Source of the DNA: a virus
DNA length: 42,991 bases
Virus record (IMG/VR): IMGVR_UViG_3300035660_000028
Span: 1 to 42,991 of that record
Reading direction: 5' to 3' (one strand)
Of this stretch, positions 1-42,991 are shown in pieces. The notes under the pieces are model-generated. The model had not been told where the DNA came from. It did no database searches and worked only from the letters and a program-made list of their open reading frames with translations. Position 1 is the stretch's first letter; each line of letters starts with the position of its first letter. The translations under genes and the position numbers were made by a program.

Positions 1-86
1 GAACGTTCATTCACATCGATAGAGGATATTGCATTATTCCCCAGATATTACAGGCATGGCATCCAGGGGCAAGGTGGAACGGATGA
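1..86 (+). CDS. 3' end of M15 peptidase lysin (wraps from 42522)
   Basis: Because the ends overlap, bases 1-86 repeat the last 86 bases of the lysin gene that begins at 42522 and stops at 42950. This is the same gene, not a separate one. It covers the catalytic H-x-D motif near the C-terminus and the TGA stop at 84-86. Confidence 0.9.
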   Translation, partial: TFIHIDRGYCIIPQILQAWHPGARWNG

Positions 87-88
87 AT

Positions 89-102
89 AGGAGGCTGTCA
101 TC
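89..102 (+). promoter_or_regulatory. Strong ribosome binding site with an ATC at start-codon distance
   Basis: AGGAGG at 89-94 is followed after five bases by ATC (100-102), in frame with the phosphoesterase and with no stop before its ATG at 136. This either marks a non-canonical start, giving 12 extra residues, or belongs to a lost small gene. Confidence 0.4.
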
Positions 103-135
103 GAAGGCATAAACTCGGATTCGCCAATCTCAAGG

Positions 136-1053
136 ATGGAAGCCGTTCGGCCTCGGTTCTATTGGACGCCGGAGGCAAAGGAACGTCTCAGAAAATTAAA
201 GGCATCCGGCTTGCAGGCCAAGCAGATTGCCGCCGAGATTGGCGTCTCCGTCCATTGTATTGACAACGCCCTTCGTCGGCACGGTGCCATCCCGGCGGGG
301 ACACTTGAAGAGAACCTTGATATCCCCATTTTCAACGGCGACCTCAAGCTCCCGATGGATGATTATATCATCACGTGCGATTACCATTCGCCGTATTACT
401 CGGTTGCATGGCATAACCGGAGCCTCCAGATCGCCGAACGATTCGGCATCAAAAAGCTTGTGGTCATCGGAGACCTCGTGGACTTCGGGTTTGCGTCCCG
501 CTATTACAGCGATCACAAACCCGGAATCGCGGACGAGGCCGATGAAAATAAGCGGCTCATTCAGTCGCTCTTGGCCCAGTTTGAGGAGATCGTCGTCGTC
601 AAGGGGAACCACGAGGACAGGCTTGGACGGCAAACAAACGGGCTTATCCAGGCCCGCTATCTCTTCGAACTCTGGAGCGGCCCGGAATACGGCAAGCGGT
701 TCAAGTACTCGCTCTATGACAAGCTCACTATCGGTGACGAATGGCTCTGCGTCCATCCCCGAAGCTACAGCCGGGTCAGCATGGGCGTTGCCAGGCTCCT
801 AGCGGCCAAATATCACAAAAACATCATCAATACGCATGGGCACTTCTTAGGTTATGCGTATGACATAAGCGGTCAATATCTCGCTATCGACTTGGGCGGG
901 ATGTTCGATATGCAGAAGATCGAGTACATGAACATCAAATCCACGACGCATCCGTTTTGGAACCCCGGATTTGGGATGCTCAAGAACGGATACTTCCATC
1001 TTTTCGATAGCCGGACGGACTGGGACTTTTGGCTTGGGGTAGACGATGTGTGA
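136..1053 (+). CDS. Calcineurin-like metallophosphoesterase with N-terminal helix-turn-helix
   Basis: The 305-aa protein carries the full metallophosphoesterase motif set: DxH (D82, H84), GD (112-113), GNHE (157-160), H207 and GHxH-type residues (H234, H236). These normally bind two metal ions and hydrolyse phosphate mono- or diesters. Residues about 10-50 read as a small helix-turn-helix (AKQIAAEIGVS), suggesting the enzyme is brought to nucleic acid. Phage relatives are variously annotated as DNA-repair-like exonucleases or phosphatases; the substrate here is unknown. The ATG at 136 has no well-spaced ribosome binding site. A strong AGGAGG at 89-94 lies upstream with no ATG, GTG or TTG at the right distance, so the true start is uncertain. 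It is the first gene after the lysin and overlaps the next by 8 bp. Confidence 0.85.
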   Translation: MEAVRPRFYWTPEAKERLRKLKASGLQAKQIAAEIGVSVHCIDNALRRHGAIPAGTLEENLDIPIFNGDLKLPMDDYIITCDYHSPYYSVAWHNRSLQIAERFGIKKLVVIGDLVDFGFASRYYSDHKPGIADEADENKRLIQSLLAQFEEIVVVKGNHEDRLGRQTNGLIQARYLFELWSGPEYGKRFKYSLYDKLTIGDEWLCVHPRSYSRVSMGVARLLAAKYHKNIINTHGHFLGYAYDISGQYLAIDLGGMFDMQKIEYMNIKSTTHPFWNPGFGMLKNGYFHLFDSRTDWDFWLGVDDV

Positions 1054-1210
1054 CGGCACCGGGAAGCGTATCGATCTACCGAACTGCACATTCTGTCCGT
1101 TCAGGGATGATGATGTCTGCGTTGCCTATTTGCAGATTATCGAGGACAACTCGAAAAAGCCGGGGTTCTGCCGATACCTGGCCGTCATCGTCGGCGGGGA
1201 TAACGAATGA
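1046..1210 (+). CDS. Small four-cysteine protein
   Basis: This 54-aa ORF starts with ATG inside the end of the phosphoesterase gene (8-bp overlap) and stops in an ATGA overlap with the next gene, the arrangement typical of translationally coupled phage genes. After the N-terminal Cys2 it has a NCTFCPF motif and two further cysteines spaced like a small zinc-binding or disulfide-stabilised fold. I do not recognise the family, and the evidence for it is its fit between its neighbours. Confidence 0.65.
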   Translation: MCDGTGKRIDLPNCTFCPFRDDDVCVAYLQIIEDNSKKPGFCRYLAVIVGGDNE

Positions 1211-1467
1211 ACCTTAACGATTTCGCGGTTGAGATAACGAGGGTTGGGAACGGCTACATCTGCCGCTTCCCGCGGGATGAGGGTGATCCCGGTTGGGCGG
1301 CCGAAGTCATTACCGACGACGAGATCGATGAACTCAAGTCCGGGGAAGGACTCATTTGGTGGATCATCGATTATTTTGGCATTGGGGGATCGCGCCATGA
1401 CGCCCAGCGCTTGAGGATAAAGCGCGAACCGGGGGATAAACACCCATCTTCGGACACGGAGGCATAA
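1207..1467 (+). CDS. Hypothetical acidic protein
   Basis: An 86-aa acidic protein joined by ATGA to the gene before it and by one base to the gene after. It contains an aromatic patch (LIWWIIDYFG) and a charged C-terminal tail. No family is recognised. Operon position places it among accessory genes between the lysin and the holin-like genes. Confidence 0.7.
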   Translation: MNLNDFAVEITRVGNGYICRFPRDEGDPGWAAEVITDDEIDELKSGEGLIWWIIDYFGIGGSRHDAQRLRIKREPGDKHPSSDTEA

Positions 1468-1745
1468 TGCCCTTAATCATTGTCACCACGTCCGGCAAGC
1501 GGATCGACCTCAAGGGGGAGGCGAAGGACATAAAGCGATGGAGGCCGGGCCGGTTCATCGAGGCCGAGGAGATGAACGGCATCAAGATCGCGCTCAATTT
1601 TGATTCTATCGCGTTCGTGAGTTGTGTGACCGATGAGTTTTACGCCGCCCAGATGGCCGCGATGCAGAAACGAGGGGAAGAGGCGCAGAAGAAGAATCCG
1701 AATCCGGGCCGTGAGCCGAAGCTCGTGGTTCCGCGTGCATCGTAA
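1467..1745 (+). CDS. Hypothetical protein
   Basis: A 92-aa protein with a beta-rich N-terminus (PLIIVTTSGKRIDLKG) that looks like a small domain setting a side chain against strands, followed by an alanine/methionine-rich helix and a basic, proline-rich tail. Its start overlaps the previous stop by one base. No family is recognised. Confidence 0.7.
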   Translation: MPLIIVTTSGKRIDLKGEAKDIKRWRPGRFIEAEEMNGIKIALNFDSIAFVSCVTDEFYAAQMAAMQKRGEEAQKKNPNPGREPKLVVPRAS

Positions 1746-1760
1746 ATAAATTCATTTACG
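1741..1760. promoter_or_regulatory. Inverted repeat over the holin-like gene's ribosome binding site
   Basis: CGTAAAT (1741-1747) and ATTTACG (1754-1760) are perfect 7-bp arms around a 6-nt loop. The right arm touches the CGGAGG ribosome binding site (1759-1764) of the gene at 1774. The hairpin also includes the preceding stop codon, so ribosomes ending the upstream gene would open it. Confidence 0.45.
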
Positions 1761-1773
1761 GAGGTTTTGTCAA

Positions 1774-2034
1774 ATGACCATTGATCTGACCATCATCAAC
1801 GCGATTGTCGCCCTCGTATCCGGACCGGTTATGTCCACGATCATTGCCGCATTGAAGGCATGGTTTAAGGTGAGCGATAGCAAGGCCGTTATTCTTTCGA
1901 TTATCGCATCATTTGGTGCGACGGCGTTCTACCTGCTTACCGTTGCCCATGCGTTCAGCGTCTTGAACCTCGTGGCCTATGCGGTGGGTGTGTTTGTCTA
2001 CTCGTCCGGGTACTACAAGCAGGTGGTGAAGTAG
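1774..2034 (+). CDS. Holin-like small membrane protein
   Basis: An 86-aa protein with two clear hydrophobic segments (about residues 8-28 and 42-76) separated by a short charged loop (WFKVSDSKA), the size and layout of a class II holin. Holins open the inner membrane at the timed end of infection so that the lysin can reach peptidoglycan. The lysin lies just upstream across the circular junction, and spanin-like and XhlA-like genes follow, which supports a lysis role. Ribosome binding site GGAGG at 1760-1764. Holin families are diverse and I cannot assign a named one; a plain membrane protein remains possible. Confidence 0.6.
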   Translation: MTIDLTIINAIVALVSGPVMSTIIAALKAWFKVSDSKAVILSIIASFGATAFYLLTVAHAFSVLNLVAYAVGVFVYSSGYYKQVVK

Positions 2035-2040
2035 CAGGAC

Positions 2041-2244
2041 ATGGGCGCGACGCCTATCTGTCCCAAGTGCGGCAAGGAAGAGGTGCCCTGCTGTCCTGTT
2101 TGCAATGGGCCGGTTGAGGTCTATAGCCGCGTTGTGGGCTATCTCCGTCCGATCAAGACATGGAATCCCGGCAAGGTTGAGGAGTATGCATGGCGCAAGG
2201 AATTCGCCATCCGAAAAATTGAGGAGCACCAGAGAAGCGAATGA
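2041..2244 (+). CDS. Stand-alone C-terminal glycyl-radical/zinc domain of anaerobic ribonucleotide reductase
   Basis: This 67-aa protein matches only the extreme C-terminus of class III ribonucleoside-triphosphate reductase (NrdD). A zinc ribbon (CPKC at 7-10, CCPVC at 17-21) is followed by YSRVVGYLRPI and WNPGKVEEY. In full NrdD the glycine in the RVxGY motif (here G33) carries the glycyl radical. The catalytic barrel is absent here and nowhere else in the genome, and no NrdG activase is present. By analogy with GrcA/YfiD, which replaces the damaged radical domain of pyruvate formate-lyase, it could act as a spare radical domain for the host NrdD; this is inference. Such fragments are sometimes annotated simply as NrdD. 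It overlaps the next gene by ATGA. Confidence 0.8.
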   Translation: MGATPICPKCGKEEVPCCPVCNGPVEVYSRVVGYLRPIKTWNPGKVEEYAWRKEFAIRKIEEHQRSE

Positions 2245-2864
2245 AGGTCAAGCCGATATACTGGGTCGCGCTGGGCCTCGCATTGGTCTTGACCGTTGCG
2301 GTCTGCGACGGCCTGCGTCTCCGCGATAAGGCATCCGTTGCCGCCGGCAAGTATGAAGAAGCGCTTACTCAAGAACGAGTAAACGGCAAGGCGCTTACCC
2401 TACAAATAGGCGAAATGCAGAAGGTTGTGGGGCAACGGGACAAAGAGATCGCCGAGAAGAACAAGACCATTGGTTGCCTAACCAACGCCATTGGTCACAG
2501 GGATGCCGATCTTGTCACGCTCGGGGGCCGATTGGCCCAAGCCAAGACCGATACAGATCGAGTGCCAATCCTCACGGCTATGGTAGAGAATTGGCGTGCG
2601 CAGTATAACACCGCAACGCTCATTATTACGGAGAAGGACAAGGTAATCTCCGCATGGGCCGCGAAGTTCGACGCACAGGTTACGATAAGCGAGTCCTGGA
2701 AAGCAAAATACGACGCAGAGTGTCGCCTTTTGCAATTGGCAACTCAGGGCTGGAAGGCGTCCGAACGGAAGCTCCGATGGGCGCGGGTCATGTCAAATGT
2801 CAAATCCGGCTTGATTCTTGCGACGGTTGGCTATGTCGGCTACTCAGCCATCAAGGGGAAATGA
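2241..2864 (+). CDS. Membrane-anchored coiled-coil protein, spanin-like
   Basis: A 207-aa protein with an N-terminal membrane segment (residues about 6-22, WVALGLALVLTVAV), a long charged helical middle (about 28-180) with repeated KDKEI/KDKVI patterns, and a second hydrophobic stretch near the end (about 188-203). Inner-membrane spanins of the Rz type have the N-terminal anchor and coiled coil, and the place next to holin-like genes fits. The C-terminal hydrophobic stretch is not typical of Rz, so the spanin call is tentative. No lipoprotein partner (Rz1) with a lipobox was found inside or beside it. ATGA-coupled to the NrdD-domain gene. Confidence 0.55.
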   Translation: MKVKPIYWVALGLALVLTVAVCDGLRLRDKASVAAGKYEEALTQERVNGKALTLQIGEMQKVVGQRDKEIAEKNKTIGCLTNAIGHRDADLVTLGGRLAQAKTDTDRVPILTAMVENWRAQYNTATLIITEKDKVISAWAAKFDAQVTISESWKAKYDAECRLLQLATQGWKASERKLRWARVMSNVKSGLILATVGYVGYSAIKGK

Positions 2865-2865
2865 G

Positions 2866-3144
2866 ATGAACGCTATTCAACAGGATAACAAGTGGGATCC
2901 CCTGATTGAACAACTCGATCAAGCCGAAGCGTTGCCAGAGAAATTTAACATCCTGGCAATAATGGTCAGGATGATGGCGGTTAATGACTTGGCGTGTATC
3001 GAGGCCCGGATGGATGAACTGAGTCGCAAGTTCGACAAGTGCATGAAGAAAATCTACGCCATCGGGGTCGTGATTGCCGTACTTGCGTTTACTGGCATAG
3101 ACATAAAAACCATTATCGATTTGATATTGAGGATAGCAAAGTGA
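2866..3144 (+). CDS. Small protein with C-terminal membrane segment, XhlA-like
   Basis: A 92-aa protein starting at ATG 2866, one base after the previous stop; a longer in-frame reading from 2818 would overlap the previous gene and has no support. It is helical and charged to about residue 62, then has one hydrophobic segment (IYAIGVVIAVLAFTGI) near the C-terminus. This resembles the XhlA/hemolysin-associated family, which assists holins in several phages. The similarity is one of architecture, not strong sequence identity. Confidence 0.55.
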   Translation: MNAIQQDNKWDPLIEQLDQAEALPEKFNILAIMVRMMAVNDLACIEARMDELSRKFDKCMKKIYAIGVVIAVLAFTGIDIKTIIDLILRIAK

Positions 3145-3428
3145 AACAACGCATTGACAGCAATTGGAAATATTTTACCGAATTTTTACGCGAACACGGC
3201 GATGAACTTGTTCTTAATTTTCACGAAGTCTATAAACTCGTTGGCCTTGAGGTTGGGGATGATGATTATTATTGGAAACTCAAGAGATGGGATGGAAAAA
3301 TCATTTATGAAAGCTGTGTTGGGCGAATTGAACCACTAAAAGGATATCTGCCAGAGAAGTTTTATAAATATCTTAGAGATGATTATTTCTCCATGAACGA
3401 ACGTTATCACGAGAAGGTAGTCAAATGA
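3141..3428 (+). CDS. Hypothetical protein (GTG start)
   Basis: A 95-aa soluble, charged and tyrosine-rich protein. The GTG at 3141 overlaps the preceding stop (GTGA), and the stop overlaps the next start (ATGA). The base composition is more AT-rich than in flanking genes, which may mean recent acquisition. No family is recognised. Confidence 0.65.
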   Translation: MKQRIDSNWKYFTEFLREHGDELVLNFHEVYKLVGLEVGDDDYYWKLKRWDGKIIYESCVGRIEPLKGYLPEKFYKYLRDDYFSMNERYHEKVVK

Positions 3429-3559
3429 ACCTTATCCCCGAATACCTGGACGTAGCGTTTGCGCTCAAGCTCCAACTCTCGCCGTTGAACATCGGCGCAC
3501 TGCTCGCGCTCGGGTTCTGCATGGTCGTGGTATGGCGGTGGTATAAGAGGCGCACGTGA
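3425..3559 (+). CDS. Very small single-span membrane protein
   Basis: A 44-aa ORF coupled by ATGA to the previous gene. It has one membrane helix (about residues 18-39, LSPLNIGALLALGFCMVVVW) and ends in a basic stretch WRWYKRRT, predicting a cytoplasmic C-terminus. Together with its neighbours it forms a run of small membrane genes in the lysis region, so it may be an auxiliary lysis protein. Confidence 0.6.
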   Translation: MNLIPEYLDVAFALKLQLSPLNIGALLALGFCMVVVWRWYKRRT

Positions 3560-3577
3560 TCGCGCACGAGAGGGCCG

Positions 3578-3829
3578 ATGAACCTCCGCTTGCTGACCCT
3601 GTTTATCTACGTCGCCCTCGGGGTTGTCGCGGACATCTTCATCGCCCTGTACTACATGGCTTTGTCGGAGCGACGGGCCTTCCGGGCATCGCTCTATGCT
3701 GTGATCATTCCCCTATTCACCTTCGGGGTGATAGAGCGGGCGCTGACAACACACGATCTGAAATGCATCGTGGGTTTCGTCGTGGGGAACGGAATCGGGA
3801 CGTACTGGGCCGTGAGGCATAGCCGATGA
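3578..3829 (+). CDS. Small multi-span membrane protein
   Basis: An 83-aa hydrophobic protein with about three membrane segments (residues roughly 5-28, 38-54 and 64-78) and short basic loops. It follows an AGAGGGCCG ribosome binding site and overlaps the next gene by ATGA. It could be a second holin-like or antiholin protein; no family is recognised. Confidence 0.65.
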   Translation: MNLRLLTLFIYVALGVVADIFIALYYMALSERRAFRASLYAVIIPLFTFGVIERALTTHDLKCIVGFVVGNGIGTYWAVRHSR

Positions 3830-4092
3830 AAGGCAAAACCTATTTCCTCAGCTTCGTAGAAGAGGCCGTGATGAACCCCGCCTTCTTCGAGTACGTCGCC
3901 GGCCGCGTGGAAGTGTACGAGATCGGCTCGGATAATCCATACGCCATCGAGGAGATACGCTTCTTCACGAATAAGCTGAGCGCCTATCACAAGCTACGTG
4001 ATCGGTTCGACTTCGAGGACGTGACGGCGAAGGGACTGGAGCGGCTACGGAAAGCAATCGCGGCTATTAACGCGAAACCCGATATCCGTTAA
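3826..4092 (+). CDS. Hypothetical protein
   Basis: An 88-aa soluble protein, alternating acidic and basic, ATGA-coupled to the membrane-protein gene upstream. It is the last gene before the non-coding inverted-repeat region. No family is recognised. Confidence 0.65.
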   Translation: MKGKTYFLSFVEEAVMNPAFFEYVAGRVEVYEIGSDNPYAIEEIRFFTNKLSAYHKLRDRFDFEDVTAKGLERLRKAIAAINAKPDIR

Positions 4093-4110
4093 TAGCGAAC
4101 GTGCTTATTA

Positions 4111-4128
4111 AGGTAATCATCATTACCT
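4111..4128. repeat. Inverted repeat 1 of a cluster
   Basis: AGGTAAT / CATC / ATTACCT: perfect 7-bp arms around a 4-nt spacer in the non-coding gap 4093-4285. The same arm-spacer(4)-arm design recurs at 4152 and 4186. Confidence 0.75.
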
Positions 4129-4151
4129 AGGAATTGTCAGGCATTGCCCCG

Positions 4152-4169
4152 ACACTTATCGCTAAGTGT
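4152..4169. repeat. Inverted repeat 2 of a cluster
   Basis: ACACTTA / TCGC / TAAGTGT: perfect 7-bp arms with a 4-nt spacer, followed by GGTATTTTTG. The U-run could make it a weak terminator, but the stem is AT-rich. An imperfect hairpin (TGTC-A-GGC / ATT / GCC-CC-GACA, 4135-4154) overlaps its left side. Confidence 0.7.
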
Positions 4170-4185
4170 AGGTATTTTTGTCCAT

Positions 4186-4213
4186 TTTAAGGTTAACCGC
4201 CGTTAACCTTAAA
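4186..4213. repeat. Inverted repeat 3 of a cluster
   Basis: TTTAAGGTTAAC / CGCC / GTTAACCTTAAA: perfect 12-bp arms with a 4-nt spacer, the longest palindrome in the gap before the terminase genes. There is no U-tract after it, so it is unlikely to be a terminator. A protein-binding, packaging (pac/cos) or replication site is more plausible. Confidence 0.8.
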
Positions 4214-4285
4214 TCGAGGTTGGTAATCACGACGGGCGGCCATGCGAAGGGCAATTCCCGAGATAATACCGCCCACAAATAAACC

Positions 4286-4528
4286 ATGAGAACAGCGTTC
4301 CCCGCACTCATAAAATCCATCAGCGTCAAATCGCTCGTTTCCGGCGACAAGGAGGGGGAGATTAGGCTCCGATTCCTGCCAACGGACGAAGTGATGGATG
4401 CACTACAACGGCTTCACAGGGCCGATGAAGAGGTCATGGTGGCAATCGTAAATAACGAAGAGTATCGAGATAATGGGAAAAAAGTTTCAACCGGGAAATC
4501 CAGGAAAACCGAAGGGGGCAGTCTCTAA
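4286..4528 (+). CDS. Hypothetical protein upstream of terminase
   Basis: An 80-aa ORF with an acidic, helical centre (PTDEVMDALQRLHRADEE) and a basic C-terminus. It overlaps the terminase small-subunit candidate by 56 bp in another frame, longer than usual here, so either the C-terminal part of this protein is dispensable or one of the two calls is wrong. First gene after the inverted-repeat cluster. Confidence 0.55.
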   Translation: MRTAFPALIKSISVKSLVSGDKEGEIRLRFLPTDEVMDALQRLHRADEEVMVAIVNNEEYRDNGKKVSTGKSRKTEGGSL

Positions 4529-4748
4529 ATTTACTTCGCTCAAGGCCGACTGGCTATGGGTTCACAACGCCATCGGCGGACGGAAGCGGCTAAAGGCATG
4601 GGCTGAAAAGAATGACCGGAACCTGACGCTCTTCTATCAGATGGAGACCAAACTGTTCCCGCAAGAGGTCAAGCAATCCGGCGAAATCTCGCACGTCCTG
4701 TCCTTCGACTTTGGAGAAAATGGCGGGAACGGGCATGAGATTGTATGA
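4473..4748 (+). CDS. Terminase small-subunit candidate
   Basis: A 91-aa protein whose N-terminus, KKFQPGNPGKPKGA, is the signature opening of DUF5681-type phage proteins that sit before large terminase genes. The later part (LFYQMETKLFPQEVK) resembles the end of small-terminase proteins. Small terminases recognise the packaging site on concatemeric DNA and regulate the large subunit. At 91 aa it is short for the role and lacks a visible helix-turn-helix, so the call rests on the N-terminal motif and on the ATGA coupling to the large terminase gene. Confidence 0.6.
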   Translation: MGKKFQPGNPGKPKGAVSKFTSLKADWLWVHNAIGGRKRLKAWAEKNDRNLTLFYQMETKLFPQEVKQSGEISHVLSFDFGENGGNGHEIV

Positions 4749-5950
4749 AAGTCTTTGGTTACGCACCGCGAGAAAGTCAGCGTTTGATCTTCGCGTCCCC
4801 CGCCAGGTTCCTGGCTATGGATGCGGGCAGGAGATGGGGCAAGACGTTGACGGGTCTGAACTGGCTCCTCGAAGGTGTCTGCAAAGTGCCGGGCGAGTAT
4901 TGGTGGGTAGCACCAATCTACAGCCAGGGCAAGATGGCCTTCCGCACATTTCTGTTGGCGGCGCAAAGGGGCAAGGCCGAGGACGCGTTCAAGAGCGTTT
5001 CCCATTCCGAGATGCGGGTCGAATTCGTGAACGGGGCGGCGATGACGTTCAAGTCTGCCGACAACCCCGACAACCTGCGCGGCGAAGGACTTCACCGCGT
5101 GGTCGTGGACGAGGCGGCTAGGGTCAAGCGCGAGGTCTGGGAAGAAGTCCTGCGTCCTGCCGTATCCGACACACACGGGCGCGTGCTGTTCATCTCGACA
5201 CCCAAAGGCAAGAACTGGTTCTACGAACTTTGGACACGCGGACAGGATGCGCTCCAGCCCGAGTTCAAGAGCTGGAAGTTCCCGACGGCGGACAATCCAA
5301 AGGTGAGCGCTGAGGACATTCTCCAGGCGCGGCAATCGCTTCCCGTCGATGTATTCAGCCAAGAATATCTAGCCGAGTTTCTTGAGAACAGCGCAGGCGT
5401 GTTCAGGAATATCGGGGCGTGCATCGGCTCGCACCGCGAGGAGCCGCTTCCCGGCAAGGAATACTACGGCGGACTGGACCTGGCGCGGCTCACCGACTTC
5501 ACCGTGCTGACAATCCTGGACGGCGCCGGCCGGCAGGTCTATTGGGACCGCTTCAACCTCCTGGACTGGACGGTCCAAAAGGATCGCATCATTCCGGTCA
5601 TCCGCAAATACAAGGCAAAGCTCAACGTGGACTCAAGCGGTGTCGGCGATCCAATCTATGAGGATTTACGGCGGGCCGGGCTGAATGTCGAGGGCTACAA
5701 GTTCACGGCTGACAGCAAGAAGAAGCTCATCGAGACGCTTATGATCGGCTTCGATCAGCAGAAGATTTCGATCCTGGACGAAGGAGTGCAGAAGAATGAA
5801 CTGGAGATTTTTGAATATCAGATCGGGTCATCGGGGATGGTCCACTATTCTGCGCCCGAGGGGTATCACGACGACTGCGTCATTTCCCTGGCCCTCAGTT
5901 ACTGGCTCATTGGAGGGCCGCGAGTAGAGCCCCGAATTTGGAGTATATAG
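4745..5950 (+). CDS. Terminase large subunit
   Basis: The 401-aa packaging motor has both domains. The ATPase part shows Walker A (DAGRRWGKT, 26-34, K33), Walker B (RVVVDE, 118-123) and a coupling motif (ISTPKG, 150-155). The RNase H-like nuclease part shows its three acidic positions in GGLDLA (D245), VDSSG (D296) and YHDD (D376/D377). It translocates DNA into the prohead through the portal and cuts the concatemer. The length is at the short end for the family but complete. It is preceded by its small-subunit candidate and followed immediately by the portal gene. Confidence 0.96.
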   Translation: MKVFGYAPRESQRLIFASPARFLAMDAGRRWGKTLTGLNWLLEGVCKVPGEYWWVAPIYSQGKMAFRTFLLAAQRGKAEDAFKSVSHSEMRVEFVNGAAMTFKSADNPDNLRGEGLHRVVVDEAARVKREVWEEVLRPAVSDTHGRVLFISTPKGKNWFYELWTRGQDALQPEFKSWKFPTADNPKVSAEDILQARQSLPVDVFSQEYLAEFLENSAGVFRNIGACIGSHREEPLPGKEYYGGLDLARLTDFTVLTILDGAGRQVYWDRFNLLDWTVQKDRIIPVIRKYKAKLNVDSSGVGDPIYEDLRRAGLNVEGYKFTADSKKKLIETLMIGFDQQKISILDEGVQKNELEIFEYQIGSSGMVHYSAPEGYHDDCVISLALSYWLIGGPRVEPRIWSI

Positions 5951-5951
5951 C

Positions 5952-8168
5952 ATGAAACTATTAGGGCTGAACATCTCAAGGGCAAGGGAGCGGAAAGAGG
6001 ATCCGACATGGAAGTCCATCCTGGCGATGATGTATGGGCAGGAGGCTGTCTGGACGCCCACTGACTACGGCAAGCTGGCGAAAGCTGGGTATCAACTGTG
6101 CGCCCCGGCCTTTGCGTGCGTGAGCCTCATCGCCCGCTCCGCTGCGGGGATCTCCTGGACGGTTGGGCGCCAGGCTTCGGACGGCGAGCTGACGGAGCTC
6201 GATAACAGCCCACTCTCGGAACTCTTGGCCCATCCGAACGAATATGATCACGGGTTCCAGTTCATCGAAAAGGTCGTGAGCTACAAGCTCTTGGCCGGGA
6301 ACAGCTACATCCTGCGCGTAGGGATCGGGACGCAGCCACCCCGCTTTCTATACGCACTGCGCCCGGACAGGACGAAGGTCAAGCCTGGTGCGAAGGGCGG
6401 GAAGGAACTCGTCGGCGGATACACCTATGAGGCAAACGGCATAACGACGCAACTCAAGCCGGAAGATGTTCTGCACCTACGCGACTTCCATCCGCTTGAT
6501 GACTTCTACGGCCTGAGCAGGCTTGAAGTTGCGGCCCGCTCAATCGATATCTCGAACTCGTCGGCTGAATGGAATGCAAAGATTCTCCAGAACGATATGC
6601 GCCCGCCTGGTGCGCTCGTGCTCACGGGCAATCTGACCGAAGACCAGCGCAAGTTCCTTGAGCGCCAGCTTCGCGAGAAGTACATGGGCTCGGGGAATGC
6701 CGGGACGCCGATGATTCTGGAGGGCGGATTCGACTGGAAGCAATTCGCCATATCGCCGAAGGATATGGACTGGGTGAATGCCGATAAGTCCAACCTGCGG
6801 CGCATCTGCTCCGTGTTCAACGTGCCCTCGGAACTTCTGGGCGACAGCGAGAATAAGACTTACTCGAACGTTCAGGAAGCGCGGAAGGCACTCTACATGG
6901 AGACGGTGCTCCCGATCATGGACAACTTGAGAGACGCGCTGAACGCATGGATTGTGCCGCTTTATGGCGAGGGGATCGTCCTAGATTACGACAGGGACGC
7001 TATCGAGGCACTCCAAGAGGATCGGGCGGCCAAGTATGCGTACCTTGCCGCGTCCGATTGGCTGACGGTTAACGAGAAGCGGGAGGCTACGGGATACGAC
7101 GAAGTGGGGCCGGACGGTGACGTGATCCTGGTGGGGATAGGGAAAATCCCGCTTGAGCAGTCTGTTGCTGAGCCTGAGCCTGTGCCGGAGGCCCTAAACC
7201 CATTGGCAAGCACAGGGAAGCCCCAGGATGAAGAAGAGCCAGAACCCGAGGGATCGGGCGCGGGTGCCGACGAAAAGGCCGCTACGGGCCCCCTGGCCAC
7301 CCCCAGGGCCATTCCCGAGCATAAGGCGACGGGATTCTGGGGCAAGCCCGAACGCAAGGAACGGCTCTGGCTGACGTTCGAGGCGCGGGTCAAGGCACGC
7401 GAGAAATCGTTCGAGCAGATGGCCAAAGGCTACCTACGCGCCCAAGCCGATGCACTCCGGCAGAGGGCGTCCCGGCTCGGCTCCGTGAGTGGCGTCCATG
7501 CGGCTGACATCTTCAGCGTCAAAGAAGAGGCGAAGCGATACGCCCGAACGTTCACGCCCTGGTATGTCGATCACTTCATCCGGGCGGGCAACGCCGGCAT
7601 GAGGGCATCGAAGTGCGAGCTGTTCGACGACGGCGAGTTCAAGTCGCTGGCGTGGAAGGGCGACCCGAAGAAGCCGACGTCATGGGTATTCACGATGACG
7701 CCTGCTCAGGACGCGAAGCTCAAGAACATGATCTTTAACTCGGGCACGAAGGTGAGCGAAACGACGCTTGAGATTGTCGAACGCATGATCCACGAGGCCA
7801 ATGATTCAAACTGGACGGTCGCTCAGCTCGCCCAGAACTTGAGCGACAAGGCGACAGACCTGGGACCGTGGAGGGCGCGGTTGTGGGCGCGGACGGAGAG
7901 CGCGAAGGTCGATAACTACGGAGCTGTCGAGGGATTCAAGGAAACCGAGTTCGTCGAGCTCAAGGGCTGGATGTGTAGTTTTGTACCGGACTCGCGTGAA
8001 TCGCACATCGCGGCAGATGGGCAAGAGGTCTTGCTGGAAGAGGACTTCAACGTCGCGGGGGAGCGGCTTGAATTTCCCGGCGATCCGCGCGGGAGCGCGG
8101 GCGAGGTCTGTAACTGCCTGTGTGGCACGTACCCCGTCGTCGTGTCTATCGGGGAAGGAGGCGATTGA
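5952..8168 (+). CDS. Portal protein (HK97 type) fused to a MuF-type head domain
   Basis: The 738-aa protein combines two usually separate head proteins. Residues about 1-405 are an HK97-family portal: KYMGSGNAG, a GDSENKTYSNVQEARKALY segment near 297-315, and the usual C-terminal region with WLTVNEKREATGYD. The portal forms the dodecameric DNA entry ring. A proline/glutamate-rich linker (about 405-460) leads to a basic helical segment, and residues about 600-730 carry the MuF/SPP1 gp7 signature: RTESAK, RESHxxxDG, FxxxGExLxFPGDP and a terminal CNCLC in place of the usual NCRC. MuF-type proteins sit inside the capsid near the portal in a few copies. The fusion would tether them to the portal at 1:1. 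No frameshift is needed; it is one uninterrupted frame. Confidence 0.93.
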   Translation: MKLLGLNISRARERKEDPTWKSILAMMYGQEAVWTPTDYGKLAKAGYQLCAPAFACVSLIARSAAGISWTVGRQASDGELTELDNSPLSELLAHPNEYDHGFQFIEKVVSYKLLAGNSYILRVGIGTQPPRFLYALRPDRTKVKPGAKGGKELVGGYTYEANGITTQLKPEDVLHLRDFHPLDDFYGLSRLEVAARSIDISNSSAEWNAKILQNDMRPPGALVLTGNLTEDQRKFLERQLREKYMGSGNAGTPMILEGGFDWKQFAISPKDMDWVNADKSNLRRICSVFNVPSELLGDSENKTYSNVQEARKALYMETVLPIMDNLRDALNAWIVPLYGEGIVLDYDRDAIEALQEDRAAKYAYLAASDWLTVNEKREATGYDEVGPDGDVILVGIGKIPLEQSVAEPEPVPEALNPLASTGKPQDEEEPEPEGSGAGADEKAATGPLATPRAIPEHKATGFWGKPERKERLWLTFEARVKAREKSFEQMAKGYLRAQADALRQRASRLGSVSGVHAADIFSVKEEAKRYARTFTPWYVDHFIRAGNAGMRASKCELFDDGEFKSLAWKGDPKKPTSWVFTMTPAQDAKLKNMIFNSGTKVSETTLEIVERMIHEANDSNWTVAQLAQNLSDKATDLGPWRARLWARTESAKVDNYGAVEGFKETEFVELKGWMCSFVPDSRESHIAADGQEVLLEEDFNVAGERLEFPGDPRGSAGEVCNCLCGTYPVVVSIGEGGD

Positions 8169-8169
8169 T

Positions 8170-8748
8170 ATGTCAAAGAAGATCGAAATTAAGGATTTAG
8201 AGTTCAAGTTCACCGTCGGGGGTGAGGATGCCGATGCCGGGACATTCACGGGCTATGCGTCCATCTTCGATATGGTTGATACCTACGGAGACGCGGTTCA
8301 GCGGGGCGCGTTCAAGAAAACGCTCCGGGAAAAACAGCAGTTCCCGCTCCTCTGGTCCCATGACATCGCCAAGCCCATCGGCATTATCTCGGGGAAAGAG
8401 GACAAAAAAGGCCTGGAAGTTACGGGGCAACTGAACCTTGACGTCCAGCTCGCCCGCGAGATCCGCTCGCTCATGGCTCAGGGTGCCGTGACGGGACTCT
8501 CTATCGGCTACAACGCAGTCAAGGAACTCATCGACTCGGAGACGGGCATCAGGAATTTACAAGAGATCAACCTTTGGGAGATCAGCCCCTGCGTCTTTCA
8601 GTCGTGTCCCGACGCGGTGGTCGATGATGTAAAAAGCAAGGAACCGGGTGCGGAGCCGGGGCAACCCACTCCACCCACGATCAAGCCGGAAACGCTCCAC
8701 TTGATCGAGGAAATGACGGCCCGGATCAAGGAATACCTGAATTCATAA
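8170..8748 (+). CDS. Prohead (capsid maturation) protease
   Basis: A 192-aa HK97-type U35 serine protease. Catalytic histidine in LLWSHD (H64) and catalytic serine in GLSIGY (S111) are both present, with the conserved opening GTFTGYASIFDMVDTYGD. It processes the capsid N-terminal scaffold and itself during prohead maturation. The start is ATG 8170, right after the portal stop and downstream of GGAAGGAGG. The C-terminal 45 residues are proline-rich and probably form the self-removed tail. The capsid gene follows after a strong ribosome binding site. Confidence 0.95.
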   Translation: MSKKIEIKDLEFKFTVGGEDADAGTFTGYASIFDMVDTYGDAVQRGAFKKTLREKQQFPLLWSHDIAKPIGIISGKEDKKGLEVTGQLNLDVQLAREIRSLMAQGAVTGLSIGYNAVKELIDSETGIRNLQEINLWEISPCVFQSCPDAVVDDVKSKEPGAEPGQPTPPTIKPETLHLIEEMTARIKEYLNS

Positions 8749-8761
8749 CAGGAGGAACAAA

Positions 8762-9949
8762 TTGGAAATCGAAAAACAAGTCGCCGATCTTAATGGCGCA
8801 ATCAACAAGCTCATCGCCGACGTGCAGACCAAGCACGCGGAGATGGAGAACGGGAGGGCCTCGAAGGTAGCTTTCGACGAGTTCAAGGTCAATACCGACA
8901 AGCGGTATAACGAACTCTGCGACGAGGTCATCAAGCTCAAGACGCCTATCATCCAGGCCAGTGAGGCCGATGTGGCGAAGGCGGTCAAGACAAAGGCTTT
9001 CCAGGGCTGGCTCCGCAAGGGCAAGGGTGGTCTTAGCCCCGAAGAGCAGAAGGTTCTGACCATCGCGGACTCGGACCATGCCGGAGTGCTGGCTCCTTAC
9101 GAGTACGTGCAGCAGATCATCAAGGCCCTGACGCTCTATTCGCCTATTCGCACGGTTGCGAATGTAAGGCAGACGTCGGCCTATGCCGTCGAGTTCCCGA
9201 CGGAACTCACGGTCCCGGCAGCCACCTGGATTGCAGAGAGCGCAGAAAAGACCGAAACGACCGGGCTCACCTACGGCTTGACCGAACTCAAGACCTTCGA
9301 AATGGCGCAGCTTTTCAAGGCGACGCAGAAGATGCTGGAGGACAGCGCCTTCAACCTGGAATCTGAGATCGCCAGCGTCGTGGGTCGGAAGTTCGGAGTC
9401 CTGGAAGGGACGGCATTTTATTCCGGTAACGGTACCACGGCCCCTGAAGGCATCACCATCAACGCGACGGTTCTGGCCGACCATCGGGATGTCCTGACAA
9501 CCGACGTCCTGGTCTTCGACGACTTCATCGGCACGCAGTACCAGCTCGCATCGCCATACGTTGCAAACGCGACATGGCTCATGAACCGGACGCTTCTCGG
9601 AGTCGCCATTACGCTGAAGAGCGCTACGACCAATATGTACCTGCTCCAGCCGAATCTCCAGCAGGGTCAACCGGCCACGATCCTCGGCAATCCCGTTCTG
9701 GAATGCCCGGACTTTCCAGCCATCACATCCACTGTACTCAGCACCACACCCGGAGACGACGGTATCGTTTGTGCACTGGGCGACTTCAGGGCGGGCTACA
9801 CCATCATCGACCGGGTTGACATCAACATTCAGCGGCTCGTCGAGAAGTATGCCGAGTTCGGCATGATCGGGTTCTTGGCGCGGCGGCGGGTCGGCGGTGG
9901 GGTTCTTTTGCCGGAGGCCATCCAACTTCTCTCGAACATCAAGAGCTAA
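8762..9949 (+). CDS. Major capsid protein (HK97 fold), TTG start
   Basis: The 395-aa protein has an N-terminal coiled-coil delta (scaffold) segment to about residue 85, then the HK97 capsid core beginning around LTIADSDHAGVL, with the characteristic TWIAESAEKTETTGLTYG (E-loop/A-domain strand) and LESEIASVVGRKFGVLEGTAFYSGNG helix. The upstream protease should remove the N-terminal segment. The start is TTG at 8762, seven bases after AGGAGG (8750-8755); the first in-frame ATG is far inside. This gene is followed by a decoration-protein candidate and then a terminator. Confidence 0.95.
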   Translation: MEIEKQVADLNGAINKLIADVQTKHAEMENGRASKVAFDEFKVNTDKRYNELCDEVIKLKTPIIQASEADVAKAVKTKAFQGWLRKGKGGLSPEEQKVLTIADSDHAGVLAPYEYVQQIIKALTLYSPIRTVANVRQTSAYAVEFPTELTVPAATWIAESAEKTETTGLTYGLTELKTFEMAQLFKATQKMLEDSAFNLESEIASVVGRKFGVLEGTAFYSGNGTTAPEGITINATVLADHRDVLTTDVLVFDDFIGTQYQLASPYVANATWLMNRTLLGVAITLKSATTNMYLLQPNLQQGQPATILGNPVLECPDFPAITSTVLSTTPGDDGIVCALGDFRAGYTIIDRVDINIQRLVEKYAEFGMIGFLARRRVGGGVLLPEAIQLLSNIKS

Positions 9950-9965
9950 GGGAAGGGAGGCTAAA

Positions 9966-10412
9966 GTGATTAACACGATTACGAACCACAAGGTAGTCAG
10001 CCTCCTGACGCCCGTCCTCGCCAACAACACGGCGGAGGGAACGGGCTTGGCCAAGGATCGCTGGGGGTACGGCGATGTCCTGATGATCGCCCACGTCGGC
10101 ATTTCGGGCGACACGCTCAGCGGCACGACCTACTGGACGATCTCGTTCCAGGAATGCGCCGTGACGACACCGGGAAGTTTCACGACCATCGCCCAGGCGG
10201 ACCTTGAGGGCGGGACGCCAACCTGGGTCATTAACGAGCCTACCGAGGACGACATGACCATCACCCGGATGTATCGGGGGAGTTTGCGCTATGTGCGCAT
10301 TCTCTTCACGCAGACAGGCACGCACACGAACGGGACGCCGCTCAGCGCGGTTGCGATCATGGGGCAACCGAATCATATCCCGGTGACACAAGACACAGAA
10401 GTTCAAGCGTAG
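9966..10412 (+). CDS. Head-associated protein, possible decoration protein (GTG start)
   Basis: A 148-aa beta-rich protein beginning at GTG 9966 behind GGGAGG. Threonine-rich strands and the absence of charged helices suggest a virion surface protein. A position directly after the capsid gene and before a transcription terminator means it is transcribed with the capsid at high level, as expected for a capsid-decorating protein. No family is recognised from sequence alone. Confidence 0.7.
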   Translation: MINTITNHKVVSLLTPVLANNTAEGTGLAKDRWGYGDVLMIAHVGISGDTLSGTTYWTISFQECAVTTPGSFTTIAQADLEGGTPTWVINEPTEDDMTITRMYRGSLRYVRILFTQTGTHTNGTPLSAVAIMGQPNHIPVTQDTEVQA

Positions 10413-10418
10413 TTTATC

Positions 10419-10453
10419 GGGCGGGGGGGCCACGACGCTTCCCGCCCATTTTT
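10419..10453 (+). terminator. Intrinsic terminator after the capsid genes
   Basis: GGGCGGG (10419-10425) pairs with CCCGCCC (10441-10447) and is followed by ATTTTT. It lies 6 bp after the stop of the decoration candidate, separating head genes from connector genes. Confidence 0.85.
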
Positions 10454-10469
10454 ACAGCGGGAGGGCACC

Positions 10470-10715
10470 ATGCCGATTGAGTTTAATAAGACGCCCGGCG
10501 GCGTCAATGCGCTTCGGGCATCGGGTAAGACTATGCGGGTCAGGATGAAAGAGACGCGGAACGCTTACGAGGCCGGAAAGTCTTATTACCTCCCGGTGGA
10601 CTTGGCGTTCATGTACATCCGAAACGGCCGGGCCTATGAGGATAAGTCTATCGATAGCCCGCCGGAGGTAAAGGTTGCGCCCGTGCCCGAGAAGAAAGGC
10701 AAACGGAGGAAATAA
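10470..10715 (+). CDS. Small basic head-connector-region protein
   Basis: An 81-aa protein with a central segment MRVRMKETRNAYEAGKSYYLPVDLAFMYIRNGRA, typical of short phage proteins between capsid and gp6-like connector genes, and a lysine/proline-rich tail. Ribosome binding site GCGGGAGG. Its stop overlaps the next start by one base (TAATG). The precise function is unknown. Confidence 0.7.
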   Translation: MPIEFNKTPGGVNALRASGKTMRVRMKETRNAYEAGKSYYLPVDLAFMYIRNGRAYEDKSIDSPPEVKVAPVPEKKGKRRK

Positions 10716-11275
10716 TGGCAGACCTGGTCACTCTGGCGAACGTCAAGAGCTATCTCTGGCCGGGGGAGTCTATCACGACCTGGGACGCCATCCTGCCAAG
10801 TATCATCTCGGCGGTCTCCGAGCAGGTCAACCGAGAGGTGGGATGCGTCCTTTTAAGCGCAACGTACACGGCGGAGCTTGTCAGCGGGGACGGGACGTCT
10901 GCATTGAAGCCCCTGAACTGGCCGATCACGGCGGTTACGTCCATAGAGGACAACTATGGGGCCGAATACGTGGAAGGTAACGACGCGGATTTCGTCATTG
11001 AGGCGCTCTGTCTGCGGAAGGTCAACGGCGTCTGGCCTGAGGGCAGGGGAAACTTCACCGTCACCTATACGGCGGGCTATGCGACAATTCCGGCGGATAT
11101 TGCGCTTGTCTGCTATGAGCTGATCGCTCGGAAATGGAAGACGATGAAAGAGCAGGGCTGGGGCGAGAGCGGGCGGACGATGCCGGACGGGTCAACGAGC
11201 ACGGTCAACGCGGACGGCGAGTTGACGAAGGCACATAAGGCGATCCTGGCGAAATTCAAGCGGGTTACTGTATGA
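10715..11275 (+). CDS. Head-tail connector protein (HK97 gp6-like)
   Basis: A 186-aa protein with the usual features of gp6-like adaptors: an N-terminal helix pair (LANVKSYLWPGES, ISAVSEQVNREVGC), a beta section with LNWPITAVTSI and a helical C-terminus after GYATIPADIALVCYELIARKW. These form a ring under the portal and continue the DNA channel. Coupled on both sides (TAATG before, ATGA after). Confidence 0.82.
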   Translation: MADLVTLANVKSYLWPGESITTWDAILPSIISAVSEQVNREVGCVLLSATYTAELVSGDGTSALKPLNWPITAVTSIEDNYGAEYVEGNDADFVIEALCLRKVNGVWPEGRGNFTVTYTAGYATIPADIALVCYELIARKWKTMKEQGWGESGRTMPDGSTSTVNADGELTKAHKAILAKFKRVTV

Positions 11276-11832
11276 CGGAAGGCGTGGGGCTGAGGGTGGA
11301 CTTCAGCGGCGCGATCCGCAAGACGGAGACGCTCAAGGCGCTGCCCAAAGCTCATAAATACCAGGCGACGTCCTGGACGGCAGAGACGATCAAACTCCTC
11401 ATGCGCTCGGCGGCGGATATGCAGAAGTCATCCAAGTACAAGAAGAAAACCAGTATGCTCGGGCGCAACATCGGGTTCCTTGTAGCGGCCGGAGACGAAC
11501 GCTGGCAGATAGCGATAGGGACAGGGATCGGGGGAAAGCAGAGCGTCCCGTACGCGAGGATTCAGGACAAGGGCGGGACGACGCATCCGAACGTCACGGA
11601 CAGGATGCGGAAGTGGGCATGGTGGGCGTTCTACAAGTTCAAGGAGGAGCGGTTCAAATGGCTTGCCCTCACGAAGAAGTCTCAGCTCACCGTGAACGTC
11701 CCGGAGTCGAAATGGTTCTCCGGCGTAATAGCGGAACAGGAGCCACGGCTTTCGGCGATGATGCAGAAGCCCGTGGTCTTGAGGCTTGCGGAGATGATGG
11801 CAGGAAGTTCCGCAGGGAAATTGGCAAAGTGA
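11272..11832 (+). CDS. Neck/tail-completion protein (HK97 gp10 / Mu gpG-like)
   Basis: A 186-aa basic protein with a YARIQDKGGTTHP-NVTDRMRKWAWW section, the kind of motif found in HK97 gp10-like and Mu virion-morphogenesis proteins, which join tail to head. Gene order (after gp6-like, before tail genes) agrees. ATGA-coupled to the connector gene. Confidence 0.7.
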   Translation: MTEGVGLRVDFSGAIRKTETLKALPKAHKYQATSWTAETIKLLMRSAADMQKSSKYKKKTSMLGRNIGFLVAAGDERWQIAIGTGIGGKQSVPYARIQDKGGTTHPNVTDRMRKWAWWAFYKFKEERFKWLALTKKSQLTVNVPESKWFSGVIAEQEPRLSAMMQKPVVLRLAEMMAGSSAGKLAK

Positions 11833-11847
11833 ATTTAGGAGGATAAC

Positions 11848-12354
11848 ATGGCAAAAGGAAAAATCAAAGCCGACAACGTCGGCGTGCGCGGATTCTACCG
11901 CGTCCAAATCGAGGAACCCTTCGGAAAAGGCAACGGGAAAATCGTTGGGGATTCCGGCTGGTGCGAAAACCAGATCACGAACATCGGCAAGCAGGACTTC
12001 CTTTGCGCGAACCTTGCGGGGACGACCGGCTCGAAGCGCGTCCTGGGGATCAATATCGGATCGGGCACTGTTCCCGGCGCGGCTGCGACAACGCTCGATG
12101 GTGAGATCAGCACGGCGAAGCGGATGGGCGGGGCGGACATGACGGTTTCCATTGACACGAGTTCAGCGGTGTCGTTCCTGGCCACGTTCTATTCCAGCCG
12201 GACCTTTCTCGCCAGCTCATCTTCACTTCGGAACATCGGGTTGTTCGACTGCACGACAGCCGCGGGGTCGCTCTTTGCGGGCTCAACCTACGCCGTCTCT
12301 ACCTGCGACACGAACCAGAACGTCAACGTAACCTATCGCATTCAGTTCAGCTAA
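11848..12354 (+). CDS. Structural protein of unknown type
   Basis: A 168-aa beta-rich, Ser/Thr-rich protein with good ribosome binding site (TTAGGAGG). Phrases such as KVGI-like NIGSGTVPGAAATTLDGEI and RNIGLFDCTTAAGSLFAGSTYA resemble small phage virion surface domains. It lies between neck genes and the accessory cassette. No confident family. Confidence 0.7.
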   Translation: MAKGKIKADNVGVRGFYRVQIEEPFGKGNGKIVGDSGWCENQITNIGKQDFLCANLAGTTGSKRVLGINIGSGTVPGAAATTLDGEISTAKRMGGADMTVSIDTSSAVSFLATFYSSRTFLASSSSLRNIGLFDCTTAAGSLFAGSTYAVSTCDTNQNVNVTYRIQFS

Positions 12355-12355
12355 A

Positions 12356-12556
12356 TTGAACAGGGATGAGCGGACGGCCGCGGTTTCCAGCCTGCGGGAA
12401 AATATCGCCCTAGTCAAGCGAGTTGTAATCGCTCAATCCCGCTCCAAGCACCACGTACACCGGGCGCAACGGAAGATTAGGGAATGGGAAGCCGACATCG
12501 ATGTTCTCTTGAACGAGGAAACGGAGGAAAATGCGGAACGACCTATTCAAGCGTAA
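12356..12556 (+). CDS. Small helical protein (TTG start), tentative
   Basis: A 66-aa highly charged helical ORF that opens with TTG one base after the previous stop and has no clear ribosome binding site of its own. It overlaps the methyltransferase by 26 bp. Translational coupling could explain the weak start. Real but minor, or chance; low confidence. Confidence 0.45.
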   Translation: MNRDERTAAVSSLRENIALVKRVVIAQSRSKHHVHRAQRKIREWEADIDVLLNEETEENAERPIQA

Positions 12557-13031
12557 AGGCGGGATCCTACTTGACCTTGCCTGCGGCAGTAAGAAGAATG
12601 CCGGTTTCATCGGCCTAGACAAGCGGAAGCTACCCGGAGTGGATATCGTCCACGACCTGGAGAAGTTTCCCTATCCTTTCCCGGACAACATCTGTCTTTC
12701 CATTATCGGGTCGCACATCGTAGAGCATATCAAGCCGTGGATGATGCTTCAGTTTATGGACGAGCTGTGGCGAATCACAAAGCCGGAAGGGAAGCTGGCG
12801 TTCGTTCATCCTTACGGGGTGAATCAGTACTACATCCAGGACCCCACACATTGTAACCCGTGTAATGAGAAAACGTGGCAATACTTCGATCCGCGATACG
12901 TGCTTTACCAGATTTACAATCCGAAGCCCTGGCTGATAGAAAAGGGGTTTCCTGTTTGGCAGGACACCGGGGTCATGGAGGTCGTGTTCAGGAAGCTCAT
13001 GGAAGGACAGGTCTATGACCAAAGGATTTAA
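12531..13031 (+). CDS. SAM-dependent methyltransferase (class I)
   Basis: A 166-aa class I methyltransferase with motif I (ILLDLACGSKKNAGFIGLD, about 12-30) for SAM binding, the acidic loop VDIVHDLEKFPYPF, and IGSHIVEHI as the post-motif II helix, as in the methyltransferase-11/UbiE-like group. The start is supported by GGAGG at 12523. The C-terminal third departs from housekeeping members. Overlap with a glycosyltransferase gene by 17 bp suggests that both act on one glycan or protein target; the substrate is unknown. Confidence 0.85.
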   Translation: MRNDLFKRKGGILLDLACGSKKNAGFIGLDKRKLPGVDIVHDLEKFPYPFPDNICLSIIGSHIVEHIKPWMMLQFMDELWRITKPEGKLAFVHPYGVNQYYIQDPTHCNPCNEKTWQYFDPRYVLYQIYNPKPWLIEKGFPVWQDTGVMEVVFRKLMEGQVYDQRI

Positions 13032-13842
13032 GACCACCAAAGGATACCGTCGATACGACCTCATCGAGAACATGGGTGAGATTCAGCAGAGGCTTACCAT
13101 CGGCGTCCCCATGACCGGGACGTTGCGCTCGGAGTGGGTCCTGGCGCGGTATGGACAGGTCATTCCCTGCAACTGGTCGCACCACGAAACAATCCAATGG
13201 ATAGACCAATACTCCCCGATACGATTCCAGGTTGCAGACGCAAGGAACCTTGTTGTCGATGCCTTCATAAAGGCTAAGACGGACTGGCTGCTTTTCATCG
13301 ACCATGATGTTGTGCTTCCACCTACGGCCTTTTGCCAGCTCAATGAATACATGGTCGAGGAGAAGTACCCGGTTGTCGCCGGACTCTATTTCACAAAGTC
13401 CGTCCCGTCCGAGCCGTTGATGTACCGGGGGACGGGCTTCGGCTATTATGCTAAATGGAAGATGGGCGATAAGGTCTGGGTGGATGGGCACGGGATGGGA
13501 TGCACGCTGATTCACAAGTCCATCATCGAGGCCATTTGGGAGGAGAGCGAGCCGTACAAGTGCGCGGGGCAGGATATTCGCCGGGTCTATGAGACGCCGA
13601 CGCGAATCGGCGTTGACCCGGAGACGCACACGATAAACATCCAGACGGGGACGGAGGACATTGATTTTCTGGATCGGGTGCGGAAGCACGGTCTTATCAA
13701 GAAGGCGGGATGGCCCAAGATTGCCGAGCAACGGTATCCGTATCTCGTTGATACGAATATCTTCTGCTGGCACATCGACGGGTCGGGGATCAAGTATCCG
13801 GCGCGGGGCGAACAGTTTCGGTTTATGAAAAAGAAAAAGTAA
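13015..13842 (+). CDS. Glycosyltransferase (GT-A fold)
   Basis: A 275-aa protein with the GT-A sugar-nucleotide/metal motif DHD (96-98) in KTDWLLFIDHDVVLPP, preceded by DARNLVVDAFIKAK, as in many phage and bacterial family-2-like transferases. A later VDGHGMGCTLIHKSI segment matches the acceptor-site region of this group. It would transfer a sugar from a nucleotide sugar to an acceptor. The gene lies between a methyltransferase and a repeat-rich surface protein, so glycosylation of the virion itself is a reasonable inference. No membrane segment. Confidence 0.85.
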   Translation: MTKGFKTTKGYRRYDLIENMGEIQQRLTIGVPMTGTLRSEWVLARYGQVIPCNWSHHETIQWIDQYSPIRFQVADARNLVVDAFIKAKTDWLLFIDHDVVLPPTAFCQLNEYMVEEKYPVVAGLYFTKSVPSEPLMYRGTGFGYYAKWKMGDKVWVDGHGMGCTLIHKSIIEAIWEESEPYKCAGQDIRRVYETPTRIGVDPETHTINIQTGTEDIDFLDRVRKHGLIKKAGWPKIAEQRYPYLVDTNIFCWHIDGSGIKYPARGEQFRFMKKKK

Positions 13843-15951
13843 ATGGCTACCAGGCTATATCTTCCATCAAGCGGCACACCGCCCCTGCCTAGCCTTGGGC
13901 TTCAGGGAGTGTTGTGGAATGCTCGCACGGATGAACTTGTTCGCCTCCCGTGTACTACATCAAAGACTGATACAGCTCTTACAAACAAGCAACACACCTG
14001 GTTTGCCACCGACTCGACGGATTGGTGCTGGTATCAATATCAGTCTCCACCGCTTGCAGCGAGTTACCTGTGGACTACAGCGGAAATTATTTCTGTCATT
14101 TCACGCGTTCTAGAAGAAGCTTCTACGGTAGACACAAAACTAAGCGTCATGGTTACTATCGTTAGCCAAGACGGCGGAACTGTCAGAGGATACCTACGCA
14201 GCAAGGTCAGTGGGCCAGGCAACGAGTTTTCTACCTCCGCCAAAACGAGAACATTCTATCAATATCAAAGTGCGGAAGTCACAAACCAGATTGGCGATAG
14301 ACTCATCATCGAGATTGGTGGTCAAGGTGCAACGCCTACGCTTAAGTACTTTCTTATGCGGATGGGTGACCCAAGCGCAACTTCAGACTTCGCTTTCACA
14401 GAAGACCTCACCACCGACCTTTGTCCCTGGGTCGAGTTCACCCAAAATGTAACATTTTCCGCAGAGAGCGGCGGAACGCTTTCCGTCAACATCACCGAAC
14501 CCATAACGGTGGGTGAGGCCAGCATCGGCGGTCTACTTGGCATGTTGGCTCTGTCTATGCTGCTCGCCATCGGGGTGGGCGAAGTCGTCACGCCGCAAAT
14601 CTATAGGCAGGCGGCAATCATCGAAACGGTCACGGCGACGGAGTCCCCACCGACCGTCTCTCTGGCCCCCCTCGCTATTTCCATCACGGAACCCTGTACG
14701 GTTGGAGAGGCGCGGACGCTTGTCCTCAGCACCATAACTCTATCTGCCGTCCACGGTGTTACGGTAGGGGAATCGCAGACCATCGGCGGAATAATCCCAA
14801 ATACCGCAATCATCGAGGCTATCGCGGTTGGGGAGGCACGGACACTCGGTGTCGGCCCGCCGATTATCGGCATCACCGAACCCGTCACCACCGGGGAAAC
14901 CGCAACGGGAAAAGCCTCTACGCTCATCGCGGCTATCACGGAGCCGGTCACAGTAACCGAAATACCGACGGTTGAACGCGAGGCCGAGCCGACACGCTTA
15001 ATCTCGATCTCGGAACCGATCGGCGTTGCCGAGGTTCCGACGGAGATCGTTGGCGGACTTGCTAAGTCAATCAGCGAGCCCATAACTGTCGGCGAAGTCC
15101 AGACCTTAATTGCCGGAGCGCTCCTCAAGGCGATAACTGAGCCGGTGACAATCGGCGAATCGCAAACCCTGATCTCCGGGACGCTGGCCAAGTCGATCAG
15201 CGAATCCATAGCGACGGGAGAAACACAGGCCCTTATTGCGGGAGCGCTGGTGAAGTCGATCAGCGAACCCGCAACGGTCACGGAAGCCCAAGCGCTTATT
15301 GTAGAGGGGCCAAAGCCTTCCATTAGCGAAGGGGTGGCCGTCGGAGAGGCACGGACACTTATTGCAGAAGGACCGAAGGCATCGATTACCGAACCGGTCT
15401 CAATCGCCGAAGTCAGGACGGGGATCGTTGGGACGGCGAAGATAGCGATTATCGAGCCCATAAGCGTCGTCGAGGTCGCACCCATAGTCGCTGGCTTAGG
15501 GGGAGATACGCGACTTATCTCGATCACCGAACCGATCACGGTAGGAGAGGTTCAAGCGCTCCTTTCCGGCACTGTCGCCGGGGCTGTCATCGAACCCGTC
15601 ACGGTAACCGAATCCCGAGCCGGACAGGTCGGAACCGTTCTTGCCGAGGCGATAAGCACAATCCAGGCCGAGGAAGTTCCGGCCGGCCAGGTCGGGGAAC
15701 TTGCGGGCGCGATTACCGAAAATGTCCAGGTTACTGAAAGCCAGACCATCGCGGTCCAGGATGCGATCAAGCCGGTAACCATAGACATCTTGGAGTCCAT
15801 TTCGGTTGCCGATATCCCGACTTTCTTCATGTACGACGAGACCGGAGAGATCGTTATCTGGGACGTTGTCCTGAATCGAAGGGCGGGGGTTAGGAGCGTG
15901 GAACCGCGACAAAGAATATTCAACGTGCGAAGCATAGGGGGCCGAACATGA
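13843..15951 (+). CDS. Large repeat protein, candidate neck or side fibre
   Basis: The 702-aa protein has an N-terminal beta-sandwich-like domain (1 to about 210, with LSVMVTIVSQDGGTVRGYL and DRLIIEIGGQG). From about residue 215 to 670 come some 21 imperfect copies of a 21-aa unit with consensus SISEPVTVGExxTLIAGxxxK. The short C-terminal domain (FFMYDETGEIVIWDVVLNRR) may attach it. The unit length, regular small/hydrophobic alternation and lack of cysteines suggest an elongated beta structure. The conserved Ser/Thr at fixed places could be glycosylated by the adjacent transferase. The following gene resembles fibre-tail adaptors. Its location before the tail genes suggests a neck fibre; host-binding is inferred. 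Confidence 0.7.
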   Translation: MATRLYLPSSGTPPLPSLGLQGVLWNARTDELVRLPCTTSKTDTALTNKQHTWFATDSTDWCWYQYQSPPLAASYLWTTAEIISVISRVLEEASTVDTKLSVMVTIVSQDGGTVRGYLRSKVSGPGNEFSTSAKTRTFYQYQSAEVTNQIGDRLIIEIGGQGATPTLKYFLMRMGDPSATSDFAFTEDLTTDLCPWVEFTQNVTFSAESGGTLSVNITEPITVGEASIGGLLGMLALSMLLAIGVGEVVTPQIYRQAAIIETVTATESPPTVSLAPLAISITEPCTVGEARTLVLSTITLSAVHGVTVGESQTIGGIIPNTAIIEAIAVGEARTLGVGPPIIGITEPVTTGETATGKASTLIAAITEPVTVTEIPTVEREAEPTRLISISEPIGVAEVPTEIVGGLAKSISEPITVGEVQTLIAGALLKAITEPVTIGESQTLISGTLAKSISESIATGETQALIAGALVKSISEPATVTEAQALIVEGPKPSISEGVAVGEARTLIAEGPKASITEPVSIAEVRTGIVGTAKIAIIEPISVVEVAPIVAGLGGDTRLISITEPITVGEVQALLSGTVAGAVIEPVTVTESRAGQVGTVLAEAISTIQAEEVPAGQVGELAGAITENVQVTESQTIAVQDAIKPVTIDILESISVADIPTFFMYDETGEIVIWDVVLNRRAGVRSVEPRQRIFNVRSIGGRT
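14488..15850 (+). repeat. About 21 tandem 63-bp coding repeats (21-aa units)
   Basis: In-frame degenerate repeats inside the 702-aa protein; each codes for a variant of I(S/T)EPxTVGE followed by about 12 less conserved residues. The copies are well diverged in DNA, so the array is old, or selected at protein level, rather than a recent expansion. Best-matched neighbours are at about 15064-15300. Confidence 0.85.
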
Positions 15952-16238
15952 CGCAGTTTTTCGTTGAGAAAGCATTTGCCGAAAAGTTTAAGATCGGCCT
16001 TATTTACTGGCCGCCCGACGTGGACGCGGTAAACACCATCGTTTCAGCGACGGCGACAGTTTCACCAGCCGGTTTACTTCTCGATGGAGATGTCGAAAGA
16101 TCGGGATCGCAAGTCCTCCAAATGATTTCCGGGGGAACATCGGGCGTCCTCTATACGGTCCAATTCACCGTCACGACTTTGGACGGGAGCATCTATGCTT
16201 CACCGGATCATGACGCGATTTGCGTGAGGATACTATGA
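15948..16238 (+). CDS. Small beta-domain protein, possible fibre-tail adaptor
   Basis: A 96-aa protein with VSATATVSPAGLLLDGD and SGGTSGVLYTVQFTVTTLDG, the pattern of small Ig-like or adaptor domains found in phage head-tail and fibre-attachment proteins. It overlaps the repeat-protein gene by ATGA and is followed by the tail terminator, fitting a role as attachment point for the fibre. Confidence 0.65.
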   Translation: MTQFFVEKAFAEKFKIGLIYWPPDVDAVNTIVSATATVSPAGLLLDGDVERSGSQVLQMISGGTSGVLYTVQFTVTTLDGSIYASPDHDAICVRIL

Positions 16239-16720
16239 CCGCCCCAGCTGTGCCTTTGCGCCTTCAGATCATAGATCGCATCGTCGATGTATTACAGGGT
16301 ATTACAACGGGCGATACCTACTTCTACACACCCGGCGACGTTGCCAAGCGGTTCATCCATTGGAGCGAGTGCAAGTCATTCCCGACCTATATGGTGTTTG
16401 CCGCTCCCGGCGGAGCGGTCGAGCTGAGCGGGGCGGCCGGGGACGAAAGCGAATACACCGAGGACTTCTTCGTCTCGGTCAAGGGGATCGTCAAGGACAA
16501 CGTGGACACCGTGACGCGGCTTGAGAACTGCATCGCGGACGTGAGGAAGGCCATCGATGCCGACTCGCGGAGCGGTGCCGCAGGGACGCTGGGCGTCTTG
16601 GCCGAGCAGACGAGGATTGAGGACTCGCCGGAAACGGATGACGGATATTTGAGCCTGGAGGGATTCGGGTTCTTCGATCAGAAGATCCGGGTCTCAATCG
16701 CGGGCGTCATGGGGGTTTAG
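16235..16720 (+). CDS. Tail terminator-like protein
   Basis: A 161-aa protein with PLRLQIIDRIVDVLQGI at the start, a central beta section (FPTYMVFAAPGGAVE, EDFFVSVKGIVKDN) and GYLSLEGFGFFDQKIRVSI at the end, the profile of minor tail/terminator proteins that cap the finished tail tube and join the head. ATG 16235 (ATGA overlap, GAGGA upstream) is preferred over an in-frame TTG at 16220. It precedes the tail tube genes, as usual for siphoviruses. Confidence 0.7.
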   Translation: MTAPAVPLRLQIIDRIVDVLQGITTGDTYFYTPGDVAKRFIHWSECKSFPTYMVFAAPGGAVELSGAAGDESEYTEDFFVSVKGIVKDNVDTVTRLENCIADVRKAIDADSRSGAAGTLGVLAEQTRIEDSPETDDGYLSLEGFGFFDQKIRVSIAGVMGV

Positions 16721-16721
16721 C

Positions 16722-16952
16722 ATGAAGATTAAATGGAGCAACAGCGATCAACATCTTCCGCCGACGATGAGGCTGCTGAAAACAGGCGATGTCATAGATA
16801 CGGAAGAACTTGGCGTCTCCGACGAGACGGCGGGGGACTGGATTGCCGCCGGATTTGCGGAGCACTTTGCGGAACCGGAGCCGATTGAAGCTCCGGTCAA
16901 ATCCAAAAAAAGGAAAAAAGCCATAGAGGCACAGGAGGTTTCCAATGGGTGA
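16722..16952 (+). CDS. Small protein before the tail tube
   Basis: A 76-aa protein with an acidic first half (TGDVIDTEELGVSDETAGDWIAAG) and a lysine-rich tail (KSKKRKK). Short proteins with this polarity often precede tail tube genes, but their function is not known. It overlaps the tube gene by 8 bp. Confidence 0.65.
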   Translation: MKIKWSNSDQHLPPTMRLLKTGDVIDTEELGVSDETAGDWIAAGFAEHFAEPEPIEAPVKSKKRKKAIEAQEVSNG

Positions 16953-17991
16953 TGTAGAAAAACGCCTGAACAGGGCAGCCATTAAGGTCCAGACGGACAC
17001 GTCGAAATGGGGTACGGTCGTCGCGGGCCTGAACGGCGCGGGGAACGGCATCCTGCCGCTGAATCCCGGTGTTCCAAAGCGCAACGTCCAGATGATTGAA
17101 GATGAGAGCGCGTCGGCTTTCGATGTCAACCTGGACGTCGGCAATTATGGCGTCTCGGATTTCAGCCTGGACTTCGATTACAGGTGGGACGGCTTAGAGA
17201 ACCTCCTGCTTGGGCTCCTCATGGGCGTCGATACGTCCCCGGCTGCGCTTGGTGGCGGAGCCTTCTTGCACACGGTCACGCTGGCGAACTCGGCGGTCGG
17301 CCTGTTCGCGTCCTATGCGATAGAGAAGGCGGCCGAGGTACACACGATCCCCACCATGAAGGTCTTGAAGGCGACCTTCTCCACCAGCGGCGGTCTACTC
17401 AAGGCTGTATTCGGCGTGCGGGGAAGCCATATCACCAGCGGGACGGCGACGCTGGGTTCGACAACGGTTCCGGTCAATGCGCACATCCGGGCCAAGTTTC
17501 AACAGGCCGTGTTTAGGATGAACGACTACACGCTCGCGGGCGGGGGCACGACCCTGGGCGCGGGCCATGTCATCAAGCCGAAGGCGTTCAGCCTTGAACT
17601 TGAACGCAAGATGGATACCGAGCACGTATCCGGGCAACAGGTGGTCATCGAACCCATCGAGAACGACAAGCCGAGTGTGAAGCTCACGATGGAGTTCCCG
17701 CGCATGGATACAACGAACGCCGCATACTTCGCCGAATGGACGGCGGCAACCGACAAGAAGGCGGACATTATCGTGACCGGACCACTTGCCGATGCTACTC
17801 ACTACTATGTTCTGAATATCCAACTTCCGCATCTCATCATAGAAGACGTCGAATACGCCGACTCGAAGATCATCCCTGCAAAGATTGTGCTCAGGGGCGC
17901 TATGGCGGACGTGGCCCAGACCGGGTTGACGGGACTTCTGCCTATCGGGATATTCGTGACCAACCTTCGCACAGCGAGCTTCATCGCGTAA
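16945..17991 (+). CDS. Tail tube protein, paralogue A
   Basis: A 348-aa protein of the phage tail tube type (Phage_tube_2-like). Conserved stretches include YRWDGLENLLLGLLMG, KAFSLELERKMDTEHVSGQ and KPSVKLTMEFPRMDT. Tube proteins stack as hexameric rings around the tape measure to form the DNA conduit. The downstream gene is a paralogue with the same segments and an extra domain. Ribosome binding site GGAGG at 16935. The lack of that insert here suggests this is the plain, major tube form. Confidence 0.85.
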   Translation: MGDVEKRLNRAAIKVQTDTSKWGTVVAGLNGAGNGILPLNPGVPKRNVQMIEDESASAFDVNLDVGNYGVSDFSLDFDYRWDGLENLLLGLLMGVDTSPAALGGGAFLHTVTLANSAVGLFASYAIEKAAEVHTIPTMKVLKATFSTSGGLLKAVFGVRGSHITSGTATLGSTTVPVNAHIRAKFQQAVFRMNDYTLAGGGTTLGAGHVIKPKAFSLELERKMDTEHVSGQQVVIEPIENDKPSVKLTMEFPRMDTTNAAYFAEWTAATDKKADIIVTGPLADATHYYVLNIQLPHLIIEDVEYADSKIIPAKIVLRGAMADVAQTGLTGLLPIGIFVTNLRTASFIA

Positions 17992-18003
17992 GGGGAGGAC
18001 AAC

Positions 18004-19368
18004 ATGGCGGACATTGAAAAACGGCTAAACAAGGCGGCGGTCAAAAAGGCTGCGGACTGGGGGACGGCCGTCGATACCGATGCGGCCGGGATGGGGTTCC
18101 TTCCCTTGAATCCCGGCGCCCCGAAGGCGGCGGTGCAGATGATGGAGGATGAGAGCTACGGCGCGTTCGAGACGAACCTCGATGTCGGGAGCATCAATCC
18201 CTCGGACTTCGGACTCGATTTCGACTACCGATGGGATGGGCGCGAGAACTTATTGCTGGCCATGCTCATGGGGACGGCGGGACTGCCGGGGATGTATTTC
18301 ATCGTCAGCAATGCGAACCACCACATCGATTTCGAGGAAGCGGCGGGGGGCGAAAAGAACGCGGTGCTGACAAATGGAACATATACGGCAACCGCAATCT
18401 GCACAGAGATCAAGACGAGGCTCGAGGCGCTTTCTAATGGGACCTTGACATACACGGTTACCCATAACGCGACAAACAGAAAGTTCACGATTGCGACAAG
18501 CGCAACTTTCAAGTTGTGGTGGAACAGTGGTACGAACAATGCGGCGGCAGCCGATACCCTTCTGGGTTTCGCGGCCGACCTGAGTGGGGCGATAACCTAT
18601 ACATCATCCGCGGCGGCTGTCGGACTGGCGCTCAATTATCTTCATTCGTTCACGCTGAAGAACACGGCGGTCGGACTCTTCGGCACGTACGCCACGGAAA
18701 AGGGCGCTACCATCCATACCGTCCCGACGTTCAAGGTTATGAAGGGTTCATTTTCCGTGAACGCGGGGCTCATCAAGGCGACGTTCGGCCTGCGGGGCAT
18801 CAGTGTCGTGGACGACTCGGCGCTCCCTGCGGCCTTTACCTCGACGACGGTCGATGGCAACACGCACGCACGCGCGAAGTTTACACAAGCCGTGTTCCAG
18901 ATGAACGCACAGACCGGCTTGGACTTCGACGGTGGGGGCGCAGACATCATCAGACCCAAGTCATTCACCCTTGAGATCGAGCGGAAGATGGACTCAGAGC
19001 ACGTCGCGGGTGTCCAGACAATCGTTGAGCCGGTTGAAAATGACAAGCCATCCGTCAAGCTGACGATGGAATTTCCCAGGATGGACACCGCCAACGCGGC
19101 CTACTTCGCCGAATGGATTGCTGCGACGGAGAAGAAGGCGGACCTCACGATCACCGGTCCGGCTGTCGAAGGGGCATATAACTACTATCTGAAATTCCAA
19201 TTCCCACGGCTCATCATCGAGGACGTAGAGTATGCGGACAGTAAGATCATTCCGGCCAAGATCGTTCTGCGCGGGGTGACGGCGGACTCAGCGCCGTCGG
19301 GGATGACGGGCGTTCTTCCCGTTTCCGTCGGCCTGATGAACAGCCGGAGTGCGGATTATCTCGCATAA
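18004..19368 (+). CDS. Tail tube protein, paralogue B with inserted domain
   Basis: A 454-aa paralogue of the preceding tube protein. Shared features in order: EKRLNKAAVK, FGLDFDYRWDGRENLLLAMLMG, TFGLRGIS, KSFTLEIERKMDSEHVAG, KPSVKLTMEFPRMDTANAAYFAEW and VEYADSKIIPAKIVLRG. Between the LMG segment and the LHSFTLKNTAVGLFG segment lies about 110 extra residues (about 96-215, MYFIVSNANHHIDF ... TYTSSAA). These have the pattern of a small beta domain that recurs in phage virion proteins. The insert would project from the tube. Either both proteins build one mixed tube, or this one has a minor, specialised place. Confidence 0.85.
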   Translation: MADIEKRLNKAAVKKAADWGTAVDTDAAGMGFLPLNPGAPKAAVQMMEDESYGAFETNLDVGSINPSDFGLDFDYRWDGRENLLLAMLMGTAGLPGMYFIVSNANHHIDFEEAAGGEKNAVLTNGTYTATAICTEIKTRLEALSNGTLTYTVTHNATNRKFTIATSATFKLWWNSGTNNAAAADTLLGFAADLSGAITYTSSAAAVGLALNYLHSFTLKNTAVGLFGTYATEKGATIHTVPTFKVMKGSFSVNAGLIKATFGLRGISVVDDSALPAAFTSTTVDGNTHARAKFTQAVFQMNAQTGLDFDGGGADIIRPKSFTLEIERKMDSEHVAGVQTIVEPVENDKPSVKLTMEFPRMDTANAAYFAEWIAATEKKADLTITGPAVEGAYNYYLKFQFPRLIIEDVEYADSKIIPAKIVLRGVTADSAPSGMTGVLPVSVGLMNSRSADYLA

Positions 19369-19377
19369 GAGGAGAAC

Positions 19378-19776
19378 ATGGATATAAAAAAGCTACAGCC
19401 GGAGGCTGAAGTCACCTACGCCCTTGAAACAACGGGCGAGCCGATCACCATCACCTTCCGTGTCGGCTTTATCGCGCTGGACGCGGTGCAGGATTACGTC
19501 AACGAATCCAGGGACGGCACGCGCCCTCCCCGCATCTCGGACGTGATCCGACGGGCCGTGAGCGACGCCATACACGGATGGGACTTGACCGAGGGCGACG
19601 CGGCGCTTCCCTGCACACGCGAGAGCAAGGACAAGTATCTCCCGCTCCTCTTCGGGCTCAAGGTGCAGAAGCCCGAGGCCGTGGTGGATGATGTGCTGGT
19701 CGATCCGGCGGCGTCCGTCCTCGTGCGAGAGCTTGCAGAGTTTGCGGGCAACCCGGAGAACTTCCTAAAAAATTAA
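19378..19776 (+). CDS. Tail assembly chaperone, short form (gpG-like)
   Basis: A 132-aa protein between tail tube and tape measure. By gene order and by the slippery sequence at its end, it is the equivalent of lambda gpG. It ends -NFLKN at TAA 19774. Together with its frameshifted long form it binds the tape measure and guides tube polymerisation, and is not in the finished virion. Start ATG 19378 follows GAGGAG. Confidence 0.85.
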   Translation: MDIKKLQPEAEVTYALETTGEPITITFRVGFIALDAVQDYVNESRDGTRPPRISDVIRRAVSDAIHGWDLTEGDAALPCTRESKDKYLPLLFGLKVQKPEAVVDDVLVDPAASVLVRELAEFAGNPENFLKN

Positions 19777-20117
19777 ATGCCTATCTCGGCTATTACATCG
19801 ACCGCTGGGAGTCGATCCTAAAGCCGGAAGATCACCAGCACGGGATAGGCGAATCGACAGGGGAATGCGTAAACTGCCAACTTGATGCGATGGCGGCGAA
19901 ACTGAGCGCATTCGAGGTCGGGGCGTGGAACTGGTACTGCGAGAACGTGAATCACTTTACGCTTGAGGTGGGGATAGTAGCCGACGAGTTTCGGCGTGCG
20001 GGGCTTCGCGGCCCGGCGCGGAGGCTGGCGCTGTCGGCGTTGAACGCTGTCCACCTTGCATTCCAGGCTGTCGCGGCGGAGCGAAGGAATAAGGCTCAGG
20101 GAGAATCGAATGGCTGA
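19378..20117 (+). CDS. Tail assembly chaperone, -1 frameshifted long form (gpGT-like)
   Basis: A -1 slip on the A_AAA_AAT heptamer at 19767-19773 makes ribosomes bypass the TAA at 19774. They read TTA-AAT-GCC onwards without a stop to TGA at 20117, giving a 246-aa fusion. The downstream part alone would start at ATG 19890, but the open frame continues back to the heptamer without interruption and contains no good start near its beginning. In lambda and most siphoviruses the G:GT ratio set by this slip is required for tails. The extension includes ECVNCQ and a helical KLSAFEVGAWNWY segment, and ends 8 bp inside the tape measure gene. Confidence 0.85.
19767..19773 (+). promoter_or_regulatory. 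-1 ribosomal frameshift slippery site
   Basis: AAAAAAT read as A_AAA_AAT in the zero frame fits X_XXY_YYZ. The stop follows directly (19774-19776). The open -1 frame and the position between tube and tape measure support real use. Confidence 0.85.
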
Positions 20118-22230
20118 CGTAAAATATATCGTCGAATGTGACGCTTCCGGGGCCTTGAAGTCTATCAAAGACCTGGATGGGGCGATCAATCAGGCCGCCG
20201 GAACGACGGCTAAGGCTGGCGGATCGTCCGGGCCATTCGGCAGCCTCTTCGCTCAGTTTACTGCCGGGACGCTCGTAGCCTCTGCGCTTCAAAAAGGGAT
20301 CGGTGCACTTAAGGGCGTTGTCGAAAGTTCAATTACGGCCGCTATCGAAGCTGAGCAAGCCGAGAATAATCTGAAGGCCGCCCTAGAGATCACAGGCCGG
20401 ACTGTTGAAGGGAACATCCAGCACTATAAGAAGTTCGCCGCTGAACAGATGCGGGCGACGACCTACACGGATGAGCAGGTCATGGCCAGCCAGGCGCTTC
20501 TCCTCCAACTCACGAGCCTTGACCAGCAGGGACTTGACCGGGCGACGAGGGGCGCGATGGGTCTGGCGTCGACGATGGGGATAGACCTTCACAGCGCGAC
20601 CATGATGGTCACGAAGGCGATGGAGGGGAACTACGGAGCGCTGGGCCGGGTCGGGATTAGGGTTGCCGAGAACTTGACGGCGGAACAGAAGCAGGCATCA
20701 CTCCTCGATCAGTTGAATAAACTCTATTCGCGCTCCACGGCTGAGACGGAGACCTTCGGAGGGGCGCTGAAGCAATTAGCTAATAACTGGGATGAGGTCA
20801 AGGAGGCGGCCGGGACGGCGATCATTAAGACCAAGGGACTTGGAGAAGCTGTCGTAGCCTTCAATAGGGCGATATCGGATTTCGTCGCTTCCGGCGGGTT
20901 CGCGCGTTTTCTTAATGACCTCATTCGGTCCATGCCATTTATTGGTAAATTTTCGGACGCCTTGAAATTGATGGCACTCTTGATGCGCATTCAGACCGCA
21001 GAATTCGAGCATGCCTCAAGAGTCAATGCCGGATTGGTGATTACGGCTGATGCATTAGGGAAGGCTTTCAAGGGCGCAGCTCCCATGCTCAAAATCTTCG
21101 GCGTGGACTTCAAGAGCCTCGTCGATATGTTCGTGAGCGCCCCGGCCAAGATCAATCAGACCGGGACAGCCGTCCATAACTTGACGGCGGCGGAGATCAA
21201 GGCGGCGAAGGAAGCGGTTGACGCGAAGAAGAAACTTGCGGCTGCGGTCCAGGAGATCATCAATAAATACAATCCTCTGAAGGCGGCGATGACGGCCGTG
21301 TTCAACGAGCAGAAGGTGCTGACGGCAGCGTTTAAGGCCGGGGCTATCAGTGAGGCAACATACAGGATCGGCATGGATGCCAGCACGAAATCACTCAGGG
21401 CGTTCGGCGAGACGATCATCGACACGGCCATTCCGGCCTATAACAAAATGGAGGCGGTTGCCAAGAAGGCGATTGCCAACATGGCGGCTGGGCCGCCGAA
21501 ATTAACGAAGTCGTGGACTACGAATGTCGCCAAATGGGTTGCGGCAAATCAGCAAGCCTTCGAAAAAATTCTAGGTATTGCCTCGACCGTCACTGCCGCG
21601 ATTGACGCTATCATGACGCAGAGCACGACAAACCGAATGCTTTTGCTGGACCAGGAATATCAACATCGGCTCGAACTGATTAATAACAGCAAGATGAACG
21701 AGGAGGAAAAGGAGAAGGCTATCACGGCCCTGGAAGCCGAGTATCAGATGAAGCGCCGGGCGGAAGAGGTGAAGGCGGCACGGGCGCGGAAGGCCATCGC
21801 CATCTTGACGGCCATTATCAACACGGCTGAGGGCGTCACGAAGGCTTGGGCGCAGGGCGGCGCTATCTTCGGGCCGATCCTTGCGGCCATAGTTGCGGCG
21901 GCCGGGGCTTTCCAGATCGCCCTCATCAAGAGCCAACCGATCGGAGCGGCGAAGGGGGCCATCTTCAAACAGAGAGCGCTCCTGATGTCGCAGGCAAGCG
22001 GTCAGGAATACGAGGTGGCCGAGGGCGGGGAGGCTGAGATTGTCAGTTCTCCGCGCCAGCTCCGGGAAGCCATCATGGGGCCGGGCGGCACGGCCAGTGG
22101 ACCCGGCTTTCTTGAGATCCACCTCTATATCGACGGGAAAGAGATGAAGGACTTTATCGTCAAGACCATCCGCCAGCGGGGCAGGTCGGAACTCATGCTG
22201 ATTCATCCACGGGCGGTGAGGGCATACTGA
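20110..22230 (+). CDS. Tail tape measure protein
   Basis: A 706-aa protein, starting at ATG 20110. The N-terminal part has TAAIEAEQAENNLKAALEITG and GALKQLANNWDEVKEAAG, typical of tape measures, then helical stretches. Near residues 570-620 hydrophobic segments (AIAILTAIINTAEG, GPILAAIVAAAGAFQIALI) match the membrane-active region that helps DNA cross the host membrane. The protein sets tail length; at about 0.15 nm per residue a tail of roughly 100 nm would be expected. The C-terminal 80 residues are a globular domain. Confidence 0.88.
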   Translation: MADVKYIVECDASGALKSIKDLDGAINQAAGTTAKAGGSSGPFGSLFAQFTAGTLVASALQKGIGALKGVVESSITAAIEAEQAENNLKAALEITGRTVEGNIQHYKKFAAEQMRATTYTDEQVMASQALLLQLTSLDQQGLDRATRGAMGLASTMGIDLHSATMMVTKAMEGNYGALGRVGIRVAENLTAEQKQASLLDQLNKLYSRSTAETETFGGALKQLANNWDEVKEAAGTAIIKTKGLGEAVVAFNRAISDFVASGGFARFLNDLIRSMPFIGKFSDALKLMALLMRIQTAEFEHASRVNAGLVITADALGKAFKGAAPMLKIFGVDFKSLVDMFVSAPAKINQTGTAVHNLTAAEIKAAKEAVDAKKKLAAAVQEIINKYNPLKAAMTAVFNEQKVLTAAFKAGAISEATYRIGMDASTKSLRAFGETIIDTAIPAYNKMEAVAKKAIANMAAGPPKLTKSWTTNVAKWVAANQQAFEKILGIASTVTAAIDAIMTQSTTNRMLLLDQEYQHRLELINNSKMNEEEKEKAITALEAEYQMKRRAEEVKAARARKAIAILTAIINTAEGVTKAWAQGGAIFGPILAAIVAAAGAFQIALIKSQPIGAAKGAIFKQRALLMSQASGQEYEVAEGGEAEIVSSPRQLREAIMGPGGTASGPGFLEIHLYIDGKEMKDFIVKTIRQRGRSELMLIHPRAVRAY

Positions 22231-22231
22231 C

Positions 22232-22996
22232 ATGGCAATTTGTAAATTCCTATACGAAAACTTGTGGAAGGGCATCGAGGGAGTGGACTTCGAAACAACC
22301 GTATCCTCGGAAGGAACGAATTTTCCGGTGACAAATACACAGCGCCGGATCCCCGGCCGGAGGTGGAGGACAACCGGCTGCGTAGAGGACCAGTCCATTG
22401 TCCGTAATTTCTATTCAGAGATCACCGTCGAGGCATTCTGCATTCGTGGTAATAATTTCTCTGCCGATGCTGTGATCACGATACAGGGGAACAATGAGGA
22501 TACCTGGGACGAGCCGGGGTTCGAGGCAATCCTGAGCCCTAACAATGAACGGCTGATGGCCGCATATTTCGACCCCCCGGTGACTTATCAGTATTGGAGG
22601 CTCCTGATTTCGGACCCCACGAACGCGGACGGCTTCATTGAGGTCGGGCCGATTTTTCTCGGTCCGGCATTCACCCCGGAAGTGAATTATAGAAACGGCG
22701 GCGCATTCACCCCGGAGGATTTGAGCGTCATCACGATAAGCGCGGGCGGACAGCGAACGGTCGTCGTCCAGGACCAGCCGGGGGCGTGGCAGTATTCGTT
22801 CAGGACATCGGAGAAAGCGGCGTTCGAGTTAATTCGCCAGGCCGTCGGCAGGTCGCTCCCATTCTGGTTCTGCGAGGATCCGGAAGCGGACGACCCGAAC
22901 GAGGCGACGCAATATGTGGTTGCCACGGCCTGGAAGTGGGACCACATTCACTTGAATGTCTGGACCTTGGCCCTGACTTTGGCCGAAGAGATGTAG
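22232..22996 (+). CDS. Distal tail protein (Dit-like)
   Basis: A 254-aa protein between tape measure and tail-tip genes, the invariant place of the distal tail protein that forms the ring at the end of the tube and holds the tip complex. It shows a discoidin/galactose-binding-like N-terminal section (FPVTNTQRRIPGRRWRTTG, FCIRGNNFSADAVITIQGNN, YWRLLISDPTNADGFIEVG) and a C-terminal beta domain. Galactose-binding-like folds are common in Dit proteins. It could also contact host sugars. Confidence 0.72.
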   Translation: MAICKFLYENLWKGIEGVDFETTVSSEGTNFPVTNTQRRIPGRRWRTTGCVEDQSIVRNFYSEITVEAFCIRGNNFSADAVITIQGNNEDTWDEPGFEAILSPNNERLMAAYFDPPVTYQYWRLLISDPTNADGFIEVGPIFLGPAFTPEVNYRNGGAFTPEDLSVITISAGGQRTVVVQDQPGAWQYSFRTSEKAAFELIRQAVGRSLPFWFCEDPEADDPNEATQYVVATAWKWDHIHLNVWTLALTLAEEM

Positions 22997-22997
22997 C

Positions 22998-25900
22998 ATG
23001 AATTTCGCCGATCTGATCGAGCTCCCCGATTCCCGCCGATTGGTCGTCTGCGAGCACTATCCGGCGATGGAGGTCGAGGGCTTGGAGTGGACGGCGACCG
23101 AGGGCGGCTCCCATTACGCCGAGATGACGGACGGGGAAATCATCGAGGTTTTGGAGGCCGGGGCCGAGTATGCGGAGGTTTTTTCGGCGGCGGATTGTGA
23201 CGCGACGGCCTCGACCTTCTTCATGGACCTGGAGAATAAACGGCTTTATTTGCACACTTCGACCGGAGTTATCCCTTCGCATCAAACCGGGGGGGTTTAT
23301 GACTTTTGCATTCTGGCCTATTTCATCATCGGGTTCAGCGACCGCATGGACTCGAGCGGCAAGGACCCGGTGTTCGAGCCGGAGATTGAGAAGCTACTCG
23401 ACGGCGGCCTGGAAGACTGGACGGACGCGACGGCGCTTGCGCATTGGACGAAGAGCGAATCGTCCGGCTCATCCATAAGCCGGGAGGAGACGGAAGTCCA
23501 TAGCGGAGCGTATGCTGCGAAGTTCACGGTCGATGCGGGGGACCTCTGGTTCGAACGCATGGAGTATGCGACGGATGCTGAGGCTCAGGCGGCCTATGTC
23601 AACGAGGGGGACACGATAGGCGGAGTGATAACGCATGTCGGCGGTTATCGAATCCATACGTTTTATGAAAGCGGGACCTTCCAGGTTCTGTCCGGCTCCG
23701 TCGATGTCGAGGTGCTGGTGGTTGCTGGTGGGGGTGGTGGCGGAGGCGATGGCCCGGGCGAGGGCGCGACCTGCGCCGGAGGCGGTGGCGGAGGCGGACT
23801 TCTATATGACGACGCTTATTCGGCCACGGGAAGCATCCCCGTAACGGTGGGCGAGGGTGGCGAAGGCGGCGCAAAAGGGGACCGGTATGGCTGGGGAGAT
23901 GACGGGGAAGATTCCGTATTCGGCACGATGACGGCTATCGGCGGCGGAGCTGGAGGCGGCTACATAAAGCCCGGTAAGCCCGGCGGGTCGGGCGGAGGCG
24001 GCGGTCTGAAAGAAAGCGCGGCCGGCGGTGTCGGCACGGTGGGTCAGGGCCACGATGGCGGGGATTCCGAGCCGGCAAATACCCACGCCTATTACGCCGG
24101 TGGCGGCGGAGGCGGAGCTGACGAAGCCGGGGCTGATGGGGTAGAGCCCTCGATAGGCGGCAAGGGCGGCGACGGCCTGGAGTATTTCGGCTCTTATTAT
24201 AGCGGAGGCGGAGGCGGAGGAGCGAAGGTCACGGCCGGACTTGGCGGCCTCGGCGGTGGAGGCAACGGTAGTGCATCGACGGGAGCGGCTAACTCCGGGA
24301 CACCCAACACGGGCGGCGGAGGCGGCGGAGCGAGGAGGGATGGCGCAGGCGGCAAGGGCGGCAAGGGCATCGTCATCATCCGGATCGCGGATATCCCGTC
24401 TTTGGAGTCCTATTCGGAAGCCGCCATCAAGCAAGAGGGCGATTATTCCTTAAAAGGCGTCGCGCTCATCGCGACGAGCCTGAACAAGACCCTGATCCGG
24501 ACGATTTCAACGCCCATTAATCTGACGGACATCAACACCATCAAATTCGATATCCGGGCCTCGCGGACCGGCTCGAATATCAAGGTCGGAATCCACGACA
24601 GCGGCGGGACGACGACGGAGACGACGCCGAACATCGTCGCGGCCGATACCTGGCAGACCATCACCTGGGACATCTCCGGCGTCTCGAACGCGAACAAGGA
24701 CGCGATAGATACAATCATCATTACGGTCGTCAATGCGGGTGCGGCCAATACGTTTTATATCGACAAGATGTATCTTCCGTCGGCCCATACCGGAGCGCTT
24801 TCCCTTTCTCAAACCGGGATCATCCTACGGCCGGAGTGCAAATGCCGATCGAGGTTCCGGCTGAAAAGCACGGTCGCCTCGCCGGGCGTGATGGTAAAGT
24901 GGGGCATCCAGGATAGCGCCGGGAATGTCTGGTATAACGCCACAGCCGAAACGTGGGGCGCGGAAACTTACAATGAGGCCTCGGGCATCACGAGCGCGGG
25001 CTGGACCGAAGTTGCAGTCGACTTCCCGGCAGATGATGGTTATTCGAATTATAAGTTCATCGTCAAGACGGGGACAGTGGACCGGGGCGAGGTTTATAGT
25101 TTTTACTTGGATGACTGTTCACTCATCAGAATTCTGAAGCCTATGCCCTACCGGGCCATTATCCCGCAGGGTGGAGCGCCGCAAATCACACAGAGCGTCG
25201 GGGATTATTACATCGGGGATGTCGTGTTCTCTGCGGGAGAAATCCGATACGGGAATGACGGCTGGTGGTATGAAGCACTCGTCGATTATATCTGGCACCT
25301 GAAAAAGTTCTGGCTGAAGGCCGGGGCCATCGACTCGGATTATTCGGAACTCGGGACGCTCTTCTGGGGCCGGACGAGTCGTCCGGTCGTAACGGACCGG
25401 GAGGCGACCTTCGAGGTCGTGGACGCGCGGGAGGGGCTATTCGGGTCCATCCCGTCAGTCCTCTTTGATCTGACGACCTATCCGAACATGGACCCGGAAG
25501 AGGTAAAGAAGGCGAGGGCTATCCCAATCCTTTTTGGCGAGCTCGACAACATCACGCCTATCTGTATCGACACGACGATCTGGAAATATAAGATTGCGGG
25601 CCATGAACTTGAGGAGATCAGCGCGGTCTACAAGGATGGCGTCACGCTCACCCTGACCACGGACTATACGGTTGACCTGGCCAACGGGGAATTCACGCTC
25701 GTCGCGGACCCGGAGAACGGCGTCATCACCTGCAAGGCGAAGGGCGCCAAGTGCAAAATCCAGGACGGGACCTACAGCGCCGTCGGCGCGGACATTTTAT
25801 TCGCGGCCCTGACGACGTTCAACTCGCCTGCCATCCCGAAAAGCCAGATTGACTTGGTATCGTTTCTGGACCTTCAGGCCAACCGGATTCAGCCGTTGGC

Positions 25901-27263
25901 CGCCTACCTGACGGACCAAGCCCCGGTGCTGGATTTCGTTCGGAAAATCCAGGACTCGAACGTGTTTCATCTCATTCCGCTCGCCAACAGGACCTTCGGC
26001 GCGTTCCGTTATGCGGTCGGGACGACGGGGAGCGAAGTCCGCATCGACCAACATGACTTCGCATCATTCGCCCTGAGGTATGACACGGCCCCGGTCCGAA
26101 AGACCGTGATCATAAAATACGGCCAGGATCCCACGACTAAGAACTGGCTGGCGGAAAAGGTGACGGATGCGAATATCGGGTATCGCTATGACCAAGCGGA
26201 AATTTTAGAGAAAGAGACCTTACTGACGGTCGCTTCCGATTCGGCGACGCTGGGACAGTTTTATCTGAACATCATCCGTTCGCCGGAGAAGCGAGTATCG
26301 GGGACCGTCCCGGCTTTGCTACTGGGCCATCGGCCGGCCGAGAAAATCTTCGTGTCCAAATCTATCCGAGACGGCGAAGGCGTCACCCAGACCATCCTTG
26401 CCGAAGAAGTCTATCGGGCGCTGACGCTGGTCAAGAACGCCGGGCCGGCGACCGTCGAAGTCGAGGCCGTCCTGGACATTCAGAGCACGGGCGCGATGCA
26501 CAATAACATCTCCCATGTGGACACCCACAGCGACAGCCATACGGATGTCCTTCACGTGGATGAGCATGGTGACGGGGATCACGGCGACAAGCATGCCGAT
26601 GTCGTCCATTCCAACAGTTATAGCGATAACCCCTATGATGATCACGCTCATGTCGATGTCCACAACGATGCCCACACAGATATTGAACACACGGACACCC
26701 ACGGGGATGCCGCATACACGGATACGGCCCACGGGAACGCCGGCCATTCGGATAACCCCCACGAGGATATCCCCCATACGGACGGGGCGGGCCACTCGGA
26801 TTCGCCTCATGTCGATTCCCATTCGGATATGGCCCACCAGGATTTCTATAAGGACATCCACGTGGATGACGACACAGGACTTCCTTATCGCGATTCCCAC
26901 GGGGATTCTTATAATGATTCCCATAGGGACTCCCATTCGGATACGCCTCACGGGGATTCCGCCTACGTGGACGTCCCCCATGAAAACAGCCCCCACGAGG
27001 ACCTCAGCCACACGAATACCGCCTACGTGGATTCCCGCCATACCGACGTCCATGCGAACACTTCCCACACGGATGTCCATACAAATAACCACGGGGATAC
27101 TCATACGGATGTCCCCCCCGAAGATAGGCACTATGATCGGGCATATCGGGATTATCACGCAGACGGAGGCCACGACGATACGGCCCACGAGGACGTGATT
27201 CACGAGGACGTCGCGCATGTAAATGATCACGGAAATATCGCTCACGGAGACTCGGAGTATTAA
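22998..27263 (+). CDS. Tail-tip protein with glycine-rich adhesin domain and C-terminal H-x-D repeat tract
   Basis: A 1421-aa multidomain protein at the distal tail. N-terminal domain: 1 to about 110. A glycine-rich domain (about 235-455) opens with TFQVLSGSVDVEVLVVAGGGG, the pattern of phage glycine-rich receptor-binding domains. Two carbohydrate-binding-like beta domains follow (about 460-710; ISTPINLTDINTIKFDIRAS and a paralogous segment near 635). Residues about 715-1165 have the look of a central tail hub (AIPILFGELDN, PVLDFVRKIQDSN, KTVIIKYGQ). From residue 1173 to the end the sequence is almost only [H/Y]-x-[D/N] triplets with one- or two-residue spacers. The stop overlaps the start of a radical SAM gene (TAATG). 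I infer receptor binding and that the tract is a modification substrate or metal-binding tip. Confidence 0.85.
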   Translation: MNFADLIELPDSRRLVVCEHYPAMEVEGLEWTATEGGSHYAEMTDGEIIEVLEAGAEYAEVFSAADCDATASTFFMDLENKRLYLHTSTGVIPSHQTGGVYDFCILAYFIIGFSDRMDSSGKDPVFEPEIEKLLDGGLEDWTDATALAHWTKSESSGSSISREETEVHSGAYAAKFTVDAGDLWFERMEYATDAEAQAAYVNEGDTIGGVITHVGGYRIHTFYESGTFQVLSGSVDVEVLVVAGGGGGGGDGPGEGATCAGGGGGGGLLYDDAYSATGSIPVTVGEGGEGGAKGDRYGWGDDGEDSVFGTMTAIGGGAGGGYIKPGKPGGSGGGGGLKESAAGGVGTVGQGHDGGDSEPANTHAYYAGGGGGGADEAGADGVEPSIGGKGGDGLEYFGSYYSGGGGGGAKVTAGLGGLGGGGNGSASTGAANSGTPNTGGGGGGARRDGAGGKGGKGIVIIRIADIPSLESYSEAAIKQEGDYSLKGVALIATSLNKTLIRTISTPINLTDINTIKFDIRASRTGSNIKVGIHDSGGTTTETTPNIVAADTWQTITWDISGVSNANKDAIDTIIITVVNAGAANTFYIDKMYLPSAHTGALSLSQTGIILRPECKCRSRFRLKSTVASPGVMVKWGIQDSAGNVWYNATAETWGAETYNEASGITSAGWTEVAVDFPADDGYSNYKFIVKTGTVDRGEVYSFYLDDCSLIRILKPMPYRAIIPQGGAPQITQSVGDYYIGDVVFSAGEIRYGNDGWWYEALVDYIWHLKKFWLKAGAIDSDYSELGTLFWGRTSRPVVTDREATFEVVDAREGLFGSIPSVLFDLTTYPNMDPEEVKKARAIPILFGELDNITPICIDTTIWKYKIAGHELEEISAVYKDGVTLTLTTDYTVDLANGEFTLVADPENGVITCKAKGAKCKIQDGTYSAVGADILFAALTTFNSPAIPKSQIDLVSFLDLQANRIQPLAAYLTDQAPVLDFVRKIQDSNVFHLIPLANRTFGAFRYAVGTTGSEVRIDQHDFASFALRYDTAPVRKTVIIKYGQDPTTKNWLAEKVTDANIGYRYDQAEILEKETLLTVASDSATLGQFYLNIIRSPEKRVSGTVPALLLGHRPAEKIFVSKSIRDGEGVTQTILAEEVYRALTLVKNAGPATVEVEAVLDIQSTGAMHNNISHVDTHSDSHTDVLHVDEHGDGDHGDKHADVVHSNSYSDNPYDDHAHVDVHNDAHTDIEHTDTHGDAAYTDTAHGNAGHSDNPHEDIPHTDGAGHSDSPHVDSHSDMAHQDFYKDIHVDDDTGLPYRDSHGDSYNDSHRDSHSDTPHGDSAYVDVPHENSPHEDLSHTNTAYVDSRHTDVHANTSHTDVHTNNHGDTHTDVPPEDRHYDRAYRDYHADGGHDDTAHEDVIHEDVAHVNDHGNIAHGDSEY
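26514..27260 (+). repeat. Tract of about 50 [H/Y]-x-[D/N] triplets
   Basis: In-frame coding repeat over the last 249 residues of the tail-tip protein. By hand count there are about 35 H-x-D, nine Y-x-D and eight H-x-N triplets, separated by one or two (rarely three) residues. The middle position varies freely (G, T, S, V, E, A). Codons differ between copies, so the pattern is held at protein level. The simple DNA also keeps long spurious frames open on both strands. Confidence 0.93.
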
Positions 27264-28501
27264 TGGGACTACATTTCAAGCTAATGGATTGTAACGGCCT
27301 ATGTCGGTCATGCTATGAGCGGCGAATCCGGAAGACGCAAGGCCGGACCGGCTATAACCTCGTAGCCATGCTGGCGACGCTTCGGCGGGAGGCCGCGAAA
27401 GAGACGCCGGAGAATAGGCGGAAGTATTCGGTCCCCTGCGTCCACGGCGGGGAGCCGCTGATGTTCCCGTTGGCGGACTTGCGGACGATTCTTAAGACGA
27501 TGCATGAGCTTTATGGCCGGTCCTCCATACAGACGAATGGCCTCTTGATATCAGATGATCATCTGGCGATGTTCAAGGAGTTTAACGTCGGGGTCGGGGT
27601 TTCAATCGACGGTGACACGGTGGAATTGAATCAAGGCCGCTGGAATGACATTGATCAAATTCCACGCCTCAAGGATGCTCCGCTGATCCGTGAAGCGTTG
27701 AAGGAAATGGAGAAAACGGGGACTCGAGTAACGTTGACAAATATGAAGCGGGCCCGGGCGGCCGGGCTGTGCGTCTCGGCCATCGTGGTTCTCAGGCGAT
27801 ACAACGCGACCCCGGACCGACTCCCGGAACTTAAGAGGTTCCTGCTGCGGCTCGAAGCGATGGGCGTCACGTCGATTCGGACAAACGAGGTTATCGTTTT
27901 CGAGGACGAATTCGGGGACGAAGAACTGACGCCTACCGAACTCGGCCGGGCTTTCGTCTATCTCGCGGACCTTTGCTTCGCGGATCCCGGCCGGGCCTGG
28001 TATCCTTACCGGGACGTCGTAAAGATGCTGGTCGATGGCGGGGATTCGACCTGCACGTTCAACGGATGCGACATCTGGCGGACCCAAGCCGAAACGGCCA
28101 TCATGGAGGACGGAGCCATCGGCGCCTGTCTCAAAGGCGGGGCGGCCCTGGACGGGATTCAGGCGCTTGCCGCAGAGGAGCCCGGTGCGGAAAGGGTTCA
28201 CGCCTTGGCGATGATCCCCCGGGAACTCGGCGGCTGTAAGGGATGCGAGTTCTGGGGCTTATGCGGCGGCGGGTGTCCCGGCTCGGGAATCGATAATGAC
28301 TGGCGGAACCGGACCCGATTCTGCGAAGCGTATAAGACACTTTTCCAGCACGTGCGCACTCGGCTCAAGGGGATCATGCCGGACATTGCGCTTAAGGAAT
28401 CGTGTGATCGGACGCGGAGATGGGCCGGAGGCTCCGGCCACGGCGATGCGCACGGCGACGAGCACGGGGACAAGCCACACGGAGATCATACCGATGTTTG
28501 A
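27263..28501 (+). CDS. Radical SAM/SPASM peptide maturase with C-terminal H-x-D tail
   Basis: A 412-aa enzyme. The radical SAM cluster motif is CNGLCRSC (C10, C14, C17; CX3CX2C), followed by GGEP (62-65) for SAM binding. The C-terminal SPASM domain has the complete seven-cysteine pattern: C-X14-G-X4-C (CDIW ... GAIGAC), then CX2CX5CX3C (CKGCEFWGLCGGGC), then a last FCEAY cysteine, which bind auxiliary 4Fe-4S clusters. SPASM enzymes cross-link, epimerise or oxidise residues in peptides and proteins. After a GGSG linker the protein ends with five H-x-D units (393-411), matching the tract on the preceding tail protein. TAATG coupling to that gene makes it the likely substrate. There is no obvious peptide-recognition (RRE) domain. 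Confidence 0.92.
   Translation: MGLHFKLMDCNGLCRSCYERRIRKTQGRTGYNLVAMLATLRREAAKETPENRRKYSVPCVHGGEPLMFPLADLRTILKTMHELYGRSSIQTNGLLISDDHLAMFKEFNVGVGVSIDGDTVELNQGRWNDIDQIPRLKDAPLIREALKEMEKTGTRVTLTNMKRARAAGLCVSAIVVLRRYNATPDRLPELKRFLLRLEAMGVTSIRTNEVIVFEDEFGDEELTPTELGRAFVYLADLCFADPGRAWYPYRDVVKMLVDGGDSTCTFNGCDIWRTQAETAIMEDGAIGACLKGGAALDGIQALAAEEPGAERVHALAMIPRELGGCKGCEFWGLCGGGCPGSGIDNDWRNRTRFCEAYKTLFQHVRTRLKGIMPDIALKESCDRTRRWAGGSGHGDAHGDEHGDKPHGDHTDV
28439..28495 (+). repeat. Five H-x-D units at the end of the radical SAM enzyme
   Basis: Codes for HGD, HGD, HGD, HGD and HTD with spacers of none to two residues, directly after a GGSG linker. The same motif makes up the tract of the neighbouring tail protein. 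Confidence 0.92.
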
Positions 28502-29387
28502 TATGAAATTGATGGAGGGACTTGACTTAGCGCCGTCGTGTCGGACGGTCTGGTTGAGTGAAGAGGCTCGACGGGTCTGGGCTCCCATCTTTCCTAAGCT
28601 CGGCGCGATGGTATCGGACCTTGAGGTCTTGAGCGTAGCACGTTGGCAGCGGCCCTGCGCTTGGCAGACAATCGGCGAAGATCAATTCCCGAGGCTTGCG
28701 GCAGCATGGGCGGAGATGGGCCTGGTCAGCCTGCCGATCAAGCGGGTCCGAAACTTTACGGGGTTCGCTCATAGGCATGAGGAGCCGCGGCCCGGGGAAA
28801 GGGCGAGCCTTTGCGTCATCGTATCCCGGACGCTCAAGGATACCCTGCGATTCAAGTCGTCCTTCGAGAAGGGAGATAATGACGTGCAGGGTGAACTCCT
28901 GGGATTCCCGAAATGCTGCCGGACGTTCTTCTGCGAGACCTGGGCCAAAGGATATTTTGATCCGGTCTGGCAGGCGGCCTTGAACTCAAAGCATACGATT
29001 ATCGGGGAAAGGCACATAAGGGTCGAGAGCCATCCATTTGCGAATCCGGTCTTGCGCTATGCAGGTCTTCGGGTCGGATTCCATATTCCCCATGCTCTCG
29101 ACTGCCAAGAGACGATTGCCGTTGCAACAGAGAGAATGAAACTCGCTAAGGCGACCGATCCAAATCTAACGAAACTTTTAGGCGGTCTGCTTTCCATGCC
29201 GATGAGCTGGGATGTCTATCATGGCGTCGCGGTTGTGAGGACACCGATATTTTATTTGATTGTACCCTCGGTTCCGGCGGTTGAGCGGTATGTCGTCGAG
29301 GTCGTGAGCGAGCCTGAATTCCGGCCGCGGGAGGGCGTGAGGGGGATCGAGTTCCCATTCGAGGAGGGCCAAGATGTGGGCGGATAA
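28494..29387 (+). CDS. GFPxCC-motif protein coupled to the radical SAM gene
   Basis: A 297-aa protein starting at ATG 28494 inside the end of the radical SAM gene (8-bp overlap; ATG 28503 is an alternative). Its centre has LLGFPKCCRTFFCETW (137-142 for GFPKCC), a motif I associate with DUF483-like proteins. Further cysteines at 16, 55, 107 and 147 could bind metal or a cofactor. The rest is mixed alpha/beta without a transmembrane segment. Being embedded in the operon with the tract protein and its presumed maturase, it may be a second modifying enzyme, a partner, or a substrate-delivery protein. The family assignment is from memory and the function is unknown. Confidence 0.75.
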   Translation: MFDMKLMEGLDLAPSCRTVWLSEEARRVWAPIFPKLGAMVSDLEVLSVARWQRPCAWQTIGEDQFPRLAAAWAEMGLVSLPIKRVRNFTGFAHRHEEPRPGERASLCVIVSRTLKDTLRFKSSFEKGDNDVQGELLGFPKCCRTFFCETWAKGYFDPVWQAALNSKHTIIGERHIRVESHPFANPVLRYAGLRVGFHIPHALDCQETIAVATERMKLAKATDPNLTKLLGGLLSMPMSWDVYHGVAVVRTPIFYLIVPSVPAVERYVVEVVSEPEFRPREGVRGIEFPFEEGQDVGG

Positions 29388-29784
29388 AAAAGAATACGAG
29401 GCCGCCCTGCGGCAGATTAATCTACGTCTGGAAGCTCTGGCTGCTAAGGCGGCAGCGGCGGAGGGCGGAGGGAATATGGTTTATACAACTGCTGCATCGC
29501 ACACGCACAGCGGCGGGGGGGCTTATGAAACCGTCCTCAATATCGCGGCGACACATTCCGGGCAGGCACAGATTTTTCTGATAAACGGTAGCGCCACTGG
29601 TTATCATGATTTGCAAGTCACCGTGGACGGAACCGTTGTCTTGGCGGATGTGAGAAATAAGCTAGGGTCATATTCTGGCGATACTGCATACGGGGGCATT
29701 TGGAATTTCAACATCAGCCTGATAATTGAACACAAGTCAGATAAAAACACTTCCATCTGCAAGGTCGCCTATTGCAGCGTTTAG
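29374..29784 (+). CDS. Small virion-like protein
   Basis: A 136-aa protein overlapping the previous gene by 14 bp. Residues 5-30 form a short coiled coil (YEAALRQINLRLEALAAK); the rest is a beta-rich domain with HTHSGGGAYETVLNI, common in small tail-fibre modules. It probably belongs to the tail tip or a fibre. Confidence 0.65.
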   Translation: MWADKKEYEAALRQINLRLEALAAKAAAAEGGGNMVYTTAASHTHSGGGAYETVLNIAATHSGQAQIFLINGSATGYHDLQVTVDGTVVLADVRNKLGSYSGDTAYGGIWNFNISLIIEHKSDKNTSICKVAYCSV

Positions 29785-29792
29785 GAGGAAAG

Positions 29793-29936
29793 ATGTTCCA
29801 AGATGACAAGTGCGGTATCGGTTACGGCCTGATGGGGCTCCTCCAGGACGACGCGAGGTTCGTGACCTTTAACGGCAAGGCGTGGATACTGGAACGCACA
29901 GAAAAGCCTGGACTTACGGGGCGATTAGCGATATAA
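29793..29936 (+). CDS. 47-aa protein resembling the N-terminus of the following hydrolase
   Basis: This ORF starts behind a perfect TAGGAGGA site. Its product begins MFQDDKCGIGYG, close to MFYDDKIGIGWG at the start of the glycoside-hydrolase-like protein at 30530. Similarity continues through FNGKAWILxRTxxPGLT versus FDGKNFKLNEAGLT, ending at a stop after 47 residues. It looks like a partial duplicate, or a shared short N-terminal attachment motif. An HNH endonuclease gene lies between the two. Confidence 0.65.
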   Translation: MFQDDKCGIGYGLMGLLQDDARFVTFNGKAWILERTEKPGLTGRLAI

Positions 29937-29937
29937 T

Positions 29938-30540
29938 ATGAACATGGGACAAGCAAGAAAACGTACGTTGGTTCGATGCAAATCCTGCGGGAAGGAATGG
30001 TTAAAGAACGCCTATGCAATTAATCGATGGAGTGGTCTCTGCAAATCATGTGCTTATAGAGGAAGACGCCTTTCCCCCGAACATCGAGCGAAACTTGTTG
30101 GTAGACCATTTTCAAAAGAAACGAGAATGAAAATGTCTGCGGCCAAGAAGGGGAAGCCGATTGCATCGTGGATCACCGAAAAAGCTCACATAGCTTGGCG
30201 GGGTCAGCACCATACAGAAGATTGGAAGCGGGTACAAGCCGAAAAGAAAAAGGGATCGAGGAATCCCAACTGGAATAATGGTTCTTCCCTAGAACCCTAT
30301 GGTCTATCATTCGATGAACAATTAAGAGAAGCAATCCGAGAACGAGATAATCGTGCTTGTCGAATATGTGGAGAAAAAGAAAACGGACGCCGCCTGGCCA
30401 TTCATCATATTGATTACAATAAAAACAATGACGAATGCACCAATCTTCTTTCGCTATGCGCACCATGTCATGCGGCAACTAATCAAAAGCGGAAATATTG
30501 GCAGGCAAAGTTTTCTTCGGAGATCAATAATGTTCTATGA
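29938..30540 (+). CDS. HNH homing endonuclease with NUMOD3-type DNA-binding repeats
   Basis: A 200-aa protein: N-terminal zinc finger (C14, C17, C35, C38), NUMOD3-like basic motifs (LSPEHRAKLVGRPFSKETRMKMSAAKKG, about 44-110), then an HNH nuclease (CRICGEK at 141, HHID at 156-159, CAPCH at 174-178). Such enzymes nick or cut DNA and spread themselves between phages. The gene is visibly more AT-rich than its flanks and overlaps the start of the downstream hydrolase by 11 bp, both signs of insertion. Confidence 0.9.
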   Translation: MNMGQARKRTLVRCKSCGKEWLKNAYAINRWSGLCKSCAYRGRRLSPEHRAKLVGRPFSKETRMKMSAAKKGKPIASWITEKAHIAWRGQHHTEDWKRVQAEKKKGSRNPNWNNGSSLEPYGLSFDEQLREAIRERDNRACRICGEKENGRRLAIHHIDYNKNNDECTNLLSLCAPCHAATNQKRKYWQAKFSSEINNVL

Positions 30541-31630
30541 CGATAAGATCGGAATCGGTTGGGGCCGTTTTGTCCCAATGGAATTGACGAATTACGGTTC
30601 ATTTGACGGCAAGAACTTTAAGTTAAACGAAGCTGGGCTGACTACGGAAGCCCGTGCCATAGCGAACGCGGGCGCGAATTTCGTCCGCGTCTTTCCGTGG
30701 GGAGTCTGGGGGACGCACAAATACGGAAAGAAATCCCAGTTTCAACCGTATGTCCTAAACACCGCAAAAGACAAATGGGACCTTTCGGCGTTTAACGCCT
30801 ATTGCTTTCCAATTATGCGGAAAGTGATCGAGATATTCAACGCCGTCAATATGTCGGTTGTGTGCGACCTGTTTGAGAATTGTCAGTTTCATGGACTTAT
30901 CGCCCAGTGGTCTCCGTGGGCCGTCAACGTGCAGGGTGTTCAGCGATTCTGGGAACCTGCCGCTGACAAATACTCGAAGGCATGGATTCTCCGATGTCTG
31001 ACCGAGTTCAAGAATTACGACTGGCTGGTGTCGTGGGGCAACGAAACAGTTCACGCCGCCATTCCAGCTTTTACAAAGCGCGTTATCGTTCCCGTCATTA
31101 AACTGAAAAAGCTCGACTTCAAGCGGATGTTCTATGGCCCGGATATGGGAGCCTATAAGTATTTGGGCAACCACGCCTATGCTCGCGATGACAACAATCG
31201 TACCGTACAGGACTTGGTGCAGGGGATATTCGGGGATACGTTTGGACTCGCCAGCAAAATGGCAGTCATCCGGCCCGTCCACGGATGCGGTGGCCCGTGT
31301 GTCCCGAGGGACGTGAAGCGTCCATACGGAGCGAATCTCGATCAGGCCATTTATACGAATAAGCCCGTCGTCCGATTGCTCGTGAGCGACGACGGCGTTT
31401 ACAACGGCGACAGCAAGTGTGATTTCGATATTCAGAAGCGGTATCGTCCCTCTGCTGTGACATGGGGAAAGATGGCGACATATACGCTCGGACTACATCC
31501 AAACGTTTCCTTTGAGCACATCCCGCACGGCCCCGTCTTGGGTTGTCACGTTGCGACAATCAAGGCAATCAGCATGGCGTATCGGGCGAAGTTCGGAGTG
31601 TGGCCGAAGAACTACGGCAAGCATCCATAA
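30530..31630 (+). CDS. Glycoside hydrolase-like (TIM-barrel) protein
   Basis: A 366-aa protein beginning at ATG 30530 within the end of the HNH gene. Pattern GANFVRVFPWGVWG near 50-63, NMSVVCDLFENC, and WLVSWGNE (NE being the usual acid/base position of clan GH-A glycosidases) suggest a cellulase-like (beta/alpha)8 barrel. A candidate nucleophile region is not certain. As the last gene of the tail operon it could be a tail-associated glycan-degrading enzyme. Followed 40 bp later by a terminator. Confidence 0.6.
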   Translation: MFYDDKIGIGWGRFVPMELTNYGSFDGKNFKLNEAGLTTEARAIANAGANFVRVFPWGVWGTHKYGKKSQFQPYVLNTAKDKWDLSAFNAYCFPIMRKVIEIFNAVNMSVVCDLFENCQFHGLIAQWSPWAVNVQGVQRFWEPAADKYSKAWILRCLTEFKNYDWLVSWGNETVHAAIPAFTKRVIVPVIKLKKLDFKRMFYGPDMGAYKYLGNHAYARDDNNRTVQDLVQGIFGDTFGLASKMAVIRPVHGCGGPCVPRDVKRPYGANLDQAIYTNKPVVRLLVSDDGVYNGDSKCDFDIQKRYRPSAVTWGKMATYTLGLHPNVSFEHIPHGPVLGCHVATIKAISMAYRAKFGVWPKNYGKHP

Positions 31631-31670
31631 TGCACGCGAATTGCACCGCGTCTAATTAGATTGACATAAT

Positions 31671-31700
31671 GGCCTCCGGGAAACCGGGGGCCTTTTTTTT
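31671..31700 (+). terminator. Intrinsic terminator of the late operon (copy 1)
   Basis: GGCCTCCGG (31671-31679), GAAA tetraloop, CCGGGGGCC (31684-31692), then eight Ts. One G:U pair. Strong rho-independent terminator. Its flanks (GACATAA before, TTTATGG after) recur at copy 2. Confidence 0.95.
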
Positions 31701-31824
31701 ATTTATGGCGAATGTGCCACAATAGCCCGCCCCATGCCTGCACGATAGCCAAATTTGGGGCTATGGGGCCCAAGGATCGATTATGTTCACCATCCACGCC
31801 CAAGGCTAAGCTATTCGACATAAA
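31701..31824. other. Non-coding spacer between two terminators
   Basis: I see no convincing gene or tRNA here. It holds a small inverted repeat, ATAGCC / GGCTAT (around AAATTTGG), about 31745-31766. One frame stays open across the second terminator, but it has no ribosome binding site and I reject it. Confidence 0.5.
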
Positions 31825-31857
31825 GGCTCGCAGACGCGATCTGCGGGCCTTTTTTTT
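31825..31857 (+). terminator. Intrinsic terminator (copy 2)
   Basis: GGCTCGCAGA (31825-31834), CGCGA loop, TCTGCGGGCC (31840-31849), then eight Ts. It shares upstream GACATAA and downstream TTTATGG with copy 1, about 154 bp away, indicating a diverged duplication. Confidence 0.95.
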
Positions 31858-31924
31858 GTTTATGGGCAGAAACGTGCCAAGTTTCTCCGAAATTGGATTT
31901 ATTTACATAAAGGCGTTTTGCCTA

Positions 31925-31952
31925 TTGACATTCAATTAATATAATATATTAT
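31925..31952 (+). promoter_or_regulatory. Sigma-70-type promoter of the early region
   Basis: TTGACA (31925-31930), 16-bp AT-rich spacer, TATTAT (31947-31952). A perfect -35 right after two terminators and before the first early gene. The stretch ATATATTATG around the -10 recurs at the second early promoter. Confidence 0.82.
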
Positions 31953-31979
31953 GGGGACATAGGATAAAGGAGAATGAAC

Positions 31980-32165
31980 ATGAACGACATTCAAACAACG
32001 ACACTGAAAAATGGCACAAGGGTGCTAGCGAAGGCTGACGGGTCGGCATTTACGTACATGAACGACTCTCAGGCCGCCCTAAGGGTTGCCGACCTGATCC
32101 TGGCCGGTATTGATGCCCACTGCGATTATACCCGGGGTCGGGTCGTTTATGTCGCCATCGACTGA
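31980..32165 (+). CDS. Small early protein
   Basis: A 61-aa protein, the first gene after the early promoter. ATG 31980 is chosen because it is seven bases from AAAGGAG; the in-frame ATG 31974 is only one base from it. Mixed alpha/beta, no family recognised. First-position early genes are often host-takeover proteins, but nothing specific can be claimed. Confidence 0.65.
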   Translation: MNDIQTTTLKNGTRVLAKADGSAFTYMNDSQAALRVADLILAGIDAHCDYTRGRVVYVAID

Positions 32166-32185
32166 GGATCAGGAGGAAAAGAAAC

Positions 32186-32392
32186 ATGAGCAATATCGAC
32201 GACAAGGAGAATAGCATGATCGAACGAAGCAGGAAGGCAATTATCGCAGTGGACGGGCGGAGCATCGAGGTTATGGACGCAGGCCGGTGGGTGACGATTC
32301 GCCTTCCGTTCTGCGTCTGGGACTGGGCGGCTGTCCAGCGAGGAGAGGACGCACCGGTGCGGCTTGACGATGATGACCGCCTTCGAGGATAG
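32186..32392 (+). CDS. Small early protein
   Basis: A 68-aa protein with ribosome binding site TCAGGAGG. An alternative ATG at 32216, which removes the first ten residues, is in frame. A central WVTIRLPFCVWDWAAVQ segment and acidic C-terminus. No family recognised. Confidence 0.6.
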   Translation: MSNIDDKENSMIERSRKAIIAVDGRSIEVMDAGRWVTIRLPFCVWDWAAVQRGEDAPVRLDDDDRLRG

Positions 32393-32432
32393 GCGGACTA
32401 TTTGGGTCCGTGGAAACCGAAAAAGAAATCCC

Positions 32433-32461
32433 TTGACAACCCCGATGAATAGTCTTATATA
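32433..32461 (+). promoter_or_regulatory. Sigma-70-type promoter before the RHH regulator
   Basis: TTGACA (32433-32438), 17-bp spacer, TATATA (32456-32461). It shares ATATATTATG with the promoter at 31925, a candidate operator. Confidence 0.8.
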
Positions 32462-32481
32462 TTATGTTAGAGGCTAAGTCA

Positions 32482-32655
32482 ATGAAGCGCAAAGACAAAA
32501 AGAAGCTGGGCCGCCCGGTCACTACGGGCAATCAAGGACAGGCGATATCCATCTATGTCTCTAAAGAAACATTAGCAATGATACGAAAGCGAGCGGACGA
32601 CGAGGACAAGTCCGCCTCTGCCGTAGTTTCAGACGCGATCAAAGATCGGGCATGA
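32482..32655 (+). CDS. Ribbon-helix-helix DNA-binding protein
   Basis: A 57-aa protein with a basic start (KRKDKKKLGRP), one strand (QAISIYVSKETLAMIRKRAD) and a second helix (KSASAVVSDAIKDRA), the CopG/Arc-type ribbon-helix-helix layout. Such proteins bind operators as dimers. ATG 32482 is chosen because the promoter's -10 is at 32456, which leaves the in-frame ATG at 32464 at or before the transcription start. It probably represses its own promoter and perhaps the early promoter, which share a sequence. Confidence 0.78.
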   Translation: MKRKDKKKLGRPVTTGNQGQAISIYVSKETLAMIRKRADDEDKSASAVVSDAIKDRA

Positions 32656-32659
32656 AAAC

Positions 32660-32830
32660 ATGAAAAAGCGCGAACTTCTAACCAGTGAAATCGAACGGCG
32701 AGAAATTGCCCGCTTGAGCAAGGCATATCCGGATATTACCTACGAAGCCATTCGCGGCATCTTCCATGTAGGTTTCGGATTCGGACTCTGCGAAGGCGTC
32801 GGCGCGGCAAAGAGAAAGAGAATCGCATGA
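32660..32830 (+). CDS. Small hypothetical protein
   Basis: A 56-aa, basic protein (MKKRELLTSEIERREIARL then a glycine-rich GFGFGLCEGVGAAKRKR end). It lies 4 bp after the regulator and overlaps the next gene by ATGA. Too short for assignment. Confidence 0.6.
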   Translation: MKKRELLTSEIERREIARLSKAYPDITYEAIRGIFHVGFGFGLCEGVGAAKRKRIA

Positions 32831-32973
32831 GCAAATGGCGCAAGGGACGCTTCGGTTGGACGAAGGACGCCTGGCTCGCCTATCGGGAATGGGCAGAGCG
32901 GTGGGAAAGATGGGCGATGCACCAAGCGATAGTATTCAGGATCGTCGCGGAGATGTGCGAAAGGGAGGATTAG
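32827..32973 (+). CDS. Small tryptophan-rich protein
   Basis: A 48-aa protein with six tryptophans in 30 residues (KWRKGRFGWTKDAWLAYREW). Amphipathic helix likely. Directly followed by the next start. Small basic Trp-rich phage proteins sometimes inhibit host enzymes; no evidence here. Confidence 0.6.
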   Translation: MSKWRKGRFGWTKDAWLAYREWAERWERWAMHQAIVFRIVAEMCERED

Positions 32974-33372
32974 ATGACCAAGCGAACGGCGATCAAGGCC
33001 TACTGCCGGGAATGCGCCGGGGGAACCTACCCGGAAGTCATCCTCTGCCATCTTACCGACTGCCCGCTTTGGCCATATCGGACGGGGTATTCGGTTGCGG
33101 TTACGGCCAAGAGCATGAAAATGGCATTAGCTAAGCACCCGGACATAGCGAAAGAACTTGCCGACCTCGGCCTGGATGCCCATTTTCTCCAATCCGCTAT
33201 CAAGAAACACGCAATGGGCCGAGGAAAGTCTAGGAGGACGGGTCAAACCACGGGGGTCAAGAAAAAGGAGGTGGTCGATAGCCCCGAATGTCTGAAGGCA
33301 AAACAAGGAGACGCGCTGGAGGGCGGCCAGGTTGGTCGCCCCAGCGCCTACGAAGAAAGGAGAGGAGCATGA
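32974..33372 (+). CDS. Cysteine-motif phage protein
   Basis: A 132-aa protein opening with IKAYCRECAGGTYPEVILC and then DCPLWPYRTG, a cysteine pattern that recurs in early regions of many phages and probably binds zinc. The C-terminal half is basic and low-complexity. Molecular role unknown. Ribosome binding site GGGAGG; coupled to the next gene by ATGA. Confidence 0.75.
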   Translation: MTKRTAIKAYCRECAGGTYPEVILCHLTDCPLWPYRTGYSVAVTAKSMKMALAKHPDIAKELADLGLDAHFLQSAIKKHAMGRGKSRRTGQTTGVKKKEVVDSPECLKAKQGDALEGGQVGRPSAYEERRGA

Positions 33373-33740
33373 GCGAGGCGAAACCCATAACACTAAGCGA
33401 TCTTCAAGCCACCCTCGATAAGGCGATTATCCAGTGGCAGAAATTCCGGGATATCTGCGCGAAGGTTTTTACCCCGGAGAAGTTGGCCCAGCTTGAAGCC
33501 GATGCGCCCAACGAGTGCCCGAATTGCGGGGCCGTCATTGCCGACGCGGACAGCTTCTGCGATGACGAGTGCAAGGACGCATGGTGGGGCATCGATAAGA
33601 TACAGATAGAACGCGAAAAGACAGAGGGGCAACGCGAGGATGCCGCGGAAGCACGGGAAGAGGCTATCGAGCTAATGATAAGGGAACCGCAAGTCGAGCC
33701 CGATGAGGATCGGCTGAGGGACCAGGAGCAGGGGAGATGA
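33369..33740 (+). CDS. Zinc-ribbon and coiled-coil protein
   Basis: A 123-aa protein. It has CPNCG ... CDDEC (about 55-72), a possible zinc ribbon of the type seen in FCS-like small proteins, flanked by helical regions. The C-terminal 50 residues are strongly charged and coiled-coil-prone. ATGA overlaps on both sides. Confidence 0.7.
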   Translation: MSEAKPITLSDLQATLDKAIIQWQKFRDICAKVFTPEKLAQLEADAPNECPNCGAVIADADSFCDDECKDAWWGIDKIQIEREKTEGQREDAAEAREEAIELMIREPQVEPDEDRLRDQEQGR

Positions 33741-33970
33741 GCCTAAAACTTGCGGTTGATTGCGATTCGTGTGGAAAAGGTATGGATGAAGGGGATGCCA
33801 TCGTGTGCTGGAAATGCTATGCAGAAGCCGCCGATGAACTTGAAGGAGCAAAAAAGAGAATCGATGAATTAGAAAATATCGTATCCAGTTTCGATGAAGC
33901 AAGAGAACTTCGCATTCGGAATACCGAACCCCAGGACAACGCACCGTCCGGGGCGGTTAAATCCGAATGA
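33737..33970 (+). CDS. Small zinc-ribbon protein
   Basis: A 77-aa protein with CDSCG ... CWKCY (9-27) and a helical part after it. It resembles the ribbon of the previous gene product. Function unknown; it precedes the recombination genes. Confidence 0.7.
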   Translation: MSLKLAVDCDSCGKGMDEGDAIVCWKCYAEAADELEGAKKRIDELENIVSSFDEARELRIRNTEPQDNAPSGAVKSE

Positions 33971-33983
33971 TAAGGGAGAAAGA

Positions 33984-35009
33984 TTGTTATTTCAAGAGGC
34001 CAAACCCGAGGCGGCCTATCTAAAACTCGGGATTTATGGTGAAGCGGGGAGCGGGAAAACATTCACCGCTTCTCTTGTGGCAATCGGCCTTCATGAGTTT
34101 ATCAAGTCAACCAAACCCGTTGGGTTTGCTGACACGGAAACGGGATCGGATTATGTCCAGAAGATGTTCAAGAAGGCCGGAATCAAACTCATGGTGAAAA
34201 AGTCCAGGGTCTTCGAGGATCTTCTCAAGTTGACAGATGAAGCCGAAAAAGAATTCTCCGTCTTCATCATTGACAGCATCTCGCATTTCTGGATCGAGCT
34301 CCAAGAGGCGTTCATGAAGGCCAATGACCTCAAGCGGATCAACTGGATCAAACACAGCGCTCCAATCAAGCACATTTGGAGAGATTTCACGGAGCGCTTC
34401 CTTAACAGCAGGCTCCACATCATCGTATGCGGACGGTCCTCACCGATCTATGAAGACATCATTGACGAGGAGGACGGGTCGAAAGAAACCAAGAAGACCG
34501 GGACCAAAATGAAGACGGAAAACGAGTTGGGCCATGAGCCGTCCTTGCTGACCGAGATGACTTCCGTGCAGCTTTCGCCCAACTTCGGCGGGAAGCTCGT
34601 CCGGCGGCTCCTCATCAAGAAAGACCGCTTCGATGAGATGGACGGTCAAATCTTTGACAATCCCACCTTCAAAACCTTCTTGCCCCATGTCGAAAACTTG
34701 AATCTGGGTGGCGAACATCGCGGGATTGAAACCGGGCGGGATTCGACGGGCCTGATCCAAAGCGACCGCAGCGGAGAACAGCGGATGCTTAACCGAGACA
34801 TTCTGCTGGAGAAGATCGAGTCCGAAATCACGCTTCGCTTTCCAGGGCAAACCAAGGAAGACAGAACCGCAAAGCTCAAAATGATCGAGTCCCTATTCAC
34901 GACGAATTCTTGGAAGGAAGTTGAGAAAAAAGTCCCCGTTGAAATCCTCAGCGCCGGATACGAAAAACTCAAGGCCGAACGCATGGCTACCGAAGGAGTG
35001 CAAGCATGA
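33984..35009 (+). CDS. Sak4-like RecA-family ATPase (single-strand annealing/recombinase), TTG start
   Basis: A 341-aa protein with Walker A GEAGSGKT (19-26) and Walker B FSVFIIDS (91-98), of the phage AAA/RecA-core group that includes Sak4. TTG 33984 lies five bases after AAGGGAG and gives the usual N-terminus a few residues before the first strand; a longer frame from 33894 would overlap the previous gene by 77 bp. Sak4 proteins promote annealing and recombination, usually with a cognate single-strand-binding protein, which fits the next gene. Confidence 0.82.
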   Translation: MLFQEAKPEAAYLKLGIYGEAGSGKTFTASLVAIGLHEFIKSTKPVGFADTETGSDYVQKMFKKAGIKLMVKKSRVFEDLLKLTDEAEKEFSVFIIDSISHFWIELQEAFMKANDLKRINWIKHSAPIKHIWRDFTERFLNSRLHIIVCGRSSPIYEDIIDEEDGSKETKKTGTKMKTENELGHEPSLLTEMTSVQLSPNFGGKLVRRLLIKKDRFDEMDGQIFDNPTFKTFLPHVENLNLGGEHRGIETGRDSTGLIQSDRSGEQRMLNRDILLEKIESEITLRFPGQTKEDRTAKLKMIESLFTTNSWKEVEKKVPVEILSAGYEKLKAERMATEGVQA

Positions 35010-35404
35010 GCAAGCTACCCGACTATGAGCCCCAGCTTCTCATTCCGGGACCTTATCGGTTCGCCGTAAATGATGAGCCGGAGGTCAGGAAAAACGACAA
35101 GGGCAATCGGTTTATTATTTTTAAATTCAAGGCTACGGACCCGGCGGGCCATACGCGCTCCTTTCGTGATCTCTTTCTGCCCGGAGAGGATCGGTATCAG
35201 CAACTTCTTTTAGCTCTAGGTGGTGAAAAAGACAAGGTTGGTCGGGTTCACGTTGATGAGGTGGTCAACATCGTCGGCAAATCATTTGATGCCGAAATCA
35301 TTCATGTCCCCGACAGGAATGACAAGACCATCATTCGAGACAAAATCGCTAATATCCGGGTAGATGAACTCGCGGCATCAGAAGACGGGGACATCCCGTT
35401 TTGA
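35006..35404 (+). CDS. SSB-like protein (DUF669-like) with acidic DIPF tail
   Basis: A 132-aa protein predicted as an OB-fold: PGPYRFAVNDEPEVRKNDKGNRFIIFKFKA opens like DUF669-type phage proteins, and the end EDGDIPF is a classic SSB C-terminal tip, used to recruit partner proteins. Overlap by ATGA with the Sak4-like gene indicates a recombinase-SSB pair. Confidence 0.8.
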   Translation: MSKLPDYEPQLLIPGPYRFAVNDEPEVRKNDKGNRFIIFKFKATDPAGHTRSFRDLFLPGEDRYQQLLLALGGEKDKVGRVHVDEVVNIVGKSFDAEIIHVPDRNDKTIIRDKIANIRVDELAASEDGDIPF

Positions 35405-35525
35405 TCATGAACCCAAGGGTCCGGGAGTCCATGCGACTGGCACACAGAACAGCGGGGAGTTGCAATAAATGGCTAGCTTGCCGACTGCTCTCCCGGCCGG
35501 GCATTAATCCAACGAAAGGACGATC

Positions 35526-36203
35526 ATGCAAAATTCACCAGCGTTCCAGCTCTATCCCAAAGACTTCCTCGCTGACCTTAATGTCCGGGATATGACGATG
35601 GCAGAACTTGGAGCCTATACAAAGCTCCTCTGTCATTGCTGGATTGAAAACGGCCTCCCGAAAGATTCAAGGGTGGTTCAACGGTGCTTCAAGCAATACC
35701 CAACCGTCGCTAAATGTTTCTATGAAAAAGATGGTGTTTACCATAATAAAAGGCTCGATCTCGAACAGCAAAAACAGGATGAATGGAGAGAAAAGTCACG
35801 TTTGGGCGGTCTACATAGCGCTGAAAGTAAACGACTTCTCAAGGGTGGTTTAAGGGTGGTTCAACCAAGGGCCAACTCTTCATCTTCTTCTTCATCTTCA
35901 TCTTCTAATAAGAATCATAAGAATGATTCTATAAAGGTCAAAAAGTTCGACCCTCTCTTTGAGGAATTCTGGAAAGGGTATCCGAAAAAGGTCGGAAAAG
36001 AAGTGGCCCGCGAGAAGTTCATGATCCTGGCCAGGGCCGAGAAGATTCCCGAACTCATCAAGGCTACGAATGGATATATGGACTATCTGAAATCTCAGAA
36101 GGTGCATAAGAACTTTGACCAGGAGCCGATGAATCCGGCGACGTTTTTGATGAAGAACCGCTGGCGGGATTATATCGAATTCAAGTATGAACCGCCAATG
36201 TAG
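35526..36203 (+). CDS. DUF1376-type replication protein
   Basis: A 225-aa protein. The N-terminal PAFQLYPKDFLADLNVRDMTMAELGAYTKLLCHCW (4-38) is the DUF1376 signature, a winged-helix domain of phage and prophage replication initiators. A polyserine linker (about 118-127) leads to a helical C-terminal domain (FEEFWKGYPKKVGKEVAREKF, NPATFLMKNRWRDY) that in relatives binds or loads the replicative helicase. With no helicase or polymerase in the genome, it most likely recruits host replication machinery. The gap 35405-35525 before it holds no clear gene. Confidence 0.85.
   Translation: MQNSPAFQLYPKDFLADLNVRDMTMAELGAYTKLLCHCWIENGLPKDSRVVQRCFKQYPTVAKCFYEKDGVYHNKRLDLEQQKQDEWREKSRLGGLHSAESKRLLKGGLRVVQPRANSSSSSSSSSSNKNHKNDSIKVKKFDPLFEEFWKGYPKKVGKEVAREKFMILARAEKIPELIKATNGYMDYLKSQKVHKNFDQEPMNPATFLMKNRWRDYIEFKYEPPM
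35877..35909 (+). repeat. Serine-codon microsatellite
   Basis: A run of TCT/TCA triplets coding for ten serines in the linker of the replication protein. Slippage would change length by whole codons without breaking the frame. Confidence 0.85.
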
Positions 36204-36212
36204 GAGAAAGCT

Positions 36213-36854
36213 ATGAAAGAACGACCGATAATCTTTAGCGGCGAGATGGTCAAGACAATCCTGGATGGGCGAAAGACGCAGACGAGGAGAGTGATAAAAA
36301 AGATTTGTATTCATTCCATTAAGACCCTTGCTGATGGGGTGGTTTTATGGAGAAGTGGTCCTGCTGGAAAATTTCATAGAGGCTTCCCCGGAGACGATCT
36401 TCGTAAGTCTTGTCCTTGCGGTCAGCCCGGAGATCGGCTTTGGGTGAGGGAGGCATGGAGGTCGGACAATTCTTTTAAGGGTGGAGGAATTCCACGCCTA
36501 GGTATCAGATATGGGGAAGGGGTTACTTGGCGAGAAGGCAACCCGGACCAGACGGGGCCGTGGAAGTCATCTATTTTCATGCCCCGCTGGGCCTCCCGCA
36601 TCACACTTGAGATAACGGGCATTCGGGTCGCTAGACTCAATGATATGAATTTCTACGATTGGGTCGCTGATTTCTGCCCCTCTCCGCTCGAAAAGGAACG
36701 GGCTTTAGAGACATTCATCGGGCTGAAGAACATGGCGGGGATGGCAAAGATATTTTGGGATTTACTGAACGCCAAACGCGGTTTTGGCTGGGAAACTAAT
36801 CCATTCGTCTGGGTCATATCATTCAAGCGGATTGAGCAAGGGAGACAGGCATGA
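36213..36854 (+). CDS. ASCH/PUA-like phage protein
   Basis: A 213-aa protein with RPIIFSGEMVKTILDGRKTQTRR at the start, GDRLWVREAW in the middle and PRWASRITLEITGIRVARL later, the set of motifs of a large phage and prophage family carrying an ASCH (PUA-like RNA/DNA-binding) fold. Precise biochemical activity is unknown; binding to modified nucleic acid or RNA is usually proposed. Coupled to the next gene by ATGA. Confidence 0.8.
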   Translation: MKERPIIFSGEMVKTILDGRKTQTRRVIKKICIHSIKTLADGVVLWRSGPAGKFHRGFPGDDLRKSCPCGQPGDRLWVREAWRSDNSFKGGGIPRLGIRYGEGVTWREGNPDQTGPWKSSIFMPRWASRITLEITGIRVARLNDMNFYDWVADFCPSPLEKERALETFIGLKNMAGMAKIFWDLLNAKRGFGWETNPFVWVISFKRIEQGRQA

Positions 36855-37087
36855 AAAACCTTGAACGCTTTGCCTGGGCTATTGCCGTTGTGATTGCGCT
36901 TGGGCTCGGGATCTATGCCGGTCATCGCGTTACCGCCGCCTACAAGGATGCAGAGCTCGTGGCGATGAGGGCGAAGGTTGAGCAGGCTAATGAGGACCTC
37001 GCGTTTTGGCAGGCAACACTCCGGCGGATAGTAGAAGGCGATCAAGTAACCGAGGTCGCCAATGGCAGGATGAGCAAGGAGGATTAA
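36851..37087 (+). CDS. Membrane-anchored small protein
   Basis: A 78-aa protein with one N-terminal membrane segment (about 7-24, FAWAIAVVIALGLGIYAG) followed by a coiled-coil-like region (AELVAMRAKVEQANEDL). Unknown role; early-region membrane proteins may alter host envelope or exclude other phages. Confidence 0.65.
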   Translation: MKNLERFAWAIAVVIALGLGIYAGHRVTAAYKDAELVAMRAKVEQANEDLAFWQATLRRIVEGDQVTEVANGRMSKED

Positions 37088-37088
37088 T

Positions 37089-37319
37089 ATGATACTGAAT
37101 GTCGGCAGATGCGCGGGGTTGGAGATAATCTGTGACAAATGCGGTTTCTCTGAATTACACTTTGACATCGATGATATTTTTGAGGTTCGCCGCGCCGCCC
37201 GGACTATGGGATGGCGGATCCGCATCGAACCCGATGGCCCACCGATGGAAGGCGGCTATGTTTACCTATGCCCGGAATGCAGGGAGCGCGAGGAGAGCCG
37301 CCCGGGGAAGGAGGAGTAG
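37089..37319 (+). CDS. Zinc-ribbon protein
   Basis: A 76-aa protein with CDKCG (15-19) and CPEC (61-64), separated by a beta section; a two-knuckle zinc ribbon. Acidic tail. Family unknown. Confidence 0.65.
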   Translation: MILNVGRCAGLEIICDKCGFSELHFDIDDIFEVRRAARTMGWRIRIEPDGPPMEGGYVYLCPECREREESRPGKEE

Positions 37320-37574
37320 ATGAAGTGCCCCGAGTATGATCCGGATGTCTATGGCTGCATGTCTCCCTTGGTTCATGGTAGATGCCCTAATTTCTCTACG
37401 AGGCGATGCGAAAATGGTTGGCTAACCTTCTGGACACCGGCAGAACGGGCAGGACTGAAGGCGATGGGGCGACGACTACTTTTAGCCATCCACTACAAGA
37501 CTCCGGCTACCATAGTTCTGGAAAGCGCAATCAAGGAATATGTCGCCGCCGCAAGGAAAGAGAAGGAGAAATAG
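37320..37574 (+). CDS. Small cysteine-containing protein
   Basis: An 84-aa protein with four cysteines in the first 30 residues (CPEYDPDVYGC, GRCPNFSTRRC), then a helical basic tail. The pattern may bind zinc. Start overlaps the preceding stop (TAGATG region, GGAGG upstream). Confidence 0.65.
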   Translation: MKCPEYDPDVYGCMSPLVHGRCPNFSTRRCENGWLTFWTPAERAGLKAMGRRLLLAIHYKTPATIVLESAIKEYVAAARKEKEK

Positions 37575-37811
37575 ATGAGACTTGAAATAATATCTTATAG
37601 CGAACATCAAAATCATTGGGTGTGTAAAGATGAGCTGGGAAAAATACATCGCGTTGACCTAGCGGTTTGTGGAACGGATGACGGGAGGTTGATTGGAAAA
37701 TCGCCAAATGACTTTAACGGAAGATTCGTTACGGTGGGATATCTTAGTCTATACGAGGAAATAGCGGGCGAAACCATTTTAGAAGCCAGGCATGACGGCA
37801 AGGAGGAGTAG
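37575..37811 (+). CDS. Hypothetical protein with small beta-barrel pattern
   Basis: A 78-aa protein, alternating strands (EIISYSEHQNHWVCKDELGKIHRVDL, RFVTVGYL) resembling a small SH3 or OB-like fold. AT-richer than neighbours. Unknown function. Confidence 0.65.
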   Translation: MRLEIISYSEHQNHWVCKDELGKIHRVDLAVCGTDDGRLIGKSPNDFNGRFVTVGYLSLYEEIAGETILEARHDGKEE

Positions 37812-38048
37812 ATGAGCGTTTATACGGACGGGGTTCACTTAATAGCTGATTCATTGGATGAACTCCATGCTTTTGCCGGAAAGATGAGGTTCCCGAAATC
37901 CTGGTTTCAAAATAAAAAACGTGAACATCCGCACTATGATTTGACTACGACCCGAGCCGCATATAGGGCCATTTCGTTTGGTGCGATCCGAGTCGATTCA
38001 AAAGAACTTATAACTATAATGCAACGCGTAGAAGAGGGGACTAGATGA
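37812..38048 (+). CDS. DUF4031-like protein
   Basis: A 78-aa protein with VYTDGVHLIADSLDELHAFA (3-22), WFQNKKREHPHYDLTTTR, the signature of DUF4031, a small phage and bacterial family of unknown function in which the D/H residues are conserved. Coupled to the next gene by ATGA. Confidence 0.8.
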   Translation: MSVYTDGVHLIADSLDELHAFAGKMRFPKSWFQNKKREHPHYDLTTTRAAYRAISFGAIRVDSKELITIMQRVEEGTR

Positions 38049-38272
38049 GCGAACCTTATCCCGGCATCCCGGCGGGAATCCTAGACGAGGACTTGGAGGA
38101 ATACATGAGCGAGAAGAAGCTGAAACCATGTCCGTTCTGCGGAGAGAGCGAACCAGATACTACAAACAAAGATGGAGAAATTGCCATCCGATGCGAGTAT
38201 TGCGGAGCTTATGGCCCCTGGGCGGATAACCTAGCCGATGCCATTGCCGCATGGAACAGGAGGGCCAAATGA
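38045..38272 (+). CDS. Lar-like zinc-ribbon protein, copy 1
   Basis: A 75-aa protein with KPCPFCG (27-33), CEYCGAYG and an A-x-x-AWNRRAK end, the Lar (restriction alleviation) family signature. Rac prophage Lar modulates type I restriction, but most members are untested. An in-frame ATG at 38105 would give the typical 55-aa length; the longer form has a well-placed start overlapping the previous stop. Confidence 0.78.
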   Translation: MSEPYPGIPAGILDEDLEEYMSEKKLKPCPFCGESEPDTTNKDGEIAIRCEYCGAYGPWADNLADAIAAWNRRAK

Positions 38273-38532
38273 GCGAGAAGAAGGGACCGTTCAATGCGGC
38301 GATTGCAACGCTTGAAAATAATCGTTGCGCATTCAACAAGAAAGCCCAGGTCGAAATTACCAATGCCATTCGCGTCCTCGAAGCGGCGGGGAAGGTGGAC
38401 AGGGCCAACGCACTTGAATCACTTAAGGACGCCATAGAAAATGGCGAGGGCGGGACAGAGAATTATATTCGTGGACTGGTGGAATCCCGCGCCCTCCTCG
38501 AATCCCTGCCGGAAAAGGAGAAAAAAGGATGA
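38269..38532 (+). CDS. Hypothetical helical protein
   Basis: An 87-aa largely helical protein (NAAIATLENNRCAFNKKAQVEITNAIRVLE). The region around its start (38251-38277) is repeated exactly at 38684, so the two Lar-like genes and their followers share a duplicated junction. Confidence 0.65.
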   Translation: MSEKKGPFNAAIATLENNRCAFNKKAQVEITNAIRVLEAAGKVDRANALESLKDAIENGEGGTENYIRGLVESRALLESLPEKEKKG

Positions 38533-38705
38533 AGAAACAAGAAAGATTACTTCCGTGTCCGTTCTGCGGAATAGAGGGCGTGTTTGTAAGTCGGGATTGG
38601 CCTGATTCAGCACCGCAAGTTATGTGCGGGTGTGGGGCCAGGGGGCCGAGCGGCATAAAATCGGAAAAGACGGCTATAGATAGATGGAACAGGAGGGCCA
38701 AATGA
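38529..38705 (+). CDS. Lar-like zinc-ribbon protein, copy 2
   Basis: A 58-aa protein: LLPCPFCG (8-14), CGCGARGP, then DRWNRRAK. Same fold pattern as copy 1 with ATGA overlaps to both neighbours. Confidence 0.78.
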   Translation: MKKQERLLPCPFCGIEGVFVSRDWPDSAPQVMCGCGARGPSGIKSEKTAIDRWNRRAK

Positions 38706-38926
38706 GCGAGGAGTACAGTACTGAAGAATTGGTGAAGTCGGTTCAATATTGGAAAACCCTACTAATACCTGCAAAGAGGGACGCCATCATCGCCAAGCTA
38801 CGTGCGGCGGACAACCTGTGCGAGGCGGCACGAAAGGCAAGCCAGTCAATCCTTGGTGGACATTGGGGGATAGCACACGACCTAGACAAGGCCATCGCCG
38901 ACTATGAGGGGAGCAAGGAGGAGTAG
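38702..38926 (+). CDS. Small helical protein, shares a block with the next gene
   Basis: A 74-aa helical, charged protein containing DAIIAKLRAADNLCEAARK and ending AIADYEGSKEE. The DAIIAKLRAAD block is encoded by a 33-nt stretch identical to one in the next gene. Confidence 0.65.
   Translation: MSEEYSTEELVKSVQYWKTLLIPAKRDAIIAKLRAADNLCEAARKASQSILGGHWGIAHDLDKAIADYEGSKEE
38779..38811 (+). repeat. 33-nt exact repeat, copy 1
   Basis: Identical to 39037-39069; in both genes the same frame codes for DAIIAKLRAAD. Confidence 0.9.
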
Positions 38927-39211
38927 ATGAGCGAATACAGCACGAATTATCTAATAAGAGAAATCAATCGCCTTTGGCAAGCGGTTGGCGGCTGGGACCA
39001 GGATAAAATCAGGGGTGTTTATGATTATGACTGCTTGGACGCCATCATCGCCAAGCTACGTGCGGCGGATAAATTATATGAAACGTCTAAAAAGATTGCC
39101 GATTGGCTTAAGGGATTTGAGGGGGCAAGATTAAGTTATTTAGAAGCTCAACTTCATGATGGTTTCAAAAAAGACATCGCCGACTACGGGGGCGCGGGAG
39201 GTAAAGCATGA
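38927..39211 (+). CDS. Small helical protein, paralogue of the previous gene
   Basis: A 94-aa protein that shares DAIIAKLRAADKLYE and the KDIADYGG end with its neighbour, with a different N-terminus (MSEYSTNYLIREINRLWQ). The pair looks like a partial duplication. Function unknown. Confidence 0.65.
   Translation: MSEYSTNYLIREINRLWQAVGGWDQDKIRGVYDYDCLDAIIAKLRAADKLYETSKKIADWLKGFEGARLSYLEAQLHDGFKKDIADYGGAGGKA
39037..39069 (+). repeat. 33-nt exact repeat, copy 2
   Basis: Identical to 38779-38811, in the next gene. The surrounding DNA is not identical, so this is a duplicated or recombined module. Confidence 0.9.
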
Positions 39212-39540
39212 ATACCTTCTTACGCAACCAGATCATGGTGGTGATGCAAGGTCATCGCGGACGAGCCAATGCCATGCCGCGCAAGGTGCTGCTAGCCGAG
39301 CTAAGGCTATATCGCCCAACGCTCACGGACAGGGACTGCCGGGAGCTGTACTCCGGGCTTCCCATTTGCTCATGCGAGGACGGTCTATTCCTTCCCCAGA
39401 CGGTAGCTGAGGTGCAGGAGTTCAAGGTTTACATCACGAAGGCATGGGGTCCGATCCAGGCGCACAGGCGCGTGGGGACGATCCTTGCGTTCAATCCGCA
39501 GCTCGCCCCGCCGGCGGAACAGTTGGGATTAGGGATATGA
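39208..39540 (+). CDS. Hypothetical protein preceding rusA
   Basis: A 110-aa protein with helical segments (NQIMVVMQGHRGRANAMPRKVLLAELR, LTDRDCRELY) that may form a winged-helix fold, and a C-terminal portion GPIQAHRRVGTILAFNP. Often found beside phage recombination genes; role not known. ATGA-coupled both sides. Confidence 0.65.
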   Translation: MNTFLRNQIMVVMQGHRGRANAMPRKVLLAELRLYRPTLTDRDCRELYSGLPICSCEDGLFLPQTVAEVQEFKVYITKAWGPIQAHRRVGTILAFNPQLAPPAEQLGLGI

Positions 39541-39935
39541 CCATCAGCCTGACGATCCCCGGCAATCCTGTCGGCAAGCAACGTGCCCGCGTGTGTAGGA
39601 CAGGGCACGCCTTTACCCCGGCCAAGACGGTCAACTATGAGGCGCTCGTGAAACAGACCTTCGCGGCTAAGTATCCCAACTTCGTGCCGATGCCCGGCCC
39701 CGCGAGGATAACGCTGTCGATCTTCATCATGCCGTCGAAAGAGACAAAACGGAAATTGAAGAAAGGCGCCAAGATTTACCCGACGATTAAGCCGGACATC
39801 TCGAACGTGCTGAAAATTATTGAGGACGCACTGAACGGGCTCGCATACGTGGACGATAAACAGATCGTTTGGGTCGAGGTCGTTAAGGCATATTCGCCGA
39901 AGCCTCGGGTTGAGGTTATCGTGGGGGAGTTATGA
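39537..39935 (+). CDS. rusA: RusA-family Holliday junction resolvase
   Basis: A 132-aa protein with PVGKQRARVCRTGHAFTPAKTVNYE at the N-terminus, KPDISNVLKIIEDALNGLAYVDDKQI in the middle (K85-P-D87, D97, D106/D107), the acidic catalytic residues of RusA. RusA dimers cut four-way DNA junctions symmetrically, resolving recombination or replication intermediates before packaging. Complements the Sak4-like/SSB pair. Confidence 0.9.
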   Translation: MTISLTIPGNPVGKQRARVCRTGHAFTPAKTVNYEALVKQTFAAKYPNFVPMPGPARITLSIFIMPSKETKRKLKKGAKIYPTIKPDISNVLKIIEDALNGLAYVDDKQIVWVEVVKAYSPKPRVEVIVGEL

Positions 39936-40018
39936 TGTTCTATGTCGTCCTAATCTACATTGCGGCCTTCGTGAGCGGGATCGGATATGCAATCTACGAG
40001 GACAGGAGATCCGCATGA
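39932..40018 (+). CDS. 28-aa single-span membrane peptide
   Basis: A tiny ORF coupled by ATGA on both sides. MMFYVVLIYIAAFVSGIGYA is one membrane helix, followed by IYEDRRSA. The coupling supports translation, but a translational spacer is possible. Confidence 0.5.
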   Translation: MMFYVVLIYIAAFVSGIGYAIYEDRRSA

Positions 40019-40185
40019 ACCCGCCCGACAAGCCCAAGCCGAAGTGGACGGCGCCCTGCCTCTTCCATGCGCTTGCCGAGTCCACGAAAGAAGAAGTAGC
40101 CTGCATTCTATACCAGCGAACCGTTCCGCCCGACACGTGCGGGCGAGACTGCCAGGGCTATCGAGCGTGGAAAGGGAATGCATGA
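40015..40185 (+). CDS. Small cysteine-containing protein
   Basis: A 56-aa protein with four cysteines (TAPCLFH, EVACILY, DTCGRDCQGY). Probably binds zinc. ATGA overlaps with both neighbours. No family recognised. Confidence 0.65.
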   Translation: MNPPDKPKPKWTAPCLFHALAESTKEEVACILYQRTVPPDTCGRDCQGYRAWKGNA

Positions 40186-40640
40186 GGGGTTATTTTGCCA
40201 TCGGCGTTCATGGCATAAAAAGAGACGTTAATGTCGGAACACTCTGGCGATCCGCCTATATTTTTGGGGCGGCATTTATCTTTACCATTGAACGGCGATA
40301 CGAGAAACAAGCAAGCGATACGGTCGCAGCGTTTCGTCATGTTCCTTTATTCCATTTTCTATCAATGGATGAATTCCTTAACCATATTCCCCATGATTGT
40401 CAACTCATCTGTATCGAGAATAATGAAAATGCAATTTCCCTCAAGAAATTCGATCATCCCGAACGAGCCATTTATTTGCTTGGAGCCGAGGATAAGGGAA
40501 TTCCAGATTCCATTACCACAAAACATAAAACCATCATTATCGAATCGGCAAGGTCCTTCTCATTGAATCTAGCGACGGCCGGAACCATTGTAATCTATGA
40601 CCGCTATATAAAACGGGCATCGCCAAGGGGGAACGCATGA
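40182..40640 (+). CDS. SpoU/TrmH-family RNA 2'-O-methyltransferase
   Basis: A 152-aa SPOUT enzyme with all three motifs: NVGTLWRSA (17-25, N17 and R23), LLGAEDKGIP (99-108) and SFSLNLATAGTIVIYD (125-140). These form the knotted SAM-binding site and methylate ribose 2'-OH in tRNA or rRNA. The size equals a bare catalytic domain, like TrmL, without an added RNA-binding part. SPOUT methyltransferases are not common in small phages; modifying tRNA during infection, perhaps to escape tRNA-directed defences, is possible. Confidence 0.9.
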   Translation: MRGYFAIGVHGIKRDVNVGTLWRSAYIFGAAFIFTIERRYEKQASDTVAAFRHVPLFHFLSMDEFLNHIPHDCQLICIENNENAISLKKFDHPERAIYLLGAEDKGIPDSITTKHKTIIIESARSFSLNLATAGTIVIYDRYIKRASPRGNA

Positions 40641-40846
40641 ACCGCCATTACAGGCCATACGTCCCCGACCGGATTCACTCTGCGACGCTGGTCAAGTGCA
40701 CCACCGGGCGGCTGTGTAGCTATTGCCATAGCGGATCGACTACATCCCAAGCGACGTTGAGGCACGCTATGTGCGATTCTGCATACGGTGCCGATGGCAC
40801 GCGATACCGGACGAGGGCTCCGAAGATTGGCTCGGCCACGGATTAG
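40637..40846 (+). CDS. Small cysteine-containing protein
   Basis: A 69-aa basic protein with LVKCTTGRLCSYCHSGS near the middle and C46, possibly zinc binding. ATGA overlap with the methyltransferase gene. No family recognised. Confidence 0.6.
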   Translation: MNRHYRPYVPDRIHSATLVKCTTGRLCSYCHSGSTTSQATLRHAMCDSAYGADGTRYRTRAPKIGSATD

Positions 40847-40864
40847 CTAACGGGAGGAGGCAAT

Positions 40865-41059
40865 ATGTCTGAGGAAGCGATTAAGAAATTGAAACCGTGT
40901 CCGTTCTGCGGATGCGTAGAACTAACGGTTTGGACGCGCCGCGAGTGGTCCGCTGACCCGATGAGCTTTTATGTTGAATGTTCGTGTGGCGGGAAGGCCT
41001 GGGAAGCGAGGACGCAAGAAGAGGCTATCGCCGCATGGAATAGGAGGGCGAGGACTTAA
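40865..41059 (+). CDS. Lar-like zinc-ribbon protein, copy 3
   Basis: A 64-aa protein: LKPCPFCGC (9-17), FYVECSCGGKAWEA and AIAAWNRRART. The same family as the genes at 38045 and 38529, behind GGGAGGAGG. Followed by a T-run (41059-41067) without a clear stem. Confidence 0.8.
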   Translation: MSEEAIKKLKPCPFCGCVELTVWTRREWSADPMSFYVECSCGGKAWEARTQEEAIAAWNRRART

Positions 41060-41100
41060 ATTTTTTTATCATGCCATCACTATATATCGTAGCCAGGGAC

Positions 41101-41129
41101 TTGAAAGACCATGTAAATCACTGTATAAT
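41101..41129 (+). promoter_or_regulatory. Sigma-70-type promoter before the second HNH gene
   Basis: TTGAAA (41101-41106), 17-bp spacer, TATAAT (41124-41129), 20 bp before the start of the HNH gene at 41150. Confidence 0.85.
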
Positions 41130-41149
41130 AAAGGGGATAGGAGAATAAC

Positions 41150-41731
41150 ATGAGCTATATCCACGGATTCAAGCCGCCATATCATGATCAGCATTGGCTT
41201 CGCCATCAATACTGTGATCTCAAAAGGAGCGTATGCAATATTGCACGAGAATTTGGGCGTTCTAATCAAGCGATTTTGTATTATATGAAGAAATATCAAA
41301 TCCCAAGTCGAACCGGCGAGGAGGCACGCATCCTCTATCAAGATAGAATCCAAAAGATAAGAGGCGAACATCACCGTCGTGATATTAGAAAATATCGCAC
41401 GAGTGGAGGTTATATCAACTTATCCGCACGGGAAAACAAGCGAACGCATGGTTGTGTTTCTGTTCCCGAGCACCGGTTGGTGATCGAAGATAGGCTCGGG
41501 AGACGCCTTCGATCCGAAGAAGTAGTTCACCATATTAATGGGATCAAGGACGATAATCGCATTGAAAATCTCATGTTGTTTTCATCTAGCTCCGAACATT
41601 TTAGATATCATCGTATTTGCGAGGAGGGAATTAATGCCAGAGAAAGCCGTCAACAAGAAATTGAACACGGCCAAGGGTGCGGCGTGCAAAACGCTAATCG
41701 ATGCGGGATACAAGACCGAGCGGGCTCATAA
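41150..41731 (+). CDS. HNH endonuclease (AP2/NUMOD-like type) overlapping the next gene
   Basis: A 193-aa protein with an N-terminal helix-turn-helix (SVCNIAREFGRSNQAILYYM), then HNH motif region VPEHRLVIEDRLGRRL ... EEVVHHINGIKDDNRIENLMLFSSSSEHFRYH (about 104-155). After the nuclease domain 38 residues of odd composition overlap the start of the following gene by 98 bp, as if the ORF simply reads on after insertion. It has its own promoter and is AT-richer than flanks. Typical free-standing homing endonuclease. Confidence 0.88.
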   Translation: MSYIHGFKPPYHDQHWLRHQYCDLKRSVCNIAREFGRSNQAILYYMKKYQIPSRTGEEARILYQDRIQKIRGEHHRRDIRKYRTSGGYINLSARENKRTHGCVSVPEHRLVIEDRLGRRLRSEEVVHHINGIKDDNRIENLMLFSSSSEHFRYHRICEEGINARESRQQEIEHGQGCGVQNANRCGIQDRAGS

Positions 41732-41984
41732 CCAAACATTTTGCATCATGGCCGCCCGTGCCGCCGAATGGCGCGTTATCGCTATCGGGATTGAAGCGAT
41801 TATCGGATGCCAATGGTTCGCTGAGCAGGTCAAGCGGCTAGAACAGTATCCCTGTCCGAATTCTCAGATGATCCAGAAAGAAATCTGGATTCGCGGCGAG
41901 GGCGAACACGCATTTCGTCAATTCGCATGGAAAGATAACTGCTGGATTGATGAAAACCTAAAGGCAGCGACCTTCTTGAACTAG
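41634..41984 (+). CDS. Hypothetical protein
   Basis: A 116-aa protein beginning ATG 41634 behind GAGGAGGG. N-terminal basic helices (NKKLNTAKGAACKTLIDAGYKTERA) suggest nucleic-acid contact. The start lies inside the HNH reading frame; both can be true if the nuclease inserted just upstream. No family recognised. Confidence 0.7.
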   Translation: MPEKAVNKKLNTAKGAACKTLIDAGYKTERAHNQTFCIMAARAAEWRVIAIGIEAIIGCQWFAEQVKRLEQYPCPNSQMIQKEIWIRGEGEHAFRQFAWKDNCWIDENLKAATFLN

Positions 41985-42093
41985 GCGTTCCCCCTCTTTT
42001 TCTCGTTTTTCCCCGCCTTTTTTGCTAATTCCTTCTCTTTTTTGCGCCATCTTAATTTCGGCGCTAAGGTAGTAGTGAAGGTACAGGTACTAC
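41985..42093. other. Pyrimidine-rich intergenic stretch
   Basis: Bases about 41988-42056 are strongly C/T-biased with repeated CTTTTT runs (CCCCTCTTTTT, CGTTTTTCCCC, CCTTTTTTGC, CTCTTTTTTGCGCC). No stable GC stem precedes any T-run. A short repeat pair GTAGT / ACTAC flanks GGTACAGG just before the start of the next gene at 42094. Confidence 0.6.
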
Positions 42094-42525
42094 ATGCCGA
42101 AGTTGAGTTACAAGGAAAGACAAAACCTTTATGAAAAGATTCGCATGGATGATCAGGAACGCAAAGGGTGGGAAGGCCTAGACGTACACATTACCTCGGA
42201 GAGAAAACATCGCATAGAATGCTTCAATGAAATATTGGGGTTTATAGAGAACGAAAAACCCCCGCAAACTAAAACAATAAATGAACATAGCGGAATATAT
42301 CACTTGCGGGAAATTAATAAAACCATCAAAAAGCTGAATCAAAAAGTTGAGAGAAAAGCGATTTGCGTTAAATGCGGTCAATGGACCCTGCGTAAATATG
42401 CCAAGACAAAAAATAAATTAACCTATTGCGCCTATTGTTTTGCGGTCTGCTTTGGGAACGGTAGTGAAGGGTGGCCCCCGAAGATATCAAGGGGGGATAG
42501 TATGCGGAGGCTCCATCGAGTATGA
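42094..42525 (+). CDS. Zinc-finger protein preceding the lysin
   Basis: A 143-aa protein with a long helical, charged N-terminal part and CVKCGQWTLR ... CAYCFAVC (about 95-122), a four-cysteine zinc site. AT-richer than average. Unknown function; overlaps the lysin start by ATGA. Confidence 0.65.
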   Translation: MPKLSYKERQNLYEKIRMDDQERKGWEGLDVHITSERKHRIECFNEILGFIENEKPPQTKTINEHSGIYHLREINKTIKKLNQKVERKAICVKCGQWTLRKYAKTKNKLTYCAYCFAVCFGNGSEGWPPKISRGDSMRRLHRV

Positions 42526-42950
42526 CTGCCATGACGGGCAAATACGTCTCCGGCCACATTATGCTCTCGGAGTATCGCTGTCCCTGCTGTGGCGCCGTCC
42601 CATACGACACGGAGAGCCTTGGACATCAACAGCTTTTTCATGCCTATGAGGATATCCGCGCAACGCTCAATCGGCCCCTGCGCATCTCGTCCGGCTATCG
42701 ATGCCCGAAACACAATGCTGACATCGGCGGCGAACCGTTGAGCATTCACCTATTTGGTCTGGCATTAGACATCGATGCGAAAAATATCGGCGAAGTAGAG
42801 GAATTAGTCACGGTGGTCAATCTCGTGGCCCCGAATCTCCGCATGGGCGTTTATACCAAAAAGGGAACGTTCATTCACATCGATAGAGGATATTGCATTA
42901 TTCCCCAGATATTACAGGCATGGCATCCAGGGGCAAGGTGGAACGGATGA
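42522..42950 (+). CDS. Endolysin, peptidase M15 type
   Basis: A 142-aa M15A-like peptidase. It shows SGYRCPKHN (57-65), the zinc-site motif SxHxxGxAxD (S74, H76, G79, D83) and the later HID motif (H119, D121). Such enzymes cut cross-links or stem peptides in peptidoglycan as D,D- or L,D-peptidases. An N-terminal CPCC motif (20-23) may bind a second zinc. Without a signal peptide, release requires a holin, for which candidates follow at 1774-3829 across the circular junction. The gene ends at 42950 and its last 86 bases are repeated at the window start. Confidence 0.92.
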   Translation: MTAMTGKYVSGHIMLSEYRCPCCGAVPYDTESLGHQQLFHAYEDIRATLNRPLRISSGYRCPKHNADIGGEPLSIHLFGLALDIDAKNIGEVEELVTVVNLVAPNLRMGVYTKKGTFIHIDRGYCIIPQILQAWHPGARWNG

Positions 42951-42991
42951 ATAGGAGGCTGTCATCGAAGGCATAAACTCGGATTCGCCAA
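42865..42991. repeat. Terminal direct repeat, copy 2 (circular junction)
   Basis: Exact second copy of bases 1-127. It contains the 3' end of the lysin gene and the leader of the phosphoesterase gene, so both genes are continuous across the junction once the ends are joined. Confidence 0.95.

What the first reader, a model, noticed from the sequence alone, without database searches (positions are those of the whole stretch)
22998..28501. Tail-tip protein with about 50 [H/Y]-x-[D/N] triplets coupled to a radical SAM/SPASM maturase: a virion-modifying RiPP-like system
Seen: the last 249 residues of the 1421-aa tail-tip protein are built from [H/Y]-x-[D/N] triplets with one- or two-residue spacers. 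The next gene (TAATG overlap) encodes a complete radical SAM enzyme (CX3CX2C, GGEP, full seven-cysteine SPASM pattern). Known: radical SAM/SPASM enzymes that form three-residue cyclophanes (triceptide maturases) link an aromatic residue, including Tyr and His, to the third residue of an aromatic-x-x motif; His-Xaa-Ser repeat systems also pair repeats with radical SAM enzymes. Inference: the enzyme may install many cross-links along the tail tip, giving a rigid, protease-resistant or metal-binding needle. The exchange of His for Tyr and of Asp for Asn at matching places suits an aromatic-to-Cbeta link better than simple metal binding. A RiPP-type enzyme acting on a phage structural protein would be new to me.
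Basis: partly seen in the sequence, partly recalled or inferred. Interest (0 to 1): 0.95.

Follow-up and report, generated by a model that had tools for sequence, protein, structure and literature searches.

The report
Phage tail repeats with radical-SAM maturase
Many tailed phages carry a three-gene set in which a tail or fibre protein ends in dozens of aromatic-x-Asp/Asn triplets and the adjacent radical-SAM enzyme most likely cross-links those triplets, which would make it a peptide-modifying pathway applied to a virus particle protein.

Summary
The last 254 residues of the 1421-aa protein hold 53 [HY]-x-[DN] triplets (5000 shuffles: mean 14.7, maximum 24), and 44 of its 45 His have D/N at +2. 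The next gene is an intact radical SAM/SPASM enzyme.

Of 58 distinct enzyme clusters with enough flank, 56 have a tract and 58 a DUF483 protein; the other two have short runs on a neighbouring protein. A scan for HxD-coding DNA alone gave 17 irregular tracts; 16 have this enzyme, the 17th is a fragment. The first triplet position varies among H, Y, F and W, the third between D and N, rarely E. That fits three-residue cyclophane chemistry better than metal binding. Some sets add an aKG-HExxH hydroxylase, as in the ChlB/ChlH cyclophane pathway.

Kolesnik et al. 2024 noticed the module in Thermus phages but not the repeats, and suggested DNA modification. Best reading: a multi-site cyclophane-type maturation system for phage tail proteins. 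Chemistry and virion location are inferred. Cultured Thermus phages make it testable.

The parts
22998..27263 (+). 1421-aa tail protein (probable tail tip or fibre), presumed substrate
   Evidence: gene order and PHROG/Pfam hits; homologues with the same tract in L133, L134, L135, L209
26499..27260 (+). C-terminal tract, residues 1168-1421: 53 [HY]-x-[DN] triplets with spacers of one or two residues
   Evidence: shuffles; substitution pattern
27263..28501 (+). radical SAM/SPASM maturase, 412 aa
   Evidence: tree; model; fold; Cys invariant
27290..27313 (+). radical SAM cluster motif C10-x3-C14-x2-C17
28052..28324 (+). SPASM region with eight auxiliary-cluster Cys (C264 to C354)
28439..28498 (+). 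enzyme's own HxD tail HGDAHGDEHGDKPHGDHTDV, disordered in the model
   Evidence: (66 of 76 clusters have at least one Ar-x-D/N in the last 70 aa)
28494..29387 (+). DUF483-like partner, 297 aa, with invariant P-x-C-C and a later Cys
   Evidence: 34% identity to Cumys_11; 58 of 58 clusters
20056..22230 (+). tape-measure-like gene upstream (context)
22232..22996 (+). 254-aa gene between tape measure and substrate (context)
   Evidence: phrog_8610, unknown function

Best explanation
The three genes are a protein-maturation cassette. The radical SAM/SPASM enzyme binds the HxD-rich tail of the preceding virion protein and, site by site, abstracts the beta-hydrogen of the third residue (Asp/Asn) and joins that carbon to the ring of the first residue (His, or Tyr/Phe/Trp). 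This gives a chain of three-residue cyclophanes, -2 Da each. The DUF483 protein is a constant partner (substrate delivery, or a further step; in about half of the relatives it carries a fused methyltransferase-like domain). In some relatives an aKG-HExxH enzyme probably beta-hydroxylates the product. The result would be a stiff, chemically hardened distal end on the tail tip or fibre. Shown here: the genes, motif, conservation and co-occurrence. Inferred: that the tract is the substrate, the product, and the role in the virion.
For: Adjacency and overlap of the three genes. Co-occurrence starting from the enzyme: 56 of 58 well-flanked clusters with a tract and 58 of 58 with DUF483. Starting from HxD-coding DNA alone: 16 of 17 irregular tracts have the enzyme, the other is on a 17.6-kb fragment. 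Control: 1 of 68 loci with other SPASM enzymes has any such run, a simple YSD repeat. The tract-associated enzymes form one clade (57 rows, SH-aLRT 99). The motif is aromatic, not histidine as such: whole tracts use F-x-N (L155), H-x-N (L148) or W/Y/H mixed (L219). In the window's own family 23 of 37 changes at position 1 are to Y or W and none to Q, R or N; at position 3, 39 of 52 are to N and 3 to E; position 2 and spacers change in most comparisons. Cyclophane-forming families (AmcB, YhhB, GrrM/OscB, XyeB, FxsB) match all 17 tested enzymes. Known cyclophane enzymes join Tyr C3 to Asp Cbeta (YxdB) and His C2 to Ala or Arg Cbeta (HaaB, YhhB) (PMC11002830). ChlB, a multiple cyclophane synthase, is among the best fold matches; its aKG-HExxH partner hydroxylates Asp and His on the preinstalled cyclophane (PMC12636437), and aKG-HExxH homologues occur in 11 of the loci here.
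Against: No biochemical data. Scores to the cyclophane families lie far below their cut-offs (71 against 445 bits for YhhB), and anaerobic sulfatase maturase, which makes formylglycine, is an equally close relative. A cyanobacterial locus has enzyme and DUF483 but no Ar-x-D/N tract. Two bacterial loci have only short runs. A few triplets with non-aromatic first residues occur among the others (L-V-N, A-V-N).
Confidence: 0.72

Rival explanations
1. The enzyme acts on the tract but does different radical chemistry: for example a His-nitrogen to Cbeta bond, epimerisation, or oxidation or hydroxylation of Asp/Asn, not a ring-carbon to Cbeta cyclophane.
For: Sulfatase maturase and DynA match the enzymes as well as the cyclophane families do; all scores are far from any named family. 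Dynobactin synthase is reported to make both C-C and C-N links (PMC11002830).
Against: Phe and Trp at position 1 and the fixed i to i+2 geometry favour a ring-carbon link; a nitrogen link cannot serve Phe.
Confidence: 0.18
2. The tract is a metal-binding or plain charged or flexible spike tip, and the enzyme modifies something else in the particle or host.
For: His/Asp-rich sequence is a classic metal ligand set; some phage spike tips bind metal (own knowledge).
Against: Near-perfect enzyme-tract co-occurrence both ways; F-x-N and W-x-N tracts cannot be metal sites; D goes to N, not E.
Confidence: 0.06
3. The module modifies DNA, as proposed for Cumys and phiMa (Kolesnik et al. 2024, PMC11437467).
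For: The authors report homologues of rSAM and DUF483 near deazapurine genes in cyanobacteria; one cyanobacterial pair here lacks the tract.
Against: The authors' 'protein of unknown function' is the HxD-repeat protein, so the constant third member is a repeat protein, not a DNA-modification gene; the enzyme is a SPASM peptide-maturase type.
Confidence: 0.03

Closest known systems
Triceptides and three-residue cyclophane-forming enzymes (YxdB, HaaB, YhhB, OscB/GrrM, XncB/XyeB, FxsB, AmcB)
   Same: Radical SAM/SPASM enzyme beside its substrate; aromatic-x-(D/N/...) motif; Tyr and His accepted in known members (PMC11002830).
   Different: Substrate here is a large tail protein with tens to about a hundred sites, no small precursor peptide in the window; DUF483 partner; scores far under family cut-offs.
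ChlB/ChlH multiple cyclophane synthase with aKG-HExxH beta-hydroxylase
   Same: Close solved fold; cyclophanes plus Asp/His beta-hydroxylation by an aKG-HExxH enzyme (PMC12636437); aKG-HExxH homologues in 11 of our loci.
   Different: In ChlBH the two domains are fused; here they are separate genes or, as in the window, the hydroxylase is absent; identity about 16-18%; the primary papers were not held, so their partners could not be compared.
rSAM module of Thermus phages Cumys and phiMa (Kolesnik et al. 2024, PMC11437467)
   Same: The same three genes.
   Different: The text I searched does not mention the HxD repeats and proposes DNA modification.
His-Xaa-Ser repeat system (HxsA/HxsB/HxsC)
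   Same: Repeat of a His-x-residue triplet paired with radical SAM enzymes (PMC9062424).
   Different: Third residue is Ser there; two radical SAM enzymes; the HxsB model matches only 11 of 17 members here and ranks low.
Anaerobic sulfatase-maturating enzyme (anSME)
   Same: Closest sequence and fold in the PDB; eight auxiliary Cys as for two auxiliary [4Fe-4S] clusters.
   Different: Acts on one Cys/Ser of a sulfatase (own knowledge); repeats and DUF483 partner are absent there.

Membership tests
Triceptide / three-residue cyclophane maturation system | radical SAM enzyme with SPASM auxiliary clusters | tested here: met
   3 + 8 Cys invariant in 57 sequences
Triceptide / three-residue cyclophane maturation system | substrate with aromatic-x-(D/N/...) triplets next to the enzyme | tested here: met
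Triceptide / three-residue cyclophane maturation system | enzyme passes the curated cut-off of a named cyclophane family | tested here: not met
   best 71 bits against 445 (YhhB)
Triceptide / three-residue cyclophane maturation system | small precursor peptide | tested here: not met
   substrate in the window is 1421 aa; small HxD peptides exist only in some bacterial relatives
Triceptide / three-residue cyclophane maturation system | three-residue cyclophane product (-2 Da per site) | not testable with these tools
   needs mass spectrometry and NMR
His-Xaa-Ser system | H-x-S repeats with HxsB-type enzyme | tested here: not met
   third residue D/N (97% after His); HxsB model weak, 11 of 17 members
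ChlBH-type cyclophane/beta-hydroxylation system | aKG-HExxH beta-hydroxylase with the radical SAM enzyme | tested here: not met
   no candidate in the window; present in 11 related loci
DUF483 (PF04467) | passes Pfam gathering score | tested here: not met
   window protein 12.9 bits against 25; relative in L105 passes with 27.7
Thermus phage rSAM module | HxD protein + rSAM + DUF483-like protein in a gene row | tested here: met
   34% identity; 33% identity

The most novel reading that the evidence does not exclude
A widespread class of viral structural protein made of poly-cyclophane rods: phages encode a dedicated three-gene cassette that installs tens to more than two hundred covalent cross-links on their tail proteins (phiLo has three such proteins), with related cassettes in bacterial chromosomes acting on other large proteins and on small peptides.
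Probability: 0.6. Interest if true: 0.95.

Novelty: new variant of a known kind. Interest (0 to 1): 0.9.

Why it matters
If true, it moves RiPP-type radical SAM chemistry from small peptides to virus particle proteins, with 50 to about 100 sites in one chain. It would explain a recurring but unannotated cassette in tailed phages and give DUF483 proteins a context. It points to a natural source of highly cross-linked protein rods and to enzymes that accept His, Tyr, Phe and Trp at the first position. Cultured Thermus phages make the main claim testable with ordinary virion proteomics.

Tried and rejected
DNA modification (suggested by Kolesnik et al.): rejected as main reading, because their third gene of unknown function is the repeat protein. 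Metal binding alone: rejected on substitutions and on F/W tracts. Membership in YhhB, GrrM/OscB, FxsB, XyeB, HxsB: rejected on curated cut-offs. PDB sequence search for the tail-tip hub region found nothing. Fold search of the DUF483 partner found no functional neighbour (best 2guk, unknown function, E 0.02). Most hits of the HxD DNA scan are short or simple tandem repeats and were set aside by a fixed rule. Loci that first looked like enzyme without tract (L148, L155, L175) were a threshold effect: they carry H-x-N, F-x-N or mixed tracts. The primary ChlB/ChlH paper was not held, so its content is taken from a paper that cites it.

Full report
WHAT IS THERE. The 42,991-base window is a tailed-phage record (terminase, portal, major head protein and tape-measure-like genes by PHROGs). 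After the tape-measure-like gene come a 254-aa gene, then a 1421-aa protein (22998-27263), then a radical SAM/SPASM enzyme (27263-28501, TAATG overlap), then a 297-aa DUF483-like protein (28494-29387, overlapping the enzyme's stop). The last 254 residues of the 1421-aa protein hold 53 [HY]-x-[DN] triplets at spacings of 4 or 5; shuffles of the same residues give 14.7 on average and never more than 24 in 5000. The enzyme has all cysteines for the radical SAM cluster and eight for auxiliary clusters, invariant in 57 relatives.

IT IS A RECURRING CASSETTE. tblastn in 50,697 phage records finds the enzyme only in Thermus phages phiLo, Cumys and phiMa; each also has HxD-repeat protein(s), a DUF483-type protein and an enzyme with an HxD tail. 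Searching IMG/VR with an enzyme alignment gave 78 loci, and GTDB genomes gave about a dozen true relatives. Grouped by similarity, 58 clusters have at least 2.5 kb on both sides: 58 have the DUF483 protein and 56 a run of eight or more aromatic-x-D/N triplets, mostly within 100 bases of the enzyme. The two others (bacterial L214, L218) have short runs at the C-terminus of a large neighbouring protein. A further tract, in L115, fell below that rule and its 19-kb record has no enzyme either; that record is also short. In 68 loci holding other SPASM enzymes, one has a run, a simple YSD repeat. The tract-associated enzymes form one clade. Caveats: the enzyme profile was first built from tract-bearing loci, and both collection scans were capped.

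WHAT THE MOTIF IS. Over 101 non-redundant tracts (15,653 residues), His is followed at +2 by D (84%), N (13%) and E (0.2%); the tract definition favours D/N, so the rarity of E and the substitution test carry more weight. Some tracts are mainly F-x-N (L155), H-x-N (L148), or mixed W/Y/H (L219, L216). Within the window's own family, position 1 is kept in 406 of 443 comparisons and 23 of 37 changes are to Y or W; position 3 goes to N 39 times and to E 3 times; position 2 differs in 300 of 530 comparisons and the spacer in 313 of 497. Across 158 homologous pairs, dominated by one clade, H goes to F 211, Y 45, W 6, Q 6, R 0, and D goes to N 430, E 5. Selection therefore seems to see an aromatic ring and an Asp/Asn two residues on.

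MECHANISM. Published three-residue cyclophane enzymes join Tyr C3 to Asp Cbeta (YxdB) and His C2 to Cbeta of Ala or Arg (HaaB, YhhB) (PMC11002830). All 17 tested enzymes here match AmcB, YhhB, GrrM/OscB, XyeB and FxsB models, but also DynA and sulfatase maturase; for the window enzyme every score is far below its cut-off. The AlphaFold model (pLDDT 89.6) is closest to anSME and to ChlB. ChlB is titled a multiple cyclophane synthase, and its aKG-HExxH partner beta-hydroxylates Asp and His on the preinstalled cyclophane (PMC12636437). aKG-HExxH homologues occur in 11 of our loci, and four of five scanned pass the TIGR04267 cut-off. The simplest reading is a multi-site cyclophane-type maturation of the tract. 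The DUF483 partner has an invariant P-x-C-C and a later Cys, with a further Cys or His, so a metal site is possible; 48 of 105 copies carry a methyltransferase motif. Its role is unknown; delivery or a further step are guesses. The enzyme's own tail may be self-modified or help bind its partners; this is inference.

LIMITS. Nothing here shows a chemical product, and the virion location is inferred from gene order. One cyanobacterial genome of 339 sampled has the enzyme, together with DUF483 but without an Ar-x-D/N tract; its neighbours carry LSTHDQ heptads. Novelty was checked in an open-access library only: ten searches found no report of the repeats or of radical SAM modification of a phage tail protein, and one paper that noted the gene module in Thermus phages and suggested DNA modification.

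Noticed in passing
L213, L217 (Acidobacteriota), L211 (Nitrospinaceae), L220 (Aminicenantes): Radical SAM and DUF483 are fused in one protein; L213 and L217 have 70-100 aa HxD peptides and an aKG-HExxH gene beside it, like a free-standing RiPP cluster.
   Followed up: partly
L214 (SAR324) 8176-12195; L218 (Plesiocystis pacifica) 2404-7284: Large proteins of 1340 and 1627 aa end in only a few HxD/FxD triplets beside the same enzyme; a possible minimal version.
   Followed up: partly
L008 (Thermus phage phiLo) 15774-21023: Three proteins with 44-101 HxD triplets each lie close to one enzyme; they are annotated as hypothetical.
   Followed up: partly
L155 2896-3942; L148 11826-12515; L219 1969-3079: Tracts made mainly of F-x-N, H-x-N, or mixed W/Y/H triplets; L148 also has two enzymes and two DUF483 genes.
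   Followed up: yes
L301 (cyanobacterial genome G039) 6326-10050: Enzyme and DUF483 pair flanked by two related proteins with THDQ-type heptads and no Ar-x-D/N tract.
   Followed up: partly
L069 7820-8518; window 29938-30540: A homing-endonuclease-like ORF (by eye GIY-YIG) between enzyme and DUF483 in L069, and an HNH/NUMOD3 gene shortly after the cassette in the window.
   Followed up: no
L168 2439-3071, L155 5445-6197, L150 3364-3996: An uncharacterised family of about 210-250 aa sits between DUF483 and the enzyme in a group of related contigs.
   Followed up: no
window 23673-24386 (residues 226-463 of the tail protein): A Gly-rich domain (PF21722) lies in the N-terminal half of the tail protein.
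   Followed up: no
L241 3741-4622: A Y-S-D repeat run lies about 3 kb from an unrelated SPASM enzyme in Xanthocytophaga; could be chance or another aromatic-x-D system.
   Followed up: no
L046 10391-13315: Two adjacent enzymes of the family; the first ends in repeated copies of RPHGDHTDQALVEGIVD.
   Followed up: no
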